Positions 1 through 47,643 of a DNA stretch of 47,643 nt are shown piece after piece (positions within the stretch are counted from its first letter, which is position 1; each line of letters begins with the position of its first letter). This DNA comes from Clostridia bacterium. GTDB lineage: Bacteria > Bacillota > Clostridia > Peptostreptococcales > JAAYPU01. The notes below the pieces were generated by a model. That model saw only the letters and a list, made by a program, of their open reading frames with translations, did no database searches and was not told the origin of the DNA. Made by a program: the position numbers and the translations under genes. Location: assembly GCA_016278615.1 (NCBI GenBank), contig JADQBM010000001.1:1-47643 (forward strand). The letters are read 5' to 3'.

Positions 1-156
1 ATTAAAATCGTTATATACCTCAAAATCATTGCCCGGTGGCTTATGAAATAATACCCAGCCTCCGCCTCCAAATACTTCTATATATCGTTCATAATATAAG
101 GGAAAGAGAGATACAATTAATTCTCTTAAAGATTTCTTGCCACCTATCCAACTCAT
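1..156 (-). CDS. DNA adenine methylase, D12 class, N-terminal fragment
   Basis: Partial gene running off the left edge; only about 52 N-terminal residues are visible. The translation begins MSWIGGKKSL and continues to a YIEVFGGGGW stretch and NDFN. This is the N-terminal S-adenosylmethionine-binding region of D12-class N6-adenine methyltransferases, where WxGGK and the FxGGG loop are motif I. The ATG at 156 is the first start after an in-frame TGA; the purine-rich AGAGAGGTGATG stretch lies rather far upstream, so the start is only likely. It follows a small HTH gene on the same strand. Such methylases are common in conjugative elements, where they protect or mark the element's DNA (family knowledge). 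Confidence 0.75.
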   Translation of the reverse strand, partial: MSWIGGKKSLRELIVSLFPLYYERYIEVFGGGGWVLFHKPPGNDFEVYNDFN

Positions 157-174
157 AAAACTATTAATACTTCA

Positions 175-513
175 TCACCTCTCTCTTACCTCTTTATCAA
201 GGTCTAATCTCAATTGTCCGTTTGTATCTGGAAAATGCTCTAAAGATTTGACTAGCCCTCTCTTTGCTTTTGCAATTTCTCTAATTCGACTTGTCATCTG
301 CCCTATACTAGCAAGCAGCTCCTTTCTATTAGCAGCATAATAATATCCATTGTCACCACTGCATATGGGATGGCCATCATTTCTTAATTGATTGACTAAT
401 TTCCTGACAGTTCTTGAACTTATACAGAATCTACTTTGCAGATATGCACTGGGGACTGCCTTAGAGGTTCCAATATGACACTCTTTTATATAAATTAAAA
501 AATCATGTTCCAC
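175..513 (-). CDS. Small winged-helix/HTH protein
   Basis: Protein of 112 aa. Residues about 20-60 look like an HTH_11-type winged helix: AVPSAYLQSRFCISSRTVRK, then LVNQLRNDGHPI and a GYYYA beta-wing. The C-terminal half is charged and helical, with many Lys/Arg/Glu. It lies directly upstream of the methylase fragment on the same strand with an 18-bp gap, so the two are probably co-transcribed. No enzymatic motif is visible. Small HTH proteins of this layout occur in phages and conjugative elements as regulators or replication accessories; its specific role is not recognisable. Confidence 0.6.
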   Translation of the reverse strand: MEHDFLIYIKECHIGTSKAVPSAYLQSRFCISSRTVRKLVNQLRNDGHPICSGDNGYYYAANRKELLASIGQMTSRIREIAKAKRGLVKSLEHFPDTNGQLRLDLDKEVRER

Positions 514-583
514 CTCCTCGCCTCCTTTCTCATGCCATGTTTCATAACACTGTGGATATGATTGTTTTTGAGCAACAAAAAAA

Positions 584-623
584 GACCGACTGCTATGCTG
601 TAATTTACAGCAAACAATCGGCC
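584..623. terminator. Bidirectional stem-loop terminator
   Basis: Arms gaccgactg (584-592) and caatcggcc (615-623) pair with two G-U wobbles around an inner TGCTGTAA/TTTACAGCA stem. A run of A lies on the left flank and a run of T on the right, so the hairpin is followed by a U-tract on either strand. It separates the HTH gene from the upstream accessory operon. Confidence 0.7.
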
Positions 624-640
624 TTTTTATTTTCGGGTAT

Positions 641-664
641 AAAAAAACACGGATATCTTCCGTG
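641..664 (-). terminator. Rho-independent terminator of the ArdA-like operon
   Basis: Stem CACGGA/TCCGTG (648-664) with a five-base loop, followed on the minus strand by seven T. It lies 47 bp after the stop of the gene ending at 711, in the right place to end the operon that begins near 4385. Confidence 0.75.
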
Positions 665-710
665 CTACCTTAGAATATTAAGTTATGGGATATATCTATA
701 AGAAAATTTA

Positions 711-1730
711 CTACTCCATTGATATTCCCATACTATCTAGTTTTTTACTGAATTCATAGTGAAACTGTTCCCCGTTTGATTTTATAAAACCATTTTTACA
801 AGGCACTAACCCTCTATTATCAATATCTGCTTTTGCATATAAGGTATAATCAAAATTATCTCCAAGTATGGTATCAGGTTCTACAATACCATTCTTTCTC
901 GCAAGTAATCTACCATAGTTTTCAAGTTTGTCCTCCTTTGGAGCAAAATCATAACAATTTAAGTTCTGTGAAATATCTAGGGCAAAGTCAAGCCTAGTAC
1001 AGACTTCAAGTTCCATTGCTGACTCTAAATGCTCTGTAAAGAAAGCTCTCCCTTGTCCTTGCTCATCACAGACATATCCAAAGTTATTACCATCAGATAT
1101 TAATTCTTCTATGGAGTCATATTGTTCTGCCAGCTCTTTAATATTAGGGAATACACACTTTGCATCTAATAAGGCACATCTACTCCACTTATTTGTACCA
1201 AGTGCATCTAAGGCTATTGCCATTTCATCAGGTTCTAAACTAGAAAATTCATAGTCAGGCAAGTTTATCCATACACCTTCAGGATAATCTTTACTTCCCA
1301 CTTTAATTTTTACAGTCCAATCATCCCCTATCATCTCATCTAAATTTGTGCCATCATAGATTTGTTTGAGACTATTTATTTGATATACATAGCCTTTATC
1401 CGTAAATATCCCATTGAAATCTTCATGGTATTCACTTCCAAGCTGCTTGGTTTTAATAAAGGGAAGTATATCATCCGATGCACATTCCTTATGTCTTGCT
1501 ATATATTCTCCAAGAGATTCATTATCAGTAGCTTTGTAATGAAAATCAAAATTACTAAGTTGCTCTGTTAGATTTATCAAATCTGATGCATTATTGACCT
1601 CCACAATCTGAACAGCACCCTCTAGAATATACTTTTCTTTGACTGACATTTCAGCAAATCTCTTTTCTAGATATTCATTTTCTTTCTCTGTTCCTTCAAT
1701 ATCTTTCCATAGATATTCTAAGTTTTTCAT
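711..1730 (-). CDS. ArdA-like antirestriction-type protein
   Basis: Protein of 339 aa, acidic and without membrane segments. Two stretches resemble the repeats of Firmicutes ArdA-like proteins: WINLPDYEFSSLEPDEMAI in the middle and YDFAPKEDKLENYGRLLA near residue 260. The second parallels an ENYGRYM stretch in the neighbouring frameshifted gene. ArdA proteins are acidic DNA mimics that block type I restriction enzymes during conjugative entry (family knowledge). The start overlaps the stop of the preceding DUF4314 gene by 4 bp (ATGA), so translation is coupled. The family call rests on pattern resemblance only; a generic accessory role in a conjugative element is the safer reading. Confidence 0.5.
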   Translation of the reverse strand: MKNLEYLWKDIEGTEKENEYLEKRFAEMSVKEKYILEGAVQIVEVNNASDLINLTEQLSNFDFHYKATDNESLGEYIARHKECASDDILPFIKTKQLGSEYHEDFNGIFTDKGYVYQINSLKQIYDGTNLDEMIGDDWTVKIKVGSKDYPEGVWINLPDYEFSSLEPDEMAIALDALGTNKWSRCALLDAKCVFPNIKELAEQYDSIEELISDGNNFGYVCDEQGQGRAFFTEHLESAMELEVCTRLDFALDISQNLNCYDFAPKEDKLENYGRLLARKNGIVEPDTILGDNFDYTLYAKADIDNRGLVPCKNGFIKSNGEQFHYEFSKKLDSMGISME

Positions 1731-2026
1731 AAACTCATTCCTCCCATACCTTGTGATTGCTCTTTTAAAGGCTCATCTGACTCTTTAATCTCTTCTTCCT
1801 GCGGACGAGATAACACTTTAAAATTATCTTCTCCAGGAATAAGACCAAGACCTCTTCCATTATCCCATTTCATGTGTATGGTTCCAATGTCATCTACCCC
1901 TATCACTGTTCCCTTGGTACCTTTTTCAACGCCTTGTACATCATCCATTGCCTGAATTAATTCAATTCGTGTACCTACAGGATAGCCGTTCTTAATTCTT
2001 TCTACTTGATTCCTATTATTATTCAA
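1727..2026 (-). CDS. DUF4314 domain protein
   Basis: Protein of 99 aa. Residues about 10-72 match the DUF4314 pattern: GTRIELIQAMDD, then a glycine-rich KGTVIGVDDIGTIHMKWDNG beta-barrel-like segment and GRGLGLIPGEDNF. The tail is acidic and Gln-rich and ends in GMGGMSL. DUF4314 proteins are widespread in Firmicutes conjugative elements and have no assigned biochemical role. The gene overlaps both neighbours (8 bp with the upstream gene, 4 bp with the downstream gene), so it sits in a tightly coupled accessory operon. The fold call is fairly secure; the function is unknown. Confidence 0.75.
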   Translation of the reverse strand: MNNNRNQVERIKNGYPVGTRIELIQAMDDVQGVEKGTKGTVIGVDDIGTIHMKWDNGRGLGLIPGEDNFKVLSRPQEEEIKESDEPLKEQSQGMGGMSL

Positions 2027-2732
2027 ATTTCATACCTCCCATTTTTTGATTTTCTTCTATACCCATTTCCTCAGCTGTTTTAATAAACCAGTTATCACTG
2101 TTCCAAAAGCTAATATAAATATCTCCCATCTCAGTACTAATTTCTCTCTGCTCAAAACCCTCTGCCCAGCCATCAGACGCCTGTCCAGTTATATTTTCTT
2201 TAATCTTTTCAAGCTCCTTTGGAGTCAATTCATCATTTAAAGTAAGAATAGCCACTCCCATTAGTTCTCCTTCTACAAGCTCAACAGAAAACACATACTT
2301 TGATACTTTTGCATTCACACTGTCATGGTCATCATAATATCTCATCAGACCTCTTTGTTCTTCTTCTGGAAGATTGTTTTCTTCTATTGCCTCTAGGATT
2401 ACATCTAGATACTGGGCTACTTCAGCATTTGAAATTTCCTGTGGTTCATTTGCATATTCTTTATATCCATATTCATTTTCTATATCATATGTTGTTATTT
2501 CGAGAGGCATATATAGTTTTAAGTTCTGCAATTCTTCTTTTTCAGGAAATACCATTCCAAGACTTTCAAATAATAAATTGGCAAGTTTTTGATTATATCC
2601 ATGGTAAGTGATATATCCTTTCTCTGAAAACGCTCCAAATTCATTTGCCATTTTCTCCTGTCCATATCTTTTAAAGTCAATGTATTCTTCAAGATTTGAA
2701 TCATATTCAAAATGTCCCGACTCACAAATCAT
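2019..2732 (-). CDS. C-terminal part of a frameshifted ArdA-like protein
   Basis: The annotated reading begins at ATG 2732 (237 aa), but the frame stays open for 19 codons upstream, back to a TAG at 2790-2792. Those codons read ILFELFDGIHSVENYGRY, which runs straight into MICESGHFEYD. That ENYGRYMI segment is normally internal in ArdA-like proteins, so the true protein probably begins in the preceding gene (2776-3681) and the two were separated by a one-base indel near 2776. The C-terminal half contains ITGQASDGWAEGFEQRE and FWNSDNW, a block I associate with Clostridia conjugative elements. A weak GGAAG site before 2732 could still allow independent translation. Confidence 0.5.
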   Translation of the reverse strand: MICESGHFEYDSNLEEYIDFKRYGQEKMANEFGAFSEKGYITYHGYNQKLANLLFESLGMVFPEKEELQNLKLYMPLEITTYDIENEYGYKEYANEPQEISNAEVAQYLDVILEAIEENNLPEEEQRGLMRYYDDHDSVNAKVSKYVFSVELVEGELMGVAILTLNDELTPKELEKIKENITGQASDGWAEGFEQREISTEMGDIYISFWNSDNWFIKTAEEMGIEENQKMGGMKFE

Positions 2733-2775
2733 ATATCTTCCATAGTTTTCTACACTATGGATACCATCAAATAAT

Positions 2776-3681
2776 TCAAATAGAATCTGCTAGTGCAAAG
2801 ATTTCTTCAACAGTTCGAGGTTTAACATAGTCCATAAGTTTTTCAAAATATTCTATATCATGGTTGCCTATTTCCTTATAATATTCTGCTAATTTATTTA
2901 AGGTATCTATCTTAATTAATGGTGTTGTATCAGCGGAAATGATATTTATTATTCTATCTGAAAAGTTATGGATATCAATTGCAACTTCACAATCATGTAA
3001 GTAAGGAGTTTCTAATCTCAACAGTGCCTTTTCAATTTCAACATCAGAACAAGGAAGATAGATAAATTCATTTGTACCTTTTGCTGTCAGCTGTATTGTT
3101 GCCACAGTTTCTTTCCAATGATATGGTGGAAACTGCTTGCCATTATATATTTGCTCCGGCACATTTGAATTTATATATAAGACTCCATAAGGAGTAATTC
3201 TAGAATTAGGATTGTTTTTTATCACTCCCATAGCAAAAGATTCACCGTCAAGTTCATCTAATTCTTTTACTGTTGCTGCTTGCTTTTCTGATAGATATAT
3301 ATCTTTGCCTACAGTTTCCAGATTATTAAAATCACTTACAAGACTATAGCAATAAGTATTAAAACTTAGATTGATTAATTCTGCTATTGTCTCAGGATTT
3401 TCTGCAAAGGCAGAAGCTAAAAATACTTTTCTTTCCTTTGTGTCGAAACTATCCATCCTCTTAAATAGAAAGTTTAGTTCATCGATATTGCACTCTTTAC
3501 CTTTTAGAACTTCATTGATATCTGGATCATAAACTACTTCTTCAATATAGCAGTTGGGAGCAATTGAAGTTTCAAGCTCCAGCTGATTATATACATTGGA
3601 TATTTCACTTTCCCCATAAGGGAAATTAAACATAATTGACTCATCTTCTTTTCTGTCGATTCTTTTTAATCTAATTAGCAT
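2776..3681 (-). CDS. N-terminal part of a frameshifted ArdA-like protein
   Basis: Protein of 301 aa starting at ATG 3681 after a strong GGAGGAGAG site. The middle carries YLPCSDVEIEKALLRLE and CEVAIDIHNF, the pattern of the N-terminal domain of Firmicutes ArdA-like antirestriction proteins. The frame ends at TGA 2776 after LADSI, and the continuation is found in the +1 frame (see 2019-2732). Joined, the product would be about 550 aa. The stop context is ATT TGA A; it resembles the +1 slip site of prfB (CTT TGA C) but lacks the upstream Shine-Dalgarno-like stimulator, so a mutation or sequencing indel is more likely than programmed frameshifting. Confidence 0.5.
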   Translation of the reverse strand: MLIRLKRIDRKEDESIMFNFPYGESEISNVYNQLELETSIAPNCYIEEVVYDPDINEVLKGKECNIDELNFLFKRMDSFDTKERKVFLASAFAENPETIAELINLSFNTYCYSLVSDFNNLETVGKDIYLSEKQAATVKELDELDGESFAMGVIKNNPNSRITPYGVLYINSNVPEQIYNGKQFPPYHWKETVATIQLTAKGTNEFIYLPCSDVEIEKALLRLETPYLHDCEVAIDIHNFSDRIINIISADTTPLIKIDTLNKLAEYYKEIGNHDIEYFEKLMDYVKPRTVEEIFALADSI

Positions 3682-3695
3682 ATCTCTCCTCCATC

Positions 3696-4385
3696 CTATT
3701 TTTTAATTGAAAATACATTTGCACCATACTTTGCAATTAATGATGCGTTAATTATTATCTTAAATGCAGTATCATCAATAAGTTCTTTATCTGCTATTTC
3801 ACTGATTCTTATATATTCTTTACCTGACCATATAGTTTTTGCTGTTTGGTAAAGGGCATAGCCTTCTGTACTAATTTTTCTAAGATGTATATTGGAAAAA
3901 TCAAAGCCATTTAAACAGACCGCATGCTCCGAGATATTCCATAATACTTCATCAGCAGTTAGGAGAAATATTACAGCAAGGTAGCTTGGCGATCCATCCT
4001 CTATATCAATATCTTGTTTCTGAATTAAATGATAAAATCTTCCCTTGTGGTTATGATTTAAAAATAGTTCTCCAGCAAATCTATTACTAAGTAATTTCAA
4101 TCTTTCTTTTAGAGCATAGTTTTTTATACTTCCAAAGCAATCTCTTATCAGATCCGTATATCCAATTTCATCTGCCTCTAGTTTTTCTTTGAAACAAAAG
4201 CAGTCATTAGGGTTACCTCTGCTTTTAACCTTTGCTACACAACCATTACAAATACTAATTCCTCCTTCACAATTAAAGTGATTATTAATGACTATTCCAC
4301 TTCTTCTTTGAGGAAAATTAGGTGCCAGCATCATTAGCTGCTCTATTCCTTCTAAGGATGTTCCATACATAAAATATCTTGACAT
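3696..4385 (-). CDS. Mobile-element-associated protein of unknown function (intact copy)
   Basis: Protein of 229 aa, MSRYFMYGTS at the N-terminus, with a cysteine cluster (CEGGISICNGC, then DCFCF) that could bind metal in residues about 38-70. A later FLNHNHKGRFYHLI segment and YLAVIFLLTADEVLWNI loosely resemble the DUF6075 pattern of conjugative-element proteins. I do not recognise a function. It sits just downstream of a terminator-like hairpin. A decayed second copy with the same hairpin lies at 7371-7663, so this unit was duplicated around the cadmium-type operon. The AGAAAGGACTGAG site before ATG 4385 is an adequate ribosome site. Confidence 0.55.
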   Translation of the reverse strand: MSRYFMYGTSLEGIEQLMMLAPNFPQRRSGIVINNHFNCEGGISICNGCVAKVKSRGNPNDCFCFKEKLEADEIGYTDLIRDCFGSIKNYALKERLKLLSNRFAGELFLNHNHKGRFYHLIQKQDIDIEDGSPSYLAVIFLLTADEVLWNISEHAVCLNGFDFSNIHLRKISTEGYALYQTAKTIWSGKEYIRISEIADKELIDDTAFKIIINASLIAKYGANVFSIKK

Positions 4386-4500
4386 TGTTCTCAGTCCTTT
4401 CTATTGGTTTATTGAAATAAAAAAGAGGCGAAGACTATCGATCATAAGTTGACCGAAGACTTCGCCTCTTAGAATTGCTATATTTAGTTTTAGATTTTAT
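3930..4500. repeat. Direct repeat flanking the metal ATPase operon, left copy
   Basis: This block covers the 3' two-thirds of the MSRYF gene in reverse, its start, its leader and the hairpin at 4421-4470. It is closely similar to 7371-7785 in the same orientation. Identical stretches include atcagcagttaggagaaata and tcgatcataagttgaccgaa. The right copy lacks about 170 bp corresponding to roughly 4082-4255 here. Confidence 0.85.
4421..4470 (-). terminator. Hairpin terminator/leader before the MSRYF gene
   Basis: Arms AAGAGGCGAAG and CTTCGCCTCTT are perfectly complementary around a 28-base loop, with a T-run following on the minus strand. It lies downstream of the cadmium-type operon and only 36 bp upstream of the MSRYF start. 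It can therefore act as terminator for the former or as an attenuator in the leader of the latter. The same hairpin and loop recur at 7701-7750. Confidence 0.7.
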
Positions 4501-4503
4501 ATA

Positions 4504-4536
4504 AAACAAAAGCACCAAGAATTTTATCTCAGTGCT
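4504..4536 (-). terminator. Terminator of the P1B-ATPase operon
   Basis: AGCACTGAGA and TCTTGGTGCT pair (with G-U) around a short AT loop, followed on the minus strand by TTTTGTTTTAT. It lies about 104 bp past the ATPase stop. Confidence 0.65.
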
Positions 4537-4639
4537 GTTGAAGTTTTTACATGTTATTGTTAGTATAAAAGATATGTTCATTTTCTGCTAATGGAATGTT
4601 ACACTCTTAATCAGCGATTAAAAAATATTTTTTGTACTG

Positions 4640-6484
4640 TTATAGCTTCTTTACATTCAAAGCTCTAAAAGCATTTAATACTGCAATGATAGTTACACCT
4701 ACATCTGCAAATATAGCTGCCCACATAGTAGCTATTCCAAAAGCACTCAAAATAAGAACAATTATCTTTATTCCAATTGCAAATACTATGTTTTGATTTG
4801 CAATTTTTAATGTCTTTTTAGAAATCTTCATTGCAGTAGCAATTTTCGATGGCTCATCAGTCATAATTACAATATCAGCAGCTTCAATGGCTGCATCAGA
4901 ACCTAAACCACCCATTGCTATTCCAATATCTGCACGAGCTAATACAGGTGCATCATTGATTCCGTCACCGACAAAGGCGAGTTTACCTTTTGTGGATTTT
5001 TGTGAAAATAATTCTTCTAGTTTTTCAACTTTGTCTGCTGGCAATAGTTCTGCATAAACCTTATCAAGACCAAGCTCTTTAGCAACTTTTGAACCAACAC
5101 TTTTATTATCACCTGTCAACATAACTGTTTGCTTAATATTAGCTGCCTTAAGTTCCTTGATTGCTTGTGCTGAATCTTCCTTTACCTCATCGGCAATTAC
5201 AATGTAACCTATATATTTATTATTAACAGCAACATGTACAGCAGTACCGATCAGCTCTCCCTTGAAATAAGGGATATCCATCATTTTCATAAGTTTGATA
5301 TTTCCTGCCATAACCTTTTTGCCATCTACTGTTGCAATAACACCATGACCTGATATCTCTTCTACATCTGAAATACGTCCATTGTCTATTTCTTTGCCAT
5401 ATGCACGTTTCAGTGAAAGTGAAATCGGATGATTGGAATAGCTCTCCACATATGCAGTTAATTCAAGTAGCTCTTCTTTGGAAACTCCTTCTGGATGAAT
5501 TTCCTGTACATTAAATACACCTTTCGTTAGTGTACCTGTTTTATCAAAAACAACAATCTCTGTTTGAGCCAATGCTTCAAGGTAGTTACTACCTTTAACT
5601 AAAATACCTTTTTTTGAGGCTCCACCTATTCCACCGAAGAAACTCAAAGGAATTGAAATAACTAAAGCACACGGACAGGATACCACAAGGAATGCTAGTG
5701 CTCTATATATCCAATCACTAAAAGTCGCCCCGTCTATAACAAGAGGCGGTATAATAGCTAGAAAAACTGCAATTATAACCACAACTGGTGTATAATATCT
5801 CGCAAACTTAGTAATAAATTGTTCTGAATTGGATTTTTTACTACTTGCATTTTCAACTAAATCAAGAATTTTGCTTACAGTAGATTCTCCAAATTCCTTG
5901 GTAACCTCTGCTGTAATAACTCCATTAATATTGATGCAACCACTCAGGATATCACTTCCTACTTCTACTTCACGAGGAACAGATTCACCAGTAAGTGCCG
6001 ATGTGTCAATCATTGAACTTCCCTCTATTACCTTGCCATCAAGAGGAATTTTTTCTCCTGCTTTAATTACAATAATATCTCCAATTTGTACTTCATCTGG
6101 GTCAACTTTGACAAGTTCATCGCCTTTTTTAACATTTGCATAATCTGGTCGAATATCCATAAGGCTTGCAATTGACTTTCTCGACTTGCCAACTGCATAG
6201 CTTTGAAACAGTTCTCCAACTTGATAAAACAGCATAACTGCAACACCTTCAGGATACTCACCAATAAAAAATGCACCAATTGTTGCAATACTCATTAAAA
6301 AGTTTTCATCGAAAACTTGACCTTTAAAAATATTTTTTACAGCTCTTTTTACAACATCTCCACCTACAATAATGTAACTTATTATAAAGAGAGCAATCTG
6401 TAACCATTCATTATTTAAATTAAGCAATACTGCTGTAGCTAACAAGGCTGCACCAATAATTATTCGCCATAGTCGTTTTGTCAT
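4640..6484 (-). CDS. cadA: P1B-type heavy-metal ATPase (Cd2+/Zn2+/Pb2+ class)
   Basis: Protein of 614 aa that exports soft metal ions across the cytoplasmic membrane using ATP. Visible motifs, in order: actuator TGES (SALTGESVPRE), membrane SCPCAL (the CPC metal site of the P1B-2 Zn/Cd/Pb class), phosphorylation DKTGTLTKG, the SNHPIS nucleotide-site His-Pro, and hinge GDGINDAPVLARADIGIAMG. Hydrophobic helices lie at both ends. It is shorter than CadA because it has no N-terminal HMA domain; a free HMA protein is encoded 15 bp upstream and probably supplies that function. The start has a good AAAGGAGG site. Regulation is likely through the CadC-like repressor at the head of the operon. Exact metal preference is inferred from CPC only. 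Confidence 0.9.
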   Translation of the reverse strand: MTKRLWRIIIGAALLATAVLLNLNNEWLQIALFIISYIIVGGDVVKRAVKNIFKGQVFDENFLMSIATIGAFFIGEYPEGVAVMLFYQVGELFQSYAVGKSRKSIASLMDIRPDYANVKKGDELVKVDPDEVQIGDIIVIKAGEKIPLDGKVIEGSSMIDTSALTGESVPREVEVGSDILSGCININGVITAEVTKEFGESTVSKILDLVENASSKKSNSEQFITKFARYYTPVVVIIAVFLAIIPPLVIDGATFSDWIYRALAFLVVSCPCALVISIPLSFFGGIGGASKKGILVKGSNYLEALAQTEIVVFDKTGTLTKGVFNVQEIHPEGVSKEELLELTAYVESYSNHPISLSLKRAYGKEIDNGRISDVEEISGHGVIATVDGKKVMAGNIKLMKMMDIPYFKGELIGTAVHVAVNNKYIGYIVIADEVKEDSAQAIKELKAANIKQTVMLTGDNKSVGSKVAKELGLDKVYAELLPADKVEKLEELFSQKSTKGKLAFVGDGINDAPVLARADIGIAMGGLGSDAAIEAADIVIMTDEPSKIATAMKISKKTLKIANQNIVFAIGIKIIVLILSAFGIATMWAAIFADVGVTIIAVLNAFRALNVKKL

Positions 6485-6499
6485 ACTAAATAGCCTCCT

Positions 6500-6721
6500 T
6501 TAAGCCTTTTTCATAGTTGTATCGGGTTCAATTTTTTTAACTATTTTTTCGGCCTCTGCTATTATTGTTGGCATTTTTTCATCCTCACCATCAATAACGA
6601 GTTTTGTGGTCATAAAGTTAACAGTAGCTTCTTTCACTCCATCAAGCTCATTAATAGCCTTTTCCATTTTTGCCGCGCAATTTGCACAATCTAAACCTTC
6701 AAGTATAAATTTCTTTTTCAT
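6500..6721 (-). CDS. Free HMA-domain metal-binding protein
   Basis: Protein of 73 aa consisting of one heavy-metal-associated domain with the ferredoxin-like betaalphabetabetaalphabeta pattern. The metal site GLDCANCA is at residues about 9-16 (CxxC). It is encoded immediately upstream of a P1B ATPase that lacks its own HMA domain, suggesting a detached N-terminal domain that delivers metal to, or regulates, the pump. The ribosome site AGGAGGATTTAATA precedes ATG 6721. The sequence resembles CadA/ZntA N-terminal domains more than copper chaperones because of DCxxC, but metal choice is not proven. Confidence 0.85.
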   Translation of the reverse strand: MKKKFILEGLDCANCAAKMEKAINELDGVKEATVNFMTTKLVIDGEDEKMPTIIAEAEKIVKKIEPDTTMKKA

Positions 6722-6866
6722 TATTAAATCCTCCTAAATATTATTTGTAATTTTATTTTGAATACTACAAGTCTTTTTCAAATTTTCTTGAAGCATTGCT
6801 CATTTGAAATGAAGACTTAAATATCTGCCCAAATATCTTCAAAAAATATTCTATTCTACCGCATTA

Positions 6867-7235
6867 CTACTTCTCGTTGATATGAATTAGACCTTGGTCA
6901 AATATTTCTCTTACATGATCGTCAACTAACGAATAATATACTACTTTGCCTTCTTTTCTGTTTTTTACTAAATTAGCTTGTTTTAAGACTCTCAGCTGAT
7001 GGGAAATTGCTGATTGTGTCATGTTAAGTAATACAGCGATATCACAAACACACATTTCAGATTCATGTAAAGCCCATAGTATCCTGATTCGTGTTGAATC
7101 TCCAAATACTTTAAATAATTCTGCTAAATCGTAAAGGCTTTCTTCTTGAGGCATTTTATCTCTAACTTGATTTACAATATCCTCATGAATTACATTGCAG
7201 TCACATCTTTCAATTGAATTAAATTTTTCAGTCAT
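6867..7235 (-). CDS. cadC: ArsR/SmtB-family metal-sensing repressor, CadC type
   Basis: Protein of 122 aa. The N-terminal CDC and the MCVCD motif in the alpha-3 helix match the thiolate metal site (alpha3N) of CadC, which releases DNA on binding Cd2+, Pb2+ or Zn2+. The winged helix is clear: DIAVLLNMTQSAISHQLRVL followed by the wing RKEGKVVYYSL, and the C-terminus carries DDHV near the alpha-5 position. It heads the operon regulator - HMA protein - ATPase and presumably represses it from two dyads around the promoter just upstream. The AGAGGTGATAAT ribosome site fixes the start. Confidence 0.88.
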   Translation of the reverse strand: MTEKFNSIERCDCNVIHEDIVNQVRDKMPQEESLYDLAELFKVFGDSTRIRILWALHESEMCVCDIAVLLNMTQSAISHQLRVLKQANLVKNRKEGKVVYYSLVDDHVREIFDQGLIHINEK

Positions 7236-7272
7236 ATTATCACCTCTTTTTAAATCATTTCATCTGAATACT

Positions 7273-7351
7273 TGAGCAAACATTCATGCGTTGTGTATTT
7301 ATTATATTATTGTTTTTCTCATATGTCAATAGTTATATGAGCATTTATTCA
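7273..7351 (-). promoter_or_regulatory. Promoter and twin repressor sites of the cadC operon
   Basis: On the minus strand there is a perfect -35 TTGACA (7324-7329), a 17-bp spacer and a perfect -10 TATAAT (7301-7306). Two imperfect dyads flank it: TGAATAAATGCTCA upstream (7338-7351) and TGAATGTTTGCTCA downstream (7273-7286). Both fit the TGAA-n-TCA type recognised by SmtB/CadC-family repressors, placing the promoter between two operators. Confidence 0.75.
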
Positions 7352-7370
7352 AGTGTTTTTTAAATATGTT

Positions 7371-7663
7371 TCTGAAATATTCCATAGTACTTCATCAGCA
7401 GTTAGGAGAAATATTACTGCAAGGTAGCTTTGCAATCCATCCTCTATATCAATATCTTGTTTCTGAATTGAATGATAAAATCTTCCCTCGTGGTTATGAT
7501 TTAAAAATAGTTCGCCAGAAAATTTGCTACTTTTAATACCTCCTTCACAATTAAAATGATTATTAATGACTATTCCACTTCTTCTTTGAGGAAAATTAGG
7601 TGCCAGCATCATCAGCTACTCTATCCCTCCCAGTGATGTACCATACATGAAATATCTTGACAT
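7371..7663 (-). pseudogene. Decayed copy of the MSRYF gene
   Basis: The copy starts MSRYFMYGTSLGGIE and then hits a TAG where the intact gene has CAG (Gln). Beyond it the same frame resumes as LMMLAPNFPQRRSG, then jumps from CEGGI to the FLNHNHEGRFYH region through an internal deletion. The 3' end is lost after VLWNIS. Three independent lesions (nonsense, deletion, truncation) make this a pseudogene. It lies between the mercury and cadmium-type operons and marks the duplication that brackets the latter. Confidence 0.85.
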
Positions 7664-7700
7664 TGTTCTCAGTCCATTTTTCTATTAGTTTTTGAAATAA

Positions 7701-7750
7701 AAAAGAGACGAAGCCTATCGATCATAAGTTGACCGAAGACTTCGCCTCTT
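7701..7750 (-). terminator. Terminator of the mercury operon (second copy of the hairpin)
   Basis: Copy of the 4421-4470 hairpin with two base changes, one in each copy's left arm region, and the same loop. It lies 88 bp after the metallochaperone stop at 7839 and is followed on the minus strand by a T-run, so it can terminate the mer operon. Confidence 0.7.
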
Positions 7751-7838
7751 AGAATTTCTATATTTAGTTTTGGATTTATAGAAAAAATATTAATTTTGTT
7801 ACAGTTCTAACTTTATAAAGCAACTTAATACAAAGAAA

Positions 7839-8342
7839 TTATTTCATGGATAATCCCTTATCTATTGCATCCTGAATTATTTTATGGCAGCACTTACCTA
7901 ATGGATTTTTCTTCTGACATTGTGAATTTCCCATTGCACCCGTAATCTTTAGAACCTCTTTCATATTATTAGCACCATCTTTTATGACAGCATTTATAAC
8001 TTGTTCCTCCGTTACTTTACTACAGTAGCACGCATATTTAGGATTAGCGTCTTTCTTAAACCATATAGGCACTTTTAATTGTTGTTTATTAAATTTGATA
8101 TTAGATTTTGTATTGTAGTAAGTAATATCACATTCCTCACTCATACACAAAAAATAATCGTTGTCGCTAACTTGCTCCGTTAGCTCGTTGAGTACCATAT
8201 GATTTACTGTAATATTTTTTACAAGAGTTCCTTGTTTTTCACATACAGGGCATAGATTATTTTTTTTTGCTATGGTTATAGATTCTGATTCATTTCCACA
8301 GCAAGACATATTTGGATTATTGCCTTCTTCTTTTTCAATCAT
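7839..8342 (-). CDS. Putative Fe-S cluster-binding metallochaperone (CopZ N-terminal type)
   Basis: Protein of 167 aa, rich in cysteine. Near the N-terminus are MSCCG and CPVC; the middle has FLCMSEECD. The C-terminal third is a BFD-like [2Fe-2S] pattern, CYCSKVTEEQV then GNSQCQ and GKCCHKII. This layout matches the N-terminal zinc plus [2Fe-2S] domain described in Archaeoglobus CopZ, but the HMA domain that follows in that protein is absent. It lies 20 bp downstream of mercuric reductase, so its cargo may be mercury or copper. AAAGGAGGAAG supports ATG 8342. The fold is fairly secure; the metal and partner are inferred from context. Confidence 0.7.
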   Translation of the reverse strand: MIEKEEGNNPNMSCCGNESESITIAKKNNLCPVCEKQGTLVKNITVNHMVLNELTEQVSDNDYFLCMSEECDITYYNTKSNIKFNKQQLKVPIWFKKDANPKYACYCSKVTEEQVINAVIKDGANNMKEVLKITGAMGNSQCQKKNPLGKCCHKIIQDAIDKGLSMK

Positions 8343-8362
8343 TGATTGTCTTCCTCCTTTAC

Positions 8363-9775
8363 TTATTCAGCACAACAGCTAAGTTTTTTCATATCCCTAT
8401 CAAAGGATTGCGCAACAAGTTTTATTGCTTCTGACATAGTAGGGTATACGTGTATAGTATTTGATATATCAGTGCTTGTGAGATTAAATTGTAATGCTAA
8501 GGTTGCCTCTTGGATAATATCTGCCGCTAACTCACCTATAACATGAACCCCCAGAATCTTTTTAGTATCTTTGTCAATAATCATCTTTACAAAGCCTTGA
8601 GTATTTCTAATTGCAGCTGCTTTTGGGACTAATCCCATATCTAAAGTCCTACTATTAACTTTTAATCCTAACTCTATAGCTTCAGATTCCTTAAGTCCTA
8701 CAGATGCCACTTGAGGGCTAGTAAATATTGCATGAGGAACTGCTTTATAGTTAGGCTTTCTTATATTGTTCTGAGTAGCATTTTCACCCGCTACTGAACC
8801 TTCATGGGCATTTACCGTAACAAGCATATAGTTTCCAATAACATCACCAGCCGCATAAACATTAGGATTTGATGTTTGTAAATATTCATTAATTTTTATA
8901 AAACCTTTTTCATCTACTATTACTCCTGCCTTTTCCAGCCCCATGTTATCAGAGTTTGGAGTTCTCCCTGTGGCTATTAGTAATTGGTCACCTTCAAAAG
9001 TCTGTTCATTCCCGTCTTTTATAACAGTTACATACTTTCTATTATTTTCTTCATACACTTTTTGAAATGAAATATCTGTCACAATATTTATTCCATGGTT
9101 TTTTAGTGCTTTTTCTAAGGCATCAGAAATTTCAGGCTCTTCATTTTTAACTATTCTTCCGCTTCTTTGTAGAATTGTAACCTTTGAACCAAACATAGAA
9201 AACATTTGAGCAAACTCAACAGCGATCCAGCCACCACCTATAATAATTAATTTTTCAGGTAACTTATCTAACTCCATAATTTCAATATTGGTTAAGTATT
9301 TTACACATCCTAAGCCATCAATCTTAGCAATAGAAGACCTAGAACCAGTTGTAATTATATATTTAGAAGCCTTATACTGTTCTTCATTTATCTGTATGGT
9401 ATCTTGATTAATAAATTCAGCCTTACCTTTAAGTAAGGTAATATTTTTATCATTTTCATAAATATCGATATATTTTTCTTTTCTTAGCTCTGCTAGAAGA
9501 TTATCTTTTTGCATAATAATCTCTTTAAAATCTAAACTCACTTGTTTCATATTGATGCCCTCAAAAGGGTTCTCTTGTCCAAAATGATATATTTCTGCTG
9601 CTCTTAGCAAGTTCTTGGTAGGCACACATCCTACATTTAAACATGTTCCTCCAATTACTCCACTTTCAACAACTGCAACCTTTTTATTAAACTGAGAAGC
9701 CTTAATTGCTGCGGCAAATCCTGCCGAGCCACCTCCAATAATAATTAAATCAAAGTCTTTTGCATTTTCGCTCAT
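8363..9775 (-). CDS. merA: Mercuric reductase (MerA-type flavoprotein disulfide reductase)
   Basis: About 470 aa. It reduces Hg2+ to volatile Hg0 with NAD(P)H in the cytoplasm. Motifs: FAD Rossmann GGGSAG near the N-terminus, redox disulfide GGTCLNVGCVPTKN, NAD(P) site IIGGGWIAVEFAQ, second FAD site YAAGD, and a C-terminal Cys pair (LSCCAE), the hallmark that distinguishes MerA from other family members. There is no N-terminal HMA (NmerA) domain. The start is placed at ATG 9775, because AAGGAGG lies just before it; an upstream ATG at 9808 would lie inside the preceding regulator gene. It sits between an ArsR-type regulator and an Fe-S metallochaperone. Assignment rests on the Cys pair and context. 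Confidence 0.87.
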   Translation of the reverse strand: MSENAKDFDLIIIGGGSAGFAAAIKASQFNKKVAVVESGVIGGTCLNVGCVPTKNLLRAAEIYHFGQENPFEGINMKQVSLDFKEIIMQKDNLLAELRKEKYIDIYENDKNITLLKGKAEFINQDTIQINEEQYKASKYIITTGSRSSIAKIDGLGCVKYLTNIEIMELDKLPEKLIIIGGGWIAVEFAQMFSMFGSKVTILQRSGRIVKNEEPEISDALEKALKNHGINIVTDISFQKVYEENNRKYVTVIKDGNEQTFEGDQLLIATGRTPNSDNMGLEKAGVIVDEKGFIKINEYLQTSNPNVYAAGDVIGNYMLVTVNAHEGSVAGENATQNNIRKPNYKAVPHAIFTSPQVASVGLKESEAIELGLKVNSRTLDMGLVPKAAAIRNTQGFVKMIIDKDTKKILGVHVIGELAADIIQEATLALQFNLTSTDISNTIHVYPTMSEAIKLVAQSFDRDMKKLSCCAE

Positions 9776-9776
9776 T

Positions 9777-10130
9777 TCATCCCTCCTTGTTTTCGGTATA
9801 CTTTTCATTTTTTAATATTTCACAAGTACATATTTTATCCGTATTTCCGTCAGCTATAGATTGACCTAATTTAACAAGTGCTATCACTCTTTCATCTGAA
9901 ATAGAGTAGTAAATATTCTTTCCATCCTTTGACGATTTCACATAGTTGCACCATTTCAAGCATTTTAACTGCATTGAAATAAGACTTTGAGAACACCCAA
10001 TATCCTCTGTTAATTCTCCCACATTTTTAGGACCATCTATTAAGGAAAGTATAATTCTATATCTTGTAGGATTTGATAATCCATGAAAGAATTTAGTATA
10101 TACTTCAATTTGTTCATCACTAATTTGCAT
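9777..10130 (-). CDS. ArsR-family repressor of the mercury operon
   Basis: Protein of 117 aa with an ArsR winged helix: FFHGLSNPTRYRIILSL, then NVGELTEDIGCSQSLISMQL and the wing KDGKNIYYSI. Cysteines that could sense metal are in KWCNYV and the C-terminal ICTCEIL (CxC). The gene is separated from merA by one base and has AGGAGGTAAAGT before ATG 10130. Regulation of mer by an ArsR-type protein rather than MerR is known in some Gram-positive and actinobacterial systems (family knowledge). A perfect 38-bp palindrome over the promoter, 130 bp upstream, is its likely operator. Confidence 0.8.
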   Translation of the reverse strand: MQISDEQIEVYTKFFHGLSNPTRYRIILSLIDGPKNVGELTEDIGCSQSLISMQLKCLKWCNYVKSSKDGKNIYYSISDERVIALVKLGQSIADGNTDKICTCEILKNEKYTENKEG

Positions 10131-10260
10131 ACTTTACCTCCTAAATAAAACATGATGTATAATTAGCCCAACTAAAGCTATTGTCATACTCCACACAATT
10201 GTTCTAGTATTTTTTGAAACATTATCGTTTCTTACAATAAAGTAAAATTCATCCTTAATA

Positions 10261-10322
10261 AGAATAAACATATCAATATATATTGATATGTTTATTCTAC
10301 CACAATATGAACATGAGTACAA
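10261..10322 (-). promoter_or_regulatory. Mercury operon promoter with 38-bp perfect palindromic operator
   Basis: On the minus strand, -35 TTGTAC (10317-10322), 17-bp spacer, -10 TAGAAT (10294-10299). A 38-bp perfect palindrome at 10261-10298, with half-site AGAATAAACATATCAATAT, begins inside the -10 and covers the transcription start, an ideal steric block for the ArsR-type repressor. Confidence 0.85.
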
Positions 10323-10578
10323 TAGAATTTAGCAGCATAGATTCTATCAACTATACATAATTTTCTACTGACGTACATTATATAAAGTTTCCTCCAGCCC
10401 ATCAGATTATTATTCCATGTTTCCATACTTGTTTTCCTATTTTTTCCCTATCATCACTCAATTTATCTAATGTCATCTATATTTTTGCCTATTTTTAAGG
10501 GTCAAAAAACGGTGTTTTTTTGCTCTTTATTCGCTCAAAAACTGTCCTCAAACCACTATATGTTGTGGTTGAACTCTA
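10323..10578. other. Intergenic stretch at the probable mobile-element boundary
   Basis: No convincing gene. A weak hairpin AACCAC/GTGGTT at about 10550-10570 follows the rlmD stop on the minus strand and could be its terminator. If the element is inserted at the 3' end of rlmD, the attachment core should lie in or next to this stretch. No recombinase gene is visible on this side. Confidence 0.5.
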
Positions 10579-11955
10579 TTATTTCTTCTTCGAGCCACAA
10601 TACGTCATCAGAATTATACTCTCAACGTGCATCGTCCCCCCAAACATATCCACCGGCTGAACTTCCTTAGTCTTGTACCCATTTTCCTCAAGATATTTCA
10701 AATCTCTTGCTAAAGTAGAGGGGTTGCAGGAGATGTAGACGATTCGTTCTGGTTTCATTTCTACCATGGTCTTAAGGAGTCTCTCATCGCAGCCTTTTCT
10801 TGGAGGGTCTACCACTACCACGTCTGCTCTTTCTCCCTGTTTGTAAAGTTGGGGAACTACTTCTTCTGCTTTACCGTGATAGAACTCTGTATTTGTGATT
10901 TTATTTAATTCTGCATTTTTTATAGCATCCTTTATTGCAGATGGAGCCATTTCAACACCTATGACCTTCTTTGATTGTTTGGCTAAAAACAAAGAGATGG
11001 TTCCGATACCACTATACAAATCAAACACGGTTTCAGTTCCTTTTAGATCTGCATATTCCAGTGCTTTTGAATATAATTTTTCCATTTGTATGGGGTTGAT
11101 CTGATAGAAGGACAGAGGCGATATATAAAATTGAACGTCCTTCAGACTGTCTATTATGTAGCCTTTGCCATATAAAGTAATAGATTTTTCCCCCAACACT
11201 GACGGATTCTTGCCAGTATTGATGTTTTGTATGATTGTGGTGACTTCTGGCATTTTCTCTATGATTTCTTGGATTATGATTTCTTTATCTGGGAATGCTT
11301 TTTTATTGGTCACAAGGATGAGCATAATTTCATGCGTATGCCAGCCCACCTTCGTAACAATATGCCTCAGTAATCCTTTGCCTGTTTTCTCATCATAAAC
11401 AGTCATTCCCAATTCATCTATGATTTGTTTCATATCCGAAACGATTTTATCATTGATTTTATGTTGCAAGATACAACTTTCACATTCAACAATTTCATGG
11501 CTCTTTTTTTGGTAAAAGCCTATGACTGCTTTTCCATTTTTTTGTCCTACAGGAAACTGAGCTTTGTTTCTGTATCTAAAGGGTGTTTCCATTCCAATAA
11601 CGTCATTAACCGATATACTTGAAATGCCGCCAATTCTTTCAAGATTATCAACGACCATTTTTTTCTTAAGCTTTAGCTGCTCCTCATATTTTATATTTTG
11701 CAGTTGGCACCCTCCGCATAAATCTGATACGGAGCACTCTGATTCTACCCGATGAGGAGAATGCTCAATAAACTCTATAATTTTTCCAAAACCATAACTC
11801 TTTTTTAATTCTACTATTTTTACTTGGACAGTATCTCCTACAACAGCGCCCTCTACAAATACTGTAAAGCCGTCAATCTTTCCAATTCCTGCCCCTGTAT
11901 GACCCATATCGTCTATATGCAATTCACTTATATCCCCAATTTTTATTTCTTTCAT
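10579..11955 (-). CDS. rlmD: 23S rRNA (uracil-5-)-methyltransferase, RlmD/RlmCD (RumA) type
   Basis: Protein of 458 aa that methylates C5 of uracil in 23S rRNA using S-adenosylmethionine. An N-terminal TRAM RNA-binding domain (residues about 5-60) is followed by the [4Fe-4S] cysteine set CSVSDLCGGC with a further CESCILQ. The SAM domain carries FDLYSGIGTISLFLA, then VVVDPPRKGC and YISCNPSTLARDL, which contains the catalytic cysteine. The tail HVESIILMTYCGSKKK is normal for the family. AGGAGAAAGAA precedes ATG 11955. It appears intact, but its 3' end abuts the metal-resistance/conjugative genes, consistent with rumA-type integration sites that rebuild the gene end. Confidence 0.92.
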   Translation of the reverse strand: MKEIKIGDISELHIDDMGHTGAGIGKIDGFTVFVEGAVVGDTVQVKIVELKKSYGFGKIIEFIEHSPHRVESECSVSDLCGGCQLQNIKYEEQLKLKKKMVVDNLERIGGISSISVNDVIGMETPFRYRNKAQFPVGQKNGKAVIGFYQKKSHEIVECESCILQHKINDKIVSDMKQIIDELGMTVYDEKTGKGLLRHIVTKVGWHTHEIMLILVTNKKAFPDKEIIIQEIIEKMPEVTTIIQNINTGKNPSVLGEKSITLYGKGYIIDSLKDVQFYISPLSFYQINPIQMEKLYSKALEYADLKGTETVFDLYSGIGTISLFLAKQSKKVIGVEMAPSAIKDAIKNAELNKITNTEFYHGKAEEVVPQLYKQGERADVVVVDPPRKGCDERLLKTMVEMKPERIVYISCNPSTLARDLKYLEENGYKTKEVQPVDMFGGTMHVESIILMTYCGSKKK

Positions 11956-11976
11956 TTCTTTCTCCTAACATTTTTA

Positions 11977-12053
11977 AAGTATTAAGTATAAGTAGACTCC
12001 TTTGGAGTAGGTTAAGTTTACTTAACTTAAACTTAAACTTATCCTTAATACTT
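11977..12053. repeat. Structured intergenic element, possible three-way junction
   Basis: Long outer arms (11977-11994 and 12037-12053; AAGTATTAAG against CTTAATACTT plus flanking pairs) enclose two inner hairpins, ACTCC-AAA-GGAGT and GTTAAG-TAAA-CTTAAC. It lies 7 bp past the ATPase stop and upstream of rlmD, and could serve as its terminator or as a mobile repeat unit. No strong U-tract is present. Confidence 0.6.
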
Positions 12054-12060
12054 CTATTTT

Positions 12061-14817
12061 TTAAATCTTAACGTCCCCTTGTCTTCTTTGTCTCTTAAAG
12101 AATTTAACAGTTTCATGAGCCATTAAGAAGACTACAGAAGCGCCTACGACATAGACCCAATCCATTACATTAAGGGGTCCGAATCCAATAAAGCTGCTGA
12201 AAAAAGGTACATAAATAACTGCAATAATAAGACCTAATGATATGGCAATGGAAATCAAAATCTTACTATTTGTAAAGAGTGTCTTGCTAAAAAAGCTCTC
12301 GTAAGTATATCGTCTGGATAAAATATTAATAAACTGACAAAAAGCAATAGTCGCATAGGTTACTGTTGTTGCTTGACTGTATAGTGAATGGGTATTTGTT
12401 AATTCTATCCCATTCCTTGATGCAAAAAGACCAAAGTTCACGAAAGCTAAAAACCCCATAAAAATCCCTAAGAAAAGAACTTCTATGGTACGGCTTTTGT
12501 TTAATATATGGTCGTCTTGGCTTCTTGGAGGTGAAGTCATAATATCCTTAGACGCTGGATCAAAAGTTAAAGCTGTAAGGGGTAAAATTTCCGCAATTAA
12601 GTCAATGGATAAGATTTGTATGGCTAAAATGGGAATGGGCCAATCAAAGAATGCCACACCAAGAAGCCCCATTAAGACCACAGCTAATTCTGCTGCATTG
12701 GTAGTCATGGATGCCAATATGGTCTTTTTTAAATTATTATAAATGACTCTTCCTTCTCGAATGGCATAAACCAAAGTGGTATAACTATCATCCAATATAA
12801 CCAGTTCTGCTGCTTCTTTTGATACATCGGTTCCAATGCCTCCCATAGCAACACCTATGTGAGCGCTCTTTAAAGCCGGAGCATCATTGACCCCATCTCC
12901 TGTTACCGCCACAATCATATCTTGTTCTTTTAAGTTTTTAACAATACGCAATTTATTTTCAGGTGAAACTCTTGAAAAGATTAGAGATTCACTTTTCCCC
13001 ATGATTTCCTTTAACTTTTCATCTGATAAATTATCTAGTTCCTTGCCTGTAATGACTTCAACGGCATCCCCATTGTTTGACAAAGATATCTGATCTCCTA
13101 TTGCCTGAGCAGTAATGGCATGATCTCCTGTCATAATAAAGGTTCTAATATGTGCTTCATGTGCCTTTTCAATGGCTTCGCGCACCCCTTCCTTTGGAGG
13201 ATCGCTCATCACCATAAGACCTAAAAAGATAACATCCTTTTCCAGCTCTTCCATGACATAGTCGGTTTCATCTTCATTTAACTGTCTATACGCAAAGGCC
13301 AATACGCGCATGGCTTTTTTAGAATATTGGATGTTTAACTCTTCCAGCTTTTTCTTGTCTTCTTCCGTTATAGTCACAGGCTGCCCATCTTTATAGATGT
13401 GTTTACTAATAGATAAAATGCTATCCATGGCACCTTTCATGGTCAGAAATTTCCGTTCATCAAATTGTCGAATAGAGCTCATTCGCTTTCTGACGGAATC
13501 AAAGCTGAATTCGTGAATTTCAGGATTTTCTTCATTTTCATTAGGGGAGCGTATGCCTAATTTTGTAGAGGCTGTAATCAGTGCCGCCTCCGTTGGATCC
13601 CCGATAGCATACCAGCTGGAATGGTTGTCATCTGGTTTATGGATTTCTGCATTGGATGCCATTGTTGCTGCATCCATTATTATCTCTATTTTTTTTATCT
13701 GCTCTTTTGTAAGCTCCTTTTTATTTTTGTCAATGATACTTCCTTTAGGTTCATAACCAATGCCTGTTAACTCAAATTCTTCTCCATCAAACCAAAGATA
13801 TTTAACTGTCATTTCATTCTTTGTCAATGTCCCTGTTTTATCTGTTGCAATAACATTCGTAGACCCCAAAGTTTCAACAGAAGATAATTTTTTAATAACC
13901 GCATTCTTTTTTGCTAGTCTGGCTACACCATTAGATAAAGCAACTGTCACTTGCATAGGTAATGCCTGAGGCACAACCGCAACAGAAATACCCAATCCGT
14001 AAAGCAAAGCGAAGTTTATGCCAAGCCCTTGTTGTATACTAACGCCAAAAAGAACAGCTCCAATTATGACTGCGAATATAGCGATACGATTGGCAAAGGC
14101 CTGCATTTCTAATTGAAGAGGAGATCTGGATGTTTTCTCTTCCTGTGTCATTCCGGCGATTCTACCTAACTCTGTTTCCATTCCCGTCGCCACCACAATG
14201 CCTTTGGCATTACCAGTGGCCACTGTTGTGCCTAAATAGGCCATATTTCCTCTATCTGCTAATCCAACGTCTTCTTCAATAGGGTTGGAATGTTTTTCCT
14301 GAGGCATGGATTCCCCTGTCAATGAGAAATCATTGGTTTTAAAATTAAATGCCTCAATGATTCGAATATCTGCCGGTACTTTATCTCCTTCTTCAAGATA
14401 AATCACATCTCCAGGAACCAGCTCTAATTGGCTAATTTCTTGCAATTCTTTGTTTCTAAAAGCCTTTGATGGAGACTGAACCAGCTTCTTCAAAGAATCC
14501 ATTATATTCTCTGCTTTATTCTCTTGTATGTACCCAATAACCGCATTGATTACAACGATAATCATCATAATAATGGCATCATTTGTATTTCCAATAAGTA
14601 AAGACATCCCTGCAGCAACAATTAAAACGATGACTAGAACATCTTTTAACTGCATTAAAAATCTTAGCCATTTTGGCGTTTTAGATTTCATTTTTAGTTC
14701 ATTTTTCCCATATTTTAGAATTCTTTCATCCGCTTCTTGCTGACTTAACCCTTTCACATCTATTTTCAAAGTATCCAAGATTTCATTTATATGCATTCGG
14801 TAATATTGAGTTGACAT
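12061..14817 (-). CDS. P-type cation ATPase, PII (Ca2+-ATPase-like)
   Basis: Protein of 918 aa with the full P2-type layout: N-terminal cation-ATPase domain, TGES loop (SLTGESMPQE), TM helices, phosphorylation DKTGTLTKN, P-domain TGDGVNDAPALKSAHIGVAMG, and C-terminal helices. It would drive cation export or uptake across the membrane. The TM4 ion site is PQALP, not the PEGLP of Ca2+ pumps. TM6 reads SIDLIAE where SERCA has VNLVTD. Residues that coordinate Ca2+ in SERCA are therefore altered, while the TM5 NAAE motif keeps Asn and Glu. Substrate may be another ion. It appears to be a single-gene unit. Confidence 0.85.
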   Translation of the reverse strand: MSTQYYRMHINEILDTLKIDVKGLSQQEADERILKYGKNELKMKSKTPKWLRFLMQLKDVLVIVLIVAAGMSLLIGNTNDAIIMMIIVVINAVIGYIQENKAENIMDSLKKLVQSPSKAFRNKELQEISQLELVPGDVIYLEEGDKVPADIRIIEAFNFKTNDFSLTGESMPQEKHSNPIEEDVGLADRGNMAYLGTTVATGNAKGIVVATGMETELGRIAGMTQEEKTSRSPLQLEMQAFANRIAIFAVIIGAVLFGVSIQQGLGINFALLYGLGISVAVVPQALPMQVTVALSNGVARLAKKNAVIKKLSSVETLGSTNVIATDKTGTLTKNEMTVKYLWFDGEEFELTGIGYEPKGSIIDKNKKELTKEQIKKIEIIMDAATMASNAEIHKPDDNHSSWYAIGDPTEAALITASTKLGIRSPNENEENPEIHEFSFDSVRKRMSSIRQFDERKFLTMKGAMDSILSISKHIYKDGQPVTITEEDKKKLEELNIQYSKKAMRVLAFAYRQLNEDETDYVMEELEKDVIFLGLMVMSDPPKEGVREAIEKAHEAHIRTFIMTGDHAITAQAIGDQISLSNNGDAVEVITGKELDNLSDEKLKEIMGKSESLIFSRVSPENKLRIVKNLKEQDMIVAVTGDGVNDAPALKSAHIGVAMGGIGTDVSKEAAELVILDDSYTTLVYAIREGRVIYNNLKKTILASMTTNAAELAVVLMGLLGVAFFDWPIPILAIQILSIDLIAEILPLTALTFDPASKDIMTSPPRSQDDHILNKSRTIEVLFLGIFMGFLAFVNFGLFASRNGIELTNTHSLYSQATTVTYATIAFCQFINILSRRYTYESFFSKTLFTNSKILISIAISLGLIIAVIYVPFFSSFIGFGPLNVMDWVYVVGASVVFLMAHETVKFFKRQRRQGDVKI

Positions 14818-14904
14818 CTACATGTAATCTCCTTCCAGTTTTTCTCAAGTATCTTTATTATATCTAATAATCTATTTTAATCAAATTTGTTTTTTGATTC
14901 AAAT

Positions 14905-15097
14905 CAACGCCACCCTTATTCTAGTACAGCGTTCTCTAAATACCTACGCATTCCTATGGTCTGTTTTACGATTATACTGCGTCAAAGAAACTTGACGTAG
15001 AGCCTACTACGCCTGCGTTTCTTTTTCTTGCCTAATCAAAAAAACAACCTCATAGTAGTACCCAGTTATTTAGAGAACGATGTACTAGGTGACGTTG
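14905..15097. mobile_element. MITE-like inverted-repeat element (about 190 bp)
   Basis: Terminal arms of about 35 bp are inverted: CAACGCCACC...CTAGTACAGCGTTCTC on the left (14905-14942) and its near-complement on the right (15067-15097). The interior contains a smaller hairpin, CGTCAA-GAAAC-TTGACG, and no ORF. The left arm has six extra bases (CTTATT). The size, long inverted ends and absence of coding potential fit a miniature inverted-repeat transposable element or a REP-type repeat. It occupies most of the gap between the P-ATPase and CMD genes. Confidence 0.65.
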
Positions 15098-15111
15098 TTT
15101 TTAAATCTCAT

Positions 15112-15495
15112 TTAATGACGCGTAATGACGCGATGATTTTTCCTTTTGAAGTCTTTCTCAAACTCTTCTACCCCTTCTTTTAATAAGGTTATCATATAGG
15201 CCATGGTGAACTCGCCTCCACAAGCAGTTGCGATAAACCCAGATTCCATAATTTCTTCTTTTGTTGCACCTGCTTCTAAAGCTTTGTAAGTATGATAAAC
15301 AACACTATACTCACAACGTGCATAGGTTGAAATTGCAATACTAATAAGTTCTTTCGTCTTTATATCCAAATGCTTTGTTTTACGCATTTCTTCGGACATG
15401 TTTACAAAACCAATAGTCTCTTTATTGTAATCCTTTGCCAAATCATCTATTCCATCTGTAAAAGATTTTAACATATCTCGAACAACTGTATTCAT
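15112..15495 (-). CDS. Carboxymuconolactone decarboxylase (CMD/AhpD-like) family protein
   Basis: Protein of 127 aa, all-helical, with the CMD core LDIKTKELISIAIS, then ARCEYSVVYHTYKALEAG and ATKEEIMESGFIATACGG. In redox-active AhpD relatives this region reads CxxC before H; here only the first cysteine is kept (CEYS), so a peroxidase-type disulfide cannot form there. A later Cys (TACGG) is far from that site. The function is therefore open: a non-redox CMD or an uncharacterised subgroup. It follows the thioesterase gene by 59 bp on the same strand and its C-terminus is unusually basic (KRKNHRVITRH). Confidence 0.75.
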   Translation of the reverse strand: MNTVVRDMLKSFTDGIDDLAKDYNKETIGFVNMSEEMRKTKHLDIKTKELISIAISTYARCEYSVVYHTYKALEAGATKEEIMESGFIATACGGEFTMAYMITLLKEGVEEFEKDFKRKNHRVITRH

Positions 15496-15554
15496 TTATA
15501 AACCTCCCTTATCATCTTTTTTAGTTTTGACGTAAAGGAGGATTTTTATGTAAT

Positions 15555-15968
15555 CTACTTACAGTCCTTAAGGGCAGTCCACAATGCAGGTTGAACTGTT
15601 TTGAGCTTTATAGGCTTTAGATGCAAGTTGGTTATGGCATGTTTTGTCATACCTGTTACTAAAAGTTCATCCGTACTTTTTCGAAAAACTTCATAATACA
15701 AAATGACGCTTGCCCCTTTTAATTCTTGAACAGAGGCTTTAATAACGATTTCATCATCATAGATCGCCCCTTTTTTGAATTTTGCATTGCATTCTACTAC
15801 AGGTAACATGATGCCTTCTTTTTCCAATCTTTCATAAGGATATCCCAGCGCCCTTAAATATTCTGTTCGCCCAATTTCGAACCATACAAAATAGTTGGAA
15901 TGATAGACGACACCCATCTTATCTGTTTCCTGATATCGAACTCTTAATTCTGCATTATTAACAAACAT
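15555..15968 (-). CDS. Acyl-CoA thioesterase, YbgC/4-hydroxybenzoyl-CoA thioesterase family
   Basis: Protein of 137 aa with a single hot-dog fold. The catalytic signature YQETDKMGVVYHSNYFVWFE (Asp plus HxNY) is at residues about 13-32, followed by the family's RTEYLRALG. Such enzymes hydrolyse short acyl-CoA or aromatic acyl-CoA thioesters in the cytosol. ATG 15968 has a GGAGAGATAT site. It leads a small unit with the CMD-like protein. Substrate is not deducible; the family assignment is secure. Confidence 0.88.
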   Translation of the reverse strand: MFVNNAELRVRYQETDKMGVVYHSNYFVWFEIGRTEYLRALGYPYERLEKEGIMLPVVECNAKFKKGAIYDDEIVIKASVQELKGASVILYYEVFRKSTDELLVTGMTKHAITNLHLKPIKLKTVQPALWTALKDCK

Positions 15969-16043
15969 ATATATCTCTCCTTACTAAAATACTTCCATCA
16001 ATTGTTCTTTAATAATCTACATCATTATATCAAAATAATAAAA

Positions 16044-16070
16044 TAAGAGATAGAGGAACTCTATCTCTTA
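16044..16070. terminator. Strong stem-loop terminator
   Basis: Perfect 12-bp stem TAAGAGATAGAG / CTCTATCTCTTA with a 3-base loop, followed on the minus strand by TTTTATTATTTTG. It lies 122 bp beyond the SDR stop at 16192 and isolates it from the thioesterase gene. Confidence 0.85.
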
Positions 16071-16191
16071 TATCCAAATAAGCTCTTTATAGAAAATTGG
16101 GGAGAAATCATATTTTCATAAGAACTTTAAGTATTTGTCATCTTAAATTGAAAAGTGTATCGTAGTAATTTTTTCTATATTTTTATTATTA

Positions 16192-16989
16192 TTAATCCAT
16201 AAACCTTGGTTGGCCAGTATGAGCTGACAAACCTCCATCGACAGGTATGTTAGTGCCTGTGATAAATGATGCCATGTCTGAGGCCAGAAAAAGAATCACT
16301 TTTGCAACCTCAATAGGTTCTCCTATTCTGCCTATCGGATAGGTTTTTGTAAACATTTTTTCACATTTTTCTTTGCCGATTGCATCGGCACAAGCATGAT
16401 ACATTGGCGTTCTAATGGAACCGGGGCACACCGCATTGATACGAATATTATCCTTAGCATAGTCCAATGCCATTGATTTGGTCATATTAGAAACAGCACC
16501 CTTTGAGGTGTTGTATGCACAGCAGTCATAATCACCATATAGTCCTGAGACGGATGATGTATTAATAATACTACCTCTTTGTTTTTCAATCATTTGTGGA
16601 ATGAAATATTTTGATGTATGATATATGCCATTTTGATTTACATTTATCACTTGATTCCAATCTTCAGTAGTTGTTTCATGTAGTTTTGACCCCAATAGTA
16701 TACCCGCATTGTTCACCAATACATCACAGCCCCCACTATTCTCAATTACTTTTGCAAGTTCTTGCACTTCCGTTTCATTGAAGATGTCACATCGTATAAA
16801 AATGACATTGTCCTTATATTTTTTCTTCAAAGCCGTTTCTTCAGTCTTTCCTTTAACCTCATCTCTTCCGGAAAAAAAGACTTTGGCTCCTGCTTCCAAG
16901 AAAAGTTCTACTGTAGCTCTTCCGATGCCTGAAGTTCCTCCAATAATGACAACGTTTTGATTGTTAAACTGTATATTCAACTCATACAC
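16192..16989 (-). CDS. Short-chain dehydrogenase/reductase (SDR 1, HTGQPR tail)
   Basis: Protein of 265 aa, classical SDR: nucleotide motif GGTSGIG (residues about 17-23), NNAG, catalytic Ser in NTSSVSG, YxxxK as YNTSKG, and PG following NAVC. It catalyses NAD(P)-dependent carbonyl/alcohol interconversion. A distinctive tail, GGLSAHTGQPRFMD, is shared almost exactly with the SDR at 34017-34781 (GGLEIHTGQPRQDK), making the two close paralogues and suggesting related substrates. It follows the AOR terminator, so it probably has its own promoter; a TTTACTCA/TGAGTAAA dyad lies in the leader. Substrate unknown. Confidence 0.88.
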   Translation of the reverse strand: MYELNIQFNNQNVVIIGGTSGIGRATVELFLEAGAKVFFSGRDEVKGKTEETALKKKYKDNVIFIRCDIFNETEVQELAKVIENSGGCDVLVNNAGILLGSKLHETTTEDWNQVINVNQNGIYHTSKYFIPQMIEKQRGSIINTSSVSGLYGDYDCCAYNTSKGAVSNMTKSMALDYAKDNIRINAVCPGSIRTPMYHACADAIGKEKCEKMFTKTYPIGRIGEPIEVAKVILFLASDMASFITGTNIPVDGGLSAHTGQPRFMD

Positions 16990-17038
16990 CTCCTGTATAT
17001 CTAATAATTTCTAATTTATGACTGTACTCGTCAATGTC

Positions 17039-17059
17039 TTTACTCAGTCTTTGAGTAAA
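17039..17059. promoter_or_regulatory. Inverted repeat upstream of SDR 1
   Basis: Perfect 8-bp dyad TTTACTCA-5-TGAGTAAA between the AOR terminator and the SDR start, with TTGACG close downstream on the minus strand as a possible -35. It could be a repressor site; no matching regulator is identified. Confidence 0.4.
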
Positions 17060-17060
17060 A

Positions 17061-17085
17061 GAAGCACCTATTGAAGAGGTGCTTC
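17061..17085 (-). terminator. Terminator of the AOR operon (GAAGCACC type, copy A)
   Basis: Stem GAAGCACCT / AGGTGCTTC with a 7-base loop, preceded on the minus strand by CTCTCCTATTTATATATTG. The same hairpin and preceding block recur at 39252 and 45768. Confidence 0.85.
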
Positions 17086-17118
17086 CAACACAATATATAA
17101 ATAGGAGAGAGAATTACA

Positions 17119-18966
17119 CTACCACTGAATATCCAATTTTTCTAGCAATTTCTTTTTTGGAATACCATACTCATTCCAATTTCTAATTTCATAGTACTCA
17201 TCCATCATGCCATCCACATCAGCAATATTTGTACTTGCTCCACCAGACCCTCTTCTCTTTCTCATCTTTGGTGGCAATATATCATCTTTTCTTGATTGTC
17301 CATGATTTACCATGTACATTCTTTTAAGGTTAAAAATCCTTTCACCAGCTTCTAATAATTCTTGCCCTGTCATCTCCCAACCCGTTACCATGTTGATCCA
17401 TGATACGACGTTTTCCCAAGTTTTATCACCTAATCCAAAAATGATAAATTTGCAACAAGTTAATGAATCAAATACTGCCATAACATCTTGGTTTGTCTTT
17501 ATGAATTCAGGTTTACCTTCTGTGGAAAATCTATCCATCTTTCTAGCTTTACCATATCCAAAACCACCAAATTCTCCACCTACTTCAAAATCATGTGAAA
17601 ATGAATTTAGATGGCAAGCACCTCTCGTACTGGTTGCATATTGTAAGCCTGTACTATCAGCTGCTCTTGGATCGTGGGCAGGAAATTCCATGCCTCTAAC
17701 ATGTACTGCAAATTCAGGAGCTATTCCACCTAAGTGTTCAGAAGCTCTCTTTGTTCCTTCAGCTAATATGTCGCCAAAATCTTCTCTAAATGCTATCTTT
17801 TTTATGAGGGCAATCATATCATCAGGATTACCAAATCTCGCTTCTGTACCACCTAACATTTCTTTTGTAATAATACCATTTTCATAAGCTTCCATTGTAA
17901 ATGAAATAATGTTGCCTGTACCAATTGTATCCAATCCATATCTATTACATAATTCGTTGCCCAGTGCAATAGCTTCTAAATTATCTATACAGCAATTAGC
18001 GCCCAATAGACCCACTGTTTCATATTCTGGTCCAGCGCCTTTAACGCACTTGTATTTTCCCTCTTTTACTTCTATCGTTCTTCCACACCCTATGACACAT
18101 TGTGCGCAGTTGTACGGTTTAACCAATATTGTTTCTGCCATTTTTTGACCTGTAATGTTCTCTATATTAAAACTTCCACCGGACCAATTTCTTACAGGTA
18201 GATCTCCCACTGCTTCTACTGTAGATACACCGCAAGTTGTTCCATAGTTTCCCAAGTAGTCTTTTGTATTATTTCTTATTTCCGGCGCCCACTTTTTAAT
18301 AGAAGCTTTTAACTCCTCTTCGTTTACTACAGGTGGTTTCATTGTTCCTTGTACTACTATTGCTTTTAACTTTTTAGAACCCATTACAGTACCAACACCG
18401 CATCTTGCCGAAGTTCTTCCTTCATAACCATCATTCATAATTGCTGCTACTTTTGATAGGTTCTCTCCGCCTTGACCTATTGATGCTGTTACTGCTTTTT
18501 TCCCATGTTTTTCTCTTAGTATATCGTCTACTTCATAAGTGTCCTTACCCCATAGTTCTGCAGCGTCTAATATTTCTACTTCTCCATTATTAATGCTCAG
18601 ATAGACGGGTATCTCTGACTTTCCCTTAAATACGATTCCATCATAACCTGCTTTTTTTAAATTTGCTCCCCAGGTTCCTCCTGAGTTCGCTTCACCGTAA
18701 AGACCAGTCAACGGTGACTTTGTTACAACCTGATGTCTCCCAAAGTTAGGAACTTTTGTTCCTACCAAAGGACCTGCCATAAAAATAAGTAGGTTCTCTG
18801 GGCCTAATGGATCTGTTTTTGTATCTGTTTCGTCATATAATATTTTTGCACCTAGTCCACTTCCTCCTAAGTACTGTCTCAAAATTTTCTCTTCAAATGT
18901 TTGATAACTTATTTCTTTTGTAGTTAAGTCTACTCTAACTACTTTTCCCATATAACCGCCTAACAT
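17119..18966 (-). CDS. Aldehyde:ferredoxin oxidoreductase, tungsten/molybdopterin
   Basis: About 615 aa. It oxidises an aldehyde to the acid with ferredoxin as acceptor, in the cytoplasm. The N-terminal domain GGYMGKVVRVDLTTKEI and YLGGSGLGAKILYDE is typical of AOR domain 1; the [4Fe-4S] ligands are CAQCVIGC with a fourth Cys in SLTCCKF; GNELCNRYGLDTIGTGN matches the bis-pterin binding DxxGLDT region. Start chosen at ATG 18966 after GGGAGGAATAAA; an ATG 30 bp upstream overlaps the ribosome site. It lies 17 bp after a MoaD-like gene, a common pairing for pterin supply. In this operon it would oxidise the aldehyde left by the glycyl radical enzyme or transketolase (inference). Confidence 0.9.
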   Translation of the reverse strand: MLGGYMGKVVRVDLTTKEISYQTFEEKILRQYLGGSGLGAKILYDETDTKTDPLGPENLLIFMAGPLVGTKVPNFGRHQVVTKSPLTGLYGEANSGGTWGANLKKAGYDGIVFKGKSEIPVYLSINNGEVEILDAAELWGKDTYEVDDILREKHGKKAVTASIGQGGENLSKVAAIMNDGYEGRTSARCGVGTVMGSKKLKAIVVQGTMKPPVVNEEELKASIKKWAPEIRNNTKDYLGNYGTTCGVSTVEAVGDLPVRNWSGGSFNIENITGQKMAETILVKPYNCAQCVIGCGRTIEVKEGKYKCVKGAGPEYETVGLLGANCCIDNLEAIALGNELCNRYGLDTIGTGNIISFTMEAYENGIITKEMLGGTEARFGNPDDMIALIKKIAFREDFGDILAEGTKRASEHLGGIAPEFAVHVRGMEFPAHDPRAADSTGLQYATSTRGACHLNSFSHDFEVGGEFGGFGYGKARKMDRFSTEGKPEFIKTNQDVMAVFDSLTCCKFIIFGLGDKTWENVVSWINMVTGWEMTGQELLEAGERIFNLKRMYMVNHGQSRKDDILPPKMRKRRGSGGASTNIADVDGMMDEYYEIRNWNEYGIPKKKLLEKLDIQW

Positions 18967-18983
18967 TTTATTCCTCCCCTTTA

Positions 18984-19262
18984 TTATCCTCCGCATATTG
19001 GAAATAACAGTTTTAATCTACTATTCTTTTTTATTAATTCATGATCTTTTACGAGGTTGTCATTAAGTATATAAAGAGCTTTTAATTTATTGTCTATAAT
19101 AATCTTCCTATCAGTAAATATAGCTTCGATTTCTATATTATCCTTTAAGAAGTTGTCCATTAACTGTTTTATAGTAATTTCCTCTAAATTGCAGTTAATG
19201 ATTTGTTCATCTTTTTTTATTATTTCTTTATATGGGCTTGTTAACTGTAAGATAATTTCCAT
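18984..19262 (-). CDS. MoaD/ThiS-like ubiquitin-fold sulfur carrier
   Basis: Protein of 92 aa ending in the diglycine LLFPICGG, the site of adenylation and thiocarboxylation in MoaD/ThiS proteins. The body has the beta-grasp pattern with IIIDNKLKALYILNDNLVKD. It donates sulfur for the dithiolene of molybdopterin. Its place directly before AOR suggests a dedicated carrier for the tungsto-pterin of that enzyme. AAGGAGAAATT precedes ATG 19262. ThiS is an alternative but less likely from context. Confidence 0.85.
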   Translation of the reverse strand: MEIILQLTSPYKEIIKKDEQIINCNLEEITIKQLMDNFLKDNIEIEAIFTDRKIIIDNKLKALYILNDNLVKDHELIKKNSRLKLLFPICGG

Positions 19263-19361
19263 AATTTCTCCTTGTTAGTTTAGATATTGAATAACCTTGT
19301 GCCCATATATCAACATTTAAAGCTCGAAATTTTCTAAATAAATTTTAGTTTATACAACAAC

Positions 19362-20342
19362 TTATTCACATTTCTGGTTTTTTCTAGCTATTACTTTCTC
19401 TACTTTACTAGCTATATGAACACCAGATAGCTCAAATCTTTCTTTTAAATATTCTAGTGACCCTACTTCCCCAAAGATATCTTGAACGCCTATTCTTTCC
19501 ATTGATACGGGTGTATTTTCACATAATACTTCTGCCACTGCACTTCCAAGTCCATTAATTATGTTGTGATTTTCTGCAGTTACGATTGCACCAGTTTCTT
19601 TTGCCGCCTTAATGATTGATTCTTTGTCTATTGGTTTTATCGTAAACATATCTAAAACCCTAACGCTTATTCCTTTTGTTTCTAAAATTTTTGCTGCATC
19701 TATTGCTTCTGCTACACATATGCCACAAGCTATTATTGTTGCGTCTGTTCCTTCTCTTATCTTTATTGCTTTTCCTATTTCAAATGATGAACCTACTTCA
19801 TATACTTTTCGCACAAATTTTCTAACCAATCGAATGTAGTGCATTCCATATATGTCTGCTACTTGTTTTACTATATTATCTATGACTGTTGAATCTGCTG
19901 GTTCTATTACTGTCATTTCTGGAATACCTCTCATGATACCTAAATCTTCAAAAGGCATATGCGTTCCACCATTTAATGCTGCTGTTACGCCTGGGTCACT
20001 TCCTATTACTTTTACATTTTGCTTAGCATAAGCACAAGACATAAATATTTGATCACATACTCTTCTTGTTGCAAATACCCCAAAAGTATGTGCAAAAGGT
20101 ATAAATCCTCTTACAGATAATCCTGCTGCTACACCTATCATATTTGCTTCTTGTACCCCTACATCAACTGTTCTCTCTGGAAATTCTGTTTGAAATGGCT
20201 TTGTACCCATTGCTGCCATTAAGTCAGAATCCAGCATAACTACCTTTTCATTTTCTCGGGCACACTCTTGTAAGGCTTTACAATATACTTTTCTCATTTC
20301 TACCGATTCTTGGTTGTTTTCTTTTGCTAATACAACGCTCAT
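19362..20342 (-). CDS. Transketolase C-terminal subunit (TK1-C)
   Basis: About 326 aa, the pyrimidine-binding plus C-terminal half of a split thiamine-diphosphate transketolase. Markers: LDSDLMAAMG, VDVGVQEANMIGVAAG (activating Glu), FATRRVCDQIF, THMPFEDLGIMR and TAENHNIINGLGSAV. Start at ATG 20342, overlapping the N-subunit stop by 4 bp (ATGA). With TK1-N it transfers two-carbon units between ketose and aldose phosphates or analogues. A paralogous pair is at 36260-38111. Presence inside a transporter/AOR operon suggests an unusual acceptor or donor rather than housekeeping pentose metabolism. Confidence 0.92.
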   Translation of the reverse strand: MSVVLAKENNQESVEMRKVYCKALQECARENEKVVMLDSDLMAAMGTKPFQTEFPERTVDVGVQEANMIGVAAGLSVRGFIPFAHTFGVFATRRVCDQIFMSCAYAKQNVKVIGSDPGVTAALNGGTHMPFEDLGIMRGIPEMTVIEPADSTVIDNIVKQVADIYGMHYIRLVRKFVRKVYEVGSSFEIGKAIKIREGTDATIIACGICVAEAIDAAKILETKGISVRVLDMFTIKPIDKESIIKAAKETGAIVTAENHNIINGLGSAVAEVLCENTPVSMERIGVQDIFGEVGSLEYLKERFELSGVHIASKVEKVIARKNQKCE

Positions 20343-21193
20343 TTTTTCTCCCCACCCTTTATCTCTGCTAATTCTATTTCTAATTCTGATAATGCTTGAT
20401 CTAGCTGTTCTTCGTTTATAGCCATACTGTGGGATCCAATCTTTCCTGCTGTTAAACAAGCTCCTTTTCCTTTAATTGTATTGAGAATTATAATTGAAGG
20501 CTTTTCATTTTGTGCTTTGGAATTATGAATAGCTCGAGATATTTCTTGGACATTATGTCCATCTATTTCTTGACTGTACCATCCAAACTCACTAAACTTA
20601 GCTCCTATATCTGTCAAATCACATACTTCGTGAATATAGCCATCGATTTGACATTTGTTATAATCTACAAATGCTATTATCTTGGATAACTTTCTATGCC
20701 CCGCGAATAATGCAGCTTCCCAAACTTGACCCTCTTGAATTTCACCATCACCTAAGATTAAATAGGTATAGGCGTCAAGGCCTTTCATCTTGTTCCCCAG
20801 TGCGATGCCCATGGCAGAACTTGCACCTTGTCCTAATGAGCCTGTTGTCATATCTATACCTGGTGTTTTATTCATATCACAATGACTGGGCAAGTTTGTC
20901 CCTGGCTTATTGAGTGTCTTTAACATTTCTTTATCAAAATAACCCTTTAATGCTAATGCCGCATATACAGATGGTCCTGCATGACCTTTTGATACGACTA
21001 ACCAGTCTCTTTCTTCCCACTTGGGATTTTGAGGGTCAATTTTCATTTCTCCATTATATAAAACAGCCAGAACATCCACTATTGATAATGATCCGCCTAT
21101 ATGTCCTGATCCTAAATTCGAAATCGCTTTAAATACTTCTTGTCTAATTGAATTTGCAAATATTCTCGTTTCTAATACCTTTTGGTTATTCAA
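20339..21193 (-). CDS. Transketolase N-terminal subunit (TK1-N)
   Basis: About 284 aa, the thiamine-diphosphate-binding half of a split transketolase. Markers: SGHIGGSLSIVDVL, LSKGHAGPSVYAAL, TGSLGQGASSAMGIALG, and the cofactor signature LGDGEIQEGQVWEAALFAG followed by DYNKCQIDG. The start is taken as TTG 21193 because GGGGAGG lies 6 bases before it and the resulting N-terminus aligns with the paralogue at 37278-38111; the ATG at 21232 lies upstream of that site. Coupled with TK1-C by a 4-bp overlap. Confidence 0.9.
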   Translation of the reverse strand: MNNQKVLETRIFANSIRQEVFKAISNLGSGHIGGSLSIVDVLAVLYNGEMKIDPQNPKWEERDWLVVSKGHAGPSVYAALALKGYFDKEMLKTLNKPGTNLPSHCDMNKTPGIDMTTGSLGQGASSAMGIALGNKMKGLDAYTYLILGDGEIQEGQVWEAALFAGHRKLSKIIAFVDYNKCQIDGYIHEVCDLTDIGAKFSEFGWYSQEIDGHNVQEISRAIHNSKAQNEKPSIIILNTIKGKGACLTAGKIGSHSMAINEEQLDQALSELEIELAEIKGGEKK

Positions 21194-21302
21194 TTTTTGC
21201 CTCCCCTTTGCAGCATATATTAAAATCAACATCGAAAATCACATTGAAATTATCATTTTTTAAAATATAAGAATTATGATTGCTAAGACTGAGTTTTTTA
21301 TA

Positions 21303-21333
21303 AAGTAGCCAAAATATCATATTTTGGCTACTT
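21303..21333. terminator. Intercistronic hairpin after the binding-protein gene
   Basis: Stem AAGTAGCCAAAATAT / ATATTTTGGCTACTT nearly perfect. It lies just past the rbsB-type stop and before the transketolase genes, with only a weak T-tract on the minus strand. It likely gives partial termination or stabilises the upstream mRNA, letting the binding protein be made in excess. Confidence 0.65.
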
Positions 21334-21343
21334 TTAAGTTTTT

Positions 21344-22309
21344 TTAGAATGCGGGTTCAGAAACATCAACGTTTTCAGCGTCTATTCTTTGTCCAGGAAT
21401 AATGATAAATTCCTCAACTTCTTCACCATTTAAAATCTTCATAGCAGCATCAAATCCCTCGTAACCGGCTGGCTTATATAACCATGTAGCCATTAGTTCT
21501 CCAGCTTTGATGGCATCTAATTCTTCTTTTTGTCCATCTAATCCAACGACAGGCATTTCACCAAGTCTGCCCGCATCTTTTAGGGCTTGAATAACACCTA
21601 AAGCCATTTCACCATTACATGCATAAACAAAATCAATGGTTCCTTCTGGGTTAGCTTGCAGGATGTCTTGCATAACATTAAAAGCTTCAGGTCTTCTATA
21701 TTCGCCAGCTACTTGTGCAATAATCTTGATATCTGGATAATCCGCTAATATTTCTTTAGCGCCACCAATTCTGTCTTCGGAAGTTTGATCTCCTGGAATG
21801 CCTTCAAGCATAACAATATTCCCTTTTGGCGCACCATTTCTATCCGTTAATACTTCCACAATATACTCACCAATGGTATGTCCTAAGTCCAAATTATCCA
21901 TAGAAACCATAGTTACAGCTTCAGTCCCTGATATGGGTTTTCCAACAAACATAAATGGAATACCTTGTTCGTGTACTTCAGTAAGTTTTTGCTTTAAACC
22001 TTCTGCTTTAGATGCTTGAACCATTAACAAGTCAATTCCTTGTGAAAGCATGTCTTCAATACCCGCAACCTGCTTAACCACTGAATTCTGTCCGTCAGTT
22101 GCTATTACACTTACATTTGGATATTTAGACGCGGCATCCATAATTTGTTCTCTTTGAGTCACCATAAATGGATGATCTAGACCTTCTTGAGATAAACCGA
22201 TTACAATTTGCTCCTCTTCAGTATCAGATGAGCTATCCTGTGAACCGCCACATCCAACCATAGATAGGATCAAAACACACATGAGTAAAATACTAATAAT
22301 TTTTTTCAT
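21344..22309 (-). CDS. Sugar-binding lipoprotein of an RbsB-type ABC importer
   Basis: Protein of 321 aa. N-terminal signal peptide with lipobox LSMVGC, so it is a lipoprotein on the outer face of the membrane. The mature part is a Peripla_BP_4 fold: VIGLSQEGLDHPFMVTQRE, then NSVVKQVAGIEDMLSQGIDL, and VVGLDGQKEELDAIKAGEL near the C-terminus. It delivers a sugar or sugar-like ligand to the RbsC/RbsA-type transporter encoded just upstream. GGAGGAGACAA supports the start. Ligand identity is not visible; ribose-type proteins also bind AI-2, xylose, galactose or sulfosugar-like ligands. Confidence 0.9.
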   Translation of the reverse strand: MKKIISILLMCVLILSMVGCGGSQDSSSDTEEEQIVIGLSQEGLDHPFMVTQREQIMDAASKYPNVSVIATDGQNSVVKQVAGIEDMLSQGIDLLMVQASKAEGLKQKLTEVHEQGIPFMFVGKPISGTEAVTMVSMDNLDLGHTIGEYIVEVLTDRNGAPKGNIVMLEGIPGDQTSEDRIGGAKEILADYPDIKIIAQVAGEYRRPEAFNVMQDILQANPEGTIDFVYACNGEMALGVIQALKDAGRLGEMPVVGLDGQKEELDAIKAGELMATWLYKPAGYEGFDAAMKILNGEEVEEFIIIPGQRIDAENVDVSEPAF

Positions 22310-22417
22310 TTGTCTCCTCCAACTCTCATTTTTTTTATTTAAAGAATCTCAACACATAGATAAATCTTTTACATTGATTTTCTTTGAATAACATTAGATT
22401 AAAGAACTCCCTTAAGC

Positions 22418-23380
22418 CTATACACTCTTCTTATCATGCAAACCTTGAAGAACAGTTGCAACTACAATGATAAGGCCTTTAAATATCATTTGGGCATAAG
22501 ATGGCACATTTATTAAGTTAAGAAGGTTGCTTAATATACCAATTACAAGTATGCCTATAACTGTACCAAATATAGTGCCCGAACCACCCTTTAGGCTTGT
22601 ACCTCCTATAACGGCCGCCGCAATAGCATCCATTTCCATACCTGTACCTAATCGTGCTTCTCCTACATTTAAGTGTGTGGCCATGATAATTCCAGCAAAA
22701 CCCGCTAGAAGTCCAGATAGACCATATATATAAATGGTTACTCTATCAACATTAATACCAGAAAGTTTACTGGCTTCTGGATTGCCTCCAATTGCATAAG
22801 TGTATCTTCCAAACGGTGTATATTTTAATATAATGGCGATAATGATTGCCACAGAAATGAACAATATCGCTTGAAAGGGTATAACACCAAAAACCTTTCC
22901 TTGTCCAATAAATCTTAGCATTTCTGGTGTTCCAATGATTGGGTGGCCTTTAGAGTAAGTCAACCCCAGTCCAGTGTAAATACTCATGGCACCAAGGGTA
23001 ACAATGAATGGCTGCACCTTAAACTTTGTAATGACTGTCCCGTTTAATAAGCCAGCGCATAAACCAAAAATCAATGGTCCTACAAATGCGGCAACTATGC
23101 CATATTCTTTTAAACCAGCTACTAATAAAGCTCCACATGCTAGTATAGGTCCAACAGACAAGTCAATACCTCCTGTTAGAATAACAAGCGTCATACCAAT
23201 ACTAACAATTCCAATAATAGATATCTGACGTGCTATATTTAATAAGTTGCCTGGCTTCAAAAATACCGGAGTTATTAAGGAACATATAACAAACAGAACT
23301 AATAAAAGTAACAACATACCATATTTTTCAAAATAAGTCCCTAAATGCATGCTATTTTTCTTGTTATTGATTTCTTCCAT
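22418..23380 (-). CDS. Sugar ABC transporter permease, RbsC type
   Basis: Protein of 320 aa with eight to ten hydrophobic helices, BPD_transp_2 family. Typical segments: VSIGMTLVILTGGIDLSVGP, KFKVQPFIVTLGAMSIY, YAIGGNPEASKLSGINV and GTSLKGGSGTIFGTVIG. It forms the membrane channel, probably as a homodimer, for the importer. Its ATG overlaps the last base of the ATPase gene stop. It could also be the docking partner for the ATPase-dead RbsA-like protein at 29533-30930 (inference). Confidence 0.92.
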   Translation of the reverse strand: MEEINNKKNSMHLGTYFEKYGMLLLLLVLFVICSLITPVFLKPGNLLNIARQISIIGIVSIGMTLVILTGGIDLSVGPILACGALLVAGLKEYGIVAAFVGPLIFGLCAGLLNGTVITKFKVQPFIVTLGAMSIYTGLGLTYSKGHPIIGTPEMLRFIGQGKVFGVIPFQAILFISVAIIIAIILKYTPFGRYTYAIGGNPEASKLSGINVDRVTIYIYGLSGLLAGFAGIIMATHLNVGEARLGTGMEMDAIAAAVIGGTSLKGGSGTIFGTVIGILVIGILSNLLNLINVPSYAQMIFKGLIIVVATVLQGLHDKKSV

Positions 23381-24867
23381 TAATTACAACCTCCCATTGC
23401 ATATTCTAATATTTTTTCTTCTGTCACTTCTTCGTGTGTGAGCTCTCCATTAATTCTACCTTCACGCATCACTAGAACTCTGTCACTCATGCCAATAATT
23501 TCTGGTAATTCTGAAGAAATCATTATTACAGCTGTTCCATTATTACTGAGTTCACGCATTAAGTTATATATCTCTACTTTTGCTCCAACGTCAATTCCTC
23601 TTGTTGGCTCATCTAGAATAATAATTCTACACTCTCTAGCTAACCATTTTCCTAGAACGACTTTTTGTTGATTTCCTCCACTTAGGTTAACTGCTTTAGC
23701 TTCCATGCTTGGAGTTGCAATCTTTAAACTTTTAATATATCGATTCGCAATTTCTTTTTCTTTGTATTTATTGACAAATGCTTTATTAGTAATACTTTTT
23801 AATAAAGAAATACATATGTTTTCTCTTATAGTTAGGCCCAGAATTAATCCTTGCGATTTCCTATCTTCTGTGACAAATCCAATACCTTGCTTCATTGCAT
23901 CTATTGATTGATTGATGGTTACTTCTTTGCCATCAATCTTGATTACACCGCTATCAATTTTATCAGCACCAAAAATCGCCCGTGCTAATTCAGTTCGACC
24001 AGAACCAACAAGGCCAGCAATACCAAGCACTTCACCCTTATTAGCAGTAAAATTAATGTTATCTAGTACACCCTTGCGCGAAAGTCCCTTAACTTCTAAA
24101 ATTGGCGTCTTATTAACACTTGATATGTCTGGATAGATTTCACTTAGTTCTCTACCAACCATCATTCTAATAAGACTGGATTCATCAATTTCATCAATAT
24201 CTTTTGTTCCAATATACTCCCCATCTTTTAAAACAGTGACTCTATCAGCACACTCAAAGATTTCTGATAAGTGATGAGAAATAAATATTATTGTAACGCC
24301 TTTTTCCTTTAAACTACAAACAATTTCAAAAAGTGCATCGATTTCATTGTTGGTTAAAGATGCCGTAGGTTCATCCATTATGATAAAAGAGGCGTCCATA
24401 GATAGGGCCTTGGCTATTTCAATCATCTGTTGCTGAGCAACACTTAATTTCCTAACAGGAACTTCTAAATTTATTTTAATATTGAGACTTCTTAGTATTT
24501 CTTGTGATCGTTTTTTCATTTCTTTAAAGTTAACAAATTGTCCATTCTTTATTTCTCTACCAAGAAAAATATTTTCAACAGCATTCATATTTGGAACCAA
24601 ATTTAATTCCTGATGAATAATAGCAATTCCTAAATCTTGTACATCATGAGGCGTTTTAGCTTTTAGAGGCTTCCCTTCAAAGAAAATCTCACCACTTGTT
24701 GGCGTAGACGCTCCGCTAAGCAGTTTAATCAAAGTAGATTTTCCAGCACCATTTTCGCCCATCAAAGCGTGTACTTCACCCTTCTTACAAGAAAATGTAA
24801 CATTGTTTAAAGCTGTGACCCCAGGAAATTTTTTGGTTATATTTTTCATTACTAAAATATCTGACAT
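23380..24867 (-). CDS. Sugar ABC transporter ATPase, RbsA type (two active cassettes)
   Basis: Protein of 495 aa with two nucleotide-binding domains. NBD1: Walker A GENGAGKST, signature LSVAQQQ, Walker B MDEPTASL. NBD2: degenerate Walker A GLVGSGRTE as usual in the family, signature LSGGNQQK, Walker B LDEPTRGIDVG. It energises import by the RbsC/RbsB-type partners encoded immediately downstream, with a 1-base overlap to the permease. It is the direct comparison for the dead homologue at 29533-30930. Family secure; substrate unknown. Confidence 0.93.
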   Translation of the reverse strand: MSDILVMKNITKKFPGVTALNNVTFSCKKGEVHALMGENGAGKSTLIKLLSGASTPTSGEIFFEGKPLKAKTPHDVQDLGIAIIHQELNLVPNMNAVENIFLGREIKNGQFVNFKEMKKRSQEILRSLNIKINLEVPVRKLSVAQQQMIEIAKALSMDASFIIMDEPTASLTNNEIDALFEIVCSLKEKGVTIIFISHHLSEIFECADRVTVLKDGEYIGTKDIDEIDESSLIRMMVGRELSEIYPDISSVNKTPILEVKGLSRKGVLDNINFTANKGEVLGIAGLVGSGRTELARAIFGADKIDSGVIKIDGKEVTINQSIDAMKQGIGFVTEDRKSQGLILGLTIRENICISLLKSITNKAFVNKYKEKEIANRYIKSLKIATPSMEAKAVNLSGGNQQKVVLGKWLARECRIIILDEPTRGIDVGAKVEIYNLMRELSNNGTAVIMISSELPEIIGMSDRVLVMREGRINGELTHEEVTEEKILEYAMGGCN

Positions 24868-24884
24868 CTAATTTCAACTCTTTT

Positions 24885-25796
24885 CTATAATAATTCTACG
24901 ATAAGACCTTTGTTTTTAAATGCTTCAGCCCAATTCTTCATATCATATTCAGAAGGAGACTTAATCTCAGCTAAATCATAAATTAAACCAAGTTGATTAT
25001 ATTTTGCTTTTCCTAAACTGTGATACCCTAAAAGGTGTACAACACCATTGGGGTTATTCTCACTTATAAAGTTTGCAAGATTATTTAAATCTTTTTCATT
25101 GGTGTTGATTCCCGGAATTAAGGGTAATCTTGTAACAACATCTTTTAATTTAATTATTTTTTTATAATTATCTAAAATAGTCCTATTTTCAACGCCAGTA
25201 TACTTTAAATGTGTATCATTATCTATTGACTTAAGATCAAATAATAATAAATCAGCTTCCTTTACTGCATCATAAAATATGTTCCAATTTACATATCCAG
25301 TGGTTTCTATTGCTACATTAAATCCATACTTTCTTATTTCAGGAATTAAATTTCTCAAAAACTCGGGTTGCATAACAGGTTCACCACCAGATATGGTTAC
25401 GCCGCCATGTGATTTTTTATAAAAATGTGCATCTCTTTTTACTTTTTCTATAACTTCTTCTACTGTGTAAAACTGTCCGATTTTACTAATGGCTTGAGTG
25501 GAGCAAGTTTCTGAACATTCTAGACAGTTTACACACATATCCCAATCAATTTCTATCATGTTGTTAACATTTTTTATAGCATCTACTCTACAAGCTCCCA
25601 CACAAGTATTGCAATTTATACACTTAGCTGAAGAATAGTTTATCTGGGTGTTATTTAGAAAAGCCTCAGGATTAGAACACCATTTACAATTCAATGGACA
25701 ACCTTTTAGAAAAACAACTGTCCTTATTCCAGGGCCATCATGAATAGAAAATCTTTGAAAATTAAAAATCAATCCTTTTTTTTCTATGTTACTCAA
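24885..25796 (-). CDS. Glycyl radical enzyme activase 1 (radical SAM)
   Basis: Protein of 303 aa. Radical SAM cluster motif CPLNCKWCSN (CxxxCxxC), preceded by FSIHDGPGIRT, then two ferredoxin-type [4Fe-4S] motifs: CINCNTCVGAC and CVNCLECSETC. SAM-binding GGEP (ISGGEPVMQ) follows. This is the layout of PFL/CutD-type activases that place the radical on the glycine of a partner enzyme. It starts at TTG 25796, supported by GAGGTGATCAA; no ATG fits. It lies 71 bp downstream of glycyl radical enzyme 1, its presumed target. An equivalent pair is at 42158-45443. Confidence 0.92.
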   Translation of the reverse strand: MSNIEKKGLIFNFQRFSIHDGPGIRTVVFLKGCPLNCKWCSNPEAFLNNTQINYSSAKCINCNTCVGACRVDAIKNVNNMIEIDWDMCVNCLECSETCSTQAISKIGQFYTVEEVIEKVKRDAHFYKKSHGGVTISGGEPVMQPEFLRNLIPEIRKYGFNVAIETTGYVNWNIFYDAVKEADLLLFDLKSIDNDTHLKYTGVENRTILDNYKKIIKLKDVVTRLPLIPGINTNEKDLNNLANFISENNPNGVVHLLGYHSLGKAKYNQLGLIYDLAEIKSPSEYDMKNWAEAFKNKGLIVELL

Positions 25797-25867
25797 TTGA
25801 TCACCTCATTGAATACGTGTAAAGCATAAACTGCCCCTGCTGTACTATTCATCAATTTAAAATTCTA

Positions 25868-28249
25868 TCAAAAAGTACTCTGCTCTGTTCTAAGGATGAT
25901 ATCATCCTGTACACCTCTATCCAGTTCAGTAAAGAAGGCACTATATCCAGCAACTCTAATAATTAAACCCTTATGCTCTTGCGGGTTTTCTTGAGCAGCT
26001 CTTAATGTTTCAGAAGATACCACATTAAACTGAATATGCCATCCCCCCATGTCAAAGTATCCTAAGATGAGATCTAATAAACCTTCTTTACCTCTCTCAT
26101 CTTTTAGAAGCGTTGGGGTAAACTTTTGATTTAAAATTGTTCCATTTGTAATGATTTTGTGATTTAGTTTTGATGCAGAACTTGCAATTGCAGTAGGTCC
26201 AAATTTATCAGTACCATGTTCAGGACCAATACCATCAGCTAAAGCACCTCTTTTTAATTTACCATTAGGAAGTGCACCCACGTGTTGACCTAGTGGAACA
26301 TTTCCTGATACTGAATATATTCCCGGTCTGTATATACCGCCTCTTGTATTTTTATACTTGGATACTGTATCACAGTAAATTTGGGCGACTTCTGCCGCGA
26401 TTTCATCCACATAATCTTCATCATTTCCCCACTTTGGAGCTTTGTTAATAAGTTGTTGTCTTAATATTTCTTTTCCATTAAAGTCATTTCTCATAGCATC
26501 TAATAATTCATGCATTGTAATAGACTTTTCTTCAAATATTAATTTTTTCAGTGCTGCCAAGGAATTTGCAACATCTGCAAAACCAACAGCTTGAGGGCCC
26601 GTATAGTTGTATCTTGCACCACCCGAAGTGACATCTAAACCTACTTCTATACAATCATCCAAAACCAGCGAGAAGTAAGGTAGGGGGAAATGTTTGGCGT
26701 GAATTTTTTCTATAATCTGTAGAGCAATTACCATGTGCTTAACATATGCTTCTACCTGAATTTTAAATGCTTTAATTACATCTTCAATGTTATTGAAGTT
26801 ATTTGGATCACCTGTATTGGGGCCAATTTGTATTTCTTTTAGCTGACACACCCCGTCATTTAAAGCAAGTTCAAGTGCTTTTGCAATATTTGACATTGCC
26901 GCGTTTGTCATCCCATTACAATGTGGAGGCACTGCTTCAACACAACCAGAAATGCTATAGTCTCTAGCTTCTTCCAGTGGAACACCCGAAGACATTAAAA
27001 CAGATATACCAACATCATCATTAAAGAATTCAGGCTTACTTCTACCACTACTTACCACGTCAACAGCCTTCTTTAAAAAATGCTTTGGACTTTTAGTGTG
27101 TACTCTTACTGCTAAGTTTGGTTGGGGTAATAAAGTATTTCTTTCTGCTTCCAGGCACATTAGTGATAACTCATTTGTAACGTCTTCCCCAGTAGCATCA
27201 ATTCCACCTAGTACAAGATTTTCAGAAATAGAGAAACCAGCATAGTATTTTGCGCTTTCGTAACTGTAGGCTCTCATAATTTCTGTAAACTTTATCCACA
27301 AGCATTCCAATAGTTCTTGAACTTCTCCATCCACTATAGAACCTTCTTCAATACTTTTTTTGTAGTATGGATACATAAACTGATCAAATCTTCCAACAGA
27401 AACAGCTAAGCCGTTTTGCTCAATATATAACAACAAGTGAGAAAACCAGAAAGATTGAACCGCTTCTCTAAAATTTTCAGCAGGTTTTTCGGGAACATTA
27501 TCGCAAATTTCTGCTATACTTAATAACTCTTTCTTCCAACGTTCATCTTCTTCTATACGGGCTAATTCTCTTGCCTTGGCAGCATATCTATGGGCAAAGC
27601 TGATAATGGCATCACTAATAATAAGCATAGAGCAATATAGCTCGTACTTTTCTGAACTATCTGGCTGAGTCATATCAAGATTGCTCAGTTTTACATTAAT
27701 GTCTTCTTTTAACCCTGCGAATCCTTTTCCTAAAACTTTTTCGTAGTTAACGATAACGTGACCAATACTACCTGTCATATGAATATCTACAGAGAAAATT
27801 TGGTCTTGTAGCGTAACAAGCCGCTTTGTTTCTTCTGGTAATGCTTTTAAAACTAGAGATTTAGTATCTTTATTTTTCCAATATGGCAGAATATCTTCTA
27901 ATAGCTCTTTTTTTATATTGTCTTTTACAATTAATCTATCTTGTTCTCTTTTTTCAAATAAATCAATTTCTTCCTCCAAATAAGTACTTTCTGTTTCAGG
28001 AAAAAGAGGAGCAACTCTAAGGCTACTTGCCTGCGCCCCAACAATTAACTGGTCTTTTTGAATAAAAATAGTCATTTCATTAAGAACTTTTGAAATTGTC
28101 TTCGCACGCTTAAGAACCATTGGATCGCCTTCGTTTTCCTGATAAGCTTTAGTAACCAATCTAGCTCTTTCAATACAAATTTCTGGTTTAACATCTAACA
28201 ACTCATCGTTCAGTTTTATCGTTCTCCAATGTCTAACAGGGTTATTCAT
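25868..28249 (-). CDS. Glycyl radical enzyme 1, PFL2 (dehydratase/lyase) family
   Basis: Protein of 793 aa, cytosolic and oxygen-sensitive when activated. The active-site motif is SGCVEA with radical-relay Cys436 and Glu438, the general base of eliminating family members; the glycyl loop is RVAGYSAFF with Gly768. The Cys-loop continuation (VPPHCNGMTNAAM) differs from the GCVEP-type loops I know for glycerol/diol dehydratase and choline lyase. Substrate is unassigned. GRE dehydratases turn vicinal diols into aldehydes, which would fit the AOR and zinc alcohol dehydrogenase in the same operon (inference). AAAGGAGGAGT supports ATG 28249. C-S, C-N and C-C lyases of this family are alternatives. 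Confidence 0.9.
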   Translation of the reverse strand: MNNPVRHWRTIKLNDELLDVKPEICIERARLVTKAYQENEGDPMVLKRAKTISKVLNEMTIFIQKDQLIVGAQASSLRVAPLFPETESTYLEEEIDLFEKREQDRLIVKDNIKKELLEDILPYWKNKDTKSLVLKALPEETKRLVTLQDQIFSVDIHMTGSIGHVIVNYEKVLGKGFAGLKEDINVKLSNLDMTQPDSSEKYELYCSMLIISDAIISFAHRYAAKARELARIEEDERWKKELLSIAEICDNVPEKPAENFREAVQSFWFSHLLLYIEQNGLAVSVGRFDQFMYPYYKKSIEEGSIVDGEVQELLECLWIKFTEIMRAYSYESAKYYAGFSISENLVLGGIDATGEDVTNELSLMCLEAERNTLLPQPNLAVRVHTKSPKHFLKKAVDVVSSGRSKPEFFNDDVGISVLMSSGVPLEEARDYSISGCVEAVPPHCNGMTNAAMSNIAKALELALNDGVCQLKEIQIGPNTGDPNNFNNIEDVIKAFKIQVEAYVKHMVIALQIIEKIHAKHFPLPYFSLVLDDCIEVGLDVTSGGARYNYTGPQAVGFADVANSLAALKKLIFEEKSITMHELLDAMRNDFNGKEILRQQLINKAPKWGNDEDYVDEIAAEVAQIYCDTVSKYKNTRGGIYRPGIYSVSGNVPLGQHVGALPNGKLKRGALADGIGPEHGTDKFGPTAIASSASKLNHKIITNGTILNQKFTPTLLKDERGKEGLLDLILGYFDMGGWHIQFNVVSSETLRAAQENPQEHKGLIIRVAGYSAFFTELDRGVQDDIILRTEQSTF

Positions 28250-28313
28250 TCATACTCCTCCTTTAAAACACTTGTAACGTGTTTAACGTCAACAACATGC
28301 AAGATAACAACAG

Positions 28314-29339
28314 CTATATTCTTAGTAAAACCTTTAAATGTATTTGATCATTTATAGAAAAATTAATCGCTTCATTAACATCATCGATACTGTATTCATC
28401 TGTGATAATTTTCATTAAATCATCGTTTACCTGACCACTTTCAACAATACTTACAGCAGCTTTAAAATTCTCTAGGGAGTGAATCCGAACACCTTTTACA
28501 TTTAATTCTCTTGAGAAAATCGTTCTTGTGTCTACTGGATAATTCCCAGTAGGAACCCCTACTATTATAATTTTCCCTCCAGTTTTAGTAATATCAGTCA
28601 TCAACTTGGCACCAGGCGCAGAACCAGAAACTTCATAAACAGCATCAAAACCTTTTTTGTCAGTCATTTCTAATGCTTTTACCTCAACATCCTCATTTAA
28701 TGGATTAAATACATCAAAGCCTAATTCTTTGATAAACTTTATTCTATTTTCATTCACTTCACTTAATGCAATTTTTGAAGCACCATTTAATCTAGCTAAA
28801 ATAGCAATTAAAATTCCAATGGGGCCTCCTCCAATAACAAACGCAGTTTGGCCAATTAATAAATTGCTCTTTCTAATATCGTGAAGTGCTACCGCAATAG
28901 GCTCTACTAAAGCTGCAAGCCTTAAATCCACATTACTAGAAAGTTTAAAAACTTTTCTTAAGGGTACTTTTATATATTCTGCAAAGCATCCATTTGTATG
29001 AACTCCATATATTTTTAAATCTCCACAAACATTATCCATGCCTTTTCCACAGATTTCACACATTTCACATGAAGTGAAAGGTTGACCTACAACATTGTCT
29101 CCTACTTTTAGATCCGTTTCCCTATTAGTTCTTATTTCAACGATTTCACCAGAAAACTCATGACCAAGAACGACTGGTGGTTTTGCAGCTGGATGATGAC
29201 CTTGATAAACATGAACATCCGTACCACAAATACCTGCATACTTTACTTTAATCAATACTTGGTCATTGTCATTTAATTCAGGTTCACTTATATCTTCAAC
29301 AACTATGTTTTCAAAGTCTTTTAAAACAGCAGCTTTCAT
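28314..29339 (-). CDS. Zinc-dependent alcohol/polyol dehydrogenase 1 (MDR family)
   Basis: Protein of 341 aa. Catalytic zinc site: CGTDVH and GHE (VVLGHEFSGE) with a later Glu in VEP. Structural zinc: four cysteines in SCEMCEICGKGMDNVC. The NAD(P) site is VIGGGPIGIL. It interconverts a secondary alcohol or polyol with the ketone, or an aldehyde with an alcohol. As first gene of the long operon it is expressed from the promoter carrying the AAGAATGCCC repeats. It resembles sorbitol/threonine dehydrogenase-type enzymes; a paralogue is at 34797-35819. Confidence 0.88.
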   Translation of the reverse strand: MKAAVLKDFENIVVEDISEPELNDNDQVLIKVKYAGICGTDVHVYQGHHPAAKPPVVLGHEFSGEIVEIRTNRETDLKVGDNVVGQPFTSCEMCEICGKGMDNVCGDLKIYGVHTNGCFAEYIKVPLRKVFKLSSNVDLRLAALVEPIAVALHDIRKSNLLIGQTAFVIGGGPIGILIAILARLNGASKIALSEVNENRIKFIKELGFDVFNPLNEDVEVKALEMTDKKGFDAVYEVSGSAPGAKLMTDITKTGGKIIIVGVPTGNYPVDTRTIFSRELNVKGVRIHSLENFKAAVSIVESGQVNDDLMKIITDEYSIDDVNEAINFSINDQIHLKVLLRI

Positions 29340-29471
29340 GGTCCATCTCCTTTTGGTTTTTCTATTGGATAAATTCGGTTAAATTAATTTCATAAAATAA
29401 AAAAACGAACATAAATTTTAAAATTGTGTCAATAGGTCCTTTACCATTCAGTAAACTTATTCCTTAACACA

Positions 29472-29533
29472 ATTTTATCATTTACGCCCGTTTCAATTCA
29501 AAGGGCATTCTTAATATAAAAGGGGGCATTCTT
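29472..29533 (-). promoter_or_regulatory. Operon 1 promoter with AraC-type direct repeats
   Basis: Two direct copies of AAGAATGCCC (29524-29533 and 29503-29512) are exactly 21 bp apart, two helical turns. They sit next to a likely promoter, TTGAAT (29496-29501) - 18 bp - TAAAAT (29472-29477), on the minus strand. The spacing and position against the -35 suit activation by the AraC-type response regulator encoded upstream (31997-33604). Confidence 0.65.
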
Positions 29534-30930
29534 TACATGTTTAATATAATTTTACGCCCTAAAATGTTTACTTCAAACTCGTTGGAGGTTAAAATAATTA
29601 CACCTATCCTCTTTTCTGCTAAACTGTTAATTAGTTTTATCGTTAACTCTCTCATACTGGTATCAGAAGTAGAAAAAGGTTTAACGCATACAACAACTTT
29701 GGGTTTATATAAATGCCATCTATAATACACGAGTTTTTGAAAATCTTTTTCTGAAAACTTTTTAGCATTATCCAGCATATTTTTGCCGTCAAAAAAACGC
29801 TTATAATCTTTAGAAAAAATTCTTTTATAATGATGATACATCCAAAACCAATTAATTCTCTTTGATGTAATAAAACATAGATTATCACTAAAGTTTAAAT
29901 TATCAAAAACCATTTTTTCTGAGGCGTATTCATTAATAAAAGCGACACCTTTATTTAATGCTTGCCAATAATCATCTGCTAAATAGGGTTTGTCATCGAC
30001 AATTATCTCTCCCTTTTCAGGTTTTAATTTACCACTTAATAATTCTCTGATATTGTTTAACGCATTACCATCTTTATCGATTAAGCTAACAATTTCTCCT
30101 TCTTTTACTAAAAAACTCGTATTATTAAGCTCATTACTGGTGATGTTTTTAAATTCTATTGCTACTTTATCTGATTTTGACATTTGTTTCTGACTTTCAG
30201 ATATTTCTCTATAGAAATATGATTTTAACTGTCTGTCATCATAGTCATCAATATCAAAAGTCCATGTATTTACACCATTTTGCATTACAATAACTCTGTC
30301 GCAAAAAAACTGAAAAATATCGCTATAACTGTCTATTAGAATTATAGATATTCCCATATTCTTTATTTTTTTCACATAATCAAATATTTCTTTTATCTCC
30401 ACATCTGATAAATATGCTGATAGGTCTTTTAGTATAATAATTTTTGCGCCTGAGGTGTAGGCTTTTGCAATTTCAATAGATTTTTTTTGAAGGTTGTTCA
30501 AGTTTCCAACAATTGTAGAAGGATTAAGGGGAATGTTTAATATGTTTAAAATTTCACTGGCTCTAAAATTTATATCCTTATAGTTAATAAAAAATCCTTT
30601 ATAACTATACTTCATAACAAAAATGTTTTCACTAATAGTCAGCTTGTCTATTAATACGCTTTTCTCTTGAATTAATACGATATTTTTTCTCAGAAAATCA
30701 TCATTATGATTATTGAACAAAACAGGTTGATCGTCAAAACATATTCGTCCTGTTGTACATGGAATAATACCTAAGAGCAAATTGATTAAGTAATTCTTTT
30801 CTTTTACATTATCAATAAATACGCCTATTACTTCATTTTGATAAAGATTTAAGAAAAATTGATTAAGAACTCTGTTATTTTTTGAGTCATCTACTATCAC
30901 ATTTTCTATTCTTAAAATTTCGTGTTTCAT
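29533..30930 (-). CDS. ATPase-dead RbsA-like ABC protein
   Basis: Protein of 465 aa that aligns along its length with RbsA-type double cassettes but lacks the catalytic motifs. Where Walker A should be it reads GVFIDNVKEKN (NBD1) and SLIDKDGNALNN (NBD2); NBD1 signature is NLNNLQKK instead of LSxGQQQ; Walker B DEP is replaced by LKDLSAYL and CVKPFSTSD. The fold core (IEIAKAY, CDRVIVMQNG) is retained and the frame is fully open, so it is not simply a pseudogene. It is encoded 43 bp after the histidine kinase and before the transporter operon. A regulatory subunit linking transporter and kinase is a plausible role (inference). Confidence 0.8.
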   Translation of the reverse strand: MKHEILRIENVIVDDSKNNRVLNQFFLNLYQNEVIGVFIDNVKEKNYLINLLLGIIPCTTGRICFDDQPVLFNNHNDDFLRKNIVLIQEKSVLIDKLTISENIFVMKYSYKGFFINYKDINFRASEILNILNIPLNPSTIVGNLNNLQKKSIEIAKAYTSGAKIIILKDLSAYLSDVEIKEIFDYVKKIKNMGISIILIDSYSDIFQFFCDRVIVMQNGVNTWTFDIDDYDDRQLKSYFYREISESQKQMSKSDKVAIEFKNITSNELNNTSFLVKEGEIVSLIDKDGNALNNIRELLSGKLKPEKGEIIVDDKPYLADDYWQALNKGVAFINEYASEKMVFDNLNFSDNLCFITSKRINWFWMYHHYKRIFSKDYKRFFDGKNMLDNAKKFSEKDFQKLVYYRWHLYKPKVVVCVKPFSTSDTSMRELTIKLINSLAEKRIGVIILTSNEFEVNILGRKIILNM

Positions 30931-30973
30931 ATTCTCCTCTCCTCTAATATTTCATTTCATAATAGCAACCTAC

Positions 30974-31984
30974 TTATTTAAAAAAGGGTAAAGTAATCTC
31001 TACATTAGTACCAAAATTCACTACACTAGAAAGTCTAATTCCGTATTTTTCTCCAAATAGAAGCTTAATTCTATTGCTTACATTTGTAAGTGCAATACCT
31101 CCAGAGGAAGCATATTCTTCGTCATCTTTTTCTACCGTAATTTTATATAGTTTTTCATTTATTTTCTTTACTTTTTCTTTGTCAATGCCTATACCATCAT
31201 CTTGAATATTTATAATTATTCTGCTAGTAGTAGGATGGATATCAATATTGACAATTCCCTTACCTACTTTATATTCTAATCCATGAACAATTGCATTTTC
31301 AATTATAGGTTGCATCGTTAGCTTAGGAATTTTATACTGAAGATGTGATTCCTCTTCATATTTTATATCTATATTAATTTTATCTCCAAACCTAAATTTT
31401 TGAATGTTAAAATAATTTAGTACGTTAGAGATTTCTTCTTCAATCGTAACTAAATGTTCCACATTTGAAATGGTGTATCTAAAAAATGTTGCCAATGCTT
31501 CGATAATATCGGCAATATCTTCTACTCCTTCTGAAATAGCATCCCCTCTAATAGCTTCTAGAATATTGTATAGAAAATGAGGATTAATTTGATTTTGTAA
31601 TGCAAGATATTCGGCATATTTGTTGGCTTGCTGTATAGATTTTTGATCATATAGCTGTTCTTTATTTTTCAAATAACTCATTTCCATGGCATCTGAGAAA
31701 TAACATGTAGCATTTTCTAAAATATCGTAATCATGCCCTTTAATATACTGTTGTAAATATCTTTCAATTTTTTTAAAAGGCAGAATAATAATTCTATTAC
31801 AAAGGTATAAAAATAATAAAAATAGAATAAACAAAACTAAAAAAATAATTTTAAAAAACATACTGACTTCGTAAAGTGAAATCAATAAGAAACCTGTTAA
31901 AAAAAGGAGGGAAAAAAGGAATAAACCTATGATTCCATAAATCTTAATTCTTTTATCCAAATTAAATTTGTTTATAAGTTTCAT
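30974..31984 (-). CDS. Sensor histidine kinase, YesM/LytS-like, without extracellular sensor domain
   Basis: Protein of 336 aa. Two adjacent TM helices (residues about 15-37 and 41-63) are separated by only a few residues (SLYEVS), so no periplasmic sensing domain exists. The His_kinase motif LQNQINPHFLYN gives the phosphorylated His; HATPase has QPIIENAIVHGLEY and DDGIGID. It phosphorylates the response regulator encoded just upstream. YesM-type kinases normally carry a large extracellular dCache domain, so this one must receive its signal from another protein, perhaps the transporter or the dead ABC protein that follows. Confidence 0.9.
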   Translation of the reverse strand: MKLINKFNLDKRIKIYGIIGLFLFSLLFLTGFLLISLYEVSMFFKIIFLVLFILFLLFLYLCNRIIILPFKKIERYLQQYIKGHDYDILENATCYFSDAMEMSYLKNKEQLYDQKSIQQANKYAEYLALQNQINPHFLYNILEAIRGDAISEGVEDIADIIEALATFFRYTISNVEHLVTIEEEISNVLNYFNIQKFRFGDKINIDIKYEEESHLQYKIPKLTMQPIIENAIVHGLEYKVGKGIVNIDIHPTTSRIIINIQDDGIGIDKEKVKKINEKLYKITVEKDDEEYASSGGIALTNVSNRIKLLFGEKYGIRLSSVVNFGTNVEITLPFFK

Positions 31985-31996
31985 TTTACACCTCTA

Positions 31997-33604
31997 TCAG
32001 CAATAAAACTTCCTATATTTAGAAGGGCTTAACCCCGTAATCTTTTTAAATTGTTTAGCAAAATGTTTAACATCATTATACCCCACATCAAAAGAAATCT
32101 GGTCTATTGATTTCTCTTGGTCTCTTAACATCTCTTGAGCTTTGTTCACACGAACCATGGTTAAATATTCTAAGAAATTTGTTCCTGTTTCCTTTTTAAA
32201 TAAGGTGGAAAAATAGGCAGTACAAAAACCTATTGATGAACTAACCTCTTCAAGTGTTATAGGCTTATTATAGTTTTCGTTTATATACCCTTTAGCAAAA
32301 CGAATAGGCTTGTTATTCTGCTGTTTTTTATTTTCTAAAAGCTCATTAAATATTTTGCTAATAAAACAATACACATAATTAAAAATACTTTCTATGCTGC
32401 TACACATATTTAATTCATAATAAAAGTTATCTAACATTTCTTGTTCCATATTAGTATTATCGACATTTTTAAGCTTGTAAAAATAAATGTCTATTAATTC
32501 TTTAATGACATCAAAAACCAGCTTACCATTTATATTTTCGCTTTCCTTGAGATTGCTTTTTATCAAATTGAAGGTTTGTAAAAGGTTTTCTTCTGTTATG
32601 ATATATAAATCATCACCAATTTGACGCCTTATGTCTTTTGTAATGATATTATCTCTGCTTAAATCAATCGTTGCTGTACCTTCGATAATTTTGTTTGTCC
32701 CATAAATCAGCCTGTCATAAGTAGCAAAATACGCTTGTTTTATGGTTGTAGATACTTGATTAATATCTACTGCATTTCCTAAACCAATAGTAACTCTAAG
32801 GTTATCAAAAAGTTCTCTTAATAAAGTAATCTCTTCTAAAGCAAATAGTAAAATTTTTCGAATACTCTTTTCCTTGTCTTCACTATAATTAATTAAAAAG
32901 CAAGTACCTTTATCTGAAGTATAGATCATGTAATCAGAACATACTTCTTTAAGACTTTTCGAAATTATTTCTAATGATTTTTTTTCTAGCATATTCTTTA
33001 TATTAATATTTTTTGTTGAGTTATTGATATCAGTTTTTAAAATTAAGGCTTGAAATAAATTTTCAGTAAAATTAAACCGATACTCTGTATTTAGGCTTTT
33101 TAAATCCAGTTCGGTTCTTAAATAGTTTTCGTTTTCAAAATAGTTTTTAACAAAGCTTTCTTGCAAGAATTTTTCATCTCTTTTAATCTGCTCTTTTATT
33201 GCTATATCTTCAGATTTTTTGCTGGCATTTTGTTCATATTTTTCTACCATTTTTTGTAATGTATTGTTAATTTCTTGCTTGTTTATAGGTTTCAATAAAT
33301 AATCTTTAACACCATATTTTATGGCATTATGCGCATATTCAAAATGCTTATAACCACTAATAATTATTAAGTCTATATCCCGATTCAACTCTTTAACACG
33401 TTTAATTAATTCAATTCCATCATAACCAGGCATCCTAATATCAGTAATAACAATATTAGGATTATGCTCTTTAATCATCTCAAAAGAAGAAATCCCATCA
33501 TTTGCTATACCAATAAGCTCTATATCTAAACGATTCCAGTCAATTAAATTACTGATTAGTCGTGCTACCCTAGGCTCATCATCACAAATCATCAGTTTAT
33601 ACAT
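31997..33604 (-). CDS. Response regulator with AraC-type DNA-binding domain, YesN-like
   Basis: About 535 aa. The receiver domain (residues about 1-120) has acidic pocket CDDEP, phosphoacceptor Asp in VITDIRMPG and LLKPI lysine. A long linker region follows, then an AraC HTH at the C-terminus (YNKPITLEEVSSSIGFCTAY and IDQISFDVGYNDVKHFAKQF). Start chosen at ATG 33604, where the receiver begins and AAAGGGCGG precedes; the 36 extra upstream codons are AT-rich and unlike the family. It is first in an operon with the kinase and the dead ABC protein; probable target is the promoter at 29472-29533. Confidence 0.9.
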   Translation of the reverse strand: MYKLMICDDEPRVARLISNLIDWNRLDIELIGIANDGISSFEMIKEHNPNIVITDIRMPGYDGIELIKRVKELNRDIDLIIISGYKHFEYAHNAIKYGVKDYLLKPINKQEINNTLQKMVEKYEQNASKKSEDIAIKEQIKRDEKFLQESFVKNYFENENYLRTELDLKSLNTEYRFNFTENLFQALILKTDINNSTKNINIKNMLEKKSLEIISKSLKEVCSDYMIYTSDKGTCFLINYSEDKEKSIRKILLFALEEITLLRELFDNLRVTIGLGNAVDINQVSTTIKQAYFATYDRLIYGTNKIIEGTATIDLSRDNIITKDIRRQIGDDLYIITEENLLQTFNLIKSNLKESENINGKLVFDVIKELIDIYFYKLKNVDNTNMEQEMLDNFYYELNMCSSIESIFNYVYCFISKIFNELLENKKQQNNKPIRFAKGYINENYNKPITLEEVSSSIGFCTAYFSTLFKKETGTNFLEYLTMVRVNKAQEMLRDQEKSIDQISFDVGYNDVKHFAKQFKKITGLSPSKYRKFYC

Positions 33605-34016
33605 ATTTGTCCGCCCTTTCGTAATAGAGACTACTATCTTAAATTGTTCTACAACCTTAATAATTTTTTTATCAATATTTACTTTCTGGTTTTTATAAAA
33701 ATTTGATAACAAATTTTTAAAACTTTGTTATCACTTTCTTTCTACGTTTAAATTGAATAATTTACTAAATCCCAGTATTTAGTTGCTATATGCCACCTTA
33801 ATATATGTTATTATACATTATTTTTGTCTAAATTACAGTTTTCGTGAAATGGAAATCCTAGGAAATATAAGTGACCTTTAAAAGTCATAGAAATAAAAAT
33901 GAAATCAAAAAGGTTTTTAAGAGCTCGAAGAGAATTGGCAGTTACTCTCAAAGCTCTTTCATTTCCATTGGAAATAAATAAAAAATTCATTTCCATTTTA
34001 TTATTTGTTGGATATA
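33605..34016. other. Intergenic region before the two-component operon
   Basis: No gene seen. It holds the terminator of the downstream-reading SDR operon (33919-33958) and repeated ATTTCCATT words: TTCATTTCCATT occurs twice (about 33958 and 33989) and inverted as GAAATGGAAAT near 33847. These could be regulator sites for the two-component operon, but no regulator can be matched. Confidence 0.45.
33919..33958 (-). terminator. Terminator of the TK2-cupin-ADH2-SDR2 operon
   Basis: Arms AAGAGCTTTGAGAG and CTCTTCGAGCTCTT pair with two mismatches around a 12-base loop, followed on the minus strand by AAAAACCTTTTTG. It lies 58 bp past the SDR stop. Confidence 0.65.
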
Positions 34017-34781
34017 CTATTCTGTTTTATCTTGTCTTGGTTGACCTGTATGAATTTCAAGTCCTCCTGATACAGGAATATTTGCACCCATAATCCATGA
34101 TGCCTTATCAGATGCCAGGAAATACATTACTTCTGCAACTTCTTCTGATGTGCCCATTCTTTTGGCTGGGAAAGCAGCATTAAAAGAATTCAAGACTTCT
34201 TGAGTAGCTCCAGTTAAAAACATAGGCGTCAATGTTGCACCGGGACACACAGCATTAACTCGAATTCCTTTTTCAGCATAGTCTAGTGCCATAGACCGAG
34301 TAAGGTTCACCACAGCCCCTTTAGCACCACAGTATGCTGCAGCATTGTAGTCTCCAGCCAAACCAGAAACAGAAGCCGTATTTACAATACTTCCTTTTTT
34401 TCTATTTAGCATATCCGGAACAAAATACTTGGCAGAAAGATATATAGACTTCACATCTACATTAAATAATTTATCCCAATCTTCTGATTTGGTTTCATGT
34501 AAAGGTCCCCCGGAAAAAATACCTGCATTATTGATGAGGCTATCACAACCACCTATCTTCTCAATGGTGAAATCGTATAGTTTTTTCATGTCCTCATCTT
34601 TACTTACATCACCAAGCATAAAATAGACATCCTCATAACCTGCTTCCTTGAGTTCTTTGATAAAGGTTTCCCCTTCATTCTGATTAATCCCAATACAGAC
34701 AACTTGACACCCATTTTTTAGAAACAATTTTACTGCAGCTCGTCCCATTCCAGATGTACCACCCGTTATTACGACTCTCAT
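34017..34781 (-). CDS. Short-chain dehydrogenase/reductase (SDR 2, HTGQPR tail)
   Basis: Protein of 254 aa, classical SDR: GGTSGMG, NNAG, catalytic Ser in NTASVSG, and YCGAKG (YxxxK) with NAVCPG. Its tail GGLEIHTGQPRQDK and the motif GDYNAAAY pair it with SDR 1 at 16192-16989 (GDYDCCAY and HTGQPR). It is last in the operon transketolase-cupin-alcohol dehydrogenase-SDR, 15 bp after the dehydrogenase gene. The operon is probably repressed by the GntR protein through the site at 38245-38256. It probably acts on the same class of hydroxy/keto intermediate as SDR 1; identity unknown. Confidence 0.88.
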   Translation of the reverse strand: MRVVITGGTSGMGRAAVKLFLKNGCQVVCIGINQNEGETFIKELKEAGYEDVYFMLGDVSKDEDMKKLYDFTIEKIGGCDSLINNAGIFSGGPLHETKSEDWDKLFNVDVKSIYLSAKYFVPDMLNRKKGSIVNTASVSGLAGDYNAAAYCGAKGAVVNLTRSMALDYAEKGIRVNAVCPGATLTPMFLTGATQEVLNSFNAAFPAKRMGTSEEVAEVMYFLASDKASWIMGANIPVSGGLEIHTGQPRQDKTE

Positions 34782-34796
34782 ATTAACACCTCTTTC

Positions 34797-35819
34797 TTAA
34801 ATAATTGATACGATAACTTTTTGGCCATTGTTTACATTCTTTGCGCATTTAAAAGCTTCTGTGATATTCTCAAGAGAATAACGACAATCTGTAAAATATT
34901 CTAATTGAAACCTTTGACTATTTATAAGATTTATTGCATCTGTCATATCATAATCATCTGCAGATACCGATGATACAAAGCCGATTTCCCTTAATACAAT
35001 ATCGAACAATTGAAGGGGCGTTTCCTCTTCAATTCCAGTAAGGCCAAAGCCGATTACCTTACCTCCCGGCCTCGCCAAAGAAAAAGACAATTGATAATTA
35101 TCTGTCTTACCTTCAGCTTCCAAAACGAAATCAGCGCCTAGGCCTTCTGTTATGTCAAAAACTTTTGTTATTACATCAGCACTGTTTTTTAGAACATAAT
35201 CTGCGCCACATCTTTTTGCCTCTTGTAATCCTGTCTCATCATCACCAATTACAATAATCGGCGTGGCTGCACTTGCTTTGGTCATTTGAACATGCATCAA
35301 GGCAATGGCTGATGTCCCTAATATCACAATGCTCCCTCCAGGAAAATACTTCGCTTTCTTTGCCGTTCGAATCACATTGGCAAATGGTTCTATTAGTACC
35401 GCTTCAATTTCATCCATGTTTTTAGGGAGCACATATACTTTATTTTCTGGGGCTTTTACATATTCTGCAAAGCCACCATTTTTATGAATCCCTATTTGCT
35501 TACAAGTTTTGCACATTAACACTTGTCCATTTTTACAAAAGTAACATTTTCCGCAACCTAAATTTACATCAACGGTTACATACTGACCTGTTTTGATATT
35601 TTCAACACCTTTTCCTATCTTATAAACATAACCTGTAAATTCATGGCCCGGCGTAAAAGGTAGATATTCCTTTGAGAATTCACCCTTAAGTATTTTAAGA
35701 TCTGTCTCGCAAATACCGCAGTATTTCACTTTAATCAAAACTTCATTGTCACCTATTTCGGGTATCAATATGTCCTTTATAACAATTCTGCCAGGCTCTG
35801 TTATCACTGCAGCCTTCAT
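34797..35819 (-). CDS. Zinc-dependent alcohol/polyol dehydrogenase 2 (MDR family)
   Basis: About 340 aa. Catalytic zinc residues CETDLK and GHEFTG; structural zinc cysteines in LGCGKCYFCKNGQVLMC; NAD(P) site VILGTSAIALM, lacking the usual GxGxxG pattern (GTSAIA), so cofactor binding may differ. Start at ATG 35819 (MKAAVITEPG) chosen by alignment with paralogue 1 (MKAAVLKDFE); the upstream ATG 35840 has its ribosome site directly abutting. Third of four genes in the GntR-type operon. It resembles sorbitol/threonine dehydrogenases. Confidence 0.85.
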   Translation of the reverse strand: MKAAVITEPGRIVIKDILIPEIGDNEVLIKVKYCGICETDLKILKGEFSKEYLPFTPGHEFTGYVYKIGKGVENIKTGQYVTVDVNLGCGKCYFCKNGQVLMCKTCKQIGIHKNGGFAEYVKAPENKVYVLPKNMDEIEAVLIEPFANVIRTAKKAKYFPGGSIVILGTSAIALMHVQMTKASAATPIIVIGDDETGLQEAKRCGADYVLKNSADVITKVFDITEGLGADFVLEAEGKTDNYQLSFSLARPGGKVIGFGLTGIEEETPLQLFDIVLREIGFVSSVSADDYDMTDAINLINSQRFQLEYFTDCRYSLENITEAFKCAKNVNNGQKVIVSII

Positions 35820-35876
35820 TTTTTCTTTCAATGCATACATCCTTTCTTAATATGTTTTCAAGAACATGTCTATTTT

Positions 35877-36260
35877 CTAAAAGTCGTATCCCTCTTGAGG
35901 CGTATTGGGTACGGCTTCTGGTGTAGGAAAGAAACAAATTGTCTTCATTTCATAATTACCGGTATTATAAATCAAATGTGGGACTTGTGGATGCAAATTA
36001 AAAATAGACCCGGGCCGAATATCCTTTATTTCATTGCCTATTTTAACTTTTCCAATTCCTGAAATAACGTATATGGTTTCTTCTCCCTCAGGATGAGCAT
36101 GTGCTGGAAGAACACGAGAACCCGGGTTAATTGTGAATATACATACACTGGAATGCTCCGTACCATTCTTTTCTGGCGTCATTAACCAATTAACGGAACC
36201 GCCATTTAATTGAATGGGGTATTGTTCATCTTCATTTACAAAAGTTCCTTTTCTTTCCAT
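35877..36260 (-). CDS. Small cupin-domain protein
   Basis: Protein of 127 aa with a single cupin_2 barrel. Motif 1 is PAHAHPEGEETIYVISG (His, His, Glu metal ligands) and motif 2 PGSIFNLHPQVPHLIYN (His). Such cupins are sugar isomerases, epimerases or dioxygenases, or sensory domains. Its ATG shares one base with the transketolase stop (TAATG), so it is translationally coupled to the two-carbon transfer step; a ketose/aldose isomerase supplying that enzyme is plausible but unproven. Confidence 0.8.
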   Translation of the reverse strand: MERKGTFVNEDEQYPIQLNGGSVNWLMTPEKNGTEHSSVCIFTINPGSRVLPAHAHPEGEETIYVISGIGKVKIGNEIKDIRPGSIFNLHPQVPHLIYNTGNYEMKTICFFPTPEAVPNTPQEGYDF

Positions 36261-37258
36261 TATGCAATTCCCCTCTCTATTTCCTTTACAATTTTTTTCC
36301 TATTAATTGCCTTAAGGCATTTTTCAGCAATATCGTGGTCTGTTAATTCAAATCTCTTGGCTAAATAATCTAATGGGCCTGCTTCGCCAAACTTATCTTT
36401 AATGCCAATTCGCTCTATAGGAATAGGAAAGTTTTCTCCAAGTACTTCTGCAACTGCAGACCCAAGTCCATTAATAATATTATGATTTTCAGCCGTTACA
36501 ATTGCACCTGTTTCATCTGCTGCTTTGATAATGGCATCTTTATCAATAGGTTTAATTGTGAACATATTTAATACTCTTGCAGCAATGCCTCTACCTTCTA
36601 AGATTTTTGCTGCTTTTATACTTTCAGCAACGCAGTAACCCGAAGAAATTATCGTTATATCTTTTCCGTCTCTTATCTGCACGGCTTTTCCAATCTCAAA
36701 AGATGAACCCTCTTCATACACTGTCTTCGAAACTTTTCTCACCAGTCGGATATAGTGCATACCGTATTCTTTTGCTACCTTTTGAATAATATCTTTTAGC
36801 ATCACACCATCTGTGGGTTCAATAATGGTCATTTCTGGAATACACCTCATAATGCCTATATCTTCAAATGGCATGTGGCTGCCGCCATTAATGGTTGCCG
36901 TAATACCGGGATCAGATCCAATTATCTTAACATTCATTTTTGAAAATGCACCTGATAAAAAAATTTGATCGCATGATCTTCGTGTGGCAAATACAGCAAA
37001 TGTATGCGCAAATGGAATCTTGCCCATTCTAGATAAGCCCGAAGCGACACCATACATATTGGCTTCTTGAATCCCGCAATTAACAGTCTGATCCGGTAGT
37101 TCTTTTTGGAATTTTGACATGCCTACAGCAGCCATTAAATCTGCATCCATCACAACAATATCTCTATTTTGTTTTGCTAAGTCAATCATTGTCTGACAAT
37201 ATACATCCCTCATAGGTGTTTTTTCTATTTCATTGCTTTTAGATATTATGATGTTCAT
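36260..37258 (-). CDS. Transketolase C-terminal subunit (TK2-C)
   Basis: About 332 aa; pyrimidine-binding half of the second split transketolase. Markers: MDADLMAAVG, VNCGIQEANMYGVASG, FATRRSCDQIF, SHMPFEDIGIMR and TAENHNIINGLGSAV. Start at ATG 37258 (MNIIISKSNE) with GGAAGGTGAAATA before it; the upstream ATG 37303 would extend into the N-subunit gene. It is closely similar to TK1-C at 19362-20342, with the same regional motifs, so the two pairs arose by duplication. Coupled to the cupin gene. Confidence 0.92.
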   Translation of the reverse strand: MNIIISKSNEIEKTPMRDVYCQTMIDLAKQNRDIVVMDADLMAAVGMSKFQKELPDQTVNCGIQEANMYGVASGLSRMGKIPFAHTFAVFATRRSCDQIFLSGAFSKMNVKIIGSDPGITATINGGSHMPFEDIGIMRCIPEMTIIEPTDGVMLKDIIQKVAKEYGMHYIRLVRKVSKTVYEEGSSFEIGKAVQIRDGKDITIISSGYCVAESIKAAKILEGRGIAARVLNMFTIKPIDKDAIIKAADETGAIVTAENHNIINGLGSAVAEVLGENFPIPIERIGIKDKFGEAGPLDYLAKRFELTDHDIAEKCLKAINRKKIVKEIERGIA

Positions 37259-37277
37259 TATTTCACCTTCCCTATCT

Positions 37278-38111
37278 TTATAATAATTGACTCTCAAGTT
37301 CACTTACTATTTCCTTCAATATTTCTTGTGATACTGCAGTACTGTGGTTACTAATTGTGTTTTCAAGCTTACTATAGCCTTTGCCTTTTATGGTACTTAG
37401 CACAATGAGCGAAGGCTTCCCTTTTTCTTTTTTGGCTGCTACGATAGCGTTCTCCATCTCTTGAAAATCATGTCCATTGACCGTTTGTGAATGCCATCCA
37501 AATGCTTCGAATTTTTTTTCTATATTCCCCAAGTTATTAATTTTTTTTGTATATCCATCCAGCTGCAACTTATTCCAATCTACAAAAGCAATCACATTGT
37601 CTAGTTCAAATTGATTTGCAAATAGGGCCGCTTCCCAAACTTGACCCTCTTGTATCTCTCCATCGCCTAATATCAAATAAATATAATTATCTTTTTTATT
37701 CATTTTATGTCCAAGTGCAATACCCAAGGCTGTTGATGCCCCCTGTCCCAAAGAACCGGTACTCATGTCGACTCCTTTTGTTTTTGTCCAGTCGGGATGG
37801 CTCGGATAATTGGTTCCTGGCTTATTCAAAGTTAATAACTCTTCTGTGGGAAAATATCCTTTAAGGCCAAGAGCTGCATACAGCGCTGGTCCGGAATGTC
37901 CTTTGCTTAATATGAGCCAATCTCTTTCTTCCCAAAAAGGGTTATTAGGGTCCACTTTCATCACTTTCCCATATAACAAAGAAAGTATATCGGCAATGCT
38001 CAATGAACCCCCAGTATGACCCGTTCCAACACTGGCAATACTTTTCATTGTTTCCATTCTGATATTGGTTGCAAAATTGCTTAAATTTCTAATCTCATTT
38101 GTTGTAAGCAT
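37278..38111 (-). CDS. Transketolase N-terminal subunit (TK2-N)
   Basis: Protein of 277 aa, thiamine-diphosphate-binding half. Markers: TGHTGGSLSIADIL, LSKGHSGPALYAALG, TGSLGQGASTALGIALG and LGDGEIQEGQVWEAALFAN, then DWNKLQLDG. It is first in the operon and directly behind a sigma-A promoter with a TTGTATACAA operator. Together with TK2-C it makes a heterotetrameric-type transketolase. Split transketolases are known both as ordinary Clostridia transketolases and as specialised sulfofructose or apulose-phosphate enzymes (family knowledge). Confidence 0.92.
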   Translation of the reverse strand: MLTTNEIRNLSNFATNIRMETMKSIASVGTGHTGGSLSIADILSLLYGKVMKVDPNNPFWEERDWLILSKGHSGPALYAALGLKGYFPTEELLTLNKPGTNYPSHPDWTKTKGVDMSTGSLGQGASTALGIALGHKMNKKDNYIYLILGDGEIQEGQVWEAALFANQFELDNVIAFVDWNKLQLDGYTKKINNLGNIEKKFEAFGWHSQTVNGHDFQEMENAIVAAKKEKGKPSLIVLSTIKGKGYSKLENTISNHSTAVSQEILKEIVSELESQLL

Positions 38112-38244
38112 TATCTTTTCCCTCTTTCATTAAATATTCGTCCTTTTATCCATATCTATATTTCTTAATTGTATTTAATTTTTTTTGTTGTATTAAGTTA
38201 TAACTATAATATTCAATATATTTATATGTATTCAATTTTTATGT

Positions 38245-38286
38245 ATTGTATACAATAATTTTATCTACATTATTATGATTTGTCAA
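38245..38286 (-). promoter_or_regulatory. TK2 operon promoter with GntR operator
   Basis: Minus strand: -35 TTGACA (38281-38286), 17 bp, -10 TAAAAT (38258-38263), then the perfect palindrome ATTGTATACAAT (38245-38256) one base past the -10. A repressor bound there would block RNA polymerase. Confidence 0.8.
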
Positions 38287-38336
38287 GAGATAAAAAGTTA
38301 AGTTGATCTTCTTTGAGTTTTACTCATAAAATATAA

Positions 38337-38376
38337 ATAAGGCGAAACACACTTAACAAATGTATTTCGCCTTATT
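38337..38376 (-). terminator. Terminator of the nitroreductase gene
   Basis: AATAAGGCGAAA and TTTCGCCTTATT pair perfectly around a 16-base loop; AT-rich DNA (TATATTTT) follows on the minus strand. It lies 41 bp past the nitroreductase stop. Confidence 0.75.
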
Positions 38377-38417
38377 ATAAAAATGTATCTTTTAATATAT
38401 AATTTTTGAACTATGCT

Positions 38418-39191
38418 TTATAACCAATTTTTCATTGCCTCTTTAACACTTCGTACCATTTCTTGGCTGGATTCCGAAACAAATTTTCTTGCATAAAATA
38501 CTTGTGCCATATTATCAGCTTTATATGGGTTATTTGAATTAAAAGTCATTTCTTTTTCACTAAACATTTTTTCCAATTCATCCTTAGATAATCTTTTATA
38601 TTGCTCCTCAAATACAACAAAGGACTTATCAAACCTTTTAGAAAAGCTTTTCTTTAAATCAGGTGGATAATAACCTAATGTCAACATCCCTATAGGAAGA
38701 ACCCAGTCTGGTAAATTCAAAATTTCTTTATGCTTTTCATAATTTTCAAGAATGTTACCTATATAACAGGATCCTATATTTAATGACTCTCCAGCGATGA
38801 CTACATTTTGAGCAGCAATCATGGCATCTTCTATGGCCAATAACAAATGGCTTTGGTCCGGTCCTTTAAAACTCACGCCCTTTTTATCTGCATATTCTAA
38901 AACATTCTTCTGTTGGAAATAGTCAAACCATTTTTGATAGTCTGCTAAAAAAATCAAGACTAAAGGTGCCTTTTTAATAAACGCCTGATTATTGCATGTT
39001 TTACTCAGTTTTTCTTTTGTTTCATCATTTTTTATTGTTAATATTGAATATAACATTTGATTTCCTGCTGTAGGCGCCTTAATGGCACACTCCAACAATA
39101 TATCCAAATGGGCATCCATTATATCCTCTTGAGCATACTTTCTTAAGGACATGCGATTATTCATGGTTTCAACTACCTCATTGATATACAT
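38418..39191 (-). CDS. Nitroreductase-family flavoprotein
   Basis: Protein of 257 aa. The FMN-binding N-terminus MNNRMSLRKYAQEDI is the family's RRSxRxF-type motif; APTAGNQMLYSI and a central IGSCYIGNIL follow, then PIGMLTLGYYP. It probably reduces nitro, quinone or enone groups with NAD(P)H. AGGAGG precedes ATG 39191. It lies between the FBP aldolase terminator and the TK2 operon, and its own promoter is not evident. The C-terminus (about 60 residues) is longer than simple NfsB-type enzymes. Substrate unknown; a link to the pathway rests only on location. Confidence 0.85.
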   Translation of the reverse strand: MYINEVVETMNNRMSLRKYAQEDIMDAHLDILLECAIKAPTAGNQMLYSILTIKNDETKEKLSKTCNNQAFIKKAPLVLIFLADYQKWFDYFQQKNVLEYADKKGVSFKGPDQSHLLLAIEDAMIAAQNVVIAGESLNIGSCYIGNILENYEKHKEILNLPDWVLPIGMLTLGYYPPDLKKSFSKRFDKSFVVFEEQYKRLSKDELEKMFSEKEMTFNSNNPYKADNMAQVFYARKFVSESSQEMVRSVKEAMKNWL

Positions 39192-39251
39192 ATTATTACC
39201 CTCCTATAAGTACTCAATAACTTTTTATTGTTATTAATTGTAAGTGTTAAA

Positions 39252-39273
39252 GAAGCACCTATATAGGTGCTTC
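39252..39273 (-). terminator. Terminator of the SDR3-FBA operon (GAAGCACC type, copy B)
   Basis: GAAGCACCTATATAGGTGCTTC stem-loop followed on the minus strand by TTTAACACTT. Between the aldolase stop and the stem is the block CTCTCCCATTTTTATATATG, shared with copies at 17061 and 45768. Confidence 0.85.
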
Positions 39274-39318
39274 TAAGACATATATAAAAATGGGAGAGGA
39301 AATGATAATATATTATAA

Positions 39319-40275
<957 letters not shown>

Positions 40276-40304
40276 TTAATTTAATCTTTCTAATTTAATC
40301 TACA

Positions 40305-41096
40305 TCAAATGCTACGAATAATGCCCCCTTCAACACGTATAGGTGCACCATTGGTCGCAGCCGCTAAATCTGAACAATAATAAACACATGTATTTGCAAC
40401 TTCTTCTACTGTTGCAAAGCGTTGAATAAGTGATGAGGGGTCATAGATCGTAAAATATTCCTGTATAATTTCATCGATGGTTTTTCCTTCGTTTTTACCG
40501 CGTTGATTTTGATATATAGCAGTACCTTCAGTCCATGTTGGCCCAGGTAAAATTGTATTAACCGTTACATTACTGCCTTTAGTCATTTCAGCTAAACTTC
40601 TTCCCAATCCTAAAAGAGCTGTTTTTGATACAGAATAATGGACGAATGCACTTAGAGGCTTAACGCCACACTCGCTTGCTATTATTTGAATACGCCCACT
40701 ATTTCGCTTCAGCATTTTAGGTAAATAATGTCGACACATCCGGATTGCACTAAGGACATTGGTATTAATCATCTTCATCCACTCATCATCGTCTATTTCT
40801 TCAAAGGGAGTAGCTATATATATGCCCATATTATTAATAAGAACATCTAAGTCTCCTATTTCATCTACTGAAGTAATCACTTCTTTAGCTCCTGACATTG
40901 TAGCGAGATCCCCTGATGCACCATATACTTCTCCATATTGAGAAAGTTCCTCTACAACTTCATCTACTGCCTTTCTTGAACGTCCATTAATAATGACTCT
41001 TGCACCTTCATCAAGCAATGCTTTTGCAATTCCTTTACCAATACCCTTTGTAGAGCCCGTCACTAGAGCTAACTTCCTTTCAAGCTTTAAATCCAT
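40305..41096 (-). CDS. Short-chain dehydrogenase/reductase (SDR 3)
   Basis: About 263 aa. GSTKGIG nucleotide motif, NNMG in place of NNAG, catalytic Ser in IASECG, YSVSK as YxxxK, and a LPGP motif after the NTI segment. Unlike SDR 1 and 2 it has no HTGQPR tail and ends VEGGIIRSI, so it is a separate subgroup (3-oxoacyl reductase/glucose-dehydrogenase-like). Start chosen at ATG 41096 with GAAGGTGATCT; the longer 293-aa reading from 41186 would translate the promoter and operator. First gene of an operon with FBP aldolase. Confidence 0.85.
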   Translation of the reverse strand: MDLKLERKLALVTGSTKGIGKGIAKALLDEGARVIINGRSRKAVDEVVEELSQYGEVYGASGDLATMSGAKEVITSVDEIGDLDVLINNMGIYIATPFEEIDDDEWMKMINTNVLSAIRMCRHYLPKMLKRNSGRIQIIASECGVKPLSAFVHYSVSKTALLGLGRSLAEMTKGSNVTVNTILPGPTWTEGTAIYQNQRGKNEGKTIDEIIQEYFTIYDPSSLIQRFATVEEVANTCVYYCSDLAAATNGAPIRVEGGIIRSI

Positions 41097-41145
41097 TAGA
41101 TCACCTTCTTTCCTTAATCTCTTTGACAACACACGAATACTCATT

Positions 41146-41193
41146 AAGTATACAATTATTTTATATTGTATACTTGCACAAATCATTTGTCAA
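41146..41193 (-). promoter_or_regulatory. SDR3-FBA promoter with two GTATAC sites
   Basis: Minus strand: -35 TTGACA (41188-41193), 17 bp, -10 TACAAT (41165-41170). One GTATAC core (41168-41173) overlaps the -10 and a second (41148-41153) lies downstream; the two centres are 20 bp apart, two helical turns, suited to cooperative dimers. Confidence 0.78.
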
Positions 41194-41281
41194 TATTTAA
41201 TGGACTTAATTTCGTTTCTTCGTGTGATTTCAAGCTTTTTTTAGGTTCCACCTGTCACCGTTGCAAAGCTAGTGGTTTGTA

Positions 41282-41312
41282 AAAAAAAAGTAGCGCTATT
41301 AAAGCATCTACT
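41282..41312 (-). terminator. Terminator of the gntR gene
   Basis: GTAGATGC and GCGCTAC pair imperfectly around TTTAATA, followed on the minus strand by nine T. It lies about 73 bp past the stop. Confidence 0.65.
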
Positions 41313-41384
41313 CACTTATTATAGATAAATAATTTTATTTTTTTCGTGATAGTTTGTAAAGAAAAAACCTTTTTAATGTTATAT

Positions 41385-42056
41385 CTAATAATCAAGTAAT
41401 GACTTTATCGAAAAATTTGATTTAAAATAAACACCATAAAAAGCAATTAAATGCTCTTGTATACTCTTAGTGACGACTTCTTCATCTCTTTTCATTAGTC
41501 CATCAATAATAGCATAATGACCTTCTATTTTTTTTACAGCATCATCAATATTCACATATTTTGATGCCTGAATTAAATGTACTTTAAGATAGAGCGCTTT
41601 CTGGCATCTATACAATAATGGGTTGTCAGCAATCTCTGCTAGCTTGAGGTGAAAATCACAATCTAATTTAATTTTGTTATAAACATCGCCGCTTTTAGCT
41701 GCCTCATAGCATAAGTCTGCTATTTCTTTCAACTTCATAAAGTTTGCATTGCTCCCATTTGTAATGGCAAGCTGTGCAGCCAATATATCCAGTGAAATCC
41801 TCAAAACTCCTAAATCTTTAATGGCTTTTTCATCAAATGTAATAACCTCAGCATGTCTTTTAGGATATATGTTAACAATACCTTCATTTGATAATCTTCT
41901 TAATGCCTCTCTTATGGGTGTCCTACTTATTCCTAACATGTGTGTTATTTTTTCCTCGGGAATTTTCTCTCCACATTTAATTTCCTGCTTCAATATCATT
42001 TTAAGAACATGATCATATACAGTCTCAGATAAAATAGACTCCTTTTTCTTATCCAT
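41385..42056 (-). CDS. GntR-family regulator, FCD (FadR-like) subgroup
   Basis: Protein of 223 aa. N-terminal winged helix: VLKMILKQEIKCGEKIPEEK followed by GISRTPIREALRRLSNEGI, the GntR recognition signature, and wing VNIYPKRHAEVI. The C-terminal all-helical FCD domain has a metal/effector pocket: DCDFHLKLAE and HYAIIDGL residues. Such repressors are released by an organic acid or sugar acid. Its own promoter and three others in this window carry TTGTATACAA-type sites, so it is autoregulated and probably controls SDR3-FBA, GRE2 and the TK2 operon (inference). Confidence 0.9.
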   Translation of the reverse strand: MDKKKESILSETVYDHVLKMILKQEIKCGEKIPEEKITHMLGISRTPIREALRRLSNEGIVNIYPKRHAEVITFDEKAIKDLGVLRISLDILAAQLAITNGSNANFMKLKEIADLCYEAAKSGDVYNKIKLDCDFHLKLAEIADNPLLYRCQKALYLKVHLIQASKYVNIDDAVKKIEGHYAIIDGLMKRDEEVVTKSIQEHLIAFYGVYFKSNFSIKSLLDY

Positions 42057-42090
42057 AATACCCCTCCCTATCTATTGAAATTATTGCTAT

Positions 42091-42129
42091 ATTGTATACA
42101 ATTATACTATTTTGTATGCTTTGCGTCAA
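42091..42129 (-). promoter_or_regulatory. gntR promoter with autoregulatory site
   Basis: Minus strand: -35 TTGACG (42124-42129), 17 bp, -10 TATAAT (42101-42106). The palindrome ATTGTATACAAT (42091-42102) overlaps the -10. A partial half-site GCATACAAAA lies in the spacer. Confidence 0.8.
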
Positions 42130-42157
42130 TTTATATATGAGTTCCTTTATTTATCTT

Positions 42158-43078
42158 TTATAGACCTGAGCCACCAATACTGACTTCATATCCATTTACC
42201 TTTGCATAATTCTGACACAGCTCTACTGCCTTGAAATTATCTTCTGATATGTTTTTGGATAAATATTCTTTTCCAAGCATCCCATACTTAGAAGACCCCA
42301 TCTGATGAAAAGGTAGAATATGAATTTCTGAAATAGATTGATACTGCGATATATAATCAATGATTCTTTTAAATTCATCACCATCATTCACACCCGGTAT
42401 CAATGGTACTCTGACAATAATATTCTTATTCAAATCTACCAATTTTCCAAGATTCTCTAATATGATTGTGTTGTCCTGTCCCGTCCATTCCATATGTTTA
42501 TCACTACTGAAAAGCTTAATATCATATAGAAATAAGTCCACTACTGAAGATATCTTTTTAAAGTTTTTCCATTTGGTAAAGCCTGACGTTTCAATAGCTG
42601 TATGAATATTTTTTTGTTTTAGCCTATACAATAATTCAAAGCAGAAATTAGTTTGCAGCATGGGTTCTCCACCGCTGATTGTGATGCCCCCTTCTGTATT
42701 TTTGAAAAAAATTTCATCCTTATTCAATTCCTTAAATAATGTGTCGATCGTATATGCCTTACAGGATACCTGCCGTGCTTGAAAGGGGCATGCCTCAACA
42801 CATTCGAAACACTGGTTACATTTTTGCCTATCTGTAATAACAGCTCCATTTTCTGAATACTGAATACACCCATTGGGACAAGCATCAATACAAAGCCCAC
42901 ATCCAGTACAAAGCGCTTTGTTTAACATAAGCTCACAATTTCCACTCAATGTTTCAGGATTCTGACACCACTTACATTTTAGAGGGCAACCAACGACAAA
43001 TGCTATCGTTCGTATACCAGGACCGTCATGTACACAAAAACGTTGAATGTTTGATATATATATTGTTCCATCAACCAT
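42158..43078 (-). CDS. Glycyl radical enzyme activase 2 (radical SAM)
   Basis: Protein of 306 aa with radical SAM motif CPLKCKWCQN, preceded by FCVHDGPGIRT, two ferredoxin-type clusters CTGCGLCIDAC and CNQCFECVEAC, and SAM-binding ISGGEPMLQ. It is the same layout as activase 1, with clearly different sequence, so each activase is likely dedicated to its own enzyme. It follows GRE2 by 28 bp with a GAGGTTTAGATA site and is transcribed from the GntR-type promoter at 45528-45615. Confidence 0.92.
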   Translation of the reverse strand: MVDGTIYISNIQRFCVHDGPGIRTIAFVVGCPLKCKWCQNPETLSGNCELMLNKALCTGCGLCIDACPNGCIQYSENGAVITDRQKCNQCFECVEACPFQARQVSCKAYTIDTLFKELNKDEIFFKNTEGGITISGGEPMLQTNFCFELLYRLKQKNIHTAIETSGFTKWKNFKKISSVVDLFLYDIKLFSSDKHMEWTGQDNTIILENLGKLVDLNKNIIVRVPLIPGVNDGDEFKRIIDYISQYQSISEIHILPFHQMGSSKYGMLGKEYLSKNISEDNFKAVELCQNYAKVNGYEVSIGGSGL

Positions 43079-43106
43079 TATCTAAACCTCACTCTAACTG
43101 CAAAAT

Positions 43107-45443
43107 TTATCTAGAAAATCTTTTAATAATATTATCTTGCTGAACCGGAGACATCGCTATAAAATATGCTGATAATCCACCCATTCTTACACGGAGACCT
43201 TTATGATTTTCCGGATGTATTTTTGCATCTTTAAGATCATCTACATTTGTACTTGTTATGGTCATAATTTGTCCACCAAGATCACAAAATGACTTAATTA
43301 AGCCTTTCATCCTTTGTATCCCGGACTCACCAATAAATTCATTGGAGTTAACAGATATATCTAGAGGACATCCACAATAATAACGTAGCAAATCTGGCTT
43401 GGTTATACTCTTTATAGCGGCTGTTGGACCATTGACATCTGCTCCTGGATTAGGTGTATAATTTGGTGCCAGAGCGTCCCCAAAAAACCGTCCATCAGCA
43501 GATGCGCCAATATCACGCCCTAAAATTGCATAGTTTTCAAATGTACCTATCCCAACGGGAAACATCATAGTGTTCTGCTTCCTTTTCCAAGTTTCAACGT
43601 GCTCTTCAAAATCCCTAAGCATTTTTACTGCAATATCATCTACATAATCATCGTCATTTCCAAATTTAGGTGCGTTTTGCACTTTTGCTCTCAGTACATC
43701 GTGACCTTTCCAGTTATCCTTTAATCCTTTTATAAGTTCATCCATAGAGACTGACTTTTCATCATATACAAGTTTTTTAATTGCTGCCAGTGCATCCACT
43801 GTGTTGGCTAGTCCTGTTATTAATATCAGATGAAATATATATTTAGCCCCATCCTGACTGAGATCTCTACCTTTTTCTATGCAATTGTCCATTATAGAAG
43901 ACATCAAAGGATCTGGTGCAATCATATAAGATAACCCAAAGTTTGAAAGACGCCGTCTACATTGAAAATCAATACGATCAAACATCTGAATTTTATATGC
44001 TTCGTAAAATTGCTGAAAGTTCCTAAACGCAACAGGATCTCCTGTATCAATTCCTTCTTTCTGATTATTACTTAATGAAACTCCTCTGAATAGTGCCCAT
44101 TCAAGACACTTTAAATTCATTATATGGGCATAACTGAAATGACTTTTGCCTGGAATGAGTGTTTCCCAGCATCCGTCATTGGAATAGTCTCTTGCATCTT
44201 CAACAGGTATGCCTAAATCCACAAATCCAGGTATGATGGTATCATCATAATAAATCATAGGCTCGCCCTGTCCATACCGAAGCACCTGTCCCAAGAGATC
44301 AAGGAAAGATTCTGGACTGTTTTTATGGATTCGCGCTGCAAGTGTCGGCATTAGAAGCTGCATCTCATGCATGATTTCCACAAACATATACGATACATCA
44401 TTCGTTGCATCATTACCGTATCTATCCACTCCACCTACAATACAGTTCATGAGCCAGTCATTGCCAGATTGGCCGTAATTAAAGTTGGCATCACTATTTA
44501 AATCTTCTTTTTCTTGCCATGTTAGGGCACGTTGATTATAACCGCCTGTCGTATTGACAGCTTCAAATTCTTCAGGTGTCACACCTTGTGAGAATAATCC
44601 AAAGTTATAATGATTTTCAGCTTTTTTTGTATCTATAATAATTCTTTCATTACATTTAACAAGAAAATTACCAATAATATCATATGCACGCTCTTTCGTA
44701 ATACTATTCCCATCAACATCTTTCTTATAGTAAGGATATAATATCTGATCAGCACGTCCTAAAGGGACGTATTCCCCCCCACTATTAACAATACAATAAG
44801 TACACCAATACGCCTGCGCTGCTTCCATAAGGTTTCTTGCAGGATTGAAGGGAACATGACTGCAAACTTCATATATTTCATAAAGCTCTCTTTTTCTGAT
44901 GGGATCTATACATGCCAATGCTTCTTTTAATGCTGTTTGCGCATGTCTTTGACCAAATTCAGTAAGTCCATCTAATGCGATTAACATTGCTCTATATTCA
45001 TTTAATGCTGCTTCATCTGGATCGATTGACCTTAATTGCTTATCAATAGCGGTATTAATTTCTTCTTTAATGCCTTTAACGCCAATATTGACTACTTTCT
45101 CATACTGAGGTGGGTGGTGTCCCCAAACGGAAGCTTCGTTAAGATTATATTTTGCAGCCTGCTCACCTTCTTTATCTGTATAATACTTAGGCATCACAGT
45201 TCCCCAACCAACACTATTCTGGTTTGGATTACCTACTATTATCTCGTCATCTTTCACAATTGCAGGAAGATACCGACACATATAGGCTTGCGCCATCGCT
45301 TTTCTAATAACCATTGGCTCATTGACAAGATGTTTATTTCCATCAAGAATGTTAACATCTTTAAAATGCCATATTCCTGGATCGTTGTATTCAACTTCAA
45401 ATAATCTTTTCTTAAGCTTTTTTAATCTTGATGTGAGTATCAT
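43107..45443 (-). CDS. Glycyl radical enzyme 2, divergent PFL-like family member
   Basis: Protein of 778 aa. Active-site motif DGCWET: Cys425 is followed by Trp426 where most dehydratase-type relatives have Val, while Glu427 is kept. The glycyl loop is RMGGLSAYF (radical Gly756), with Gly-Gly-Leu in place of Ala-Gly-Tyr. The rest follows the fold (RADQILYPYYKKD, VDALAAIKKLVYDEKS). The changes around both radical residues imply an altered active site, so substrate cannot be transferred from characterised members. It heads an operon with activase 2 and is preceded by a GntR-type promoter. Neighbours (IolB-like isomerase, transaldolase) suggest a sugar-derived substrate. Confidence 0.88.
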   Translation of the reverse strand: MILTSRLKKLKKRLFEVEYNDPGIWHFKDVNILDGNKHLVNEPMVIRKAMAQAYMCRYLPAIVKDDEIIVGNPNQNSVGWGTVMPKYYTDKEGEQAAKYNLNEASVWGHHPPQYEKVVNIGVKGIKEEINTAIDKQLRSIDPDEAALNEYRAMLIALDGLTEFGQRHAQTALKEALACIDPIRKRELYEIYEVCSHVPFNPARNLMEAAQAYWCTYCIVNSGGEYVPLGRADQILYPYYKKDVDGNSITKERAYDIIGNFLVKCNERIIIDTKKAENHYNFGLFSQGVTPEEFEAVNTTGGYNQRALTWQEKEDLNSDANFNYGQSGNDWLMNCIVGGVDRYGNDATNDVSYMFVEIMHEMQLLMPTLAARIHKNSPESFLDLLGQVLRYGQGEPMIYYDDTIIPGFVDLGIPVEDARDYSNDGCWETLIPGKSHFSYAHIMNLKCLEWALFRGVSLSNNQKEGIDTGDPVAFRNFQQFYEAYKIQMFDRIDFQCRRRLSNFGLSYMIAPDPLMSSIMDNCIEKGRDLSQDGAKYIFHLILITGLANTVDALAAIKKLVYDEKSVSMDELIKGLKDNWKGHDVLRAKVQNAPKFGNDDDYVDDIAVKMLRDFEEHVETWKRKQNTMMFPVGIGTFENYAILGRDIGASADGRFFGDALAPNYTPNPGADVNGPTAAIKSITKPDLLRYYCGCPLDISVNSNEFIGESGIQRMKGLIKSFCDLGGQIMTITSTNVDDLKDAKIHPENHKGLRVRMGGLSAYFIAMSPVQQDNIIKRFSR

Positions 45444-45527
45444 AATACCGTTCCCTTCCTTATTATAATCATTTTCTTATATTAAGATGAATGAATGTCT
45501 TTATGTAAGATTTCTAAAGAATTGTTA

Positions 45528-45615
45528 TTATATACAATTTACAATTATAGTATTATTTATCTCTAAATTGTATACATTTTAATATAAGTATATATAGTTG
45601 CTTAATTGTTGTCAA
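45528..45615 (-). promoter_or_regulatory. GRE2 operon promoter with GntR-type sites
   Basis: Minus strand: -35 TTGACA (45610-45615), 17 bp, -10 TATACT (45587-45592). ATGTATACAATT (core 45570-45575) lies about 12 bp beyond the -10 and a weaker AATTGTATATAAT site lies near 45528-45540. Confidence 0.78.
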
Positions 45616-45767
45616 TATGAAACATCAATTTGTCTCTTAATATTGAAGTGTATTATTTTTATCTTGCATTTATTTTACATTCAATCGGTATGTCAATAAT
45701 TATTTACTTAGCAATAGGAGCAACTTTAGAAAAAGTGTCTGGAATTTATATCTTCACCTATCAAAAA

Positions 45768-45787
45768 GAAGCACCCTCAGGTGCTTC
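45768..45787 (-). terminator. Terminator of the transaldolase-IolB operon (GAAGCACC type, copy C)
   Basis: GAAGCACC-CTCA-GGTGCTTC stem-loop followed by TTTTTG on the minus strand. Preceded, after the IolB-like stop, by CTCTCCCATTTTTATATATT, as in copies A and B. Confidence 0.85.
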
Positions 45788-45840
45788 TTTAATCAAATAT
45801 ATAAAAATGGGAGAGAGATAACAATAAGATTGTTTACATG

Positions 45841-46629
45841 TTATTTTTCAGGCCATATTTTTACGTCTTTCTCTAACAGCCATTTGTGTTGGTCTTCATT
45901 GTCTCGGCTGGTCCAAGGGTTATTATCATAGTGGCGGATCATCCAAGTATAGTGCATGGCATATCCGGGAGCTGCAACCTGTGGATGAGACGGGCCACCA
46001 GGTATACATAAAATACTGTTATGGTTAATTCTATATACATCATCTCCAATAAATCCTGCCCCAAAGCCTTGTTCTTTGTTGAATTTATAAAGATACACTT
46101 CAGGTTGTGGGTGACCATGGGGAATGTAACTGGACCATTTGCCGGGATAATTTATGACTTCACCAATTACCAAATTGGAATAGGGAGCATTGGAATAATC
46201 AATGACTGTTCTCACAACTCTACGAGCCGTGTCATTCCAAACGTTTTCCCCAAAGATATCACTTTGGCAATCTCCTTTAGCATAAAAAACCGGTTCAAAG
46301 TCATTTTCATTTGTTGTTTTTTGTATCAAAATCTCTGATTCTTTCTTAGCGTTGATGATGACCTGAATTCCTTTTGGCACATGAAGAACAATGGGATCTT
46401 CATCAAAAATTGAGTTTCTTTCCACTACTTCTGTTCTTCCATTCCAGTTAAAAGTAATTTTACCTGTTGAGAGTAAAAAAACGGTTTCTTTTTCTTGATC
46501 TATAAATACGACTTCATCATCGCTTTTCATTTTCTGCATGCCAATATCCATAAGCATATTTTCATGTTTGTTTTTCATGTTGGTTAACTCATTGTATCCA
46601 TCCGAAAAACTTCCGAAGTTTTCAAGCAT
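45841..46629 (-). CDS. IolB/KduI-family sugar isomerase (cupin)
   Basis: Protein of 262 aa with the bicupin pattern of 5-deoxy-glucuronate isomerase. The C-terminal half is typical: VIGEVINYPGKWSSYIPHGH, then EVYLYKF (His, His, Glu metal ligands), NSILCIPGGPSHPQVAAPGY and a conserved YTWMIRH. The enzyme interconverts an aldose and a ketose or related sugar acids. No other myo-inositol genes are present, so the inositol reaction is unlikely here; it follows a transaldolase by 12 bp, and a sugar isomerase feeding that aldolase fits. Related isomerases act on sulfoquinovose in sulfoglycolysis (my recollection, to be checked). AAGGAG precedes ATG 46629. Confidence 0.8.
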   Translation of the reverse strand: MLENFGSFSDGYNELTNMKNKHENMLMDIGMQKMKSDDEVVFIDQEKETVFLLSTGKITFNWNGRTEVVERNSIFDEDPIVLHVPKGIQVIINAKKESEILIQKTTNENDFEPVFYAKGDCQSDIFGENVWNDTARRVVRTVIDYSNAPYSNLVIGEVINYPGKWSSYIPHGHPQPEVYLYKFNKEQGFGAGFIGDDVYRINHNSILCIPGGPSHPQVAAPGYAMHYTWMIRHYDNNPWTSRDNEDQHKWLLEKDVKIWPEK

Positions 46630-46641
46630 ATATTTTTCTCC

Positions 46642-47643
46642 TTAATATTGAATCATAAATTTTCTTATGATTTTTACCAAATCGTCATAACCCGCTGCAA
46701 ATTGATCCAATGTCTTATTAACAGCACCGTAAGTATCAAATTCTTTTACAGACATGCTTTCATAGGCTTTTACAAAGTCCGGAACCTGAAGCAATTGTTT
46801 GATATAATCAGGATTCACTTCATCATCCATTCTTGCCTTTACTTCAATATTGGATTCATTAAACATTTTCTGATATTTATAAGGGATGGTCATCAAAACT
46901 TCTCCACCAATAAACTCTGACCAGTGGTGATGATTTCTGTAAGCTGCTGTTAAGAGTTTGGTTTTATAGCCTTTTTCTTTGTAGATTTTATAGGCTTTCT
47001 TAAAGCATGCAATCCCCGCAAATTCCAAAGCAGCTGGGTCTAATACCATTTTGTCTCTGCCTACTACATGTTTGATCCAATCATCTGTACGTCCAATCAT
47101 GATGGTACAGACGGGATTTATTTTTGAGTTGTCGAGTCCTTCAGCTTCTCTTCTTTTTAAGCCTCTTTCTACTGCCTCTGCTACTGCAAGGGCTTGGGGC
47201 GTTGTAAAGGATACTGTTGCATTGATGCTGACACCTTTATAAGTGGCTTCTTCAAATGCTTTAATACCTGCTGATGTGGCTGGCATCTTCACTTGAATGT
47301 TAGGCGCCAATGTTGCAAAATACACCGCCTGTTCAACGAGCTTTTCTACATTATTAAAATACTTTGTATTGGTTTGTATGGATATTCTTCCAGTTCCCTT
47401 TGACGGGTCGAAAACAGGTTCCAAGAGTTTTGCGCCATCCAAAGCCATTTTTTCTATAACCATCCAAGAAATTTCATCTTCAGATGATGTGGGATGACTT
47501 TCCACTAATTCCTTAATGTAATCCTTATAGCTATCCAATTCACTATCGAGAACATTCTTAACGATAACGGGATTGGTGGTTGCCCCTGTGGCACCTCTTT
47601 CAATAGCATAAGTCAGTTCTTTAACAGAACATGAATCGTTCCA
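46642..47643 (-). CDS. Transaldolase-family protein (5' end beyond the window)
   Basis: At least 333 residues visible. The frame is open to the right edge, so the start is outside; the TTG at 47538 is internal. The first visible residues WNDSC lead into GATGATTNPVIV, the transaldolase TTNP motif with the conserved Asp before it. The Schiff-base lysine is in VKMPATSAGIKAF, and NATVSF and CTIMIGRTDDW follow, as in TalB-type enzymes. It would transfer a dihydroxyacetone unit between sugars. It shares an operon with the IolB-like isomerase. Sulfofructose transaldolases belong to this broad family, so ordinary transaldolase or a sulfosugar enzyme are both possible. Confidence 0.85.
   Translation of the reverse strand, partial: WNDSCSVKELTYAIERGATGATTNPVIVKNVLDSELDSYKDYIKELVESHPTSSEDEISWMVIEKMALDGAKLLEPVFDPSKGTGRISIQTNTKYFNNVEKLVEQAVYFATLAPNIQVKMPATSAGIKAFEEATYKGVSINATVSFTTPQALAVAEAVERGLKRREAEGLDNSKINPVCTIMIGRTDDWIKHVVGRDKMVLDPAALEFAGIACFKKAYKIYKEKGYKTKLLTAAYRNHHHWSEFIGGEVLMTIPYKYQKMFNESNIEVKARMDDEVNPDYIKQLLQVPDFVKAYESMSVKEFDTYGAVNKTLDQFAAGYDDLVKIIRKFMIQY

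Follow-up and report, generated by a model that had tools for sequence, protein, structure and literature searches.

Genes and features of the locus

In the window, that is the whole stretch of 47,643 nt analysed here, a YesM-type histidine kinase of 336 aa without an extracellular domain (30974-31984) is followed by the gene of a full-length double ABC protein of 465 aa in which the five catalytic motifs are lost, here called pseudo-RbsA (29533-30930). Both lie on the minus strand, as do all features described below. An AraC/YesN-type response regulator with a receiver and an HTH_18 domain (31997-33712) belongs to the trio with these two genes; it is listed from a TTG codon but probably starts at the ATG at 33604. 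A direct repeat, AAAGAATGCCCC / TTAAGAATGCCC, with a period of about 21 bp (29503-29534), is proposed to be the operator of this regulator. It abuts the promoter of the catabolic/importer operon, a promoter-like site (29472-29501) with TTGAAT, 18 nt and the extended -10 TGATAAAAT. The first gene behind it encodes a Zn-dependent, threonine-dehydrogenase-like alcohol dehydrogenase (28314-29339), followed by a glycyl-radical enzyme of the PFL2-3 subfamily (25868-28249), a glycyl-radical enzyme activase (24885-25796), the true RbsA with all five motifs intact (23380-24867), an RbsC-type permease (PF02653, 22418-23380) and a sugar-type solute-binding protein (SBP; PF13407, 21344-22309). A transketolase N-terminal half protein (20339-21232) is the probable end of the same operon, and the ORF after it (19362-20459) is assumed to be the C-terminal half. 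The sequence-only reading had placed the kinase and the dead RbsA ahead of a true RbsABC operon: the importer is indeed downstream, but not directly, as the alcohol dehydrogenase, glycyl-radical enzyme and activase genes (24885-29339) stand in between.

Pseudo-RbsA is predicted to be an ATPase-dead double cassette

The first description of this protein, a full-length double ABC protein with an intact frame and every Walker and signature motif gone, was borne out. RbsA-type Walker A, Walker B and signature motifs are absent from the window pseudo-RbsA (0/5), while the true RbsA about 5 kb downstream carries 5/5. The replacements are GENGAGKST by IDNVKEKNY, IIMDEP by IILKDL, GLVGSGRTE by DKDGNALNN, LSGGNQQK by FSEKDFQK and IILDEP by VVCVKP. 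Its PF00005 score is only 54.5 bits versus 196.9 for the true RbsA of the operon, and the best RbsA-type NCBIfam model, with a cut-off of 699, gives it 146 bits. The NCBIfam XylG/RbsA models cover residues 3-457 and 20-462, showing a tandem double cassette that is RbsA-like over its full length. The protein is predicted to retain the ABC fold, the structural model having a pLDDT of 89 and double-cassette ABC proteins as its top PDB matches. Besides that of the window, 39 pseudo-RbsAs were scored (L021 and L083 being one locus) and each had 0/5 motifs, and the complete RbsAs adjoining them had 5/5. From its sequence, pseudo-RbsA is thus predicted to be an ATPase-dead paralogue of the importer motor.

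Could such a protein still bind nucleotide without hydrolysing it and report the energy state of the cell to the kinase? The retained fold would allow this, a GK pair persists in the N-terminal Walker A region of some relatives, and the RbsA homologue of L031 keeps a GxxxxGKT P-loop at its N terminus. We nevertheless consider this reading improbable, since the window protein and its nearest relatives have lost the P-loop glycines, both Walker B acidic pairs and both signatures, and GxxxxGK[ST] was found in the N-terminal slot of none of the 39 scored proteins.

The surface that would face a permease was looked at by conservation. Consensus residues of the permease groove are common to pseudo-RbsA and RbsA at 8 of 18 positions in the N half and at 3 of 17 in the C half; the overall figure is 27%. 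Within the pseudo-RbsA family, conservation is equally high in the changed Walker B and H-loop segments. Conservation therefore argues weakly for a retained groove. A sequence search of the PDB for an RbsABC complex on which to map the permease interface listed 60 matches, none of which was of RbsA type over the full length.

A kinase without extracellular domain

The kinase consists of PF06580 and HATPase_c domains and keeps the NPHFLYN box and the other invariant catalytic residues of its family. With a PF06580 kinase and a response regulator carrying an AraC-type HTH, the pair is of the YesM/YesN type. The large extracellular sensor domain usual in that family is absent from the window kinase. 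In its AlphaFold model two membrane helices (residues 9-36 and 42-81) are joined by only 5 residues, which leaves the protein essentially without an extracellular domain, as the sequence-only reading had it.

Short kinases of this kind keep company with pseudo-RbsA. Among the matches listed for 26 carrier genomes, all 23 PF06580 kinases with an open frame below 400 aa are neighbours of pseudo-RbsA, and all the others measure 417-703 aa. As controls, 40 of the longer PF06580 kinases were picked by hand from the carrier-genome listing, and none had a degenerate RbsA in its fetched surroundings (0/40; about 5 kb on each side, RbsA-like ORFs of at least 380 aa and at least 150 bits on our own profile), limits that might let a strongly diverged pseudo-RbsA escape notice. 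One genome (G000) has a second short kinase frame (contig C60, 347 aa), which was rejected as an exception: it covers the 3' portion of a longer kinase, the sensor region being encoded in the frame that precedes it, and the motifs of the adjoining RbsA read intact.

The trio is a conserved module

A motif-less RbsA with a full-length open frame is present in dozens of other records, from scattered Clostridia and related bacteria. The sequence-only reading had called for a search for the same trio near RbsABC operons, and the neighbours of pseudo-RbsA were compared in 36 loci besides the window. The kinase is directly upstream of pseudo-RbsA in 34 of them, the response regulator-kinase pair precedes it in 32, an RbsA gene comes next in 31 (three of these being cut by contig ends), and RbsA, RbsC and SBP genes follow in 27. 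These observations indicate that the regulator-kinase-pseudo-RbsA block with importer genes is a conserved module.

Then, co-inheritance was followed in genome samples. In the class sample the same 13 of 391 genomes carry pseudo-RbsA (at least 403 bits) and the kinase subfamily (at least 250 bits, a class-wide threshold picked after the scores were known), and in the phylum sample the same 7 of 398 carry both. Genomes G468, G412, G703 and G910 (277-282 bits) were left out of the counts, their best match being an RbsA with 3/5 motifs (G468) or with motifs reading intact. Five further genomes were found via the kinase alone, and there again the short kinase adjoins a degenerate RbsA. Below 250 bits in the class sample, 11 kinase matches remained in 8 genomes. 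Five are short and each adjoins a degenerate RbsA, that of L140 being a fragment at a contig end and that of L145 having 4/5 motifs; of the six longer ones, three (L104, L143 and L147) lie near a partly degenerate RbsA. The intermediates L145, L031, L104, L143 and L147 blur the rule that joins short kinase and dead RbsA.

Pseudo-RbsA is also rare, in 10 of 297 (order), 13 of 391 (class) and 7 of 398 (phylum) genomes, at most 3-4% when the best 4-5 candidates per genome are scored. In the order sample an RbsA-type match at E <= 1e-60 occurs in 129 of the 297 genomes, so that pseudo-RbsA tracks the kinase subtype and not RbsA genes generally. This bears on the idea that pseudo-RbsA restrains the importer or helps in its assembly, contending with RbsA for RbsC, and takes no part in signalling, the kinase sensing something else via its membrane helices. 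As a motor paralogue encoded beside the motor it could act so, but it sits in the regulator-kinase block, upstream of the operator and promoter of the importer, and we judge the idea distinctly unlikely.

Selection on pseudo-RbsA

A gene that has lost every catalytic motif, and whose window copy stands on a long branch of the tree, could be a decaying duplicate retained by chance. We give this hardly any credence and reject a decaying pseudogene. In eight of nine close pairs (the computable ones, some with saturated dS values) dN/dS is 0.04-0.18, showing that pseudo-RbsA is under purifying selection there. The frame is open over 448-564 aa in 36/36 loci, 15 alignment columns are invariant across 54 sequences, and the gene is co-inherited with the kinase in the class and phylum samples. 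It was even retained after relocation in one genome (G620), on a different contig from the operon with the regulator, kinase and RbsACB genes. A sporadic or frame-disrupted gene would have spoken against the first reading of the locus; the gene is rare, but its frames are intact and its genomes match those of the kinase, so that the core of the reading passes this check at the level of sequence.

A candidate operator before the importer operon

A first direct-repeat scan of the gaps between pseudo-RbsA and RbsA genes gave a clear signal in few loci; the signal came from scanning whole loci with the window copy alone as seed. With ties scored in favour, the best whole-locus match lies in the gap in 23 of 30 loci, where 0.24 would be expected by length, and 200 shuffled seeds gave a mean of 0.80 and at most 8. 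The seed's top match lies elsewhere in the other 7 of 30, and counted by first rank in the list the operator is found in 21 of 40 loci. An extended -10, TGnTAnnnT, follows the best in-gap match by 20-23 bases in 30/30 loci, ties again being scored in favour, and also in the window; for nine loci this count is not blind because the pattern was chosen from their gap sequences. Its background frequency is 0.65% of all positions. The independent loci are fewer than 30, since near-duplicates are included (e.g., L022/L024, L107/L108 and L086-L089). In the divergent lineages L029 and L141-L145, the operator was not found before rbsA. We propose from these sequences that the direct repeat is the operator of the AraC-type regulator, which would add a link between the regulator module and importer expression.

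The importer of the window is of another subfamily

In the tree, the RbsAs of the usual operons form a clade to which the window RbsA does not belong. The usual RbsC is 85% identical in two carriers, but nothing in the genome of the window comes close to it, the best match being 34%. By sequence, then, the window importer belongs to another subfamily than the usual partner. It follows that either pseudo-RbsA came to fit a different permease or its partner is something other than RbsC.

The second possibility leads to a reading in which pseudo-RbsA is a cytosolic sensor or scaffold acting on the kinase alone, without importer contact, and perhaps detecting a metabolite by way of its remodelled nucleotide pockets. 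Retention of the trio in the window despite an importer of another subfamily fits this reading, as do the conservation of the former Walker B and H-loop segments in altered form and the 4-base overlap of the kinase and pseudo-RbsA frames in L029, L030 and L085, as for complex partners. However, the adjoining operon nearly always encodes an RbsABC importer, including in the divergent L029 and L141-L145, and a general metabolite sensor would not need one. We regard this reading as unlikely, yet as one that deserves some weight.

Discussion

Taken as a whole, the favoured explanation, which we find probable, is that pseudo-RbsA is the third component of a two-component system and replaces the sensor domain missing from the kinase. 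Since it is co-inherited with a kinase without an external sensor, the dead motor is likely to be the kinase's missing sensing part. We are confident of a signalling role. The docking partner proposed below is much less well supported, and we hold it slightly less likely than not. In the proposed mechanism pseudo-RbsA would keep the ABC fold and some of the surface that faces the permease and would dock on the RbsC dimer, alternating with or replacing RbsA, or on the kinase beside RbsC. It may thereby report whether a ligand-loaded binding protein engages the permease. The kinase would then phosphorylate the AraC-type regulator, which would bind the operator next to the -35 and activate the importer genes, together with the glycyl-radical enzyme operon in the case of the window. 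A bolder version, about which we are rather doubtful, is that the RbsC dimer carries either RbsA, for transport, or pseudo-RbsA, for sensing; with the latter, a loaded binding protein would move the permease without ATP and the movement would be passed to the kinase. A dedicated pseudo-ATPase serving a sensor-less kinase at an RbsABC importer, as first proposed, is thus supported at the sequence level (purifying selection, matched genomes, kept neighbourhood and operator), with the qualification that the importer of the window is of another subfamily than the usual partner; the docking on the importer or on RbsC that was also proposed there stays a conjecture.

The sequence-only reading had likened the system to BceS-BceAB. 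The likeness holds for kinase topology: the intramembrane-sensing kinases have two helices with almost no outside loop, as here, and depend on an ABC transporter. It fails elsewhere, as the kinase is YesM-type (PF06580). In BceRS-BceAB, moreover, the transporter itself is the sensor and there is no separate dead ATPase, and the BceB-type permease has a large extracytoplasmic loop; here an RbsABC importer with a binding protein and a permease of the PF02653 RbsC type stands beside a PF06580 kinase and an AraC-type regulator. The gene order is closer to that of E. coli uhpABCT (regulator, kinase, paralogue, transporter), the system of hexose-phosphate sensing, in which the transporter-type UhpC works with the sensor kinase UhpB. 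In both, a transporter paralogue is encoded beside the kinase and the regulator, upstream of the transporter. UhpC, however, sits in the membrane as a carrier and is able to bind ligand on its own, whereas the paralogue here is soluble, an ABC motor that has lost its catalytic motifs and has no permease domain, and the kinase is YesM-type. In E. coli the ATPase of a sugar importer, MalK, passes the transport state to the activator MalT, but unlike pseudo-RbsA it is the importer's working ATPase, and no kinase takes part. Among kinases, pseudo-enzymes that serve in signalling are familiar.

In PMC10384115, CuaD-CuaS-CuaR is described as a clostridial YesN/AraC-type regulator and kinase with a sensing part of sugar-importer type beside an importer operon; CuaS is a kinase of 627 aa, and the binding protein docks on its large extracellular domain. 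XylFII-LytS, an SBP-based three-component system, is cited there as a structure. The extra part in these systems is a binding protein, whereas here it is an ATPase and the kinase has no extracellular domain. According to PMC12096839, the adjacent PstB1 and PstB2 genes of Enterococcus faecalis encode ATPases of one importer with non-overlapping roles; both are described there as ATPases, with about 60% identity, and not as a motif-less paralogue tied to a kinase. Among the open-licence PMC papers listed by literature searches, none describes a motif-less RbsA with a kinase in its title or the start of its abstract, and the design in which a dead motor reads an outside signal through the importer did not come up either.

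For annotators, these results are a reason to avoid 'ribose transport system ATP-binding protein' for pseudo-RbsAs, several of which are so named in one source. The operator consensus can be used for mapping the regulon. With a pseudo-ABC-ATPase family dedicated to a histidine kinase, sugar uptake would be coupled to gene control in a new way, and the module is a clean system in which to ask how signalling by an ABC permease might proceed without ATP. If the exchange of motors on RbsC is true, a dedicated pseudo-ATPase would read an outside signal by way of the transport channel.

The kinase and its motif-less RbsA neighbour

The AraC/YesN-type response regulator comes first in transcription order on the reverse strand (33712-31997); its listed start is TTG, an ATG at 33604 being the likelier one. 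It is followed by the histidine kinase (31984-30974, PF06580 and HATPase_c) and, directly after it, by the full-length pseudo-RbsA (30930-29533, reverse strand). In the AlphaFold model of the kinase (pLDDT 83.9, pTM 0.57), helices 9-36 and 42-81 are joined by a five-residue connection. None of the five catalytic motifs is intact in pseudo-RbsA, whereas the true RbsA of the window has all five, and we infer that pseudo-RbsA lacks ATPase activity. Its predicted model (pLDDT 89) keeps the double-cassette fold, and OppD and DppD chains are among its top Foldseek matches, which are double-cassette ABC proteins.

A gap of 193 bases separates pseudo-RbsA from the genes for an alcohol dehydrogenase, a glycyl-radical enzyme, its activase, RbsA, RbsC, the solute-binding protein and a transketolase N-half, in this order on the reverse strand. 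The first three (24885-29339) are co-directional with the RbsABC importer and could represent a new sugar or polyol catabolic route; against the PFL2-3 subfamily model the glycyl-radical enzyme reached 818.9 bits, which is under the equivalog cut-offs listed. On the other side, beyond the intergenic region 33713-34016, lies a second cluster (34017-38111), read by eye as an SDR, an alcohol dehydrogenase, a cupin and two transketolase halves; together with the ORFs at 19362-21232, these halves would bring the number of split transketolases in the window to two.

Pseudo-RbsA proteins form a conserved family

Pseudo-RbsA is a family and no accident. A protein search with it gave 180 matches, of which the best 120 were examined: 53 besides the query scored 191-405 bits and the next one 149. 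Under this gap, the matches listed were ordinary RbsAs and a few partly degenerate proteins (e.g., P0063, P0065, P0073). Counting the window's own genome each time, and scoring the best 4-5 candidates per genome in the large samples, pseudo-RbsA was found in 10 of the 297 order genomes sampled (386 bits or more), 13 of the 391 class genomes (403 bits or more) and 7 of the 398 phylum genomes (438 bits or more); in the family sample, the window's genome was the only carrier among three. Named carriers are MAGs labelled Herbinix, Anaerocolumna, Lachnospiraceae, Oscillospiraceae, Halanaerobiales and others, and Clostridium thermarum was among the protein-search matches. The module was also seen on MAG contigs labelled Propionivibrio and Betaproteobacteria (L022, L023, L024; GC 0.55-0.61), which represent either misbinning or transfer out of Clostridia.

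In a quick RbsA tree of 85 rows, the 39 motif-less proteins made up one side of a branch (support 95), 35 of them at 100, with the diverged proteins on very long branches for which the program warns of false joins. The dN/dS of pseudo-RbsA was 0.038-0.177 in the eight computable of nine close pairs, and that of kinase and regulator was comparable (0.011-0.186).

Residue conservation was compared between 34 pseudo-RbsAs and 30 RbsAs, the window being in both sets and L021, L029-L031, divergent and control loci being left aside. The two share 27% of consensus residues. In pseudo-RbsA, conservation does not exceed the family average of 2.41 bits at the two Walker A segments (2.04 and 2.12) or at the C signature (2.34). 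The segments that were once Walker B and H-loop are conserved, at 2.8-3.2 bits, but with residues differing from those of RbsA. Past the N-terminal Q-loop, where ABC importers usually contact the permease coupling helix, the LTVADNIFV stretch shares 8 of 18 consensus residues with RbsA at 3.05 bits, and its C-half counterpart 3 of 17 at 2.86 bits. An Asn in each of these segments (N102, N350) is among the 15 columns invariant in the alignment of 54 sequences, query included. These conserved segments hint at permease docking.

Sensor loss appears to accompany motor degeneration

The 13 pseudo-RbsA genomes of the class sample are the same 13 in which a kinase match reaches 250 bits, and the seven of the phylum sample are the same seven with the subfamily kinase. 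Among the PF06580 kinases listed from 26 carrier genomes, all 23 with an open frame below 400 aa adjoin pseudo-RbsA, the remaining ones being 417-703 aa; short kinases of 345, 383 and 383 aa were found separately in G390, G956 and G863. For those short linked kinases in which a hydropathy test called two helices, the outside loop is 3-19 residues, six others having a single segment above threshold; the L143 kinase is not short (444 aa, loop 104). In the fetched surroundings of 40 longer YesM kinases of carrier genomes, no RbsA with three motifs or fewer was present, and three of these kinases lie near RbsA-like genes with 4-5 motifs. The window's genome also has, on contig C60 (11268-12985), a YesM kinase broken into two frames, a sensor part and a catalytic part (L122). 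A quick kinase tree of 85 rows clustered 39 of 41 short kinases (support 83; 36 of them at 100), with L142 and L145 outside.

A search from the kinase alone added 11 weaker matches across eight genomes. In five the open frame is short (335-372 aa), and each of these kinases adjoins a degenerate RbsA that the first search missed owing to its divergence: with no motif left in L141 (opposite strand), L142 and L144, a fragment at a contig end in L140, and four of five motifs in L145, the C-terminal signature being lost. The other six are longer (447-660 aa), and no full-length RbsA-like gene was found close to three of them (L146, L148, L149). Partly degenerate RbsAs lie near the longer kinases of L104, L143 and L147 (3/5, 2/5 and 2/5 motifs). 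These three and that of L145, near YesM kinases of 352-600 aa, look like intermediate stages of motor decay. Motor degeneration and sensor loss thus appear coupled, with intermediates.

Gene order and a conserved repeat in relatives

We annotated 36 pseudo-RbsA loci (L022-L031, L083-L103, L106-L110), leaving out L021, which duplicates L083. The kinase is immediately 5' of pseudo-RbsA in 34, the exceptions being L031, which begins at a contig end, and L093; regulator and kinase are both present in 32, and two further loci are cut at the kinase. Next to pseudo-RbsA comes RbsA in 31 loci (truncated by the contig end in L022, L095 and L103), RbsA-RbsC in 28 and RbsA-RbsC-SBP in 27. In the five others, a binding protein intervenes (L029), RbsACB lies upstream instead (L030), the contig ends (L099), or the locus is L031 or L093. 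In L093 (genome G620), pseudo-RbsA is an orphan distant from its kinase, with ileS on one side and three M42 peptidase genes on the other, while another contig carries the regulator, a 336-aa kinase and RbsACB without pseudo-RbsA; the gene has moved and is still retained.

Directly 3' of the pseudo-RbsA stop in the window lies the direct repeat AAAGAATGCCCC-N8-TTAAGAATGCCC (29534-29503, reverse strand), a proposed operator, followed by TTGAAT and an extended -10, TGATAAAAT. When whole loci were scanned with the window copy alone as seed, and matches were taken by first rank, the best one fell inside the pseudo-RbsA-to-RbsA gap for 21 of 40 loci; among the 30 loci having such a gap, with ties counted in favour, it did so in 23; for the latter, gap length predicts 0.24, and 200 shuffled seeds gave a mean of 0.80 and a maximum of 8. 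TGnTAnnnT occurs 20-23 bases (mostly 21) past the repeat in the window and the 18 loci examined first, and at 20-23 bases past the best in-gap match in 30/30 loci (ties in four counted in favour), its background being 0.65% of all positions and 0.9% in upstream regions. The trio's regulator thus likely activates the importer promoter in relatives and, in the window, the operon of alcohol dehydrogenase, glycyl-radical enzyme and importer.

A different importer in the window and a model for the trio

The window RbsA falls outside the 30-row clade of the usual operon RbsAs. In the window's genome (98.97% complete), nothing closely resembles the usual RbsC, which is 85% identical between G401 and G178: the top match, at 34%, is the window's own RbsC. 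In the window, the trio and operator therefore appear to work for a different RbsABC importer and for a glycyl-radical pathway. This sets the window copy apart as an outlier and speaks most strongly against a fixed pairing of pseudo-RbsA with RbsC.

Among the closest designs, a transporter paralogue is the receptor in UhpC-UhpB, a sensor-less kinase works with an ABC transporter in Bce modules, and an extra importer part is the sensor in SBP-based three-component systems such as CuaDSR (parts consulted of PMC5703999, PMC10314905, PMC10384115). None of the portions consulted of these papers, of PMC12096839 or of the reviews PMC7828314 and PMC6978683 describes a system in which a dead ATPase does the sensing. 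In the design we propose, pseudo-RbsA would contact both RbsC and the kinase, and the regulator would bind the repeat and act as an activator. Pseudo-RbsA would thereby stand in for the missing kinase sensor and link the state of the importer to its expression.
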